From positions 1 to 46,375 of the IMG/VR virus record IMGVR_UViG_3300030328_001894: a DNA stretch of 46,375 bases; one strand, given 5' to 3'. The notes below the pieces were generated by a model that ran no database searches, was not told where the DNA came from, and saw only the letters and a list, made by a program, of their open reading frames with translations. Positions within the stretch are counted from its first letter, which is position 1; each line of letters starts with the position of its first letter. Positions 1 to 46,375 of the stretch are shown here, in pieces. This stretch comes from a virus. A program made the translations under genes and the position numbers.

Positions 1-755
1 TTGTACTCATTAGACACACCACGATAGCGTGTTGCTAATGAAGTTCCACTAAAGAGAGATATAGCAGTTTTAAAAATCTGCGTATAGCCTTCTCTATCGT
101 AAAACTCGTCTTTCCATCCTTCTGGATCAGTTGAACCTTCAGCAAAAGCTGAACCAACTACCTGACCTTTTGAGTCAGCGTCAATGCGAAGTTTAGAAGC
201 AGAAGCTTCAGTAATTTCACCACTAACAGATGAAGTTGGTTTATAAACAACCTTTATGAATGTACCAGTAATCCTAGCATACGCAGAATTTGTTGTCAAA
301 TCTGGGTCTGCTGATATTTTCCAATATCCAATAGCTGGGACATCACTTCCGTCACTGCCATCAGCATCATATTCACATTCAATCGCTACCATCTGACCGT
401 TAAGTAAGAAGTTAGGTTGAGTTGCTGTAGTTACAACACGACCATATTTATCATAAAGACAATCTACCTGCAAATTCGTTATATTGAAGTTAGCATCACT
501 GCCACCATGAGCAGAAGTTACTGCTGCTGTTTGTACTTCAAAATTACGACGTTGCCACTGATGACGCTGCTCTAAAAATTTAAAAACAGGATCGTCAGTT
601 GGTTTTTTTGCAACTTTAGACAAATATGTGAAAAATGGAGACTGTTTAGGAGCGAGTTCAGCAACTCTCTCACCAAAGTTAAACATTCGTCTTGAATGGT
701 CAACTGATGAGCTATTCATGCCAGCACCACTATTGATGCTATATACATTTGCCAT
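1..755 (-). CDS. Major capsid protein, partial (C-terminus off the left edge)
   Basis: An uninterrupted frame begins at an ATG (753-755) preceded by a GGAG ribosome site and stays open to base 1, giving about 251 visible residues. It follows the scaffold-like gene in the order terminase, portal, scaffold, capsid. The N-terminus reads MANVYSINSGAGMNSSS, then a segment containing RVAELAPKQSPFFTYLSKV and FLEQRHQWQRRNFEV, a style I associate with HK97-fold coat proteins of marine phages. A central beta-rich part with many Thr, Asp and Gly follows. The product would form the icosahedral shell. The call rests on position, size and general resemblance. The C-terminal half is outside the window, so fold completeness cannot be judged. 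Confidence 0.75.
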   Translation of the reverse strand, partial: MANVYSINSGAGMNSSSVDHSRRMFNFGERVAELAPKQSPFFTYLSKVAKKPTDDPVFKFLEQRHQWQRRNFEVQTAAVTSAHGGSDANFNITNLQVDCLYDKYGRVVTTATQPNFLLNGQMVAIECEYDADGSDGSDVPAIGYWKISADPDLTTNSAYARITGTFIKVVYKPTSSVSGEITEASASKLRIDADSKGQVVGSAFAEGSTDPEGWKDEFYDREGYTQIFKTAISLFSGTSLATRYRGVSNEY

Positions 756-782
756 AATTTACTCCAAATAGTTTCCGTTTAA

Positions 783-1727
783 TTAATTAAAAGGGTTTTG
801 TTTATTATAGTCAGCTATCATACTGTCTACAATAGTATCTTCTATATTACCCTCTGTTTGTCTATTTTGAGAAGGCATGACTCCCATAGACGCTGGAACT
901 TGTTGTGCCCTTTTTACCTGTTGAAACTCTCCAGATGGAGTAGCTGCTTGAGGTGCAGGGGAACTTAATCCTTTGTCTGCGGCATATAATCTCCAAAGAT
1001 TATCAAGACTGATCGAACCAGGATCAGACATAACTTTAACAAAATCTTCTGCTGTTTGTGAATCAACTTTAAATTTATCCATAACCTGCGTTCTAACTTC
1101 ATTTAGTTCACTTGCCTGCTGCTGTTCATACTGTGCACGTTGTATATCTGCTTGACGTTGTTGTTGCATTTGGTCTCTTTCGTCTTGCAACATTGCCATT
1201 TGATAATCAAATTGCATAGTTTTGTAATCATCCATCTCATCACGCCAAGTTTGCTCATCACGAACAAATTTAGCACTCTCAGATTGAGGATCAGACATTG
1301 CTTCATCCATATTAAAATTATACGGTCTTTGCGGCTTCTCTGGGGGATCAGGAAACTCAGGTTCAGGTTCAACTTGTGCCTCTTGCTGCTGCTGAGGTGC
1401 CTGTTGCGTAGCCAATGTATTAAATTGTGCTTGTAACTGGTCACGCTCATTTTTTAGCTTATCTGCTTGAGACTGCCAATATTGATATCTTACTTGTTCG
1501 TTGTCCTCGGGTTGTATTTCTCTTGAAGGTTCTTGTTCAAGTGCTCCTTGATCCTGTTGAGCAGCTAAATCTGGTTCAACTGGAACTTCTGGCTTTGAAA
1601 AGGCTTCTGAAAGACTTCCTTCTTCACCACCGAATATGACATCATCAACTAGAGAGCCCTCATCTTGAACTTCCACTGAACGTGGTTCTTCAACTACAGG
1701 GGTATCTGCTGTTTGTACTTCAGTCAT
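783..1727 (-). CDS. Scaffolding-like protein between portal and capsid
   Basis: The 314-residue product is acidic and very rich in Gln, Glu, Asp and Pro, with a long predicted coiled coil in the middle (QSQADKLKNERDQLQAQFN and a later Gln-rich helix around residues 175-215). The ATG has AGGAG just upstream. No catalytic motif is visible. Low complexity, acidity, coiled coil and location between portal and major capsid genes are the classical signature of a head scaffold that directs procapsid assembly and is later lost. The 27 nt separating it from the capsid gene point to co-transcription. A head-decoration or minor head protein cannot be excluded. Confidence 0.7.
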   Translation of the reverse strand: MTEVQTADTPVVEEPRSVEVQDEGSLVDDVIFGGEEGSLSEAFSKPEVPVEPDLAAQQDQGALEQEPSREIQPEDNEQVRYQYWQSQADKLKNERDQLQAQFNTLATQQAPQQQQEAQVEPEPEFPDPPEKPQRPYNFNMDEAMSDPQSESAKFVRDEQTWRDEMDDYKTMQFDYQMAMLQDERDQMQQQRQADIQRAQYEQQQASELNEVRTQVMDKFKVDSQTAEDFVKVMSDPGSISLDNLWRLYAADKGLSSPAPQAATPSGEFQQVKRAQQVPASMGVMPSQNRQTEGNIEDTIVDSMIADYNKQNPFN

Positions 1728-1735
1728 AATTTCTC

Positions 1736-3928
1736 CTATTTTTTAGATTGCTTCTTCTTAGGGCGAGAAGAAGGTGAATCTGTTTTTGAAGTAGCATCAG
1801 CTACTCCTTTTTTTACTGACCCTAAAGCGTCATCTAGGCGTTTCTCAAAAAGAGTGCCAGACATTTTTGCCCGATTTGTAGTTGCCTTTAAATCAGACTT
1901 CGTTTTTTCGATTTCGGCTTTCATCTTGGCGTGATATACTTCACGCTCTCTCGTCTGCAAGTCTCCTTGCATTTGTTCGATAGTTTCAGTTGCTTGCTGT
2001 ATTTGCGATTGCAACTGTTGTATCAAATCTGTTCTTTGTAGTACGCCTTCCATATCGAATACTTCTGTTTTCTTCAATACTTCTTGTTTATCAATAATGC
2101 CTTTTTCATAAGCATCCATATACATTTCAAGCTGTGCCATTCTATTAGTTGGCATAGTTGAGCCTGTAACGACTACAACATCATATTTACCTATAGTAAT
2201 ATCATTTAAAATTTTTATTGCACCAGTTTTATCGTCGAATAATCTCTTATTAACAGTATATTCATTTATACTATTATTTGGCTGTATAAGTCTAACGACC
2301 TTCTGGGTAGTATACAACTGCTGCATTATTGGAATAGCTATTTGGCCAAGTCTATTAAGACCAGCTTCAATATCAGCTAGTTTGCTTTTCATTTTACGCT
2401 GACCAAACTCATCTAAACTAACTGTTGCTTTATATGTATGAGGAGCTACAGCAGAATTACCCATTGTCATTTCGTAAAGGCCTAGCTGATGATCAATATC
2501 GTTTTTAGCAGTATTTTCATTAGAGTATAATTCGTTCGGCAAGGGAGTTGGCTGAACTGGTGTTGGCTGCCCCTGATCAAAATCAACCTCGATGGCTACT
2601 CCAGGCTGGGCCCATTTCTGCTCAAACTCCCTCATATCTACCGAACCTGATGGTATTAAAATCTTTGTATTGGTACTAGTAGTAGCGTGGGCGATAATAA
2701 GACTTCTTGTTTTATTGATGTATTCCTGCATACCCTTTACCATGCGAACATCACTCATTGGATAGGGGGTTCGGGTATGTTGGTTCATAAAGAACACTAT
2801 TGGATACTTATCAACTGGTAAAACACGAGAATATAAATGCTTATCGCCCATAATCACGCATTGTTTAATTCTTTTAGTTGGAACTACAACTACATCAACT
2901 TGCCCCATTTCAACTAATTCTTTAAATGTAATTTGCTGTACTTCAGGCTCTTTTGGCATATCTAATCTGCCTTGAGCTGTTGCTTCTTGAACTTTTTCTT
3001 GATATAGAGCTTGTAGTTGCTGTATAGCTCTTTCTGCTTGCTCTTTTTCAGCAATTACTTGACCTTGAATAATCCAAGCTGGCTGCTGTAAATATTCAGT
3101 GTATTCTTCTTCGTTAAGTAAATCTTCATCTCCAGTCATTGTTTCGAATATTCTATAATGATCAACCATTATTGGATAATATCTTTCATATCCTCTTATA
3201 TACTCATTACTTTTACCAAAATTAGCTATTGTCTGAGTATCAGTTGTTTCAGGCCAAGTTGTTTCACCATCATCTTCACGAGAAGTGCTAGGCCTATCTG
3301 TTAAATGAGTTTCAGTTGAAGCATTTTTAATTGCTTTTTCATACATAGGATACAAAGAAGCTGCTTGTTCTTTTGTATAGAGTCTTGATATGATAACATT
3401 TTCTGCATCATCAGCAAAAGGATGTCTTGAATTGGGGTCAATATAAACATCAAGGGGGTCTACATCGTGAATACAGACCTCTCCTTTACCCATATCCATC
3501 ATTGGGTCTATGTAAACAAGTGCACACCCGAGGCCAGTTACATAATAATCATCAACAATTCTTCTCATTACAGCATTACCTTCAGAGATTTGCCATATAT
3601 ATTCAAGTAAGCCATTCATAGCTTGGGCTACTTGATTGTCACTATCTTCTCTAGGGGATACTCTAAATTGAGGTTTATTTGCAGTTATAAGTGCTTTTGC
3701 TGCTTCTACTGCTGGATGAATACGGTTTACTACTAAAGCAGCTTGACCTCTTTCTTCCAATATTCTTTTTTGGTCAGAAGTCCATTGCTTGCCTAATCTA
3801 AATTCTTTATCTTCTTGAGCATGGTTTGCCCAAGTTTCACGCTTTTTTGAATAGGTTTTAAATATTTGTTGAGTCTCATCAACAAGTTTTTTGCCAGTTT
3901 TCTGATTTTTTGAAGAGTAAGCCATCAT
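1736..3928 (-). CDS. Portal protein, P22-like family
   Basis: The 730-residue product matches the P22-type portal in length and layout. The N-terminus is helical and basic, followed by a segment with ILEERGQAALVVNRIHPAV and ITANKPQFRVSPRED. The core includes DVDPLDVYIDPNSRHPFAD, and the C-terminal third (about 600-730) is a long Gln/Glu/Lys-rich coiled coil, as in portal barrel or crown extensions. The dodecameric portal is the DNA gate at the capsid vertex and docks the terminase. It lies directly downstream of the large terminase gene. The start is a double ATG (ATGATG) with only a weak ribosome site, so translation may be coupled to the terminase gene ending 13 nt upstream. Confidence 0.88.
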   Translation of the reverse strand: MMAYSSKNQKTGKKLVDETQQIFKTYSKKRETWANHAQEDKEFRLGKQWTSDQKRILEERGQAALVVNRIHPAVEAAKALITANKPQFRVSPREDSDNQVAQAMNGLLEYIWQISEGNAVMRRIVDDYYVTGLGCALVYIDPMMDMGKGEVCIHDVDPLDVYIDPNSRHPFADDAENVIISRLYTKEQAASLYPMYEKAIKNASTETHLTDRPSTSREDDGETTWPETTDTQTIANFGKSNEYIRGYERYYPIMVDHYRIFETMTGDEDLLNEEEYTEYLQQPAWIIQGQVIAEKEQAERAIQQLQALYQEKVQEATAQGRLDMPKEPEVQQITFKELVEMGQVDVVVVPTKRIKQCVIMGDKHLYSRVLPVDKYPIVFFMNQHTRTPYPMSDVRMVKGMQEYINKTRSLIIAHATTSTNTKILIPSGSVDMREFEQKWAQPGVAIEVDFDQGQPTPVQPTPLPNELYSNENTAKNDIDHQLGLYEMTMGNSAVAPHTYKATVSLDEFGQRKMKSKLADIEAGLNRLGQIAIPIMQQLYTTQKVVRLIQPNNSINEYTVNKRLFDDKTGAIKILNDITIGKYDVVVVTGSTMPTNRMAQLEMYMDAYEKGIIDKQEVLKKTEVFDMEGVLQRTDLIQQLQSQIQQATETIEQMQGDLQTREREVYHAKMKAEIEKTKSDLKATTNRAKMSGTLFEKRLDDALGSVKKGVADATSKTDSPSSRPKKKQSKK

Positions 3929-3941
3929 TAAAAATTAATAC

Positions 3942-5489
3942 TTACATAGTTAACCAGTCAAGTATTTTATTGCTTTTTATTTCAAGTACTTCTTTAGGGT
4001 CAAATTGGTCTTTTTTTATCCTACATGGCCTTGATCCTTCAAGCGCAGTCCATATAGCATCCATAATATCATCATTCTTACCTCTTGGATAAGATAGGAA
4101 CTCTTGCTGTGCTGTAAGGTCTTGAGTCCTAAAGAAGAACTCCCCTTTAGCAAAGGGAGGTACTAATGATAACAATCTTTCACTCTTTCTGTTCCGTGGT
4201 TTTACACCTTTTTCTAGTCCAGGTATATATAAGTTCTTTTCAAGCATTAAAGCTCTTGTAGAACTACGAAGAGCTTCTTGATATGCCACTGTTTCTATTT
4301 TCATCCTTTTAGGACGGAATTTTTCATATATCTCAATAATTTTTTTAGGTTGTAACGCTGGATCAAGCCTTTCTCTAAAAATGTCGACAATGTACTTATT
4401 ATTATCAGCATCGATAGCAATGGTAGCAATAACAAAATAGTCAGCACGGGCACTAAGACTAGATGCAGGGTCAACCCCAGTATAGAGCTCGACTGGTATA
4501 ATTCTCTTTTCATCCGCAATACTCCTAGACAAACAAGGTTGGTTATTAATTCTTTCAAAATCATAATGATGTAACTTTATATAATCTGGTTTAAATGGGG
4601 CATCATCAGGAGACTGAGCAATGTTCATATACTCCTGATAGAAACCGTTTATATTTCCAACACTTTCAAATTCACTTTTTATTTGAAGTATTCTATCTTT
4701 TGGAAAGCGTTCTGGCCAAATACTTTTTTCTTCATCATTCCATATGCTGTACCATAAAGTCTGCCAAGCGGGGCTATCCTTAGCCCAATATAAAAAACAA
4801 TCTTCAGAAATAACAGTACCAATCATAATTATCCTACCATCATCAGATAAGGATGGAATAACAGCTTCTGTCATCCATTTGCGATTTTTTGTCCTACCTT
4901 CTGGAGTAAAAGCATTTAACTCAGATTCAAAGTCATCAACAATAATAACATTAGGTCTTGTATCGCCTTCAATAAAACCACGAACTCTCTGTCCTGTACC
5001 AACTGCAATAATACGAGTACCATTTTTTAAGACTACATCTGTACCCGTCCATCTTTTAGCAGTAGTCGAACTAAAATCTCCATAAATAGCTCTAAAGTTC
5101 TCACTATGTTCTAAATGGTATTTAATACGAGATAAAAAGTTTATTGACTGAGCCTGAGACTCAGATACAATAACCATAAATAAATCATCATTAGGCCCTT
5201 TGTGTGCTATTTTATATAAAGGAAATATAAGAGAACATACTGTACTTTTTGCTGTACCACGAGGGGCTGCTATAAGAACACGCTTTGTATCATCGTCTTT
5301 TAATGATTTATAGATATCTCTATGAAAAGGTGGAGTCTCTTTTGCCAAGGCTGTTGGAAAGCAATACTTACCAAACCACCCCATATCTTTTCTAAAGCCA
5401 GCTTTTTCTTTTTCTAAAGCATAAGTTGCTTCATAATCATTTTCTTTTTGAATACTTTGGAGCTGTTCTTTGGCTAGAAGATTTTCCAT
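3942..5489 (-). CDS. terL: Terminase large subunit
   Basis: The 515-residue DNA-packaging motor has both expected domains. The N-terminal ATPase carries a Walker A-like APRGTAKST (residues 75-83) and a Walker B VIIVDDFES with Asp185/Asp186. The C-terminal RNase H-like nuclease begins with YTGVDPASS (Asp340 a likely metal ligand) and ends with KNDDIMDAIW, matching the conserved late Asp motif. It would cut concatemers and pump DNA through the portal. Its ATG overlaps the stop of the upstream gene as TAATG, implying translational coupling to the putative small subunit. Confidence 0.93.
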   Translation of the reverse strand: MENLLAKEQLQSIQKENDYEATYALEKEKAGFRKDMGWFGKYCFPTALAKETPPFHRDIYKSLKDDDTKRVLIAAPRGTAKSTVCSLIFPLYKIAHKGPNDDLFMVIVSESQAQSINFLSRIKYHLEHSENFRAIYGDFSSTTAKRWTGTDVVLKNGTRIIAVGTGQRVRGFIEGDTRPNVIIVDDFESELNAFTPEGRTKNRKWMTEAVIPSLSDDGRIIMIGTVISEDCFLYWAKDSPAWQTLWYSIWNDEEKSIWPERFPKDRILQIKSEFESVGNINGFYQEYMNIAQSPDDAPFKPDYIKLHHYDFERINNQPCLSRSIADEKRIIPVELYTGVDPASSLSARADYFVIATIAIDADNNKYIVDIFRERLDPALQPKKIIEIYEKFRPKRMKIETVAYQEALRSSTRALMLEKNLYIPGLEKGVKPRNRKSERLLSLVPPFAKGEFFFRTQDLTAQQEFLSYPRGKNDDIMDAIWTALEGSRPCRIKKDQFDPKEVLEIKSNKILDWLTM

Positions 5490-6295
5490 TATTTTTCTTT
5501 CTCTTCTGTGATTTGCTCTGTTGTTTTGCTTTCTGCCTGTTGTAACCCATCTGTTACCTCCGTTTGTGTTGCTTTAAATAGTTTTTTCTTTTCTTGAATG
5601 TCTGCAAGAGTTGTCTCTACAGTAGATGCTTCAATTTGTTGCGTTACTGTCATCTTGCCTTTATTCTTCATATCGTTCATATCCATTAGTTTATCTAATA
5701 CTGTCATAGCTACTTTAGGGTCACCGTCTTTTCCCATCTGTTCTCCATCCCAGTCCATAACTTTATCTAGTACAGCAGCTAGTGCTTTAGCTGTATCCAT
5801 TTTACCAATAGGATATTTTTCAATAATCTTATCTAATTCATCTTTTACCATATTACGAAAACCTTTTGTTTTAGTTATTTTAGTTATTTCATATTTCTTA
5901 CTATAAGGGAGGGCACCAAAAGCTAAGTGTATAGCTCTTTTCTTTGTCATTTTAGGCTGAGCTAGTAAGTATGCTAATTTTTTATATTCGTCTCTATTAA
6001 TTAAATACTTACCACGATTATTCTTACCGCTAATAGTGTAATTATTGACTCTACCTTGTGAATTTACTTTGCTTTTGGTAGAATTGATAAATGACGGGCC
6101 CCAAGGGTATTTAATGTTTAAATATCCATTTTTAGTTTCTAAGCGTTTTAGACATATGGCCACTTCTCCATCAGTGGAGATGCCATACTCTCCCTCAGAA
6201 ACTTCAAAAGGGTGTTTATACGACAAACCCAGTTCATCCGCTTCTTCTCGTGAATAAACTGGGTATTCTTTTCCAGATACTACTTCGTATCTCAC
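5489..6295 (-). CDS. Putative terminase small subunit
   Basis: The 268-residue protein starts at a GTG with no clear ribosome site. Its stop overlaps the large terminase start, a position typical of small terminases. Residues about 35-65 contain EYGISTDGEVA and NGYLNIKYPWG, which faintly recall NUMOD4-type DNA-binding modules. The middle part (residues about 105-200) is helical and basic. The C-terminus is an acidic, Gln/Glu-rich coil with a run of Thr. No catalytic residues are seen. The small-subunit call, recognising the packaging site, is an inference from location and from the DNA-binding plus oligomerising look. Confidence 0.5.
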   Translation of the reverse strand: MRYEVVSGKEYPVYSREEADELGLSYKHPFEVSEGEYGISTDGEVAICLKRLETKNGYLNIKYPWGPSFINSTKSKVNSQGRVNNYTISGKNNRGKYLINRDEYKKLAYLLAQPKMTKKRAIHLAFGALPYSKKYEITKITKTKGFRNMVKDELDKIIEKYPIGKMDTAKALAAVLDKVMDWDGEQMGKDGDPKVAMTVLDKLMDMNDMKNKGKMTVTQQIEASTVETTLADIQEKKKLFKATQTEVTDGLQQAESKTTEQITEEKEK

Positions 6296-6303
6296 AGATA
6301 AAG

Positions 6304-6414
6304 TTATTTGCCTCTTTGAGAGTACGTACCACGTACAACCTTAGGGGCTTCAACCTTTACTTTCTTTGCAACTTTAGCTGCGACCTTTTTAGTCGCTTTT
6401 TTTGCTTTAGCCAT
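6304..6414 (-). CDS. Small lysine-rich basic protein (36 aa)
   Basis: A short frame with a strong ribosome site (AAGGAGT, 6 nt before the ATG) encodes a 36-residue product that is about one third Lys and begins MAKAKKATKKVAAKVAKKVK. It resembles the Lys/Ala tails of histone H1 or HU-like proteins and would bind nucleic acid non-specifically. It lies between the lysozyme-like gene and the putative small terminase, so it may help DNA compaction or packaging. The strong ribosome site and exact fit between neighbours argue that it is real. The function is inferred from composition only. Confidence 0.7.
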   Translation of the reverse strand: MAKAKKATKKVAAKVAKKVKVEAPKVVRGTYSQRGK

Positions 6415-6424
6415 TATTGACTCC

Positions 6425-6913
6425 TTATCTTAGATATTTGTTATAAACTTCTACAAAATGCTCAGGATCACCTGCACCTAGTTCTGTATTGTAGTATTTT
6501 TTCCAATAATCAGCTAAACCTTCTACGGTATTAGGCATCCTTTTTGGAACTCTCCAATACTTTAATCTACAATGCACAATTCCTGCAGCGATATTCTTTT
6601 CAAGTATTTCTTCCCACTTCTTTTCATCAAAATCTTGCCAATGTTTAATATCTACTAAACTAGCTTCTGCACATTTAGCCATTAATTTTGTACGATGCTT
6701 TAAATAATGGGCAAGATTGTCTACAGCAGTAGCTGCTTCTACCTGGAAAAACGAACGAGCTGGCCCATCTCCCATTTGACGTATGTACTCATAACGGCTT
6801 TCGACAATACCAGTTGCAAGAACTAGATTAACTGCGTCTTCTGAAGCATACTTATCTCCCATTTTAGAGCAAACATCTGTAATAAGATTCTTCATTTGTT
6901 TTAAACTAACCAT
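6425..6913 (-). CDS. Lysozyme/transglycosylase-like endolysin
   Basis: The 162-residue protein has a single all-helical domain. The segment ATGIVESRYEYIRQMG places a candidate catalytic Glu38 after a hydrophobic helix, followed by GPARSFFQVEAAT (50-62), a pattern seen in goose-type and SLT-like lysozyme folds of phages (Glu, then a G-x-x-x-x-FQV loop). It would cut peptidoglycan glycan strands at lysis. The small coiled-coil membrane protein two genes upstream could be a holin-like partner. There is no signal peptide, so export would need a holin. A virion-associated muralytic role is also possible. Confidence 0.6.
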   Translation of the reverse strand: MVSLKQMKNLITDVCSKMGDKYASEDAVNLVLATGIVESRYEYIRQMGDGPARSFFQVEAATAVDNLAHYLKHRTKLMAKCAEASLVDIKHWQDFDEKKWEEILEKNIAAGIVHCRLKYWRVPKRMPNTVEGLADYWKKYYNTELGAGDPEHFVEVYNKYLR

Positions 6914-7031
6914 TTTCTTTTTCCTTTTGTTTATCAGCTTCTTTTAAAGCACATGCTGCACAATAATATGCACCATCTTGTTTTACAGTGGCTGGCTTGT
7001 CACAATCTATACAATGATTTGGGTGGGGCAT
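6906..7031 (-). CDS. Zinc-ribbon miniprotein (41 aa)
   Basis: A short frame between two genes encodes MPHPNHCIDCDKPATVKQDG followed by YYCAACALKEADKQKEKENG. The two CxxC pairs (Cys7/Cys10 and Cys24/Cys27) form a classic single zinc ribbon with a charged tail. The start overlaps the upstream stop as TAATG, and its stop overlaps the ATG region of the lysozyme-like gene, so it is in a tightly coupled operon. A role in protein or nucleic-acid binding is likely, but the target is unknown. Confidence 0.7.
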   Translation of the reverse strand: MPHPNHCIDCDKPATVKQDGAYYCAACALKEADKQKEKENG

Positions 7032-7336
7032 TAATTAGCCTTTCCGTTAATTCTACCTTTAAGATATGCTAAGTCATCAGTAACATCATTTAATTCTCTA
7101 ACGATATCTTCTCTATGACGTTGGCTTAAATCGTCTGATTTATTCCAACGATCTAACATTTTTAAAATAATTGACTCACAGTTTTCAATCGTACCTTCGA
7201 TTCTTCCAATATCAATCCTTATCTGGTCTAAATCTTCATTTTGTGTTTTTTGGCTTTTGATTAGATTCATAATCATCATTACGAATAGCGATACTATGAT
7301 TCCAATCGCACCGTATTCCATATATACGTCCATCAT
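7031..7336 (-). CDS. Membrane-anchored coiled-coil protein, holin-like
   Basis: The 101-residue protein has one strongly hydrophobic segment near the N-terminus (EYGAIGIIVSLFVMMIMNLI, residues about 7-26). A charged helical region follows, with IRIDIGRIEGTIENCESII and a second coil near the end. One membrane segment plus a cytoplasmic coiled coil is the layout of XhlA-like and other small lysis-associated proteins. The adjacent lysozyme-like gene supports a lysis cassette. Two adjacent ATGs are available; AAGG lies about 9 nt upstream. The holin assignment is inference; an accessory membrane protein fits equally well. Confidence 0.5.
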   Translation of the reverse strand: MMDVYMEYGAIGIIVSLFVMMIMNLIKSQKTQNEDLDQIRIDIGRIEGTIENCESIILKMLDRWNKSDDLSQRHREDIVRELNDVTDDLAYLKGRINGKAN

Positions 7337-7407
7337 ATTTTGTTACCTTTTTATTTATACTGTTATTTGTAGCCCATTGCCCTGTAGAAAAAAATTGAGG
7401 AACTGAT

Positions 7408-7593
7408 TTAAAGCTGTGTATTTGTTGAATCTGAGTTATTTTTTTCATTATATTGAGTAACAATATGATTATAAAGTTGTTCTCTTCTTCTTTGAGCCAT
7501 AAAACCCGTTATTTCTTCCATATTTTTGTAAATCTTTTGATAATCCAAAGAATCATCGCTTTTAATATAGTCATTAATGTTTAAACTAGACAA
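7408..7593 (-). CDS. Hypothetical small protein (61 aa)
   Basis: I do not recognise this protein. It begins MSSLNINDYIKSDDSLDY and is polar and helical, rich in Tyr, Asn and Gln, with no Cys, no membrane segment and a disordered NNSDSTNTQL tail. It sits between an unknown 233-residue gene and the holin-like gene on the packaging strand with an 8-nt spacer upstream. A GGA is the only ribosome-site remnant. It is retained as a gene because it fills the gap in operon order; a longer overlapping frame in the same stretch lacks a comparable fit. Confidence 0.5.
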   Translation of the reverse strand: MSSLNINDYIKSDDSLDYQKIYKNMEEITGFMAQRRREQLYNHIVTQYNEKNNSDSTNTQL

Positions 7594-7601
7594 TATATTT
7601 C

Positions 7602-8303
7602 CTACTTTCCGTATAATCCTTCTCTAAAAGCTTGTAATAAAGGATTGGCTCCTTGATTCATTTTTTTAGACAACTCTTTAACATACGGTAAAACACCGTG
7701 ACCATGCCATACGTCAGTCTTAGGTATTTCAAAAGCTTTGTTTGCATAAGAGCCAGTACCTTGTCTATGACCATAATGCTTACTCATTAAATCTCTATAA
7801 TACCACCATTTTTCTAAAGGAGTTCTTGGTTTTACTTTGCCTTCAAGCATTTTCTTGGCTTTTAGTATAATATCCACACCATTATCATCATAGCCCCTCT
7901 TCGATTTTCTTAAATTTGATACAAGTTGATGTTTAAAAGTTCCTTTTTTAAAAGGGTTTACTGAACCCATTGGGCCTGTTTCGCTATCTATCTTGGCTAT
8001 ATCACTCGGTTTTAAAAGTTTTAATTTTTTTACTGTAGAAGGAGATGTTAAAAAATAATTAGCTGCTATTTGGTCTCTTTTCATAGCAGAAGTAGCATTA
8101 GCCATACCAGTTTGCATCCTGGCTTCACTAAGTATTTTACCACTTCTGCGTAGGAATTGCTTCCTAGTCATTTGGGGATTAGTTACTATTGGAGCTACAG
8201 ACTTAAAAGGAATTTGTCTGGTTAGGTTCCTTGCTTTACTCCATTTTGAAGCAGCCATTGCTGCTGACATTAAACTTTTTGCTACTTTTGCTAGTCCTAT
8301 CAT
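7602..8303 (-). CDS. Hypothetical basic protein (233 aa)
   Basis: The product is strongly basic and helical, starting MIGLAKVAKSLMSAAMAASKW. Its central part is Lys-rich (LKLLKPSDIAK, NPFKKGTFKHQLVSNLRKSK), and the C-terminal region has KWWYYRDLMSKHYGHRQGTG and DVWHGHGVLPYV. The His-Gly-His and Tyr-rich motifs are distinctive but I cannot assign a family. The ATG overlaps the stop of the upstream 45-residue gene (ATGA). Basic character and location at the head of the packaging operon suggest a DNA- or capsid-associated protein. Confidence 0.65.
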   Translation of the reverse strand: MIGLAKVAKSLMSAAMAASKWSKARNLTRQIPFKSVAPIVTNPQMTRKQFLRRSGKILSEARMQTGMANATSAMKRDQIAANYFLTSPSTVKKLKLLKPSDIAKIDSETGPMGSVNPFKKGTFKHQLVSNLRKSKRGYDDNGVDIILKAKKMLEGKVKPRTPLEKWWYYRDLMSKHYGHRQGTGSYANKAFEIPKTDVWHGHGVLPYVKELSKKMNQGANPLLQAFREGLYGK

Positions 8304-8437
8304 TTACCTTGACCTTTGTATCTCTTGATATAGCGTGACTTAGAGCTTTTATGACTGTGTTTAGTGAGACTAGAGTTACCTTGTCTGGTCTTTTTTCCTC
8401 TTTTACGAGGCTTGTAGTCTACTAATTTTAATCTCAT
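8300..8437 (-). CDS. Small Arg/Lys-rich protein, first gene of the minus-strand operon
   Basis: A 45-residue frame begins MRLKLVDYKPRKRGKKTRQG and ends in SRYIKRYKGQGK. About 40% of residues are Arg, Lys or His, so it should bind nucleic acid or act as an internal capsid peptide. Its TGA overlaps the next ATG (ATGA), which supports translation. The ribosome site is weak. It starts about 45 nt downstream of a good sigma70-like promoter on the same strand, so it would be the first cistron of the packaging operon. Confidence 0.6.
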   Translation of the reverse strand: MRLKLVDYKPRKRGKKTRQGNSSLTKHSHKSSKSRYIKRYKGQGK

Positions 8438-8477
8438 CTTCGTCCAAAAGCTTATCTAAAGAGAAAACGCTTTCTTT

Positions 8478-8505
8478 TTGACTATAATTTATATAATAAT
8501 ATATA
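8478..8505 (+). promoter_or_regulatory. Sigma70-like promoter for the early operon
   Basis: TTGACT at 8478-8483 is separated by 16 bp from TATATA at 8500-8505, a good match to the bacterial housekeeping consensus in an intergenic control region. It points toward the rightward early genes, whose first start codon is about 310 nt downstream. This implies a long untranslated leader or an additional closer promoter. Confidence 0.5.
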
Positions 8506-8515
8506 CAAGATGCAA
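8488..8515 (-). promoter_or_regulatory. Sigma70-like promoter for the packaging operon
   Basis: On the minus strand TTGCAT (complement of 8510-8515) is followed after 16 bp by TATAAA (complement of 8488-8493). The predicted start of transcription lies near 8480, about 45 nt before the first minus-strand ATG at 8437. It physically overlaps the rightward promoter, so the two should compete for RNA polymerase. Confidence 0.5.
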
Positions 8516-8822
8516 TAATCAAGTTTTACTTCACAGCTCTTTTGTTAAGTGTTACTATATAAAGACATGGGGGTTTCAGTGATTTTTTTTAAAAAAATAT
8601 TTTAGATCAAAGTCTATTATCCTAGTACCCTATTTCTCAAAAATTTTATTTAGATTGGGATTACGTGATATACAGATTGGGACACCCCGTCTAATTTCAC
8701 TGCGTGGGGTGCCTCGCAGGTTGAATTTAGCCGTGGCTTACCCAATGGCTCTGCCTCCTCTCGCTCTGCTCGCTGTTAGATTAACTGATAGCTATGAGCA
8801 ATAACCCTTATAAGGAGGACAT

Positions 8823-9302
8823 ATGTCTACAAATACACAAACGGTTACTAATACCGATAATACCCCAGTTAATCCTGAGCACGTGCTTGTAATCACCAAT
8901 AAACCTAAGAGAGAGGTAGTATCTACCAACACTAGGACTGGTGTGGACACCTATGCTAATGTGGAAGATGAGAATGGGAAGACGGTTTATGGTGACGCTT
9001 TCATTGTTGTCACCACTGACCCTGGCTTTAAACATCCACCTGTTATCAAGATGGATAATGTTAAGGAAATCTTTGCTGAGAAAGTCAACAATGAAGAGCC
9101 TTTCAAGTACGCTGGGAGTGAGAAAGGAAGTGACGAGGCTCTTTGCTATGAGCTCAGAGGTGAAGTAACGCCTTTCCCACCAAGAGAAGTCACGGATAAG
9201 ATGACTGGAGAGGTTGTCAAAGAGCCTAAGAAGTTCTGTGGTAATTACTATCCAGTATACCCTAGACCTGCTATCAAGCCTACTACAGTTAGCTTGGTGT
9301 AG
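8823..9302 (+). CDS. First early gene, unknown protein with strong expression signals
   Basis: The 159-residue protein is not one I recognise. It begins MSTNTQTVTNTDNTPVNPEH (a disordered Thr/Asn-rich lead), has a beta-rich core containing GDAFIVVTTDPGFKHPPVI, and ends PRPAIKPTTVSLV. The start has a near-perfect ribosome site (AAGGAGG, 4 nt spacer). Codon choice is more G+C-rich (AAG, GAG, GTC, AAC) than in neighbours, suggesting high expression or recent acquisition. A perfectly folded hairpin follows the stop codon. First place in the early operon suggests a host-takeover or abundant DNA-binding protein, but this is inference. Confidence 0.85.
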   Translation: MSTNTQTVTNTDNTPVNPEHVLVITNKPKREVVSTNTRTGVDTYANVEDENGKTVYGDAFIVVTTDPGFKHPPVIKMDNVKEIFAEKVNNEEPFKYAGSEKGSDEALCYELRGEVTPFPPREVTDKMTGEVVKEPKKFCGNYYPVYPRPAIKPTTVSLV

Positions 9303-9326
9303 TCACTTCTTAGGAGTGCGGAGTTC

Positions 9327-9362
9327 AGAACTGAGGGATATCTTAGGATGTCCCTTGGTTCT
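9327..9362 (+). terminator. Long hairpin downstream of the first early gene
   Basis: Two 15-nt arms (9327-9341 and 9348-9362) pair along their full length with three G-U wobbles, closing a 6-nt loop (CTTAGG). The position, 25 nt after the stop codon, fits transcription attenuation or mRNA 3'-end protection. No T-run follows, so it is not a textbook intrinsic terminator. Confidence 0.55.
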
Positions 9363-9385
9363 AATGGATAAGTAAATAAGTGCGC

Positions 9386-9391
9386 TATAAT
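9386..9391 (+). promoter_or_regulatory. Possible -10 element TATAAT
   Basis: A perfect TATAAT lies 52 nt before the ATG of the next gene and just after the long hairpin, a natural place for a second early promoter. No acceptable -35 hexamer is present at 16-18 bp, so it would need an activator or a phage-modified polymerase. Confidence 0.3.
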
Positions 9392-9442
9392 AGTATGTAG
9401 ACATTAGTGCACATAATAGGTAATTTAAGGAGACAATTAAAT

Positions 9443-9835
9443 ATGCAAATAAATGGAAGAAATGTAGTACTTGAGGATAAATCACATTCTCATAAAGAAT
9501 GGTTATACAACTGGATTGGTAGTATTCAACGTATGTTTCACGTAGGACAAAGACCAATTAGTATTAATGAAGTAGTAGATTGTTTAATCAGAAACGATAA
9601 GAAATTAACTGGTGTTCCAAAGGAATGGATGACTAAGAAAGTAACAATAGCACTTCAAACAATGGTAAGAAAGAAGAAGAACTATTGGTCTTTAATATGG
9701 GACAATCCAGACACAAAGATTGCAGACTTTGTACCAAACCCCAACCCAAATAGAAGTACTAAGAAGAGTAATTATAAATCACCTTCTAATCTTCTACCAA
9801 TGTCCTGGGCAAGAAAGGCAGGACTCAAGAGATAA
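9443..9835 (+). CDS. Hypothetical early protein (130 aa)
   Basis: I place the start at the ATG at 9443 because AAGGAG lies 12 nt upstream; an in-frame upstream ATG at 9407 has no such site. The protein is basic, beginning MQINGRNVVLEDKSHSHKEW. A helical segment around residues 30-75 (RPISINEVVDCLI, GVPKEWMTKKVTIALQTMV) looks like a winged-helix or helix-turn-helix DNA-binding unit. An Asn/Pro/Lys-rich tail ends SWARKAGLKR. The family is not recognised. An early transcriptional regulator is plausible. Confidence 0.7.
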   Translation: MQINGRNVVLEDKSHSHKEWLYNWIGSIQRMFHVGQRPISINEVVDCLIRNDKKLTGVPKEWMTKKVTIALQTMVRKKKNYWSLIWDNPDTKIADFVPNPNPNRSTKKSNYKSPSNLLPMSWARKAGLKR

Positions 9836-9845
9836 TTAAATCATT

Positions 9846-9910
9846 TGTAGGGTATCACATTTTAATGTCATACCTCAATCACTTACCTCGGATTGATGTG
9901 ATGCCCTACA
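9846..9910 (+). other. Structured intergenic element 1 (15-bp stem)
   Basis: Arms 9846-9860 and 9896-9910 are complementary over all 15 positions (one G-U), enclosing a 35-nt apical part that contains a smaller CAATC/GATTG stem. It fills the spacer between two early genes. It may be a terminator, an RNase processing site or a small RNA; only a few T residues follow. Confidence 0.55.
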
Positions 9911-9937
9911 TTAACCCTTTAATAGGAGAACATAGCT

Positions 9938-10273
9938 ATGAGAAAGCTAAAAGAAAGAGTTTTCAGGTTACTCAGAACAAAACCTGATACAAGAAAGAGT
10001 TATTCTCTTTTAATGGTAATGATCTGGGAGGGAGAATTAAATGCAAAATATAATCTCCCTTTAACTCAATTAGGATACGTACTAGGTAGTAAACATTATA
10101 AATTATCAAGTGCTGGAAGTATCACTAGATGTGCACGTGAAATATTTAAAGATAACCCTGAATTAGTAGATGAAGAAACAATGAAGAAGAGAAGGAAACG
10201 AGAAGAAGAAATGAGGCAGTTGTATTCTAAGATAGGGATTAATTATAACCAAGTTAACATAGGAGACAAATAA
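9938..10273 (+). CDS. Hypothetical early protein (111 aa), DNA-binding-like
   Basis: The start has AGGAG 11 nt upstream. The product begins MRKLKERVFRLLRTKPDTRK. Residues about 22-70 (LLMVMIWEGELNAKYNLP, then LTQLGYVLGSKHYKLSSAGS and ITRCAREIFKDNP) read like a helix-turn-helix or winged-helix fold with a regular helical pattern. The C-terminal part is highly charged (KKRRKREEEMRQLYSK). This layout is common in phage early regulators, but no family is recognised. It is separated from the membrane protein downstream by only 2 nt, so they are probably co-translated. Confidence 0.7.
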   Translation: MRKLKERVFRLLRTKPDTRKSYSLLMVMIWEGELNAKYNLPLTQLGYVLGSKHYKLSSAGSITRCAREIFKDNPELVDEETMKKRRKREEEMRQLYSKIGINYNQVNIGDK

Positions 10274-10275
10274 TA

Positions 10276-10650
10276 ATGTTAGCACCACACGACCAAATAG
10301 CAGTCAACACTTTATTTATTTTATTATTAATTACAGGTTTTGGATATTGGATACTAGTAAAATACTATTCAATGGCTGAAAGAATCGAAAACTTGGAAGA
10401 GGAGCTGGATAATAAATATCCAGTAATTCAATCAACTATAAACAATGAAGTAAAACGAGACATTGAAATGTTAATAACAGACCTTATAAAGCATGAGGAT
10501 AGGTTGTTAACACTTGATAACAAGTATAAGATAGACAACGAATGGAATGTGGCAAAGTTTGAAGAAATAGTTGATATTCTTGAAAATAGTAAGCAGTTTT
10601 TAACAGAACCTACAATGGCTCAAGCAAGTGAAATAGAGGCTGATGCATGA
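10276..10650 (+). CDS. Single-pass membrane protein with coiled coil (124 aa)
   Basis: One hydrophobic helix (residues about 10-28, NTLFILLLITGFGYWILV) is followed by a long coiled coil (MAERIENLEEELDNKYPV and the rest). The ATG has AGGAG upstream. The gene ends in a 4-nt ATGA overlap with the next gene. The N-out/C-in topology is a guess. It may tether an early phage complex to the inner membrane. No lysis motif is visible and its place in the early region argues against a holin. Confidence 0.7.
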   Translation: MLAPHDQIAVNTLFILLLITGFGYWILVKYYSMAERIENLEEELDNKYPVIQSTINNEVKRDIEMLITDLIKHEDRLLTLDNKYKIDNEWNVAKFEEIVDILENSKQFLTEPTMAQASEIEADA

Positions 10651-10919
10651 GTGATGTAGATGATTGTACTGATGAAGTGATCTGTCAACAATGTCAATAC
10701 TGGGAAGATAGAGCTGACATTAATACAGAAAACGAAATCAAAATGAAAGTTAAAAGAGTTGAGGAAGATAAAATAATAGCAATACCTAAATTACATACTA
10801 ACAATAAACCTATCAGTGGAACACATAAAGCTGATAGAAGTTGGGATGTGGGAAGAAAACAAGGTATAATAAAGGCTATCATTAGAAAAAGTCGTGGTTG
10901 GCTAAATCTTCCTCAATAA
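10647..10919 (+). CDS. Hypothetical protein with an N-terminal Cys cluster (90 aa)
   Basis: The product begins MSDVDDCTDEVICQQCQYWE with Cys7, Cys13 and Cys16, including a CxxC pair. This could be half of a zinc site completed by dimerisation. The middle is Lys-rich and the C-terminus (GRKQGIIKAIIRKSRGWLNL) is a basic amphipathic helix. It overlaps the upstream membrane protein gene by 4 nt (ATGA) and has GAGG upstream. No family is recognised. Confidence 0.65.
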   Translation: MSDVDDCTDEVICQQCQYWEDRADINTENEIKMKVKRVEEDKIIAIPKLHTNNKPISGTHKADRSWDVGRKQGIIKAIIRKSRGWLNLPQ

Positions 10920-10922
10920 ATT

Positions 10923-10988
10923 AAGAGTGAGTAGTGTCTGATTTAGGTACGACTGGGGAGTTTGTCCTAATGAACACTACTTGCTCTT
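10923..10988 (+). other. Structured intergenic element 2 (15-bp stem)
   Basis: Arms 10923-10937 and 10974-10988 pair at all 15 positions (two adjacent G-U), enclosing 36 nt that can fold further (TTAGG with CCTAA). The right arm ends in CTCTTTT, so this may work as an intrinsic terminator. Stem length and apical size are almost the same as in element 1 although the sequences are unrelated. Confidence 0.6.
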
Positions 10989-10996
10989 TTAAATAT

Positions 10997-11062
10997 GGGC
11001 TTGAGCAGAAACGATTTATTTAATAGTTATAGGTTAATCGAAACAAAAAACAGCTTGAGCCC
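10997..11062 (+). other. Structured intergenic element 3 (GGGCTTGAGC/GCTTGAGCCC)
   Basis: A 10-nt arm at 10997-11006 can pair with 11053-11062 using two G-U wobbles. The 46-nt loop holds an inner CGATT/AATCG stem (11012-11016 with 11036-11040). The element follows element 2 by 8 nt. It may be one folded leader RNA for the next gene. Confidence 0.45.
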
Positions 11063-11075
11063 TAAAAATTGACAT

Positions 11076-11143
11076 AGGGGATAGTCACTGATAAGCGCAC
11101 CGTTAAATAATGCAGAGTTTTAGAAACTCTCACACTATCCCCT
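11076..11143 (+). other. Structured intergenic element 4 with inner 7-bp/3-nt hairpin
   Basis: A perfect 10-bp outer stem (AGGGGATAGT at 11076-11085 with ACTATCCCCT at 11134-11143) encloses a perfect inner hairpin AGAGTTT-TAG-AAACTCT at 11114-11130. The overall shape recalls a tRNA acceptor and arm, but no anticodon arm or T-loop consensus is present. The inner hairpin, with a 7-bp stem and 3-nt purine-centred loop, resembles those recognised by N4-type virion polymerases. Confidence 0.55.
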
Positions 11144-11180
11144 GTCTCCTCATAACAATTAAAAAAAGAAAGACAAAATA

Positions 11181-11414
11181 ATGTTAGATACCACAATATT
11201 GCAGAGTAAAACAGCTGGAAAATTAATAGAAATATTAAAAGAAGCTGGCACAATTACAAGAAATCAATCATCAAAAGAGCGTGAGATCAATAGAAAGATT
11301 GCAATGGCAGTAAAAGATCATAGAATAGCTAGTAAAAAGATTAAAAAGATGAGACCACAATCTCATACTTTAATGCCAAGCACTTTTGAAGGTTCATATA
11401 AGGTGAATTTATAA
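11181..11414 (+). CDS. Hypothetical basic protein (77 aa)
   Basis: A Lys-rich helical protein, beginning MLDTTILQSKTAGKLIEILK and with ASKKIKKMRPQSHTLMPST near the end. The ribosome site is weak (AAAGA-rich). Its stop overlaps the next ATG as TAATG. The N-terminal 20 residues resemble a small helical protein-binding segment. I do not recognise a family. Confidence 0.6.
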   Translation: MLDTTILQSKTAGKLIEILKEAGTITRNQSSKEREINRKIAMAVKDHRIASKKIKKMRPQSHTLMPSTFEGSYKVNL

Positions 11415-11599
11415 TGATTAATATTATTTTCACTATCTTACTAGTAGCATTAAGTGTATCGTTATTTGTTGTTTATCTTTATTTAAAAAAGACTGAACAG
11501 CAAGTAACAAAGTTAAGAGGTCAACTATATTATTGGTCAAGACAGATACCAATAGGTTCTAAAAAAGGACGACCTAATAAACAAACATCTGTCAAATAA
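11414..11599 (+). CDS. Small membrane protein (61 aa)
   Basis: The N-terminus is a single strong transmembrane helix (residues 3-26, IIFTILLVALSVSLFVVYLY). A basic tail follows, ending IGSKKGRPNKQTSVK. The ATG overlaps the upstream stop (TAATG) with AAGG upstream. It lies immediately before the ubiquitin-like gene. A positive tail suggests the C-terminus stays in the cytoplasm. Confidence 0.65.
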   Translation: MINIIFTILLVALSVSLFVVYLYLKKTEQQVTKLRGQLYYWSRQIPIGSKKGRPNKQTSVK

Positions 11600-11622
11600 C
11601 CCCTCAACGATCGGAGGAGATC

Positions 11623-11850
11623 ATGGCAGCAAATACAGCACCAACTGTATCCGTCATATCATACCACAATGGTAGCCAAGTCAGAGACATGCAGGGTGAA
11701 AAGCCCAGCGACCTTGCTCAAGCAATGGATTTGTCTTTAGACGGAGTAGCCATTTACGTAGACGATGTTGAAGCGAAAGCTTCTACGCCTTTACGTCAAG
11801 GACAATTTGTTTCTTTTCAGAAGAACAAAGTGTCTTCAGGTGTAAGCTAA
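11623..11850 (+). CDS. Ubiquitin-like (ThiS/MoaD-type beta-grasp) modifier
   Basis: The 75-residue protein follows the ThiS/MoaD pattern. Beta strands VSVISYHNG and GVAIYVDD are joined by a helix (SDLAQAMDL), then TPLRQGQFVSFQ matches the typical L-x-x-G-D/Q-x-V-x-F strand that precedes the Gly-Gly tail of ThiS and MoaD. The C-terminus is S71-S72-G73-V74-S75, with the SSG where ThiS has GGG, plus two extra residues that a JAMM peptidase could remove to expose Gly73. It has a very strong ribosome site (GGAGGAG) and more G+C-rich codons than neighbours, suggesting high protein levels. An E2-like protein, a JAB peptidase and an E1-like enzyme follow, supporting the call. Confidence 0.72.
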   Translation: MAANTAPTVSVISYHNGSQVRDMQGEKPSDLAQAMDLSLDGVAIYVDDVEAKASTPLRQGQFVSFQKNKVSSGVS

Positions 11851-11877
11851 TTACGTCTGCGTGAAAAAGTCGTAAGT

Positions 11878-11926
11878 CCTGTAGCTATCGTAACAGAATT
11901 TCTGTTAACATTAATATAGCTACAGG
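11878..11926 (+). other. Structured intergenic element 5 with inner 7-bp/3-nt hairpin
   Basis: A perfect 11-bp outer stem (CCTGTAGCTAT at 11878-11888 with 11916-11926) surrounds a perfect inner hairpin TAACAGA-ATT-TCTGTTA (11891-11907). It sits in the 122-nt spacer between the Ubl and E2-like genes. It might attenuate transcription, giving more modifier than enzyme, or serve as a protein-binding palindrome. Confidence 0.6.
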
Positions 11927-11972
11927 CATTCTTTAACTAAATCAATTAAATCAAATAATAACAGGAGTTATA

Positions 11973-13748
11973 ATGCAATATTTTAAAAGTATTATGCCGC
12001 CAAAATTAGGAGATATAGTAGACTGTAAGAATATTCCTATTAATACAGAAGCTGTAGCCTATGAAAATAGAATTAAAAAGATATTTATAAAAATCTTTGG
12101 TGGAGGCGTAATTGAAGAAGAAGCATATTGGAAATTATTATGGAACATGGTAAATGATCCATATAAATTATACGGTATCGTAGCAATAGATGGTTTTGCA
12201 AACGATATGAGTGCAAATCATGATTATGGATTGTATCTAAATTTTGGAAGACCAAGATTAAGAGCTAGAAAATATCATAATTTAAAAAGAATATATTGTT
12301 ATCTGCAAAAATCAGGTGACATACATTTCTTTAATTCAAGAGTAGAAACAGGAGACGAACCCCATTTTATGTTAAATATTGATGGTGTTTACAATGCCTG
12401 GCCAGCAGATCACCCACATATATCATCTGGTGTACCTTGTTTAGGTGCATATCAAAATGACTTAGGTAAGTGGAAACATGAAAGCAATCCTATAATGTTT
12501 TTAAAGACAATTAATCAGTTTTTAAATACCTGGAATGCAAGATCAGCATATCATAATATTAATCATACAGAAACAATATATACTCTCACAAAAGATAAAG
12601 TTAAACCTAGGATTTATAGTAGAGGTACTTATTTAATGTTTAATTCAAGTACTAGAGGATATGTTGATAATTATTATCGCTATGTAAGAAAACATATATT
12701 TGATATAAAATCAGAAGACAGACAATCTGAATTATCAGTATTAAATGAAACTAAAAAGATACTACTTAGAGTAAAAGAAAGCTTATTAGAAGACAATAGT
12801 AGTTTAAAAGGTTCAAAAAATATTGATTACATAAATAACTTTATTGATGTTACGGGAGTAGCTATTACTAATCCTACTGGAGATATTAACTGGCAGATGA
12901 TAAATCATGGATATCAGAGAAGAAATATAATTAATTCTGATAGATATATTAATATTGAAAAAGGACATTCACGCTTTCCCCAGGTACCAGCATCAAAAAG
13001 TACATTTGGTATATTAAATACTCATAAACGCTATCTTATTCTAGAAAGACTATTAACTTCTTTAGCTAGAGTAATAAGAATGTGTTTAAGAGCATCGGTA
13101 AATGATCAACAATTACCAGAAATAATGAAAAAGTACGAAAGTATTACTATACAAAAATATGTAGAAAATATAGTACCAATTATTATTGAAAAGAATCAAG
13201 TTTATGCAGATTTAACTGTAAAACATTCTTTAAACTCTCGTTTAAGCGATACTTCTAACCTAACAGGTGAAGAACTTAAAAAAACAAGAGCTTCTTTAGT
13301 AAGAAAGTACAAACGTGCAAATACTAAATTGTTTAAAGAAATATGGACAAGTGTAAAAGACGAATGTGATAATCTAAAAATAGATGATATGCTAGACGAA
13401 GAAACTAAAAAAGCTTTTCATTGCGAACTAGATGAAGCAGACGAAGGTTATGATGTTCAATATTTATATAATAAAGGACATTATTATGACTTTATGCAAA
13501 TAAGTACAGCTGAAGAAAAAGAGCAGCATGAAAAAAATGTAGAAATAAATAAATGGCCTACTAATTTCGAAGAGTTAATAAAACTTTACGAAGATAGTAA
13601 AAAAGAAGCACATTTAATATTTTTAGAAGCTGAAGAAATATCATTAAATTATAAAAAAAGAAAGGTTGTAGAGACTTATGGATACAACATTAATAGTACC
13701 AAACAAGATAGCACTCAAGTACCGTTATCTTTTGACACGGTTTCCTAG
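11973..13748 (+). CDS. E2/UBC-like conjugating domain in a 591-aa protein
   Basis: The start has AGGAG upstream. Residues about 85-200 look like a ubiquitin-conjugating fold. A beta meander (IYCYLQKSGDIHFF, HFMLNIDGVYNAW) leads to HPHISSGVPCLG, where His147-Pro148-His149 and Cys156 match the H-P-H and catalytic Cys of prokaryotic E2-like proteins. A helix follows with FLKTINQFLNTWN and ARSAYHN. Residues 200-591 are highly charged, helical, rich in Lys, Asn and Glu, and unfamiliar; they may bind the target. The last 71 nt overlap the downstream JAB gene, so the C-terminal 20 or so residues are unlikely to be functionally constrained. E2 identity is inferred from motif and neighbours. Confidence 0.68.
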   Translation: MQYFKSIMPPKLGDIVDCKNIPINTEAVAYENRIKKIFIKIFGGGVIEEEAYWKLLWNMVNDPYKLYGIVAIDGFANDMSANHDYGLYLNFGRPRLRARKYHNLKRIYCYLQKSGDIHFFNSRVETGDEPHFMLNIDGVYNAWPADHPHISSGVPCLGAYQNDLGKWKHESNPIMFLKTINQFLNTWNARSAYHNINHTETIYTLTKDKVKPRIYSRGTYLMFNSSTRGYVDNYYRYVRKHIFDIKSEDRQSELSVLNETKKILLRVKESLLEDNSSLKGSKNIDYINNFIDVTGVAITNPTGDINWQMINHGYQRRNIINSDRYINIEKGHSRFPQVPASKSTFGILNTHKRYLILERLLTSLARVIRMCLRASVNDQQLPEIMKKYESITIQKYVENIVPIIIEKNQVYADLTVKHSLNSRLSDTSNLTGEELKKTRASLVRKYKRANTKLFKEIWTSVKDECDNLKIDDMLDEETKKAFHCELDEADEGYDVQYLYNKGHYYDFMQISTAEEKEQHEKNVEINKWPTNFEELIKLYEDSKKEAHLIFLEAEEISLNYKKRKVVETYGYNINSTKQDSTQVPLSFDTVS

Positions 13749-14493
13749 TACAGAATGGTCTGGCCCAGCATGGTACAGAATCAAAACAGATAAAGAAGGA
13801 TTTCCAGAAGAGTTTAAATTAGTACATTTCCATCCACTTGACTTAGGTCATGGAACATCAACAGAATGGGAAGCTAAAGACTTAGCCAAGATACTAAGAA
13901 CTACTTATGAAAAATACCCTTCGTTAAAGAAATGCTATATGGGGCTTATTCATAGTCATCATACAATGGGAGCATTTTTATCTGGAACTGATCAAGCAAC
14001 AGTACAAGAAATGGCACCAAAGCAAGGTTTCTATGGAAGCCTAGTTGTTGCAAGTGGTGGCAAAGCTACTGAAGCATTTGGTTTTGGTTATAAAGATCAG
14101 TATGGTGCGTCACATTGTTTAGAAATCGATAATAAAAATATCGAAATCAAAGTACCTGAATACAAAGTTGAAGACGATTGGAAAGAACAAGCTGATATTA
14201 TCGAAAAGAATAAACCAGTTGTTAAATCTAAACAAATGACAATAGGAGGTGGATTATCTTATGTCCCTTATAAAGAGAAAAGAAAGAAAGAGATATTAGA
14301 CAAGCAACCTCAAAACAAGCAAAGACAAATTAATAAACTTCTAGACCTTAATATAGAAGGTAAACTAGACGATGTACAATTAGAAGTTGAGCTTGAAAAG
14401 TTAGGTTTAGGTGCAGATGAAGTTTTCTATGTAATGGATGAAGTAGATAATAATTATGGTTATGGATACGGAGGATATTATGGCGGATACTAG
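13678..14493 (+). CDS. JAB/JAMM metallopeptidase (deubiquitinase-like)
   Basis: The 271-residue protein has a complete JAMM signature. Glu26 lies in PSTEWSGPAWY; the motif H-x-H-x7-S-x2-D is exact in IHSHHTMGAFLSGTDQATV, giving His92, His94, Ser102 and Asp105. These are the zinc and catalytic residues of the family, which cleaves at ubiquitin-like C-terminal Gly. The domain covers residues about 1-150; a Lys-rich linker and a Gly/Tyr tail (YGYGYGGYYGG) follow. The start overlaps the E2-like gene by 71 nt with only weak ribosome-site support; no later in-frame ATG would keep Glu26. It likely matures the modifier and may also remove it from targets. Confidence 0.88.
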   Translation: MDTTLIVPNKIALKYRYLLTRFPSTEWSGPAWYRIKTDKEGFPEEFKLVHFHPLDLGHGTSTEWEAKDLAKILRTTYEKYPSLKKCYMGLIHSHHTMGAFLSGTDQATVQEMAPKQGFYGSLVVASGGKATEAFGFGYKDQYGASHCLEIDNKNIEIKVPEYKVEDDWKEQADIIEKNKPVVKSKQMTIGGGLSYVPYKEKRKKEILDKQPQNKQRQINKLLDLNIEGKLDDVQLEVELEKLGLGADEVFYVMDEVDNNYGYGYGGYYGGY

Positions 14494-15148
14494 ATTTCTT
14501 AGAAACAAAGACCTTATACCTCAAGGTAAGCTTGACAAAATAGGTATAGTAGGATTAGGAGGTATCGGCTCACAGCTGGTACCTCTCTTGTCTATTATGG
14601 GTTTTAAGAAGATAATTGGATGGGATTTTGACACACTTGAAGAACATAACTTAAGCACAACTATGTACCCACAGAATGCTATGGGGACAAGTAAAGCTGA
14701 AGTAGCTGAAAACATATCAAAACTATATGCTGTTAAACCAGGTAATATGAAATTTTATAATGAATATTATAAAGAAGAAAGTCCAACACTTCCTAAAATG
14801 ATTGTATGTGCTGATAATATGGAAGTTAGACTATTAGCATATAACAAATGGTTAGAACAAGATAATAGAAAAATGTTTCTAGACTTGCGTATGGGTGCTA
14901 TGGCTATGGAAATTGTTACAGTAACTAAAGACGATGATAATTATATGGAAACCTGGTTGCCTACTCATGAGATAAGTGAAGAGCCTTGCACAATGAAGCA
15001 TACTATCTTTACAGCCTCTATTGTAGGAGGTTTTGGAGTAGATCAAGTGTTTAATGTTGTTGCAGGTAAACCTTATTATCAGTATATTTGGATTGGCTTA
15101 ATGCCACTTCAAATGCGAACTGAAAATCTAATTATAAATAAAGGATAG
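14480..15148 (+). CDS. ThiF/MoeB/E1-like adenylating enzyme
   Basis: I choose the ATG at 14480 because GGAGG lies 5 nt upstream; a longer in-frame ATG at 14456 has no such site. The 222-residue protein has the nucleotide-binding loop GLGGIGS (25-31), an acidic strand GWDFDTLEEHNLS (Asp49, Asp51, Asn57) as in the E1 ATP-binding site, and an ADN motif (Asp112). A Cys-containing segment EEPCTMKHTIFTAS (Cys170) then leads into the last helix pair. The Arg that usually follows the N-L of E1 enzymes is replaced by Thr. Only the adenylation domain is present, as in ThiF. It would adenylate the Ubl and may form a thioester through Cys170. The start overlaps the JAB gene by 14 nt. Confidence 0.85.
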   Translation: MADTRFLRNKDLIPQGKLDKIGIVGLGGIGSQLVPLLSIMGFKKIIGWDFDTLEEHNLSTTMYPQNAMGTSKAEVAENISKLYAVKPGNMKFYNEYYKEESPTLPKMIVCADNMEVRLLAYNKWLEQDNRKMFLDLRMGAMAMEIVTVTKDDDNYMETWLPTHEISEEPCTMKHTIFTASIVGGFGVDQVFNVVAGKPYYQYIWIGLMPLQMRTENLIINKG

Positions 15149-15150
15149 TT

Positions 15151-16014
15151 ATGGACATTCAAGTTAGAAAAGTGTCTACTGACTGGTCTAAATTGCCTAA
15201 TGGGCTGACTTGGTATTTTATCGGTCAGCCCAAAACAGGTAAAACTACACAGGCTAGTAAGTGGAGCGATAAAGGTTCTGAAGGTGTATTATTAATTGAT
15301 ACAGATTTAGGATCAGATTTTGTTAATGAAGCAAATACTGTTACTGTTACTTCTTTAAACACGCCAACAAGACCTCAGATGGTTGAAAACAAGCAAGTTG
15401 TTAAAAATGGTAAGCCAGTAATAGAAGCAGTGCCTAATAACGAAAGAGGTTATCATCATAGAACTGGTGATAACATAGGTGAGCCAATGGAAGTATACTC
15501 TATGATAGAAGTGTACTTTTGGTTAAAAGAAAACCTTAAATCCCTTCCATACGATACAATCGTTATCGATACTATAGACCACATAAACAGATGGATAGAA
15601 GCTGAAGTCTGTGATGAACGTGGACAAGCCGCAATGGGTGAAGGTGCCTCATGGGGTGCTGACTGGGCCCAAGCAAGGAAGAAAAACCTTGATATCGTTA
15701 AAAAATTTCAAGCGTTGTGCAAACAATTAGGTAGAAACCTAGTGTTAATATCACACGCAAAAACAACTGTCATAACAGACGGTAAAAGTCAGTTAGGGCC
15801 TGAGCTCCCACGAGGGTTGTCTTATGCTTTAACTGCATCAGCAGACGTGATAGGGTACGCTACAGCTAGCAAAGAAGATGGAAAATTCTATATTTCTTTT
15901 AAAGCTTATGACGAAAGAACTGTAGGCAGCAGGCTAAAGCCACTTGCCCAGAAAGTTCTTGACTTTGATTACAGTAGCGTAATGAATGAAATAATAAAAT
16001 ACAAAGAAGAATAG
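15151..16014 (+). CDS. Sak4-like RecA-fold ATPase
   Basis: The 287-residue protein has the Walker A GQPKTGKTT (25-33), Lys31 being the nucleotide-binding residue, and a hydrophobic strand VLLIDTDLG (Walker B-like). YDTIVIDTIDHIN and LVLISHAKTT follow. This order is that of the AAA_24/Sak4 family of phage recombinases that promote annealing of ssDNA and work with an SSB. A putative ssDNA-binding protein follows 9 nt later, as is usual for Sak4. Only 2 nt separate it from the E1-like gene, so the conjugation module and replication genes share a transcript. Confidence 0.85.
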   Translation: MDIQVRKVSTDWSKLPNGLTWYFIGQPKTGKTTQASKWSDKGSEGVLLIDTDLGSDFVNEANTVTVTSLNTPTRPQMVENKQVVKNGKPVIEAVPNNERGYHHRTGDNIGEPMEVYSMIEVYFWLKENLKSLPYDTIVIDTIDHINRWIEAEVCDERGQAAMGEGASWGADWAQARKKNLDIVKKFQALCKQLGRNLVLISHAKTTVITDGKSQLGPELPRGLSYALTASADVIGYATASKEDGKFYISFKAYDERTVGSRLKPLAQKVLDFDYSSVMNEIIKYKEE

Positions 16015-16023
16015 GAGATGCCT

Positions 16024-16659
16024 ATGCCTTTCAGAGGTTCGTTTGAACAAAGTTCAGACAAGCCAGTTGGAGCTAACTTTTTGGGTTTTCAAGAAGTAGC
16101 ACTAACTGATGTAGTAGATAAATCAGCAGACTATCCAAACATGGATATGTTTATAGAAGTATATTTTAGAAACGGAAATTCACAATATCCCTGGAAATAT
16201 AGCCTTTTAGGTACATTTGACAGAGAAAATGATGATACCGTGTCTGGAACAAGTAGTTTGTTGAAAAGGATCTTGTATTTTACTGATGCTATTGGATGGA
16301 TGGGCGGAGTTAACACCAAAGGAGAATGGGTAAATGAAAGTAATGAACCTGTAAAAGATATTGCAGGATTTTTAAATACTGAGTTTGCTGCTAAAAACTA
16401 TGGCGTTGACGATTCTGAAGCTGATCATAAGTATTATATTTTTACTTATAAAAAGTGGAATGAAAAAGCTGGAAAAGCATACACAACTGTATGTCCTAAG
16501 ATTGTAAAGAACACTGACCATGGTCGCAAAGACCTTGAAAGTTATGTTCAATACATGAAAGCCAATAAATTCATCGTAGAACATGATGACACTCAAGGAA
16601 TTGTTAGTAATGGAGATATGTCTAGTACCGCTACTAGCCCTTCTCTTAACAAGTTCTAA
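16024..16659 (+). CDS. Putative ssDNA-binding protein
   Basis: I use the ATG at 16024 because AGGAG ends at 16017, leaving a 6-nt spacer; the ATG at 16018 would touch the ribosome site. The 211-residue product is rich in aromatic residues and beta strands (MFIEVYFRNGNSQYPWKY and later YYIFTYKKWN) with a polar C-terminal tail (NGDMSSTATSPSLNKF). Placement between a Sak4-like ATPase and a primase-helicase is the usual SSB position in phages. No conserved motif proves it, and the acidic tail common to SSBs is absent. Confidence 0.6.
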   Translation: MPFRGSFEQSSDKPVGANFLGFQEVALTDVVDKSADYPNMDMFIEVYFRNGNSQYPWKYSLLGTFDRENDDTVSGTSSLLKRILYFTDAIGWMGGVNTKGEWVNESNEPVKDIAGFLNTEFAAKNYGVDDSEADHKYYIFTYKKWNEKAGKAYTTVCPKIVKNTDHGRKDLESYVQYMKANKFIVEHDDTQGIVSNGDMSSTATSPSLNKF

Positions 16660-18513
16660 GTGGAACTTTATCACGAAGTAGCAATAGGGGGCCCTCACAA
16701 CAGAGGGCTCCTTATTCCTCAAGAACAAGTAATTGATGTTATATTAGAACACGGAGACAAGTACGCTGTCTACAAAAGTTTATATCTATATGATCAAGAA
16801 GGAAAAGAGTATCATAAGCTTAGAAAAACATTTAAAGATTTTTTAGGTAAAAGATACATAGAAAATGTACTTATTGACATAGATAGAGGCGATAATACAG
16901 ATGATTATACACTAAACAAAACAAAAAGTGTATTGTTTGAATTAGAAGAATTAGGTGTACAAAAACGCTCATACAATGTCTATTTTAGCGGAACTGGATA
17001 TCACATAATAATAAGTGGTGAAGTCTTTAATTTTGAAAATGGAAGTAAAGATTTACCTTTTATTGTAAAAGAAACTATGAATAATTTATTCAGTGATATA
17101 GACTTAGCAGTTTATAATAGAACATCAATATATAGATGTACCAATACTTTAAATCCCAAATCTAATCTATATAAAATTCCATTAGAACATGATCAAATAT
17201 CTTCTTTTAAATCTGAAGATATATTAGAGTACGCAAAAAAACAAAGAATTATTTCTACTGACCCTATATGGGGAGATGGAGAATTAGAAGATAATGTTAT
17301 AAAAGAAGTACCTAAGATAAGAGTTATGGAATCCAATGTGGAACCTAGGAATATAGTACCCTGTGTTCAAAAGATGTATAAACTTGGCCCTGAAGAAGGT
17401 TCAAGAAACAATACTTTGATGCGAATAGCATCCCATTTCTTTAGACATGGTATACCTAGTGAAGCAGCAAAAGCTTCATTAATACATTGGAATAGTGGTC
17501 AACTTAGAGATGATGTGATTATAAAAAAAGTAGAAGACACCTATCGTGGTGGATATAAGTATGGATGCAAAGACGTTTTAATGGCTAAGCATTGTCAAAC
17601 TAACTGTATTCACTACAAAAGAAAAGACTATTTAATTGACGTAAAGAATAGTGAGGACTTGCAGCAAGAGTTAGCAGAAAGATTAGAAACAGATTTTTCT
17701 GGAAGAACTATAGACTTAGCTAAGTCTCTTGGAATACACGATAAAGACGCAACTATATATCCAGGAGAATTAGTTACTATATTTGGTTCAACAGGTGCCA
17801 ATAAAACAGCACTAGCACAAAATATAGTATTAGGCTATAATGCTGAAAATGATCAGATAATAAAAGAAAAACAAGTACCCACACTCTTCTTATCGTTAGA
17901 GCTGTCTGGATTTGTTATGCACAGAAGAAACTTGCAAATAGTTTCAGGTGCTAGCAAAGATACTGTAATGAATAATTATAAAACTCTATATGAACATCAT
18001 AAAGAAGAGTTAAGTCATATAATTATGCAATCAGTTAGCCCTACAATACCACAAATACAAGATAAGATAAAACAATTACAACCTAAATGCGTTGTTATTG
18101 ATTACATAGACCTTGTAGATGTTCCTTTTAATAAAAGAGGAGAATATGAAAAGCTTAATTACATAAGTCATTCTCTATCTAATATTGCAGTTAATGAAGA
18201 CATTATTATTGTACAAATATCACAAGTATCTAGAGATTATTCACGTAATCAAATAATGGATTTATATGCAGCTAAAGGCAGTGGAGCAATAGAAAATGCT
18301 TCACGAAAAGTTGTAGGTATAACAGGTTCTTCTGAAAATACAGAAAAGAAAGTATCTTTATTTAAAAATAGTGATGGTGATCTATTCGATGTTACATTAG
18401 AATGGACTCCATCATTCAGATTAAAAAAGAAACTTTATCCAACAGTAGATAGTAAGGTATTAAATCAGAAATTCACAATGGTGGAGGATAAATGGCAAGC
18501 ACAAAAGAGCTAG
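16660..18513 (+). CDS. AEP-type primase fused to DnaB-like helicase
   Basis: The 617-residue replication protein begins at a GTG placed right after the upstream stop (TAAGTG), implying coupled translation. Residues 60-230 look like an archaeo-eukaryotic primase: VLIDIDRGD (Asp73, Asp75), YFSGTGYHI (Ser110, His115) and RCTNTLNPKSNLYKIPL. A Cys cluster CKDVLMAKHCQTNC precedes the helicase. Walker A is GSTGANKT (376-383, Lys382) with Asn in place of the usual last Gly. VVIDYIDLVD (Asp481) is Walker B and VQISQVSRDY follows. It would prime and unwind at the fork. No DNA polymerase is seen in this window, so the phage may use the host enzyme or carry one elsewhere. Confidence 0.85.
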   Translation: MELYHEVAIGGPHNRGLLIPQEQVIDVILEHGDKYAVYKSLYLYDQEGKEYHKLRKTFKDFLGKRYIENVLIDIDRGDNTDDYTLNKTKSVLFELEELGVQKRSYNVYFSGTGYHIIISGEVFNFENGSKDLPFIVKETMNNLFSDIDLAVYNRTSIYRCTNTLNPKSNLYKIPLEHDQISSFKSEDILEYAKKQRIISTDPIWGDGELEDNVIKEVPKIRVMESNVEPRNIVPCVQKMYKLGPEEGSRNNTLMRIASHFFRHGIPSEAAKASLIHWNSGQLRDDVIIKKVEDTYRGGYKYGCKDVLMAKHCQTNCIHYKRKDYLIDVKNSEDLQQELAERLETDFSGRTIDLAKSLGIHDKDATIYPGELVTIFGSTGANKTALAQNIVLGYNAENDQIIKEKQVPTLFLSLELSGFVMHRRNLQIVSGASKDTVMNNYKTLYEHHKEELSHIIMQSVSPTIPQIQDKIKQLQPKCVVIDYIDLVDVPFNKRGEYEKLNYISHSLSNIAVNEDIIIVQISQVSRDYSRNQIMDLYAAKGSGAIENASRKVVGITGSSENTEKKVSLFKNSDGDLFDVTLEWTPSFRLKKKLYPTVDSKVLNQKFTMVEDKWQAQKS

Positions 18514-19034
18514 TTGGAGAATTGATAGATGTAGAGCAGCAGTTATCTATGTCAAGCGAAGATGAAGAAGGATATGCAGACCTACAAAATACTCAAAAAC
18601 AACTGCAGACCCAAGTTAGGCAAAAAATACAAAATGTAGATCATTTTATGTTGGAGCTTAAAAAAAGAGAGCATTTAATTGATGCTGAAGTAGAAGCACT
18701 AAAAGATGAAATAGCTAGGCTAAGAACAAGACGTAAAGGCCTTGAGAGAACTAGCGATTTCTTTAATAAACAATTATTACCTGCGGTTATAATGGAAGTA
18801 GGTAATGAAATTGGTGTTTATGAAACTGCTACAACTAGGTACAAATTATACGAAACATTTGGCCCAGTATCTGTAGATGCTCATACTGTATCTGATGAAT
18901 TTAAAAAAGTAGAAATACTTGAGAAGTTAGATAAAGTAAAAGCCAGAAAAGCAGCAATAAATGCATTTAACTCTGGTCAAGATATGCCATCTGGCATTGA
19001 AATAAGTAAAGTTAAGCGAGTAAAACGTACATAA
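18492..19034 (+). CDS. Siphovirus Gp157-like protein
   Basis: The 180-residue protein starts 22 nt inside the primase-helicase gene behind GGAGG. It is mostly a long coiled coil in the middle (residues about 35-90, KKREHLIDAEVEALKDEIAR, LRTRRKGLERTSDFFN). A short beta-rich C-terminal region follows, with YETATTRYKLYETFGPVSVD. That order is the hallmark of the Gp157 family, first named in Streptococcus thermophilus phages and usually adjacent to replication genes. The function is unknown; it was proposed to give resistance or aid DNA replication. The family assignment is fairly secure. Confidence 0.75.
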   Translation: MASTKELVGELIDVEQQLSMSSEDEEGYADLQNTQKQLQTQVRQKIQNVDHFMLELKKREHLIDAEVEALKDEIARLRTRRKGLERTSDFFNKQLLPAVIMEVGNEIGVYETATTRYKLYETFGPVSVDAHTVSDEFKKVEILEKLDKVKARKAAINAFNSGQDMPSGIEISKVKRVKRT

Positions 19035-19078
19035 TAAAAACTATTTGTATGTTACAAAAACTTAACAGTAAATTATCA

Positions 19079-19134
19079 AGGGCTCAGTTGTTCCAAGAGA
19101 TTGGACAGTTGAATTAACACCTACGCTGAGCCCT
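19079..19134 (+). other. Structured intergenic element 6 (AGGGCTCAG stem)
   Basis: A perfect 9-bp stem (19079-19087 with 19126-19134), extendable by a bulged TATC/GATA, closes a 38-nt region that contains a smaller CCAA/TTGG hairpin. It fills the spacer ahead of the HNH gene, whose start codon lies 7 nt beyond. It could terminate the replication transcript or mask the HNH ribosome site. Confidence 0.55.
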
Positions 19135-19141
19135 GATATTT

Positions 19142-19582
19142 ATGAAGTATGATAAAGAAATATTTAAAGAGGTATTGGAACCTCATCATCGTACTTATTG
19201 GAAGATTGCTTACACAAAGCTACAGAGGAAAATGCAAAGCCTCAAATCCTCCCTTAAGAAACGATCCGAAGACAATAACGTATTATTTAAAATTGATATG
19301 GAAGAACTTCGGAAAATGTTTTATGATTCATACGGCAAAGGCTGCAAATATTGCGATAGAAAAATGACGTTAAGAAATATGGTATGTGATCATATTATAC
19401 CTTTAGCTAAAAACGGAGACTCTACCATAGATAATTTGCAGCTTATTTGTAAAAGTTGTAACACAAGAAAAGGCCCTTTAGATGAGAAAGATTTTATCAA
19501 GCTTATCGATTGGGTAAATGAATTAAAAGATGAAACAAAAGAATATGTGCTGCGAAAGCTAGCAAAAGGAGGAAGATACTAG
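19142..19582 (+). CDS. HNH endonuclease
   Basis: The 146-residue protein has a textbook HNH with a zinc cage: CKYC (Cys68, Cys71), then CDHIIPLAKNGDSTIDNLQL (Asp83, His84, Asn98) and CKSCNTRKG (Cys103, Cys106, Asn107). The N-terminal half is helical and basic. There is no good ribosome site and the ATG lies near the base of element 6, so translation may be low. Such genes are often mobile homing nucleases, but here it sits in line with neighbours, so it may act in DNA processing or as a free-standing homing gene. Confidence 0.88.
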   Translation: MKYDKEIFKEVLEPHHRTYWKIAYTKLQRKMQSLKSSLKKRSEDNNVLFKIDMEELRKMFYDSYGKGCKYCDRKMTLRNMVCDHIIPLAKNGDSTIDNLQLICKSCNTRKGPLDEKDFIKLIDWVNELKDETKEYVLRKLAKGGRY

Positions 19583-19857
19583 TGAAATTAGATCGTGATG
19601 AAGCTGAAATTATAATGACAGCTTTACAAAATTATAGAAGTGAATTATATATAGATGGAACTAATCCGCCTATATTAAAAAAAGTAGATAAGCTTGTCTT
19701 GAGCATTGAAGATGAGATGGAATCAAAAGAAATTAAAAAAGAAACAATCCCTGTAACTCCAGATATGTATGAAGTTACGGGAGTTGGCTCTGAAACAGGA
19801 ATCGAAAGAGACTACGCTAATCAAAGTAATCCTAACTGCGAGGTATGCGATGACTAA
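19582..19857 (+). CDS. Hypothetical protein (91 aa)
   Basis: Starts at a GTG after GGAGG about 10 nt upstream and overlaps the HNH stop by one base. The N-terminus (MKLDRDEAEIIMTALQNYRS) is helical; the C-terminus (NQSNPNCEVCDD) carries a CxxC that could bind metal as a dimer. I do not recognise a family. It overlaps the next gene by 8 nt. Coupled translation with HNH suggests it is expressed but does not reveal a job. Confidence 0.6.
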   Translation: MKLDRDEAEIIMTALQNYRSELYIDGTNPPILKKVDKLVLSIEDEMESKEIKKETIPVTPDMYEVTGVGSETGIERDYANQSNPNCEVCDD

Positions 19858-20281
19858 TAAAGAAATGATGAGAAATAAAATTACGCATTTAGAGCAAGCT
19901 TTAATGGAAGCTGACTTTGGAATGCGTGCAATGGCTGCAAGAATTGACGAAATGCAGTCAAAAATAAATAGTTACAAAATCACTGATGATAAATCACATT
20001 TAATACAAAATAATGATTTAATTATCGATTTAATTAAAGAAAGATTAGATGTAGGTGCAAAAAGATATCACCAAAATGTACCTATCTTACCTAAAGATGA
20101 CATCACTAGAGATAATTTTTACGAAGCAGTTGAAGAAGCACTTGATTTATCCGTATATTTAAGTGCTTATATGCTGAGGCTGATGGAAGAGCGGGAGCAG
20201 CAAGAGAGCGAAGCGAAGACAGAAGCCGAGAAGAAAATAGAGAAAAAAGATGTCAAAACTAAAGAAAATAGCTCAAAATGA
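19850..20281 (+). CDS. Helical protein with weak MazG-like look (143 aa)
   Basis: I use the ATG at 19850 because GAGG lies 6 nt upstream; the longer in-frame start at 19769 overlaps the previous gene by 89 nt. The first 45 residues form a coiled coil (MRNKITHLEQALMEADFG). The middle holds DLIKERLDVGAKRYHQNVP and NFYEAVEEALDLSVYLSAYM, an arrangement that resembles helical MazG-type nucleotide pyrophosphohydrolases with E-E-x-x-D. The tail is Glu/Lys-rich and disordered. The MazG match is a motif resemblance and is weak. Confidence 0.45.
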   Translation: MTNKEMMRNKITHLEQALMEADFGMRAMAARIDEMQSKINSYKITDDKSHLIQNNDLIIDLIKERLDVGAKRYHQNVPILPKDDITRDNFYEAVEEALDLSVYLSAYMLRLMEEREQQESEAKTEAEKKIEKKDVKTKENSSK

Positions 20282-20456
20282 GTGTGCTAATTGGAGTTAT
20301 GGTAACTGCATTGGTTGTAATGTATATATTGACCCAGGATATTTAGAAAGAAATAGCTGGGCACCAGTGTTTTTATCTGTTAAGTCTAAGAAAGCAAACA
20401 AACCTTGTACAGTAGAAAAAGGTTGTAAATATTTTGATCAGTTTGTAGCTAAGTAA
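20250..20456 (+). CDS. Small Cys-rich protein (68 aa)
   Basis: The product has five Cys (ECANWSYGNCIGCNVYIDPG, then KPCTVEKGCKYFDQ). C-x2-C and C-x5-C pairs suggest a zinc finger or ribbon. Its start lies 32 nt inside the previous gene with a weak ribosome site. It is the last gene before the transcription terminator. A regulatory or nucleic-acid-binding role is likely; the family is unknown. Confidence 0.6.
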   Translation: MSKLKKIAQNECANWSYGNCIGCNVYIDPGYLERNSWAPVFLSVKSKKANKPCTVEKGCKYFDQFVAK

Positions 20457-20512
20457 ATTGTCGATGCTTCTAGTTCGTGTATTACTAGGACAGTTTACTT
20501 TTGTCCCCTAAG

Positions 20513-20554
20513 AGGGAGGATAGTTTATCTTTTCTATTCTCCCTCATCTTTTTT
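20513..20554 (+). terminator. Intrinsic terminator between convergent operons
   Basis: An 11-bp stem (AGGGAGGATAG at 20513-20523 with 20534-20544, one G-U) and a 10-nt loop are followed by six T (20549-20554), a good intrinsic terminator for the plus-strand transcript. The right arm contains the stop codon of the giant minus-strand gene, so the two operons end on each other. Confidence 0.65.
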
Positions 20555-23500
20555 ACGTAACCTTATAATACCACCAGGCCCGAGTTTTTCTGTTTGAGGG
20601 TCTTTTTGATATACCTTAGACATTTGCATATAAGGTATACCAGTAACTTTTTCAATAGTTCTAGCTGGATTTTCTATTATACCACCTTCCCCAGCAACAT
20701 CCCTTGCAATCCTACCAAAGGGAAACATAGTCCAAATATAATAATTAGCCATTTTATCCCAGTCATTCTCTACAAGACCTTTAAATGTTGCAGGAGCCAA
20801 TCTTAGCACAGGAGGTGTTATCATTTGAAGCGGAGCAACTTGAGAAGGCCAAGTGCCAAAGAAAGCCCTATCACGCTCTTTTTCATCTCCAAATAGCCAA
20901 TCAGCTGTATCCTGGAACCAATTTAGAGGAGCAGGGAGAGCAGCTTCGAATAAAGAATAAGCAAAGACAGAAGAAAGAGCCAACATGAAAGCATCTGCCA
21001 AAACTAATCTTTTAAATCTTTCAAATTCTTGAGTTCCTTCTTTATATCCTCTTAGCTTAGCTTGCTCTATAATATCTTTTCTAAACCTTACAGAGTTCCA
21101 AGCCCACAACTGGAATCTAGTCATAACTTTACCTAAAGAAGTAGCTGCAAACATAGGTCTAAATGGAGCAGAGTAAAGGAATTGAGTAGCCTGAACCCCT
21201 TTTCTCGCATAAGCAATCAATGCTGGATCATCCCATCTTTGTATTGCCCCTTCTAAATTACTTCTAGCCTGAAGATAATGAGCAATAAAAGAGTCTACAC
21301 GAAGAGTTCTTTCAGCTCTTCTCATAAACCAAGCTGCCTTATTAAATATACTTGTATTTATACCATGCTTTCTAACTATAGACATTAAATCAGCATCAGC
21401 TAAATTTGGGTCTTTATTTATTTTATTCACAGCATCTTTAAAAAAGTTTTTCCATTTCGCAGAAGCAAACTTTGGATTCTTGCCAAATTCACCTATCATA
21501 AATTCTTCTACAATACCCAAATCATTAACCCATTTAGTCCAATCAGAGCGACGTTTAAAAGCTGGATTAACATTAGCTTGTAAAAAAGACAAGTTCCTGG
21601 CATTTCTATAATTAGCAAAACCTGTATTAATAAGAGTATTAGCAGTACCGCCATAAAGGTTAGCTACCATGCTTTTAGGGTGAGCGAGTAGAGATGCAAG
21701 TTCAAATTTAGCTTCTATATTACTCCATTTAGCAATATCTTGATAGTCTACGCCACGCAATTCTTTTGGAAGCATTCTATCTTCTTTTTTAACGCCAAGC
21801 TTTTCATATATCTTATCCATTTTTTTCTTAACATTCATATCAGACCACCAAGCGTAAAGAGTGCCTTTTACTTTCATATCTGGATTATTTAGCACTCTTT
21901 TAGGTATATGTGAAGGATTTCCCATTCCTTGCTGAATATATAAATTCCAAAAGTCTGTCCAGTTATTCATCCATTTTCTAGCTTCAGGATCAGTGCCAGC
22001 ACCTTTATGTTTAATAGCCCATTCTTTCCATTTATATAAATCATGTCTCATTTTTATTTGAGCAGCATGTTGATATTGAGCATCAATAACCTGTTTTAAA
22101 TGCATTTTCATTATATCAGGACTAACATCATAACCACCTTGATGAGATGTTCTGCTATGCATAGAGCCAATAACTCTATTATTAGTAAGCCATTGAAAAG
22201 CTTCACCTTGTTTCTTTTTCTTTTTACCTAATTTTCTGACAGCAGCATCAACATTTGCACCTAGATCAGCCAAATCAGCTGTAGGCATATAGTCACCACT
22301 AGATTTGTGCATCCTTATAAGCGTTCTAATGATCATGTTTTCTTTTTGCTGATGACTATATTTAGGATTATCATTTATTTCTTGGATATCTTTTTTAGCA
22401 CGTTCTTTAGCTAGCTTTGGATTACTTGCCATTATATGGGGATACCATTCATTAAATGGTAAATGACTTGTTCTATAAATCTGAATCTTTTTTATAACTT
22501 CAGTTAATTCTTTATTACCCATTAGTTTTGCTGTTACAGAAGCTTGTTCTCTGTATAATTCTCTTTGACCATCTATACCTATAGCATCTAAATCTAAATT
22601 TTCACCCCTAGCCATAGCCATGTCCATTTCTTTTACAAATTTATCAACCATAGCTTTAGAATCACGCTTACCATCTTTAGTTCTTAAAGTGCGATACATT
22701 ATATCAAAACCAGTTTGCACTGGAAGTCTGCCTTCAGTTTTTCTAGGATTTCCTTCTAAATCTTTTGGATTTCCAGCGGTCATTGAATAAGATAATTCAG
22801 CCCATTTCGTATTTAACTTATCTAAAGCACGAATTACTTGAGCTCCTGTCATCTTTTTTATTACAGATTCACCTTTTTTGTTAAGTGTAGTAACATTAAA
22901 TACCTTATTTTGTGTATTAGCCCAATCAATTTCTTTAGCTAAACTATTATATTCTTCAATATATTCTTTAAGTTTTGGATCGTATTCTTTATCTTTAGAC
23001 ATTTTACGTTTTGCCATAAGCATTTCACGTTCTCTAACAGCGAATTTATAAAGAGCATCTCCTTCTTTTAAGGCTAAGTAAGGGCCATAATCATTGTCAA
23101 ATTTTTCAGCTATTTCTCTGTATTTAGTTGTAGCTTGTTCAGAAGTATAATGCATAGTTTTTTGATGTCTATCAATTTGATTTGTAGGCTTAAATACTTC
23201 ACCGATAACAGTTCCATGTTTTTTAGTTTGGAACTGGCGTATCTGTTCAAATCGTTCAAGGTCATATCTCATTGTATCTTGACCAATAGCTTTAGGGAAC
23301 ATATAGTAATGAGTAGGGCTAATTTTTACAAACTTATCTTTTACTGGTCTCATTATACGCTGCCACCAAGTTCCATCTCTATATTTATTTAAATTATTAA
23401 CAAGGAATTGCAAATCTTCTTTATTAGACATATTTAAATCTTTACCAAATAAACCTCTAGCGTATTTATTTAAATCTACAGCAGTCCAATTTGGAATATA

Positions 23501-26500
23501 ATTTTCTAATAAATCTCTTAATTGATAATATAAGCCACGAACATCTTTAGGCAGCTGATCAATTCTTTTTTTCTTTCCAGAAAATTGGAAAGGGGCAAGT
23601 TCATTTAGGTACTTTCTAGATTGCTTGTCTAAAAGAGGGGTCTCTAAGAAATCTCCAGTTGTAGTAGTACCTGCTGAATCAATTATTTGCTGAGGAGTTT
23701 CTAATGTTTTAACAGCTTCCATAGCTTTTTCGACAAGATTGACTCTAGACCCTTCTATTGTAGGGGTAAATAAATTGTCGTAATTCTTTAACCATCTAGC
23801 TACAGCCCTATCGCTTATTTCTGGAGAAGCAAACCCAAGTTTAGAAAGCCCAGTTTTCATAGTTGAATACCATACCGTACTTAACATAGCATCTTCAAAA
23901 AAGTCTATTTCTTTTTGGTTTTTTAATTCACTCTTAACGCTTTTAATTTGAGCGTCTACTTCAAATTGACTAAATATTTTATCGCTTACTTCTTTTAAAA
24001 CTTCTGGAGAAAGCTCTTGAGCGTATTCTTGTTTCATTTTTTGATGAAGATAGCTTGATTTTTTTATATCATTAACAGCTTTATATATAGCTCTAGCTCT
24101 TTCTTTAGGTATTTTAGCTGCAGATATAGCAAGAGCATTGACACTTCCTATGTCGCCATAATTTTGAATAAGAAAATCATTTCCTTTTTTTACTATGTCA
24201 TTTAGTGTTCTTGTTCTCCAGTTTTTATCAACTTTATTAGCTTCATATCTAGGGTCTTTTATTCTAACTTGCTTACCACTCTTATCGTAAATAAGATTTC
24301 CTCTGTCATCTTTTTTCGGAATAGTTTTATACACTCTAAAAGGGTCTTTTGTTAATAAAAATTCTAATGGATCAACTCCTCTAGGGGCTTTTACATCTAA
24401 TATATCAGGATTCCAGGTTTCAGAGTTTGTTTCTCTTGTCATACCATTATATGTTTGCAAGTCTTTATTGTATATCCATTCAATATATTTAAAGTTTTTG
24501 ACTGGAACTCCGTGTTCTCTTTTTAATATATCATGAAGCCATTTATTTTTTATAGAGTTTTCATTATATAAAGTATAAATTTCTTTTATTTTTATAGGGT
24601 CAAGTCTGCTTATTACATTGTCACTCCAATCAATTTTTTCAAGATCAGTAGCGATTTTTGTAAGGAATGTGTTTCTATTCTCGTTTTCAATTCTAGTGCC
24701 AAACTCCTCAATAGAAGAAAGTTTTTCCTGGATCTCCCAAAACTCCCATTTTCTGTCAGCTTTCCAATTTCTACTATATACACCTTGATTTATATTTTGT
24801 GCAGTAGTATAAGGGCCCATTTTCTTTTCTTGGGCAGTTATTCTTTTATCCTTAGGAGTCTTTCCATTTTCATTAGTTAATTTATAGCTAAACAAAGCTT
24901 TTGATTGATGATTAAATAAGTTATTATTTTTAGAGATAAGTAATCCATTGTAGTCCATAGGGTCTGATGCAAACCCAGTTGCAGCTTTTGACATTAAATT
25001 AAATTTGTTGACATTGGCATTGTCTGTTTTAGCTGTTATTTCTAAATCAAACCATGTTTCTTTACCATTAGAATCAACTTCTTTTCTAGCTCTTTTTACA
25101 ATATAAGTTTTGTTTGGCAAAGAAGCTATTGCAGCGTGAGCGGACTTTAAATAAGAAGTTTGAGTTATAGCACTGCCAAGTTCACGTCTTCCTTCATAAG
25201 CTTTTTCAGAGGCAACTTGTCTTGTCTGAGGAGAAAATGTTAATAGAGGATTCTTCGAAACTCTTTCATTAGGGGCTTCAGTAAAAACAGACTCATATTC
25301 TTTTTTAGCATCAGCTTCTGTTATATTCCCCTTTGAATCAACTCTTTCAAATTCTGTTTCATTCCATCTGTACATATCCTTCCATTCTTTTTTAAAGCCA
25401 GTACCTTTGCCATCTGCTCCCATTCCACCAAAGAAAATAAAAGATGTATCTCCATCTAAATCAGCACCACCTAAAGCTCTTACTTTTCTACCATGCATTA
25501 ATATTCCAGAGCCATCTATTTCTGTAAAGCCTGCAAATTTTAAAACCCTGCCACCTGACATTGCATCCATAGGAACTCTTACCGCTAAAGCTTCAAATAA
25601 ATCTTCATATATAGCTTTTTTAGAATCACCTTCTTTTAAATTATTATAATCTTTCCAATGATTTTCAAGCTTAGCATTTTTTAAACCTAACCCAGTTCCA
25701 TCAATAATTTTTTCTTTCCATAAATTATCTAAAAAGAAAACATCATCACGAGATTCAAGTATTTTTGTTTTAGGGTCAATTTCCATAGCTTTATCGTAAG
25801 TCCTTAATCGTCCTTTACCACTATTACCAGCTATAGGTCTTGTTATTGCGTCAGCTACAAAGTTTTGCATTACTCTAGCTCTATGATCACTACTCCATTT
25901 AAACAAATGCCCAGCCATGCTATCTTTTGATAGTTCTTGTATCCGTTTTGGGACAGAAGAATAGTCATTCATATCTAGTAATCTTTGAGTACTTTCGTAA
26001 GCCGTTTCTTCTCCTTCAGTTCTTATTCTATCAACAACTTCTATATCTCTACTTTGCAATTTATTATAAAGCCTATTAGCAAATATTTCATTTCCTGGCG
26101 TTTTAGCAGCTACTAAAAGCTCATTTAAGCCTACGTTATCTATATTTTCAAGAATTTCATCTATATTTTTTTCATATTTTTTAGGGTTTCTAGCTAGATC
26201 ATTGACCATATCATTGTATTTTTTTTCACCTTCTATCCTTCTCCATATGGTGTTGTAATACATATCGTCCATAATTTCATTAACTTTTTTCTCATAAGCC
26301 TCTTTAGTTTTAAGCTCTTCAGGTAAGTTTTCAGGATTAAAGCTTCCGTAAGGAGTTTGATTAGTAAACATCTGCTTTACAATTTGTTTGTTTTTAATCA
26401 TATCTTTGCCAGTTTTTTCTGACAATATTACTTTAAAATCTTCAACTGGAATCTCATATACTTTAGCATTTACTATATCTATTTCGCCATTTTTAGTATT

Positions 26501-29500
26501 TTTTATTTCTCCTGAGACTCTTTCACCTAATTGCTTAGCTGCAGATTCATACATAATTAAATGTATACCCTTTTTATTTAGCCAAGCTTCTGTCTTTGCA
26601 TGGCCACCATGTATCATATACTTGCCTAATACAGCCCCTAATTGGGGGTCAGGAGACACGATAAATGATTTATTGGCATTACCTTCGGTTTCAAGCCCTT
26701 GCCCCTTATTTAAGCCATATATGAAGTCTTTTCGTCCTATTGGGCCACCATCTGTACCTTCAGCCCAATCACTAGCAGGACTTCTTGTTGAAAGTTGAGC
26801 ATCAGGCTTTCCATTGTCTTTTACGAATACAACTTTAACTTTTAACACTCCATCTTTTTCTACAAGATCACTCTTACCTATACCTTTAAAGCTTTCAATA
26901 GCATCTTTTACAGCTTTAGCGTCAGCAGAATATCCATTTGTATTCCATATTTGAGCACGTTTATTGTATCCTTTGCCAGTTACAACATATTTATCCCCGT
27001 CTAAAACAGTTCTAAAGTTTGTTAACTCTGCTTCTTTACCTTTAAATCCGTTCATTCTAAGTGTGTAATGTATATTAGATATAAAGGCTTTATTAAAAAG
27101 AGCCCTAGCTTCTTTTGCTCCTAAAGAATCTCCGTAATTGTCTACAAAATCCTTCATATCTTCTCTTAAGCTTTTCTTTTCAGCATTACTTAACTTAAGT
27201 TTAGCTATGTCTCGCAATATCTGCATATCGCTCTTCATTGCTTTAGGGTGAATTTTAGCAAAATACATTCTCTCAGCATCACCTCTACCACCTTGATAGT
27301 AAAGATTTTCTTTTGCTAATTCTTTCATTATCCTGCCAACTTCACGATAATATTTTGCTTCTACTACTCTATTAATTTCTTCAGTAGGGTAATCTTTTTC
27401 AAGATGTTTATAAAAGTTTTTTAAATATTCTTTATATCTAGGGAGAGAGTATTCTTTAAAGTTGTTGTTTTTTGTTTTTACAACAATATGATCTAAAACT
27501 GCATAACTATATTCAGGGACTTTTTCCCCTGGAAACGATTCTTTAAAATCTGTTTCATAAACTTTATCAATTCTTTTCTTTTCTTGAGCTAAGAATTTTC
27601 TATTACCAGCTTCATTTACAGCAGAACCTTTTTCGTCAAGCGTTAACATTGCAACCCTTTTAGCTGTACCTTTTTCAGTAACAACACTTATCATTTGAAC
27701 AGGTGAATCTTTTAATCTTCTTACTCCAGTGGTTAGCCAAAACTCTTTACGACCAGGTTTATTCATATCAAACTTTGGATAATTAGCTTCTATATAATCT
27801 ATCATTATCTCGCCAGGATTTGTATTCTCAAGCTTACCCTGCTTTATTGCTTCAATCCATGAGACACTAATATCATCCATTACTTTTTTAGCTTCTTCTG
27901 GAGACTTATTTTCAAGCTCTTTTCTCATATATTTAGGATTAGAAGTAAAAGTATAGGCAGTAGCAGACATTCTATCTGGTATATTTTGTGGATCTACATC
28001 ATCTAATGTTCTGTTAGAATCTATAATTTCTGGATTTTTAGGAGGCTGAACTTCTTTTTTCGCAGACTCTACAAGTGCTGCTGTTTTTTCTTGTTTAAAT
28101 AATCCTTTTATTTCAGCTTCACCTTTTGGTGTAAGGCTCCTAGCTCCTATTCCAGCAACAACTCCTTCTAATTTTGGTGCTACAGACTCAACCCAACCAC
28201 TACCATAAGGCTGATTGTTCCATTTAAACCATTTATTTGTTGTCATATCAAAAACATGAACTGGTTTACCCATATCTATAGCCATTTGAGTAGCCCAAGC
28301 TGTCCCACCTTTTACTTGCCCTTTTTCAATCCTAGATACAGCAATTACTTTATCTGAATCTTTTACTTGATAATAGTTTCTTCTTAATAAATTATTTGTT
28401 TTTGCACTTGATGTAGGAAACTTTCTTTTTAAAGTTTCATTAGCTTTTTTTACAAATTTATCAGCTTTTTGAAGTTGGGGGTCGGTTAAAATATTTCTAT
28501 TTTTACTTGATACACCATGACCTTTAAAAGAATGAGCTATGACTTTATCACCTCTTTTTATTCCTTCTGTTTCAAAAACAGTATCAGCTCCATCAGCTGC
28601 CCCAGAATGAATAACAACTGGTTTAGCTAATCCAGTAAGAGTTGTTTTTATATTCTTTATATTGTATAAAGCTATTTCATTTATCCTATTTTCATAATCA
28701 CCTTTAGATTCGTTTTTTCTTTTAGGATTAATTATATGAGCTTTCTCATGTTCTATTACAAAACGCTCAAACTCTTCATAAGTTTTAAACTGGTCTTTTT
28801 CAAGAGGCTTTACCCCTTCTACTTTTGGTTTAGTCCACGCTTTATCATCAAACTTTTTCTTTAATAACTCTCTATCAATAGTAATCTTTTTAGTTTTTCT
28901 ATTAACATAGGCAGCAACTATATCTTTAACGCCTTCTCTAATCTTATCAGATTTTTTATATTCTATAGTATATTCAGGTTCTGCTTCAGGCTCTTTGACT
29001 TTTGGCTTTGGAGCAGACTCTTCAATTAACTTTATCAACCTAACTGCATGGCTATCGGAAGCATCAGGCTTATAGTACTTTAAAGTTTTACCTACTAGTA
29101 TGCCAGATTTTATATCTTTTAATATTTCATCTCTTTTTTTAGATAAGTATCCTTTATCACCAGTACCTCTTAACCAATTATCATATTTCTCTATAGCTTC
29201 CTTCACATTCTCGACTCTTGTATATCCTAATTTTTTATAATAATCTGGATTTTTATCATAAACTTTACCTACAACAAATGGATTTCCGTACTTAGAATTT
29301 CTCATTATACTAATACCACTTGTCCCAGACAATACTGTTTTAGGTGCCTCTTCAACTTTCTTTTCTGGTTCCTTCTCCGCTTTCTTCTTAACCATTATAG
29401 GTTCACCTTCTTGAGTAAACTCTATTTCACCACTTTTAATTTTAGCTATTTCAGCTTCTATTTCTTTTTCTGATAAAGCTCTGCCCTCTTTAGACAAGCT

Positions 29501-30505
29501 CTTAACAAGCTTTCTTAGCATTGCGTCCTGAGTTTTAAACATTTTAGGGGCTTCTTTTTCTACTATCTTTCTTGACTGTGGATCAAGCTCAGAAAATCCT
29601 TCTACTTTTTTAGCATCTCCAAAATGACGACCTTCTATTGGGCCTTGCTCTAAAGCTCTCATTTTATTTAAGAATTGCCCAGCTCTTCTTTGGTAGAATG
29701 GAGATTCATTTGCACCAAAATATGCACCCAATAAGTATTGATATATTTGCATTGGTGTAGTATCACCACGCATAGTAGAGGGAAGACCAGTAAATAAAGA
29801 AGCGGATAATGAACGTAAAGCTTGGTCAGCTACTTTACTATCTGTTCCAGTAGAAACTTTGTTACCTATAAATCTAAAAACTGCACCAGTACCAGCACCA
29901 TGGACAAAAGAACTCATCATTTCATCTACGCCATGCTGCCAAGAACTAACTGCACTAGCAACACCAAGATGGAATGCACCTCCTGCCATATCTTTAACTA
30001 CATCATTTTGCATAAACCTAGTAGCAGCACTTGCAGCATCAGCTCTTGCAGCTATAGCTTTACCCATAGATTCATTGTAAACTTTAGTTGCTTTCTTTTG
30101 GACTTTACCAGCTACCCACATAGGCACAGACTTGCCCTTCATAGCTCTTACAGCTGTAGCTAAGCCCCCTCTTGCTCCAAATGTAGGTAAGTAACCAACA
30201 AAACCTGCTAAGTGCCCTATATTGCGAGCGATAGCCTCTGCGTCATCATCTGGTGGATCATCACTTAAATTAAAAGTTGTTAAGCCTTCCATAAAGCCAG
30301 CACCAGCTTGCTTCATTACACCGCCTACACGATTAGTAAATGATTTATTTGATTGTGCAAATGGGAGGTTGTAGTACTCAGCGTGAGCTTCTATTGCTTG
30401 TACTGTATTGTCATCGAAACGATCAGGTTGACGCTCATAGAGCTGTCTATATTCCCTTACTTGAGAAGGAGAAAGATTTGGCCTAAATCCTTGGGGTACA
30501 GCCAC
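20534..30505 (-). CDS. Giant 3323-aa polyvalent protein, candidate virion RNA polymerase
   Basis: One uninterrupted frame begins at GTG 30505 (GAGG about 10 nt before). Regions seen: about 395-505 a DUF4326-like part (SIMRNSKYGNPFVVGK); 586-590 HEKAH, an HExxH metallopeptidase-like motif; about 625-760 a SLOG-like fold (HSGAADGADTVFE at 633-645, GGTAWATQMAIDMGKPVHV); 1681-1686 ADLDGD inside VRALGGADLDGDTSFIF, preceded by FEALAVRVPMDAMSGG. That last arrangement matches the metal-binding DxDGD loop of two-barrel RNA polymerases (RNAP beta', YonO, crAss-like virion polymerase). The C-terminal 250 residues resemble those of large polyvalent phage proteins. It lies next to internal virion protein genes, so injection with DNA is plausible. 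Polymerase activity is inferred, not shown. Confidence 0.55.
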   Translation of the reverse strand: MAVPQGFRPNLSPSQVREYRQLYERQPDRFDDNTVQAIEAHAEYYNLPFAQSNKSFTNRVGGVMKQAGAGFMEGLTTFNLSDDPPDDDAEAIARNIGHLAGFVGYLPTFGARGGLATAVRAMKGKSVPMWVAGKVQKKATKVYNESMGKAIAARADAASAATRFMQNDVVKDMAGGAFHLGVASAVSSWQHGVDEMMSSFVHGAGTGAVFRFIGNKVSTGTDSKVADQALRSLSASLFTGLPSTMRGDTTPMQIYQYLLGAYFGANESPFYQRRAGQFLNKMRALEQGPIEGRHFGDAKKVEGFSELDPQSRKIVEKEAPKMFKTQDAMLRKLVKSLSKEGRALSEKEIEAEIAKIKSGEIEFTQEGEPIMVKKKAEKEPEKKVEEAPKTVLSGTSGISIMRNSKYGNPFVVGKVYDKNPDYYKKLGYTRVENVKEAIEKYDNWLRGTGDKGYLSKKRDEILKDIKSGILVGKTLKYYKPDASDSHAVRLIKLIEESAPKPKVKEPEAEPEYTIEYKKSDKIREGVKDIVAAYVNRKTKKITIDRELLKKKFDDKAWTKPKVEGVKPLEKDQFKTYEEFERFVIEHEKAHIINPKRKNESKGDYENRINEIALYNIKNIKTTLTGLAKPVVIHSGAADGADTVFETEGIKRGDKVIAHSFKGHGVSSKNRNILTDPQLQKADKFVKKANETLKRKFPTSSAKTNNLLRRNYYQVKDSDKVIAVSRIEKGQVKGGTAWATQMAIDMGKPVHVFDMTTNKWFKWNNQPYGSGWVESVAPKLEGVVAGIGARSLTPKGEAEIKGLFKQEKTAALVESAKKEVQPPKNPEIIDSNRTLDDVDPQNIPDRMSATAYTFTSNPKYMRKELENKSPEEAKKVMDDISVSWIEAIKQGKLENTNPGEIMIDYIEANYPKFDMNKPGRKEFWLTTGVRRLKDSPVQMISVVTEKGTAKRVAMLTLDEKGSAVNEAGNRKFLAQEKKRIDKVYETDFKESFPGEKVPEYSYAVLDHIVVKTKNNNFKEYSLPRYKEYLKNFYKHLEKDYPTEEINRVVEAKYYREVGRIMKELAKENLYYQGGRGDAERMYFAKIHPKAMKSDMQILRDIAKLKLSNAEKKSLREDMKDFVDNYGDSLGAKEARALFNKAFISNIHYTLRMNGFKGKEAELTNFRTVLDGDKYVVTGKGYNKRAQIWNTNGYSADAKAVKDAIESFKGIGKSDLVEKDGVLKVKVVFVKDNGKPDAQLSTRSPASDWAEGTDGGPIGRKDFIYGLNKGQGLETEGNANKSFIVSPDPQLGAVLGKYMIHGGHAKTEAWLNKKGIHLIMYESAAKQLGERVSGEIKNTKNGEIDIVNAKVYEIPVEDFKVILSEKTGKDMIKNKQIVKQMFTNQTPYGSFNPENLPEELKTKEAYEKKVNEIMDDMYYNTIWRRIEGEKKYNDMVNDLARNPKKYEKNIDEILENIDNVGLNELLVAAKTPGNEIFANRLYNKLQSRDIEVVDRIRTEGEETAYESTQRLLDMNDYSSVPKRIQELSKDSMAGHLFKWSSDHRARVMQNFVADAITRPIAGNSGKGRLRTYDKAMEIDPKTKILESRDDVFFLDNLWKEKIIDGTGLGLKNAKLENHWKDYNNLKEGDSKKAIYEDLFEALAVRVPMDAMSGGRVLKFAGFTEIDGSGILMHGRKVRALGGADLDGDTSFIFFGGMGADGKGTGFKKEWKDMYRWNETEFERVDSKGNITEADAKKEYESVFTEAPNERVSKNPLLTFSPQTRQVASEKAYEGRRELGSAITQTSYLKSAHAAIASLPNKTYIVKRARKEVDSNGKETWFDLEITAKTDNANVNKFNLMSKAATGFASDPMDYNGLLISKNNNLFNHQSKALFSYKLTNENGKTPKDKRITAQEKKMGPYTTAQNINQGVYSRNWKADRKWEFWEIQEKLSSIEEFGTRIENENRNTFLTKIATDLEKIDWSDNVISRLDPIKIKEIYTLYNENSIKNKWLHDILKREHGVPVKNFKYIEWIYNKDLQTYNGMTRETNSETWNPDILDVKAPRGVDPLEFLLTKDPFRVYKTIPKKDDRGNLIYDKSGKQVRIKDPRYEANKVDKNWRTRTLNDIVKKGNDFLIQNYGDIGSVNALAISAAKIPKERARAIYKAVNDIKKSSYLHQKMKQEYAQELSPEVLKEVSDKIFSQFEVDAQIKSVKSELKNQKEIDFFEDAMLSTVWYSTMKTGLSKLGFASPEISDRAVARWLKNYDNLFTPTIEGSRVNLVEKAMEAVKTLETPQQIIDSAGTTTTGDFLETPLLDKQSRKYLNELAPFQFSGKKKRIDQLPKDVRGLYYQLRDLLENYIPNWTAVDLNKYARGLFGKDLNMSNKEDLQFLVNNLNKYRDGTWWQRIMRPVKDKFVKISPTHYYMFPKAIGQDTMRYDLERFEQIRQFQTKKHGTVIGEVFKPTNQIDRHQKTMHYTSEQATTKYREIAEKFDNDYGPYLALKEGDALYKFAVREREMLMAKRKMSKDKEYDPKLKEYIEEYNSLAKEIDWANTQNKVFNVTTLNKKGESVIKKMTGAQVIRALDKLNTKWAELSYSMTAGNPKDLEGNPRKTEGRLPVQTGFDIMYRTLRTKDGKRDSKAMVDKFVKEMDMAMARGENLDLDAIGIDGQRELYREQASVTAKLMGNKELTEVIKKIQIYRTSHLPFNEWYPHIMASNPKLAKERAKKDIQEINDNPKYSHQQKENMIIRTLIRMHKSSGDYMPTADLADLGANVDAAVRKLGKKKKKQGEAFQWLTNNRVIGSMHSRTSHQGGYDVSPDIMKMHLKQVIDAQYQHAAQIKMRHDLYKWKEWAIKHKGAGTDPEARKWMNNWTDFWNLYIQQGMGNPSHIPKRVLNNPDMKVKGTLYAWWSDMNVKKKMDKIYEKLGVKKEDRMLPKELRGVDYQDIAKWSNIEAKFELASLLAHPKSMVANLYGGTANTLINTGFANYRNARNLSFLQANVNPAFKRRSDWTKWVNDLGIVEEFMIGEFGKNPKFASAKWKNFFKDAVNKINKDPNLADADLMSIVRKHGINTSIFNKAAWFMRRAERTLRVDSFIAHYLQARSNLEGAIQRWDDPALIAYARKGVQATQFLYSAPFRPMFAATSLGKVMTRFQLWAWNSVRFRKDIIEQAKLRGYKEGTQEFERFKRLVLADAFMLALSSVFAYSLFEAALPAPLNWFQDTADWLFGDEKERDRAFFGTWPSQVAPLQMITPPVLRLAPATFKGLVENDWDKMANYYIWTMFPFGRIARDVAGEGGIIENPARTIEKVTGIPYMQMSKVYQKDPQTEKLGPGGIIRLRKKDEGE
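25448..25462 (-). other. DLDGD motif of a candidate two-barrel RNA polymerase
   Basis: The codons for Asp1682-Leu-Asp1684-Gly-Asp1686 of the giant protein lie here, in a Gly-Gly-Ala-led strand-loop with hydrophobic residues after it (TSFIFFGG). The three Asp would hold the catalytic magnesium. This pattern is rare outside RNA polymerases, but no structural check was possible. Confidence 0.5.
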
Positions 30506-30509
30506 ACGA

Positions 30510-31511
30510 TTATTCCTCGTCTTTAAATTTTCTATATACTACAGGAGCTAATTGAGCTGCACCAATAGTTAAAGCCATAGGCCAAGATAATAACCCACCT
30601 GCAATTCTACCAGCTATACCAATAGCTGCCTTTGCTCCAAAATGTTTTCCAACATTTTTCAATGCCATATTTGTAGCTATATTTCTAACCCTTTTTGATC
30701 CACCTTTTTTTATTGCTTGCTTACCAGCACTTGAAAGATTATCTTGATTTTTTAAAATCTTTTTTTCTAATGCTATCCTAGTTTTATTTGTTTTTGCTTG
30801 AACCTTTTTTAAGCTTCCATCTTTTTGAGATTCAAAATCTATATCTCCAGCTCTATTAGCTGCATAAGCACTAACTTGAGCTTTACTCATTTTAAAGACT
30901 TTACCTTTTTTACTGTCCCAATTATATCCATTTTTCTTTAAAGCTTTTATAGTCTTTTTTGACGGAGTTTTTACATCACCTGACATTTGAAATAGCTTAG
31001 CTCCCCCTAATGTTGCTCCACCAGCTCCTATACCAACAAGAAAATCATCTAATACACCTTCAACTTTAGGCTGTAAAAGTTCATTTTGATAAGCGTAACT
31101 TAATAAATCAGGGTTTTCAGCAGCTATATCTTTTGTTATATCTGCCTCTGAACGACCTCTACTTCTTTGAAATGCAATGTTTGTACCCAATCTGGTATCA
31201 TAAGCTTTTTTAGCTGCGTTAGTAAGGTTGCTAAATGCTTCCATATTAACTGCTCTATCAGGAGGTAATTCTCTTCTATAAGCATCATATAGTTCGTTTT
31301 GACTAGGAAATCCTTTACCTAAAGCTCCTAATGCCCCTGGAGCAAACTTACCATCTTGACCAAGCATTCTTTCTAATGGAGCTTGTAAAGCCATTATATT
31401 ATTTTGAAAGCCTATATTAGCCATATTAGCTTGTTCGTTTTTAACTTCTTCTCTAGACTTTAAAAACCCACCTGGTCGCCCTGTTTGATTTTGATTATTA
31501 AAAAAAGACAT
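30510..31511 (-). CDS. Putative internal virion protein (333 aa)
   Basis: The N-terminus is Gln/Asn-rich (MSFFNNQNQTGRPGGFLKSR). The middle is basic and helical; the C-terminus is hydrophobic and Gly/Ala-rich (KAAIGIAGRIAGGLLSWPMA, then LTIGAAQLAPVVY) with one or two possible membrane segments. This fits proteins ejected from the head into the envelope. It lies immediately upstream of the giant protein gene (4 nt) and joins its own upstream neighbour by overlapping stop and start. Function is inferred from composition and order. Confidence 0.6.
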   Translation of the reverse strand: MSFFNNQNQTGRPGGFLKSREEVKNEQANMANIGFQNNIMALQAPLERMLGQDGKFAPGALGALGKGFPSQNELYDAYRRELPPDRAVNMEAFSNLTNAAKKAYDTRLGTNIAFQRSRGRSEADITKDIAAENPDLLSYAYQNELLQPKVEGVLDDFLVGIGAGGATLGGAKLFQMSGDVKTPSKKTIKALKKNGYNWDSKKGKVFKMSKAQVSAYAANRAGDIDFESQKDGSLKKVQAKTNKTRIALEKKILKNQDNLSSAGKQAIKKGGSKRVRNIATNMALKNVGKHFGAKAAIGIAGRIAGGLLSWPMALTIGAAQLAPVVYRKFKDEE

Positions 31512-32812
31512 TAATAACCAAATCTTCCGCCACTAGATAAAGCACTACCTACAGAACTAGTTCTTTTCTTTTTAGGTTTTGCTTTAGCTACTGTTGTTTT
31601 TTTAGCTTGGCTTTTTAATTTTGTATTATATTTTTTACCTTTATAAGTAAATTCTTTTTTACCACTTTTTCTAGCTGCAGCAAACGCTCCTTTGAATCCA
31701 CCTTTAGCACCACCCATAGGCTCACCAGATTTAGTTGGGCCTATGCCTTGACTTGCCTGAGGAGCTTTCTTAGGGCCTGTTATTCCATATCCTTTTTGAA
31801 ATCCTTCTTTAAAGTTTTTAGCAAAACCACCAACTAATCTACCGCCACCTTGAGCTATACCTTTAGTAGCTCCTCCAATAGCATCACCAGCCATACCTGT
31901 AGCTGCTCTTCCAACTTCACCAACTCCTCTTCCTACAGCTCTACCTCCTTGTGCCATTTTTGCTCCAAGAGCTTCTATTGGGGTAACATCAGAACCCATA
32001 CCTACAGCTTGCAATCTTCTTAACGCTGGTTCAGAGCCTGGTGCAAATCCCTGCTCTTCCATTGGAGGCATACTAGGGCCAGCATCATATCCCATTTGAC
32101 CAGGGGATGTTCTTAATTGTAATTCTTCTGGTTTTCCCATTTGAGCGTTCATAAAAGGGCCTGCTGCATGAGGACGCATATTCCTAGGGTCAGTAGCTTT
32201 AGCAGCTGTATCTTTAAAAAATGATGAGATACCTTCTCTACCTTTATCAAACACCTCAGCAGATAAGTTTCTATTAGGGTCTGCTGATATAGCTGCAGCT
32301 CTATTCCATTTGTCTGCAATCCAATTACCAGCATTCTTTATAGCTCCACCTGCTTGATCCATAAATTCGCCTGTATTATCTTGTACATTTCTTCGCCAAG
32401 CTGCGTTAAAAGGTCTTGCATCTGCTGGATTTGGACGAGGTTGCCCAAAAGGAGGAAAATCTCCTTGAGGTTGCATAGGGTCAGTTTGATAGCCACTAGC
32501 ATATGGGCCTGGTTGAGGCATAGGTTGATCACCTAACATTTCTTCAGAAAATTGCCTTCCATCTCCACCAGCATTTACATCACCATAAGCAGATGGTCTT
32601 TGAGGTTGAGGATAAGGTGGTGCCCAAGGAGAATCTATATTAGGTGGGCCTGCAGCATCAGAAAGCATATTTTGATAAGGATTATTCATTGGAGAAGGTG
32701 GGTTTATAAAAGAAGGAGGAGGATAAGCATTCTGAGGAGCTCCTTGAAAGAACCTCATTGTATCTCCTTGTGTATTAACAAATGTTCTTTTAGCTTTTTG
32801 TTTTTCTGCCAT
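31511..32812 (-). CDS. Pro/Gly-rich putative internal virion protein (433 aa)
   Basis: The N-terminal half (about 1-150) is Pro, Gln, Asn and Gly-rich and disordered, beginning MAEKQKAKRTFVNTQGDTMR. The middle has Gly/Ala-rich stretches (GRAVGRGVGEVGRAATGMAG) that could cross membranes. The C-terminus is strongly basic (KKTTVAKAKPKKKRTSSVG). I do not recognise a family. Gene order and composition suggest an ejected or head-tail-core protein. Stops and starts overlap with both neighbours, so it is tightly co-translated. Confidence 0.55.
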   Translation of the reverse strand: MAEKQKAKRTFVNTQGDTMRFFQGAPQNAYPPPSFINPPSPMNNPYQNMLSDAAGPPNIDSPWAPPYPQPQRPSAYGDVNAGGDGRQFSEEMLGDQPMPQPGPYASGYQTDPMQPQGDFPPFGQPRPNPADARPFNAAWRRNVQDNTGEFMDQAGGAIKNAGNWIADKWNRAAAISADPNRNLSAEVFDKGREGISSFFKDTAAKATDPRNMRPHAAGPFMNAQMGKPEELQLRTSPGQMGYDAGPSMPPMEEQGFAPGSEPALRRLQAVGMGSDVTPIEALGAKMAQGGRAVGRGVGEVGRAATGMAGDAIGGATKGIAQGGGRLVGGFAKNFKEGFQKGYGITGPKKAPQASQGIGPTKSGEPMGGAKGGFKGAFAAARKSGKKEFTYKGKKYNTKLKSQAKKTTVAKAKPKKKRTSSVGSALSSGGRFGY

Positions 32813-33462
32813 TATACTAATCCTTTTAGTTTTCCAAGCATGCCACCTATTCCGCCAGCAGCTTTATTAAAAATATCTTCGGTTGATACGCCTGAACCTG
32901 CTACTAAATCTTCTCCAAAAGCACCTAATTGATTAGCTGAATTTGTTTGATAAGCTCTTCTATTAGCTAAGTCTTGCTGTCTTTGTGCAAATACTTGACT
33001 ATCTATACCGCTTTGAGCTCCAACCATCTGTCTTTGATTTTGTTGCCAAGCATTATACCTATCTTCATCTTGAGATGATTTCATTCTATTTTTTATAGCA
33101 TTCATTGCACTACCACCTGTACCCATCATAGCTGCACTTCTTACTGCTTGATTTCCAGCTTCTGTAGCGTCATCTGCTCCCATAGAAGAAAACTGTCCCC
33201 AGTTTGTGCTTCTATCGATTAAATTTTGTGTGTTAGAAAAAAGACCTTTTAATGCGTCTACACTTTGAAGTTTATTTGCTTGGTTTCTATCGTGCATAGC
33301 CTTACCCATCATTGCACCACCAACTAGTCCTTGTAATCCTTTACCTGAACTAACTAAATTACCAAGCCCTTTTAACGCACTCATTCCACCTCCAAACAAT
33401 GCTCCTCCAGCTCCACCTAATAATTTTGTTGCTCCTGCTGCTAATAATCCTGGTAATGCCAT
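32812..33462 (-). CDS. Putative internal virion protein (216 aa)
   Basis: The first 60 residues are Gly/Ala/Leu-rich (GLLAAGATKLLGGAGGALFG) and hydrophobic, a pattern of T7 gp14-like ejected proteins that form an envelope channel. The rest is helical and Gln-rich (QQNQRQMVGAQSGIDSQVFA), and the C-terminus ends IGGMLGKLKGLV. A good AGGAG lies before the ATG. The gp14-like role is an inference from composition and neighbours. Confidence 0.55.
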   Translation of the reverse strand: MALPGLLAAGATKLLGGAGGALFGGGMSALKGLGNLVSSGKGLQGLVGGAMMGKAMHDRNQANKLQSVDALKGLFSNTQNLIDRSTNWGQFSSMGADDATEAGNQAVRSAAMMGTGGSAMNAIKNRMKSSQDEDRYNAWQQNQRQMVGAQSGIDSQVFAQRQQDLANRRAYQTNSANQLGAFGEDLVAGSGVSTEDIFNKAAGGIGGMLGKLKGLV

Positions 33463-33463
33463 A

Positions 33464-33538
33464 TTATATGTCTCCTAAACATGATTTAATACCTTGCAAT
33501 TTACAAATGTATAACATATTTACAAATGGTTTTTTCAT
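33464..33538 (-). CDS. Possible 24-residue micropeptide
   Basis: An ATG three bases after a GGAGGAG-bearing stop region (TAGATG) opens a frame ending TAA 75 nt later; the product reads MKKPFVNMLYICKLQGIKSC and LGDI. The strong ribosome site and exact fit into the gap between two genes are the evidence. It has two Cys and a hydrophobic core. It may be a leader peptide for the next gene. Confidence 0.35.
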   Translation of the reverse strand: MKKPFVNMLYICKLQGIKSCLGDI

Positions 33539-34144
33539 CTATTCTCCTCCACCACTAAGTCTTTGATATCCTGCAGTCACTCTCCCCATCCAATCAGTTC
33601 CACTATCACTTCCAAAAAACTTTTTCCAAGCAGATAAACCATCTAATGTTTGTCTAATGTATACACTACCATTCCCTGTATTGTTTCCATTGAAAGTTGA
33701 TGTCCATCTACAAGTAGTAGGAGTTCTATTAGAACTAGATATACTATGATTACTAAATATACTACCACTAGCAGTAACAGCTTCCCATGTATTTTGTATA
33801 AATGTAGTATTTAAATTCCAACATCTTGACATAAAATAAGTCCCTATTCCATAAGTACTAGGAGAATCCATAGTCACATCACTAGTATGGTTATTATCAT
33901 TTGTTGAAACACTAAATATATCATCTTCTGGTTCATCATCTAAATTAGTTCCACTCATCATTTGTGATTGAGTTGGTGATTTAAAAGAGTTCCATAAACT
34001 TACATTTGTAGCACTATTACTATTAGCACAATTAGCTCTTAAAGCAGTTTGACTAGTAGAAGAACCTGAATTGCTACTGCCATTACCTGCAGTTATCAAG
34101 CCTAAATCGCTAAGTTTACAATTATCAGGATTTCCAAATGCCAT
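33539..34144 (-). CDS. Putative tail/receptor-binding structural protein (201 aa)
   Basis: The product is Ser/Thr/Asn/Gly-rich, acidic and beta-prone, with few Lys and four Cys, beginning MAFGNPDNCKLSDLGLITAG and ending TAGYQRLSGGGE. Such composition is typical of exposed fibre or spike tips in phage particles. It follows the fibre and coil genes on the same transcript. I see no defined domain. An adsorption role is inferred from composition and order. Confidence 0.5.
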   Translation of the reverse strand: MAFGNPDNCKLSDLGLITAGNGSSNSGSSTSQTALRANCANSNSATNVSLWNSFKSPTQSQMMSGTNLDDEPEDDIFSVSTNDNNHTSDVTMDSPSTYGIGTYFMSRCWNLNTTFIQNTWEAVTASGSIFSNHSISSSNRTPTTCRWTSTFNGNNTGNGSVYIRQTLDGLSAWKKFFGSDSGTDWMGRVTAGYQRLSGGGE

Positions 34145-34386
34145 TATAAAGCTTCGTAATCCGTTTTAAGTTGCTCGTAATCAGCTTTCTCTTTTGTCAA
34201 GCTTGTTATTTGTGCATCTATATCTGACACAATATCAGTAACCATAGAAGGATTTATCATTTCTACAACATCATCTAACTCTTCACCAGTGCCAATATCA
34301 TAACTTTTTTTTGTAATTTTAATAACTCCATTGTCATTTGCAATAGATACTTTATTAGCTTCTTTTAGTTTTTTATAATTTTTCAT
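34144..34386 (-). CDS. Small coiled-coil protein (80 aa)
   Basis: Begins MKNYKKLKEANKVSIANDNG; the C-terminal half (VSDIDAQITSLTKEKADYEQ and beyond) is a coiled coil, so it probably forms a trimer or hexamer. It overlaps the fibre gene by 14 nt and joins the next gene through an overlapping stop and start. A fibre connector or chaperone is likely; no family is recognised. Confidence 0.6.
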   Translation of the reverse strand: MKNYKKLKEANKVSIANDNGVIKITKKSYDIGTGEELDDVVEMINPSMVTDIVSDIDAQITSLTKEKADYEQLKTDYEAL

Positions 34387-36661
34387 TGATTTTCCTATTT
34401 AATTCTTTTACGGATTCTATCAATAATGGTATTAATTTTTTATAATCTACAGCTTTCATTGTTTCTCCATCGTTTTCTCTAACAGTAACTAATTCAGGGA
34501 ACAAAGCTTCTACTTCATCAGCCATAACACCATAATCATGCCCCACTAAATGATTGCCATGTTTAGTTGCTTCTTTCTTCCAATCAAAAGAATACCCACC
34601 AAGTTGCATTACTTTGTCCAATGGATTGTTTATTAATTCTTTATTTGTTTTTAATTTAGGATCAGAAGAAACAAACGCTATAACATCTCCCTTTACACTC
34701 ATAGTGCTTCCAGTATAATCTACTCTGACACTATATGTAGGACTTGTAGCATTAGCTGCTTGATTTGAAAGCTCCCAACCCCATCCACTAGCATGGTCAG
34801 ATGTAGTGACTGTGTAGCTTAGATAACCACTTTCTGCACTATTATAAATAGTCAAACCACTTCTATCAGCAGAAGTTCCTGCTACGGCTTTTATAATGCC
34901 TGAAGTAGTGCTTTTAACATTTGGTGCTGATATGTCACCTGTAAATGTAGCTCCTGACAAAGCAGCTTTAGCTCCTAATAAAGTATTTGTTTCGCTTTCT
35001 GTATAATATCTACCATCATGATAATGAGTTGTGTTAGAATCTCCTGTTAAGCCTAAACTAGTTCTACCAGTAGATGCAGTTAAACCAGTACTATTACCAT
35101 CCCATTTTAGCCTATCGTCATAAGCAGTGTTCCAATTAGAAGCATTATAGCCAGACAAGCTAGGAGTTACTGATATAACATTGTTTGTAGGCCCAGATAT
35201 AGCCCATTCAATTCCATTATTTTCTACGAATCTTAAAGTATCTGCTCCAGATGCATTAACAGTATCTTCTACTTCACTACCATTCCAATCTTGAACTGTT
35301 ACTATTCCATTAGTTAATAGTCCTGAAGTGCTTACAGTAGAGCTAATTTTAACTACATCTTCTCCATCTCCTTGACCTTCTACTGATATTGCTATACCTG
35401 TGCCTGCTTCCAATGCACGAACAGTATCGTTATCTTCTACTAGACTATAAAAACTTCCACCTGTAGACTCTGTAGTATTTATGTTTGTTGTGTTAGTAGA
35501 GGATATTTGAATAGTACTAGCATCTGTTCTAGAGACAGTAGTGGCTCCAGCGCTTGCAAACTTTATAGTATCTGTACTTGAAGGATTAGCTCCTGCTAAA
35601 TTAAAATTAGCACCACCTGAAGTTGTAGATGCATTTGTACTATATGTAGTATTGTCGTTTGCTGCAACAGCACTTATCTTAACTTTATTTTCATATGCTC
35701 CACTACCAGCTTGGTCATTAACAGTAAAAGTTACAGTACTTGTATCTACAAAAGCTATGCCATCAGCACCGCTAGCAGGGGAAGTTTCTACATTAGCATC
35801 AGTATCGTCATAGTGATATATAGTATCAAATCTATTTATATTTAAAGTTTGATCAGCCACATTAAATTCTATAAAATCACTCCCCCCAGAAGAAGAATCA
35901 GATATTGTCATTCTATTGTTAGCAGATTTAATATTGTAAATCTTAGCTTGATTACCAGATGCTCCACCATCTTCTATTAAACATACGTGATCAGTTGGTA
36001 AGTTTCCGTGTTGGCCACCACTACCAGCTGTGGCTGCCGTGTCTACAATATCTACAAGTAAAGTCCCAGCAGATATACTACTAGAATTTATAGTTCCACT
36101 ACTAAATTGTAAAAGTTTGCCTGTAGTAAAACTTGTATTATTAGTTCCACCTTTGTTTATAGGTAGAGTACCAGTAACATCAGCAGCTAAGTCAATAGCA
36201 TTTCTTGTTATAACTTGATTTGATATAGTTAAATAATCTAAGGAGCCGCTTAAAGTAACAGAGCCATCTACATATCCTTTAGTAGCTAATTCATTTGTAT
36301 TCTGAGGAGATACACCTGTCTGTCTACCAGTAAATGGGACAGTCCCATCAGGCTTAACATAAGTTTCAGTAGAACTAAAATTTATAGATTCATCTTGAGT
36401 TGCATCATTTGAATCTGAAAATAATAATTCACGCTTAGCCCAACCATCTTTAAACTTGCCCTCAATAAAGTACTTAGACTTTACATTGTCTTTAAAAAGT
36501 CTAATGTCTCCATCTAAACCATCCATACCTTTTGTTCTATTTTCATCAGTAGACTCTTTGTTGACTGATTTTATTATATCGTTAATATCATCGTAAACCT
36601 GTGACCAGGCACGTTCATTTGAAGATACGGCTGGAGCTCTTTTTACGGTAAGCTTGGCCAT
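34373..36661 (-). CDS. Tail fibre with C-terminal S74 chaperone domain (762 aa)
   Basis: The N-terminus (MAKLTVKRAPAVSSNERAWS) precedes a long Ser/Thr/Asn/Gly-rich beta-repetitive shaft. The last 110 residues are an intramolecular chaperone of the S74 type: SSDPKLKTNKELINNPLDKV, FDWKKEATKHGNH, YGVMADEVEALFPELV, then a terminal coiled coil. S74 domains fold the trimer and then cut themselves off at a Ser (Ser in SSDPKLK with Lys nearby). It would bind a host receptor. It is one of three S74 proteins in the window. Confidence 0.85.
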   Translation of the reverse strand: MAKLTVKRAPAVSSNERAWSQVYDDINDIIKSVNKESTDENRTKGMDGLDGDIRLFKDNVKSKYFIEGKFKDGWAKRELLFSDSNDATQDESINFSSTETYVKPDGTVPFTGRQTGVSPQNTNELATKGYVDGSVTLSGSLDYLTISNQVITRNAIDLAADVTGTLPINKGGTNNTSFTTGKLLQFSSGTINSSSISAGTLLVDIVDTAATAGSGGQHGNLPTDHVCLIEDGGASGNQAKIYNIKSANNRMTISDSSSGGSDFIEFNVADQTLNINRFDTIYHYDDTDANVETSPASGADGIAFVDTSTVTFTVNDQAGSGAYENKVKISAVAANDNTTYSTNASTTSGGANFNLAGANPSSTDTIKFASAGATTVSRTDASTIQISSTNTTNINTTESTGGSFYSLVEDNDTVRALEAGTGIAISVEGQGDGEDVVKISSTVSTSGLLTNGIVTVQDWNGSEVEDTVNASGADTLRFVENNGIEWAISGPTNNVISVTPSLSGYNASNWNTAYDDRLKWDGNSTGLTASTGRTSLGLTGDSNTTHYHDGRYYTESETNTLLGAKAALSGATFTGDISAPNVKSTTSGIIKAVAGTSADRSGLTIYNSAESGYLSYTVTTSDHASGWGWELSNQAANATSPTYSVRVDYTGSTMSVKGDVIAFVSSDPKLKTNKELINNPLDKVMQLGGYSFDWKKEATKHGNHLVGHDYGVMADEVEALFPELVTVRENDGETMKAVDYKKLIPLLIESVKELNRKINEKL

Positions 36662-39600
36662 TACCTAGGGCTTCTTTTGGTTTTAAATAAAACAGAAATT
36701 GCACTGCAAGTATCAGTGTTAGAATTAGAATCAAGCCTAACTCTTAGTCCTGTAACTTTTTGATTTACATTTCTTAACCTAAACACTCCCTTATCAGATG
36801 TTTCTTTTGCTGGTAATTGACTTCCTTCAGTTGGAAATCCTCCATCTGTAGTTTTATTTATTTTAATTTGATCCGTAGAAAGAATATCTTTTATTCTTTT
36901 TTGCTGAGTATCATTGCCCATTGTTAAACTTTTTGATACCCATGTCCATTTTCTTTTATCACTAGCATGTCCTAAAAAATGTTTTAATTTTTTCTTATTA
37001 GAACTTGCAGTATCATCGGAAGCCCAAAATATTTCACCACTATCCAATGTACAAACACCTTTTGGTTGTAATGTACCAGAAGCATCAGCATCAGTAAAGT
37101 TTAATAAATCCCATCGTTTTCTAGGTATATTCCAAGACCATACATAGAAATTATTATCCGAACCTTTAAAAGAAAAATACACACTTCTTCTTGTTGGGTC
37201 ATAAGTAGCTCTTGTGTGATAGCTTTTATTTCTCTCTTGCCAAGCCGTTACTTTATTCCCACCTGACGAATCACTACCTCTAACAATAGCTTCTCCTATT
37301 GGTTCAGCCATGCCAGAGGTTAAGTGATATATGTTCTTATCGTCAGCGAAAAACATTCCAAAATCAGTTGAAACAATCGCATCGCTATTGAGGCAGCCAA
37401 CGCCTTCGTAGATATCTTCAATAAACATATTATTAGGTTCTATCCTATATGTATTAGCATCATCAAACGCCCATATTCGCCCGTTAAAAGCCATAATAGC
37501 AGTAGGGACAGTAGGTAGCTTAACAAAGTCTAATAACCAGTCAAATGTGTCAAATTTGCCCACTTTAGACCTAAATACATAAGTACTCGCATCATCAATT
37601 CTTGGATGCTTACACTTAGCAATAAAATGATAATTATTAATTTGAGCAGAAAGACTGTAGTTTGGTAATGTAAATTCTAAATCTTGTGCTAATTCTGAAT
37701 TAGCTTCAAAAGAGGCAAGCTTAGTTCCTTTGTCTTCAATAGTTAGAGTTGCTGAAGTTACCCCAGTAGAGCCATCTGTACTAGTTGTCCATACAGTATC
37801 TAATGGAATTTGTTTTACTAGCCTATATAAAGAATCAGGAGCTGTAGCACTAGCAGTAGGGCTTTCTGCTCTATATAAAATCATATCAGAAGCACGTCTT
37901 GGTATCTGAGAAGTATCTGCTATTGTAAATGTAATTTCTACATTTTTTTGATCATTCGCTTGTCCATAAGCAAACACTTCTGTGCACAAATTACTTTCTT
38001 GATAGCCATCAAATAAGAAAGATGCTTTATAAAAATATTCATAGTTTGCTTGAAGCTCTCCAGTATTTGTAGAAGCAGCGGAAAATGTTAAAGATACAGC
38101 ACTATAATCTTTTAAAAAAGTTTGGGCAGAATTTGCACTAAATGATTTAGATATTTTGTCAAGCCCTGCTGCACCATCTTGTCGTAAGAGAACAATATCA
38201 TTACTTATTAAATGCCCTACATTAACAGTAACCCCAGTCCTTTGGTCTTGTCCACTAGGAGTAACGTCATAGCTTGTTTCTGTTTTTGTGCCTAATTCTT
38301 TGTCGTCATCATTAGATAAAGAAGTCCATGTATTATCTAAAGCAGTGGCAAAGCGTTGTATAGTTGAGCCTATAGTAACAAGTAGTTTATTATCTGGATC
38401 TAGTCCGCAACTTGTAATATTTACCTTGCTGAATGTTCCCACAGTATCACCCAATAAATCTGAATAATTTGCACTTGGGCCTCCTGCGTTTCCTGGATGG
38501 TCAACCATAGTAACTTGAACAGAATTATTATTTGTATGGCCTTCTGTTACTCTGTTTAAGCAAAGAGTTCTAATTTCACCATGCTGAGCAACTAAAGCTG
38601 CTGTTTCGGCAATCGTATTTAAATTAGCAGCAACAGAGCTTAAAGTTTTATTTAGCCATAAATACTTCCAAGTTCTTTGACCTGCAGAACCTTCATAATC
38701 TTGATACCTTGCTAACCAAAATACAGCTCCATTTTCACTAGGATGTTTTACTAAACTTCTGGGAAATGTTTCAGATATAGGATTGTCTACTACAGCAAAA
38801 TTACCTATTTCAGTATCATTATCATCTTCAGTTTCTATCTGAAACCAACTGCCTAAAGTTGTTAAATTACCTCCACTAGTCCTAGGCATTCTTGGGTCTA
38901 AACTAACTGTACTATTATTAGAACCTGGAATTGTAAAGTTAAATAATAAATTATCTCCAGCTGCAGTAGAACCAGTTCCATCGTCATAATGACAAGCAAC
39001 CCAAAGCTTTGTACCTGTACTTGTGTACTCTATATCTGTATACTGACTACCGCTTGGCCCAGGATATGTTGTTGGTAATCCCATTATCTTAGCTTTTGTG
39101 CTAAGTGCGTTAGTAGCTACTTTATGTATTACTGATTTATAAGATGAAGTATTTTGCCTGTCTAATACGTATAATGCAGTACCATCTGTACATATTGATT
39201 GTAGATTTTGAAATGTACCAGCATCAGAATTGCCTATTAAAGCTCCAGTAGTAGAATTTATATTCCATATACGAGTACCACCTTGTGAAATACCATAAGT
39301 AGAACCACTTACTGTAACAACTTTAATTAAAAAAGGAACAGCAGAAGGATATTTGACTTCGGCATTTTCTATTATAGGAGTAGCTAATTTTGTTCCAAAT
39401 TGTTTATGATTAGTATAACCAACCCATTTAGGTTTTTGATTCATTCCTAATCCAATATGGACTTCTTTACTATGAGACTGCATAGCTACATTTTTTAACT
39501 CAACTGTACTATCAACAGAATATCCAGTATTAGAAGTGTCTGCTTTAAAATCAGCAAACTTATCTAAGGAGGTGTCTGTCGTAGCTATTTGATCTTCATA

Positions 39601-39930
39601 AGTACCGCTACTTGGAACTGTAGAGTTTTTGTCTATATCATTAATAAAATGAAGCTTTTTAGCATCATCTTCATAATAAACAGCATCTACTTTATTTTCA
39701 GAACGTATTAATTTAATTTTATCTATATCTACTTCTACACCACCAGCAGTCCCATTTTCATCATAGATATATTTAACACGGTTTTTTTGAACACTTTGCA
39801 GTGATCCGTCTTTAACAACAGGGTCAAGGTTTATAGAGTAGCTGGCAGACTGCTCTGGAGTATCAGAAATATCAGGTGTAGTCACCGTACCATTCATGAA
39901 TTTATTTATCTCAAGCAGTTGTTTTGCCAT
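36661..39930 (-). CDS. Large tail-associated structural protein (1089 aa)
   Basis: The product begins MAKQLLEINKFMNGTVTTPD and has a beta-rich, Thr/Ser/Asp-rich sequence with regularly spaced aromatic and Trp motifs (WAFDDANTYRIEPNNM, YFSFKGSDNNFYVWSWN), which suggests a beta-propeller or repeated beta domains. It resembles large hub, stopper or tube proteins of podoviral-like tails. It lies between the metallophosphoesterase and a fibre gene, its stop overlapping the fibre ATG region. The exact place in the virion is not known. Confidence 0.55.
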   Translation of the reverse strand: MAKQLLEINKFMNGTVTTPDISDTPEQSASYSINLDPVVKDGSLQSVQKNRVKYIYDENGTAGGVEVDIDKIKLIRSENKVDAVYYEDDAKKLHFINDIDKNSTVPSSGTYEDQIATTDTSLDKFADFKADTSNTGYSVDSTVELKNVAMQSHSKEVHIGLGMNQKPKWVGYTNHKQFGTKLATPIIENAEVKYPSAVPFLIKVVTVSGSTYGISQGGTRIWNINSTTGALIGNSDAGTFQNLQSICTDGTALYVLDRQNTSSYKSVIHKVATNALSTKAKIMGLPTTYPGPSGSQYTDIEYTSTGTKLWVACHYDDGTGSTAAGDNLLFNFTIPGSNNSTVSLDPRMPRTSGGNLTTLGSWFQIETEDDNDTEIGNFAVVDNPISETFPRSLVKHPSENGAVFWLARYQDYEGSAGQRTWKYLWLNKTLSSVAANLNTIAETAALVAQHGEIRTLCLNRVTEGHTNNNSVQVTMVDHPGNAGGPSANYSDLLGDTVGTFSKVNITSCGLDPDNKLLVTIGSTIQRFATALDNTWTSLSNDDDKELGTKTETSYDVTPSGQDQRTGVTVNVGHLISNDIVLLRQDGAAGLDKISKSFSANSAQTFLKDYSAVSLTFSAASTNTGELQANYEYFYKASFLFDGYQESNLCTEVFAYGQANDQKNVEITFTIADTSQIPRRASDMILYRAESPTASATAPDSLYRLVKQIPLDTVWTTSTDGSTGVTSATLTIEDKGTKLASFEANSELAQDLEFTLPNYSLSAQINNYHFIAKCKHPRIDDASTYVFRSKVGKFDTFDWLLDFVKLPTVPTAIMAFNGRIWAFDDANTYRIEPNNMFIEDIYEGVGCLNSDAIVSTDFGMFFADDKNIYHLTSGMAEPIGEAIVRGSDSSGGNKVTAWQERNKSYHTRATYDPTRRSVYFSFKGSDNNFYVWSWNIPRKRWDLLNFTDADASGTLQPKGVCTLDSGEIFWASDDTASSNKKKLKHFLGHASDKRKWTWVSKSLTMGNDTQQKRIKDILSTDQIKINKTTDGGFPTEGSQLPAKETSDKGVFRLRNVNQKVTGLRVRLDSNSNTDTCSAISVLFKTKRSPR

Positions 39931-39931
39931 A

Positions 39932-40720
39932 TTATCCCTCTATAAGCTTACCCCACAATGAAGTTTTACCTTCTATGATGTTTATTACATGCACTGTAAA
40001 TAAACCCTTATCAAAGTAATCTACCACTGCAAAGGCATGTGCCCAGTTGTGTTGTCTACCGCCAAGCCAAGCATTCTTTTCAGATGTCATATCTTTTAAA
40101 CATCCTATTGACCAAGCAGACTTTACTCCATCAAGGTGAGTTACACTACTCTGTTGTAAGTCATGATGATGTCCATACATTACATTAGCACCTAATCTTA
40201 TTAAGTGATTTCTTGTATGTTGTACACCAGCAAAATGATGACCGTGATAATAGTTTAAACTACCCATCTTTAGATACTTACCAGCAGGATAAAACTTATA
40301 TCCTCTTTCATCGATCTTTAATGCTTTCTTGCATTTGTATTGAGTAAGATAAGGATTCTCCATCACAAATCTGTCTAACCATTCATCATGATTTCCTTGT
40401 GTAAAGTATTTCTCTTTACAGTTTACCTTATCAAGAGCTTCATCTATTCTGTCAAGCCCTTTATTTACTTCAATAACTTCTTTCTCAACGAAAGGAAGTT
40501 GGTATTCTAATGGTGGACGTTTTTTCTTTTTCCACTGCCAGTGACTTACACTTTCAAACTCACCGACATCTCCTAAATCTATATAAAAATCAGGTTTAAT
40601 TAAGTTAATTGCTTTTAATAAACATCTTATTGCTTTTTCATCATGCAACGGAAAATGTTTATCAGGCGTAACAATACCACGTTTGGTTACACCCTTATCT
40701 AATTTGGTGGCTCTTCGCAT
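39932..40720 (-). CDS. Calcineurin-like metallophosphoesterase
   Basis: The 262-residue enzyme carries all family motifs in order: D-x-H (Asp20, His22 in TPDKHFPLHD), GD (Gly50, Asp51 in YIDLGDVGE), GNHDE (109-113), a His pair (His159, His161 in YHGHHFAG) and GHHH (183-186). These bind two metal ions. Substrates of phage relatives range from nucleotides to DNA ends. A position among tail genes might mean it is packaged or simply transcribed late. Its ATG lies within the end of the zinc-ribbon gene upstream, so the two genes overlap by 22 nt. Confidence 0.9.
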   Translation of the reverse strand: MRRATKLDKGVTKRGIVTPDKHFPLHDEKAIRCLLKAINLIKPDFYIDLGDVGEFESVSHWQWKKKKRPPLEYQLPFVEKEVIEVNKGLDRIDEALDKVNCKEKYFTQGNHDEWLDRFVMENPYLTQYKCKKALKIDERGYKFYPAGKYLKMGSLNYYHGHHFAGVQHTRNHLIRLGANVMYGHHHDLQQSSVTHLDGVKSAWSIGCLKDMTSEKNAWLGGRQHNWAHAFAVVDYFDKGLFTVHVINIIEGKTSLWGKLIEG

Positions 40721-40986
40721 ATTCGCTCCATCCAGTTTTCATCTAAATCAAAGTAAAGCTCTGCTACTTTTTTTAAATGTTTTTCTGTTGTTTGCCTGCT
40801 AAATCTTAGCAGCTGAACTCCACAGGTTCCACACTCCCAAAGTAAGGGGCCATTATAGGCCCCTAAAACCTCTATATCCTTTATGTTATCTGCATAACAA
40901 TGTGGACATTGACTAGGCTTTTTTGAGAATGTTTTTGACCCAATTATCTGGTCAAATTTAGAAACTGTTATCGTTGTAAAAGCGAT
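40699..40986 (-). CDS. Zinc-ribbon protein with apparent ATC start (95 aa)
   Basis: A long open frame between two genes has no ATG, GTG or TTG near its beginning. It contains a clear zinc ribbon (CPHC and CGTC, 26 residues apart) and a C-terminal helical tail ending WMERICEEPPN. The upstream stop is followed by TAATC where other junctions of this phage read TAATG, and AGGAG stands 8 nt before. So the start is either a rare ATC codon, an ATG changed by mutation, or a sequencing error. The function, binding nucleic acid or protein, is only inferred. Confidence 0.6.
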   Translation of the reverse strand: MAFTTITVSKFDQIIGSKTFSKKPSQCPHCYADNIKDIEVLGAYNGPLLWECGTCGVQLLRFSRQTTEKHLKKVAELYFDLDENWMERICEEPPN

Positions 40987-41168
40987 TACTTTGCTCCTAA
41001 TACTTCCTTCATTACATCTTCCACTACTTCATAAATAGCAGTAATGATTTTTTCTTCAGTATCTTCATTAATGATAGGAATATTAATGTTTTTATTTAAA
41101 CCATCAACTACCTTTTCTTTGGTAGCGTCATTAAACATTTGATCTGCAATTAGTTTTGCTACGTTCAT
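40986..41168 (-). CDS. Hypothetical acidic helical protein (60 aa)
   Basis: Begins MNVAKLIADQMFNDATKEKV and consists of amphipathic helices, ending VVEDVMKEVLGAK. No Cys, no membrane segment. It is joined to the upstream gene by ATGA and to the next by TAATC. Family unknown; probably a small structural or regulatory protein. Confidence 0.6.
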   Translation of the reverse strand: MNVAKLIADQMFNDATKEKVVDGLNKNINIPIINEDTEEKIITAIYEVVEDVMKEVLGAK

Positions 41169-41338
41169 TTGTTCTCCTGTTTCTTTTCTTTTTTATCACC
41201 ACTTTCCTTAGCTTCTGCTTTTTCAAGTAGTTGTTGCGTTGCTGCAATAGCACCTGTTATTTGATGAAAATTAACTTCAGCTTGTTTTTGCTGTTCAGTC
41301 AAGCCTTCTAACTGTTCTTTTAATTCAGCAATAGTCAT
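41165..41338 (-). CDS. Small coiled-coil protein (57 aa)
   Basis: A frame with strong AAGGAGT upstream encodes MTIAELKEQLEGLTEQQKQA and continues as a helix ending in a Lys/Glu-rich tail. The stop overlaps the next ATG (ATGA). It resembles small coiled-coil assembly factors of phage tails but has no specific motif. Confidence 0.7.
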   Translation of the reverse strand: MTIAELKEQLEGLTEQQKQAEVNFHQITGAIAATQQLLEKAEAKESGDKKEKKQENK

Positions 41339-41375
41339 ATTAGACTCCTTATTTTAATATTAAAATTTAAGTACA

Positions 41376-41636
41376 TTATTTTTTTATTCCTAATCTTTGC
41401 ATTAAACTTCTATTTGTTTCTTCTAATTCTTGTATATGTTGACTTTCCATACCTTCAACAGTTGCATTTAATATATTAACTTTTCTTTCTAAATCTTCTA
41501 TTCTTCTTTTTTGATCTGCGAATTGCATTTGGGCTTGATACCAACTGCCAACCACCACCGCAACTGCAACCATCGCTTTGATAAGAAAAGCAATCGAAAT
41601 ATGTATCTGTGCATCTTCACTGATCCCCTTACTCAT
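41376..41636 (-). CDS. Single-pass membrane coiled-coil protein (86 aa)
   Basis: One hydrophobic stretch (residues about 10-26, ISIAFLIKAMVAVAVVVGSW) is followed by a coiled coil (QMQFADQKRRIEDLERKVNI). The layout and start (MSKGISEDAQIHISIAF) mirror the adjacent 91-residue gene (MSKPLGQDSSLNISLPM), so the two are likely paralogues. It overlaps that gene by 8 nt. A holin-like or spanin-like membrane role is possible. Confidence 0.7.
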   Translation of the reverse strand: MSKGISEDAQIHISIAFLIKAMVAVAVVVGSWYQAQMQFADQKRRIEDLERKVNILNATVEGMESQHIQELEETNRSLMQRLGIKK

Positions 41637-41904
41637 TACGCAATCTTTCTATTTCTCTTTCAAGAACTTCAATTTTTTGATTTTGCCTTATATCAGCAGG
41701 AATCTCAGCATTTTGACTTTCTTTTGCATCTTCTTCAATAGTTGCTATATGTTCTTCATTCATTTTTACTTGATACTCAAGAAATGATATACGACCATTT
41801 AGCTCACCATAACCCCATACCATTGCACCAATTACTCCAACTGCTTGAAAAAGCATAGGTAGTGATATATTTAAACTTGAATCTTGTCCTAAGGGTTTAC
41901 TCAT
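41629..41904 (-). CDS. Single-pass membrane coiled-coil protein, paralogue (91 aa)
   Basis: It has the same plan as the preceding gene: a short polar start, a membrane helix (LPMLFQAVGVIGAMVWGYGE), then a coiled coil (GRISFLEYQVKMNEEHIATI). The 4-nt overlap with the upstream gene and 8 nt with the next place it in a dense cluster of small membrane genes. Tandem duplication is likely. Confidence 0.7.
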   Translation of the reverse strand: MSKPLGQDSSLNISLPMLFQAVGVIGAMVWGYGELNGRISFLEYQVKMNEEHIATIEEDAKESQNAEIPADIRQNQKIEVLEREIERLRNE

Positions 41905-42185
41905 TCTTTTCTTTCTACTGGTTTTGGTTTAGGTTTTTTATTAATAATTATTTCTTTTCTATATACAGGTTTAATAAACTGGTCATGTCGCCAGTACCTA
42001 TAATCATTTGTATTCCATCCTATAGCTAATGCATTAGGATAATATCTATGTCCATGAAAATCTGATCTATAAACCTTAACTATTTTTGTACTATCAGTAT
42101 ATGTAATTGTTTGATAAGGTACAGGTTCTCCCACATCTCCACTAATAATATATCCAAAAAAAAGACCTACAATAAATTCAATCAT
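41901..42185 (-). CDS. Small membrane-anchored basic protein (94 aa)
   Basis: I start at the ATG at 42185 (MIEFIVGLFFGYIISGDVGE) because the only longer in-frame start is a TTG at 42215 without a ribosome site. A hydrophobic N-terminus (a signal anchor) precedes a polar, Tyr/His-rich body (HGHRYYPNALAIGWNTND) and a Lys/Pro-rich tail. It may be an inner-membrane component of a lysis or injection complex. The family is unknown. Confidence 0.55.
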   Translation of the reverse strand: MIEFIVGLFFGYIISGDVGEPVPYQTITYTDSTKIVKVYRSDFHGHRYYPNALAIGWNTNDYRYWRHDQFIKPVYRKEIIINKKPKPKPVERKE

Positions 42186-42236
42186 ATTAATCCAGTCTTT
42201 ATTATTATAGTCCAAGCAAGGACAATATACATTATT

Positions 42237-42494
42237 CTAATTACTACCATTATTAATCCTTTGAGCATCTATATAAAAATTATCATATAATCCTAAACTA
42301 TCTGCTTGCCAAATAACTTTTTTCATTAAACTGTCAAGCTCAAACATTTCATAAGAAAGCTCTTCTCTTGTCTTACCTATATGAATATCTTGGCAGCTAA
42401 GTATACTTACCATAATAGCTACTGCAAAACCAAATATTACCATAGCGTGTAGTATTGTACTCATGTCTGACCATTCTTTAAATTTTTTACGCAT
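42237..42494 (-). CDS. Small membrane protein with lipobox-like motif (85 aa)
   Basis: A hydrophobic segment (residues about 14-34) leads to VSILSCQD, where Cys follows a borderline lipobox. A periplasmic-type helical tail (ELSYEMFELDSLMKKVIWQA) follows. With its neighbours it might form a spanin-like pair, but the lipobox match is weak. Its ATG overlaps the tail fibre stop by 8 nt. Confidence 0.55.
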   Translation of the reverse strand: MRKKFKEWSDMSTILHAMVIFGFAVAIMVSILSCQDIHIGKTREELSYEMFELDSLMKKVIWQADSLGLYDNFYIDAQRINNGSN

Positions 42495-44685
42495 TTTCTA
42501 ACGCTTCTACTTTTGCTGATAGTTCTTGCACTGCTTTAGTTAAATGTGCAACTATACCACTTGTATTAATAGATTTACCAAAGTTATTAAAACCTTTATC
42601 TTCATCTTCAATTACATCACCAACTCTACCACTTGGATAATCTGTATTAAAATCTTCACCCTCAACATCATTTGGTAATATTTTTTCTACCTCTTGTGCA
42701 ATAAATCCTGAATTACTACCTTTCTTTTTATTCTTCCAATCAAATGTTACTGGATTGAGCTTATTTATAATAGAAAGACCACTATCTATTGTTTTAATAT
42801 TTTCTTTTAAACCAATATCTGAAGTATCATTAAAATCACCAGAAATAACTTGTGAAGTGCTTACACTATATACACCTGCACTATCATCATTATCATATAA
42901 AACATAAACTCCATTAGCTACATAGATTTCATAGTCAGCAGTTCCTCCAGATGAATTTGTTTCTTGATATCTTATAAATGGTACACCTCCTGTATTTATA
43001 TGTATACCTTTAGTAGCACCAGTTGCAGAAGCGGGTAGACCCGTATCAAAACCGAGAATACCATCATAACTCAAAGTCATTCTATCATATATAGTATTAC
43101 CATTATATCCAGTAGCAAAAACTAATTGACCTCTATCGGCATAACTACCATTACCATTTTCACACCTTATTTGAGCATATATACCATCTTTGGTAGTAGA
43201 CCATTCATTGTGAGCTGCAAAGTTTAGAGATACAATATCTGTTCCAACTCCAGCACTATGAGTAGCTGATGATAATAATGTAATAGCTGCGTTACCATTG
43301 TTTGCTGCTCTAAACGTAGAACCTGCTGTAGTTCTACCATGATTTACAGCATTATTAACATAAAGCAATTCTGTCATTTTTATATCGCCACCAGCTTCAA
43401 TACGCATTCTTTCAGTTCCATTAGTACCTATAATTGTATTTCCAGATGCTTCTCTACTCCAAATATAAAAATCATCTTGATAAGCAATTATATCAGTTCC
43501 ATTATCTACACCTGAACCTGTTGTATTGTTTGTCATATGAATAGACGATGAACCGCTTGATTCGTGTATATGTAAAGCTCTTTCATAATGTGTGGTTGGG
43601 CTTGTAATTCCTATACCAATATCGCCATCAGATGCAATAGTCATTTTAGTTGAAAAAGCACTATTGCTTGTTCTTGTATCAAAGTTTAATGCACCATTTT
43701 CAGAACCATCTGTAACATCTTCAGCAATTCCATCTATTCTTGCATAGGTAACTGCATTATCATTGCTATCTTGACCATTAAATAAAACTCTACCTACTGA
43801 ATCACCATCAGCTTGTGAACCACCAACGTGATTTAAATTAAGTTGTGCCCCACCTGTTCCACTATTAGTTGATTCAAGAGTTAATAAATCCCCTGAACCT
43901 TTTACTACTAATACGCCACTTGTTGGACTTGCATTTCCAATACCTACTCGACCAGAATTATCCAACACAAAATCAGTTGAACCAGTAGTATTTAATCGTA
44001 TCTCATTCCAAGCACTTGCACCAATAGTTATGTATCCACCTGCTGTGCGTTCTAATATGTTATTAGTTCCATCAGTTATTTTATCATTTGCAGAAAGAAG
44101 CGCTATGTCTCCATCAACAGATAAAGCTGTAAGCGTACCTACCGAGGTTATAGCAGATTGAGCTGCTCCTGTAACTGTTGCTGCAGTACCACTAGTATTC
44201 CCTGTTACATTACCTGTGACATCACCAGTAAGGTCTCCTATAATCCCACCAGAAGCCCGTAAACGCCCCGTAACGGTTAGTTTATCTCCTGAGGTAAGGC
44301 TACCCCCTACACCTAAGTCTCCTACCTGAAAACCAGTACCATCATCGTCAAGCTTTGATGCTGTTACAGCGTCATCGTCAAGCTTGGCTGTACTAACTGT
44401 ACCATCATCTAGATAAGCTCCCTCACCAGCTACATAGCCTGTAAAAGCTACACCATTAGCAGGTGCTTCTGTAAATGTAATTGTAGAACCACTTATACTA
44501 TAAGCATCCGTAGGATGTTGAAATACACCATCAAGATATAAGTATACATTCTCTTGTCCAGGAGTAATTGTTGTGCCACTTATAGCACAAGTAAAGGTAG
44601 TATCACTACCATCAAACCCAGATGATATATCGTCAAGATAATTTACTGATCCTGCGTTAGTTGCTGCTCTTCCAATATAAGGCAT
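42487..44685 (-). CDS. Tail fibre with S74 chaperone domain (732 aa)
   Basis: The N-terminus (MPYIGRAATNAGSVNYLDDI) and a first beta module are followed by repeats (TAKLDDDAVTASKLDDD), a Gly/Thr-rich shaft and a C-terminal S74 domain: SDIGLKENIKTIDSGLSIIN, VTFDWKNKKKGSNSGFIAQE, ending in a coiled coil (ELSAKVEALENA). The last 10 residues are identical to those of the upstream fibre gene, so the two C-termini are paralogous. The product is expected to trimerise and bind host receptors. Confidence 0.85.
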   Translation of the reverse strand: MPYIGRAATNAGSVNYLDDISSGFDGSDTTFTCAISGTTITPGQENVYLYLDGVFQHPTDAYSISGSTITFTEAPANGVAFTGYVAGEGAYLDDGTVSTAKLDDDAVTASKLDDDGTGFQVGDLGVGGSLTSGDKLTVTGRLRASGGIIGDLTGDVTGNVTGNTSGTAATVTGAAQSAITSVGTLTALSVDGDIALLSANDKITDGTNNILERTAGGYITIGASAWNEIRLNTTGSTDFVLDNSGRVGIGNASPTSGVLVVKGSGDLLTLESTNSGTGGAQLNLNHVGGSQADGDSVGRVLFNGQDSNDNAVTYARIDGIAEDVTDGSENGALNFDTRTSNSAFSTKMTIASDGDIGIGITSPTTHYERALHIHESSGSSSIHMTNNTTGSGVDNGTDIIAYQDDFYIWSREASGNTIIGTNGTERMRIEAGGDIKMTELLYVNNAVNHGRTTAGSTFRAANNGNAAITLLSSATHSAGVGTDIVSLNFAAHNEWSTTKDGIYAQIRCENGNGSYADRGQLVFATGYNGNTIYDRMTLSYDGILGFDTGLPASATGATKGIHINTGGVPFIRYQETNSSGGTADYEIYVANGVYVLYDNDDSAGVYSVSTSQVISGDFNDTSDIGLKENIKTIDSGLSIINKLNPVTFDWKNKKKGSNSGFIAQEVEKILPNDVEGEDFNTDYPSGRVGDVIEDEDKGFNNFGKSINTSGIVAHLTKAVQELSAKVEALENA

Positions 44686-46375
44686 TATGCGTTCTCCAAT
44701 GCTTCTACTTTTGCTTCAAGAGTTTCAATTTTAGCCATAGCCTCTTGCAAAGCATTAATAGCTAGTCTATGTATATCGCCTGTCATAACAGTCAGATACT
44801 CAGGGTCTTCTACTTCATTTTCTATATCTTCTTTTGTTTGAGGAACAATATTTACTAACTCAGGGTATTTTTCTTGTACGTCTTGAGCTATCCATCCGTA
44901 GCTATATTTATCACCTGCTCGTCTATCTTTCCATTTAAATTTTTGTAATGGTAAATCTTTTAACATTTGCCATTGTGATTCAACTAAACCTATATCTTCT
45001 TTTTTTCTTTCATCAGAATCTATATCGTGAATACTTCCATCGGTTGAATAAACATATCCATTAAAACTTATTCTAGACCTTACATCGCTACTTTGATTGT
45101 GGTCAGTAATGAAAAGTGCATAATTACCTGCTCCGTTTAATTTTACTCCATAATCATCAGCACCACCTATACCTGAAAAACTCCAATCATTACCACTGTT
45201 TTTTGACACATACACTTTAGCATCATTAGGAGCTTGACCTGTACCAGAGGCTACAACATTTATAGATGCTTTATTGTTACTAGCTGCACTTACATATATA
45301 TCTCCATCTTTACCAATATCTAATCTACTATCTATATTACTGCCACTCCTTGTACCAAAATGTAAAGATGAAGCATCGCTTCCTTCATTTCTACTTACTA
45401 TATAACTAATTCCAGAACTTCCAGTTCTATGAGTAAAAGCTATTCCACAAGCTGAATTATCTGTATTGCTTGAGTTGGAAACTGCTATACCTGTAAATGT
45501 CCCTGAGTTAGTAGCGTTCCAAGCAGTATTATCAGATTTACCAAGTGAAAGCTGTTTTAAAGTAGAACCTGCTGAACCTGTATCATTGTTATACAAATTA
45601 ACCATAGACAAACCTATGTCGCAGGATTGTACACTTGCTTGATTGAAGAAAGTCCATCCATCACTATTATTACTATAATACAGCTTTCCACCTGTTTCTG
45701 AACCATTAGAATCTCCAACCCAAAGTCCACCAACACTTGTTGTCCCTGTTAATATTTGAATACCTGCTGAACCACTACCCTCTACTGTAAGTTGTGTATT
45801 GTTACTTGAAGATGACTGTCCACTATCTCCACCCCTAATATGAACTACAGCGTTTGAGTTTATTGATGATGTTCCTACACTAAGACCATTTGTGAGGTAA
45901 GAATTACTAGCTGAGTGTAATGCAATCGTATTTGTACCTGCATTTTTCATACGAATATAGCCTTGGTCTAAAGCGGAACCTGAAGAACCTGCTCTACCAA
46001 TAGAAACAAGTTCATAATCAGCAGATTTGACAAAAAATCTTGCACCATCTGCTGTAACATTTACATCACCTGCAAAAGTAGAATTTTGTGAGTTATCAAA
46101 ACTTATTACATCTGAACCATCTTGTCTAATTTTTCCACCAACAGAATTATGGCTACTAACAAAATCAAGAACTGGAAATATAGTAGAACCTGAAGTTGTT
46201 TCTATTTTAAAAGTTGTGTCAGCAGATGAGCTTGTTGCTTTACTATTGTTCCCTAAACTTGCAACACCGCTTACATTTAAAGAGCTAAGAGTACCAACTG
46301 AAGTAAGTGAACTTGCAGTTACTCCACTAGCTAAAGTATTACCTGTTAATGCGTTAGCAGGAGCTGCAGCTGCGG
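44685..46375 (-). CDS. Tail fibre with S74 domain, partial (N-terminus off the right edge)
   Basis: The frame stays open from 44685 to the right edge, so the visible 562-residue part begins inside a longer protein; an ATG at 45950 is internal, because codons before it read the typical shaft repeat VTASSLTSVGTLSSLNVSG without a stop. The C-terminus is an S74 chaperone with DIDSDERKKEDIGLVESQ, FKWKDRRAGDKYSYGWIAQD and a coiled coil ending KVEALENA. It is a third S74 fibre in this arm. Its N-terminal attachment part lies outside the window. Confidence 0.8.
   Translation of the reverse strand, partial: AAAAPANALTGNTLASGVTASSLTSVGTLSSLNVSGVASLGNNSKATSSSADTTFKIETTSGSTIFPVLDFVSSHNSVGGKIRQDGSDVISFDNSQNSTFAGDVNVTADGARFFVKSADYELVSIGRAGSSGSALDQGYIRMKNAGTNTIALHSASNSYLTNGLSVGTSSINSNAVVHIRGGDSGQSSSSNNTQLTVEGSGSAGIQILTGTTSVGGLWVGDSNGSETGGKLYYSNNSDGWTFFNQASVQSCDIGLSMVNLYNNDTGSAGSTLKQLSLGKSDNTAWNATNSGTFTGIAVSNSSNTDNSACGIAFTHRTGSSGISYIVSRNEGSDASSLHFGTRSGSNIDSRLDIGKDGDIYVSAASNNKASINVVASGTGQAPNDAKVYVSKNSGNDWSFSGIGGADDYGVKLNGAGNYALFITDHNQSSDVRSRISFNGYVYSTDGSIHDIDSDERKKEDIGLVESQWQMLKDLPLQKFKWKDRRAGDKYSYGWIAQDVQEKYPELVNIVPQTKEDIENEVEDPEYLTVMTGDIHRLAINALQEAMAKIETLEAKVEALENA

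Follow-up and report, generated by a model that had tools for sequence, protein, structure and literature searches.

Ubiquitin-like conjugation in bacteria is a known weapon against phages. In the Bil antiphage system (bilABCD), the four genes run from Ubl through E2 and the JAB peptidase to E1, and the JAB protein BilC processes the C-terminus of the Ubl; BilA has two Ubl domains, BilB has a CEHH motif, and BilD has inactive and active adenylation domains together with a Cys domain (PMC11354881). The plasmid-borne PRTRC cassette corresponds to type 6d among the operons in Iyer et al. 2006 (PMC1779556). In the lambda/T1 tail, a phage Ubl (TAPI) occurs with a JAB protein (TAPK) (PMC1779556).

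The window analyzed here is a whole stretch of 46,375 nt from a marine phage (IMGVR_UViG_3300030328_001894). An earlier note on it had described four adjacent, co-oriented genes for Ubl, E2-like, JAB and E1 proteins directly upstream of Sak4, SSB and primase-helicase genes, and this arrangement was borne out. All four ORFs lie on the + strand within 11623-15148, with overlaps of 71 nt between the E2-like and JAB genes and 38 nt between JAB and E1. After a gap of 2 nt, the E1 gene is followed by the genes of a Sak4-like recombinase (15151..16014, +; phrog_124, 8e-27), an SSB-like protein (16018..16659, +) and a primase-DnaB-type helicase (16660..18513, +; phrog_19, 3.9e-28; phrog_16345, 1.1e-19; Pfam DnaB_C, 7e-16), which are conserved neighbours outside the conjugation set. 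The SSB-like protein had no significant Pfam or PHROG match, and it takes its name from the earlier note and is placed by position. Promoter-like sites were not above those in shuffled sequences. Since the block lies within the string of replication genes, co-expression with them is expected. We read the block as a phage-borne ubiquitin-like conjugation system in which JAB would serve both maturation and deconjugation, and we put the probability of this reading at about 0.78.

At the level of sequence, E1 and JAB are securely identified. The E1-like activating enzyme (14456..15148, +; 230 aa) has a single adenylation domain, with one Pfam match to ThiF (2.5e-12, residues 28-205). Its nearest solved structures in the PDB profile search were UBA5 (1.3e-13), MccB, SUMO-E1, MoeB and ThiF. 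The E1/ThiF signature (GxGGxGS, Asp, Lys, catalytic Asp, Cys) is present as GxGGIxS, D57, D59, K80, D120-N-M, R125 and C178, which are invariant columns across the marine, crAss and Flavobacterium copies. The window copy reads N-L-S-T-T in place of N-L-x-R-Q and so lacks the Arg of that motif, which counts against conjugation. The JAB/JAMM isopeptidase (13678..14493, +; 271 aa) has the metal-site signature of Glu and HxH(7)SxxD, and its complete JAMM set E26, H92, H94, S102 and D105 was invariant in 22 sequences, including those of crAss and Flavobacterium phages. Pfam Prok-JAB matched the window copy at 1.4e-3 and a homologue at 7.6e-6, above the cut-off, and marine and crAss JAB aligned at 2.8e-27 in hhalign. 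Most E1/JAB pairs had a dN/dS of about 0.1, showing purifying selection on both genes. Group I introns lie at the JAMM codons in two relatives. Such introns commonly mark a conserved site in a phage gene.

The Ubl modifier (11623..11850, +; 75 aa) gave, as the earlier note had required, a confident beta-grasp model in AlphaFold2 (pLDDT 83.7), and the Foldseek neighbours of this model were ThiS-like proteins, Mth1743, TtuB, SUMO, MoaD and CsUb (archaeal Ub). The family profile was nearest to the ThiS/TGS/MoaD/SAMP2 families and matched ThiS 2cu3 at 1.2e-4 (hmmsearch). The protein also has the C-terminal Gly of beta-grasp modifiers: it ends in K-V-S-S-G73 followed by V-S. S72-G73 was invariant in 25 relatives with a tail of 0-10 residues beyond the Ser-Gly, and in three Ubl proteins the Gly is the last residue. 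The predicted JAB cleavage site lies after G73. The Ubl proteins of crAss-like and Flavobacterium phages continue beyond the Ser-Gly with more than 100 C-terminal residues, which would need to be cut off. One crAss-like copy departs from the motifs, with A-G in its Ubl and F-S-H in its E2-like protein, a further point against conjugation.

The E2-like protein (11973..13748, +; 591 aa) consists of residues ~1-200, with H147-P-H149...C156-x-G158, and a fast-evolving helical region of residues ~200-591. The HPH...CxG motif was found in 51/51 full-length copies, and H147, P148, H149, C156 and G158 were the sole invariant residues among 31 diverged sequences. In the AlphaFold2 model (pLDDT 85, pTM 0.79), a helix is followed by strands, the HPH loop, the Cys and another helix, a succession compatible with UBC. 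The crAss homologues have HSH...C.G, then a helix, then S/G-P-Y. Foldseek of the full-length model against PDB and BFVD was uninformative on the fold, giving no UBC and matches dominated by helices, and there was no UBC match in Pfam, in the PDB-sequence profile search or in hhalign to Prok-E2_D. The ThiF-like E1, the JAMM peptidase with full catalytic residues, the ThiS/MoaD-type beta-grasp modifier and the HPH...Cys motif named in the earlier note were all recovered, and its proposed profile searches supported E1, JAB and Ubl and gave no match for the E2 family. The invariant Cys and H-x-H make this protein a putative UBC-type E2.

The helical C-terminal part of the E2-like protein was the fastest evolving, with a dN/dS of about 0.3-0.8 compared with about 0.1 in most E1/JAB pairs. 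Its median identity was 24%, compared with 81% for Sak4 and 77% for the primase-helicase. This rapid evolution of the sequence suggests that the target of conjugation is variable.

The block was conserved in relatives, as the earlier note had expected of a real module. JAB and E1 genes were found upstream of the primase-helicase gene in 80/81 primase-helicase loci, and an E2 gene preceded JAB at every such locus whose contig extends far enough. The gene order and overlaps were also conserved among relatives, so the block lies far beyond chance. The same four-gene order occurs in crAss-like Steigviridae (crAss001 gp79-gp76, annotated as 'hypothetical', 'metalloprotease' and 'ThiF') and in Flavobacterium phages, an occurrence beyond the claims made before. 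A single scan that covered 84,980 bacterial/archaeal genomes found the block solely on a crAss-like contig. Its neighbours in crAss-like phages are a primase upstream and UDG and nucleases downstream, while in Flavobacterium phages they are toprim and UDG. The crAss001 and Flavobacterium phage Fpv homologues share the order, homologous JAB and E1, the Ser-Gly of the Ubl and HxH...CxG of the E2-like protein; they differ in the further C-terminal region of the Ubl and in a shorter E2-like protein, in which HSH is present and the loop leading to the Cys is longer. By hhalign, the marine and crAss families were weakly linked for E2 (E 0.0066, probability 6%) and Ubl (E 0.021, probability 2%); shallow Ubl and E2 alignments gave no significant link, and deeper or trimmed ones did slightly better. 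The motif, gene order and neighbours are what suggest homology of these two proteins.

When compared with the described systems, the phage block shares the gene order of Bil, but it is phage-carried while Bil is bacterial, and it differs in the Ubl, the E2 motif and the E1 architecture. Its Ubl has one beta-grasp instead of two Ubl domains, its H-x-H stands, in the classical way, before the Cys, with no invariant residue after G158 (31 sequences), while the His of BilB CEHH follows the Cys, and its single-domain E1 matched the BilD model at 0.0027 over residues 28-86. Membership of Bil was therefore rejected. Prok-E2_B and BilD references were also sought in relatives of a Spirochaetia MAG, and no true member was found.

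Like the phage block, PRTRC is borne by a mobile element, with the order Ubl-(F)-E2-JAB-E1 (locus L111) and C-x-G at the E2 Cys, although F is not a separate phage gene. However, the families Prok_Ub, Prok-E2_D and DUF2016, present in L111 and L114, were not matched by the phage window proteins, the PRTRC E2 is without the HPH, and hhalign of the two phage E2 families against it gave E 0.28 and 0.26. ParB, a gene of the PRTRC cassette, was matched neither in the block nor in the neighbours scanned. Membership of PRTRC was rejected on these differences. The E1/E2/JAB chemistry of CBASS type II (Cap2/Cap3) is similar, and the phage E1 matched PADLOC E1-E2 models (4.7e-6) and Cap2 structures (9e-6). 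Membership of CBASS was nevertheless rejected, because CBASS has a fused E2-E1 protein beside a CD-NTase while the phage block has separate E1 and E2 ORFs with a dedicated Ubl, and no CD-NTase/cyclase match was found among the neighbours scanned. In the lambda/T1 tail set, Ubl and JAB/NlpC lie in the tail cluster without E1/E2. The phage block contains an E1, lies beside Sak4 and the primase-helicase and is on the opposite strand to the portal, terminase and tail-fibre genes; a tail-assembly origin (TAPI/TAPK) was rejected on these grounds, in agreement with the distinction drawn in the earlier note.

In the pathway that we propose, JAB would trim the Ubl precursor after the conserved Ser-Gly (G73), and E1 would adenylate G73 using ATP and load the Ubl onto its C178. 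The Ubl would then be handed from C178 to C156 of the E2-like protein, whose long helical C-terminal part may act as a built-in target recogniser, and E2 would attach it to an amine on the target protein. JAB could strip the Ubl off the target again. If conjugation takes place, its favoured target is a variable host or defence protein, at a little under even odds; phage replication or recombination proteins are possible though doubtful candidates, and any other target is unlikely.

Host modification, replisome protection and counter-defence, the roles proposed in the earlier note, are candidate functions of such a pathway. If the Ubl were placed on Sak4, the SSB-like protein and the primase-helicase, and not on host or defence proteins, it would regulate replication. 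The position of the block among replication genes in marine, crAss-like and Flavobacterium phages fits this, but the E2 helical part is the fastest-evolving while Sak4 and the primase-helicase are conserved, and SSB divergence does not track E2 divergence, which leaves this version of conjugation rather unlikely. The fast evolution of E2 would also suit a module that competes for or strips the conjugates of a ubiquitin-like defence (Bil, CBASS Cap2/Cap3), as would the bilABCD-like gene order and a JAB that could deconjugate foreign tags. We consider this improbable, since a module that acts only as decoy or stripper would not require the complete Ubl-E1-E2 set with strong purifying selection on E1, and no co-varying defence system was seen.

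The failure of every search to give a UBC match would be explained if the large protein were a Cys/His metal-binding protein or hydrolase whose gene simply happens to lie between those of Ubl and JAB. But the H-x-H ahead of an invariant Cys and the helix after it are as in E2s, the AlphaFold2 element order fits UBC, and the place between Ubl and JAB is constant across three phage groups, so there is only a small chance of this. Thiolation by Ubl-E1 pairs is known in bacteria and archaea, and the Ubl profile lies nearest to sulfur carriers of the ThiS/MoaD type; E1 might thus activate the Ubl so that a tRNA base, DNA or a cofactor is thiolated, and JAB would only mature the Ubl. Such a pathway needs no E2-like protein with H-P-H...C-x-G as its sole invariants, and no rhodanese, SirA-like or thiouridylase match was found among the neighbours scanned, making it very improbable.

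We tentatively suggest, at odds somewhat below even, that the conjugation system is a further prokaryotic type proper to phages (marine, Flavobacterium and crAss-like gut phages), which would act early in infection to tag proteins of the host or of a defence through an E2 with a fast-evolving built-in target-recognition domain. No report of a crAss or phage E1-E2-Ubl system was found in the literature searched, a search whose scope mostly excluded subscription papers and preprints, and a prior mention is possible. Phages themselves appear to carry the whole conjugation set in a replication block. The carriers include a group of phages common in the sea, and also crAss-like phages, which rank with the most abundant human-gut viruses. 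Several 'hypothetical' crAss genes would thereby become a testable pathway. As crAss001, DAC15 and FpV4 are cultured on known hosts, the target, the timing and the need for the system are directly testable in these carriers.

Within the 46,375-base IMG/VR virus record, portal and terminase genes occupied the minus strand, and a plus-strand block included Sak4, primase-helicase and HNH endonuclease genes. Four plus-strand ORFs within 11623-15148 encoded, in this order, a Ubl (75 aa), an E2-like protein (591 aa), a JAB (271 aa) and an E1 (230 aa). The E2-like and JAB ORFs overlapped by 71 nt and the JAB and E1 ORFs by 38 nt, and Sak4 started 2 nt past the end of E1. Elsewhere in the window, a giant phage protein of 3,323 aa (20534-30505) had a DprA-like segment at residues 622-764 (phrog_768, 7.2e-14) and is probably multi-domain. 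Three tail-fibre-like proteins (34373-36661, 42487-44685 and 44685-45950), with common fibre-family matches mainly in their C-terminal parts, are perhaps alternative receptor-binding proteins.

The window E1 matched Pfam ThiF (2.5e-12), and the top match of its family profile was UBA5 (1.3e-13). The glycine-rich loop, D57, D59, K80, D120-N-M, R125 and C178 were invariant in the marine, crAss-like and Flavobacterium phage copies. The window JAB was under the Pfam cut-off (1.4e-3) and a homologue was above it (7.6e-6), and the JAMM residues were unchanged across 22 sequences. Group I introns (RF00028) were seen in two JAB genes, at about 3331-4352 of L098 (Flavobacterium phage Fpv1; E 1.9e-9, under the gathering score) and at 8052-8297 on the minus strand of L096 (a crAss-like contig in a Spirochaetia MAG; 2e-18). 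Both sit at the JAMM H-S-H codons, and the interrupted gene was annotated as two; phage FpV4 has the intron-free allele.

The Ubl was modeled as a beta-grasp fold (AlphaFold2, pLDDT 83.7) with ThiS-like proteins, TtuB, SUMO, MoaD and archaeal ubiquitin as structural neighbours, and its family profile matched ThiS (1.2e-4). Only G17, S72 and G73 were invariant in 25 relatives, in which 0-10 residues followed the Gly; it was the last residue in three loci (L075, L078 and L094). In the crAss-like and Flavobacterium counterparts, Ser-Gly was followed by a longer C-terminal region. The fixed Ser-Gly, the disposable tail and the adjoining JAMM peptidase resemble a processed ubiquitin-like precursor, whose tail JAB may cleave.

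The 591-aa model of the E2-like protein was confident (pLDDT 85, pTM 0.79). Since no UBC match was obtained by Pfam, PDB-sequence profile or full-length Foldseek searches, we call it E2-like rather than E2. The case consists of five invariant residues (H147, P148, H149, C156 and G158), an HPH...CxG motif in 51/51 full-length copies, a helix after the Cys, and gene position. In L096 (ORFs at 3697-5433, reverse-complement numbering), the Ubl has A-G in place of S-G and the E2-like protein F-S-H in place of H-S-H. A single ORF in the related locus L008 (107-1636), joining the E2 C-terminus to an unrelated bacterial-looking protein, is probably an assembly chimera.

An E1 alignment scan of IMG/VR gave 390 relatives, and 80 loci from this set were retained. 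The order Ubl-E2-JAB-E1 was maintained wherever the contig extended far enough, with the Ubl not recognised in L084 and L090. Among the 81 primase-helicase loci whose upstream DNA was long enough, 80 carried JAB and E1 there; the sole other locus, L157, had different upstream genes. Among GenBank phages, E1 relatives occurred in 75 records and JAB relatives in 74; most of these came from Flavobacterium phages (29) and from Bacteroides or uncultured crAss-like phages. In crAss001, gp79, gp78, gp77 (metalloprotease) and gp76 (ThiF) correspond to Ubl, E2-like protein, JAB and E1. PHROG matches joined the crAss-like and Flavobacterium E2 and Ubl families (3.1e-7 and 4.6e-4), and JAB (2.8e-27), E1, gene order and motif tied the marine family to both. 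When 84,980 genomes of bacteria and archaea were scanned with a single JAB pattern, one relative emerged; it lay on a crAss-like contig that had been binned with a Spirochaetia MAG, and the module therefore appears phage-borne. These results indicate a genuine, conserved block with a wide distribution among phages.

Median identity to the window was 82% for HNH, 81% for Sak4, 77% for primase-helicase, 74% for E1, 56% for the SSB-like protein, 54% for Ubl and 49% for JAB; it was 41% for E2 residues 1-200 and 24%, where detectable at all, for residues 201-591. The SSB-like gene (16018-16659) was far more divergent than its neighbours and varied independently of them, which suggests separate exchange. 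In ten close pairs, dN/dS of E1 and the JAB core was mostly 0.03-0.17; the L044/L047 E1 (0.48) was an exception, as was the L085/L087 pair, in which silent changes were very few. Sak4, measured in two pairs, gave 0.08 and 0.14. The values were mostly 0.26-0.42 for E2 1-200 and 0.34-0.76 from residue 201 onward. Relaxed constraint on this helical part is an alternative explanation; the region stays open and is confidently folded, and is therefore not decaying. We read its fast change as the mark of a variable partner.

The block is likely a conjugation module. By analogy with the known families, JAB would mature the Ubl by cutting after G73, E1 would adenylate it and form a thioester on C178, and the Ubl would be handed on to C156 of the E2-like protein. 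The helical part would select the target, to which the Ubl would be attached and from which JAB would remove it. Bil shares the gene order, but its two-Ubl BilA, CEHH E2 and two-domain E1 (PMC11354881) are not features of this block. PRTRC plasmid cassettes also share the order (Ubl-F-E2-JAB-E1), and the block proteins gave no match to PRTRC families. CBASS Cap2/Cap3, which conjugates and deconjugates a cyclase (PMC11153139), has E2 and E1 in one protein, whereas they are separate in the phage block. In the passages of Iyer et al. (2006; PMC1779556) covered here, phage Ubl and JAB belong to tail clusters, and sets with E1 and E2 are assigned to mobile elements and to operons of bacteria; the full set in phage replication blocks was not found there or in the other literature searched. 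Because cultured crAss-like phages carry it, the block is of high interest.
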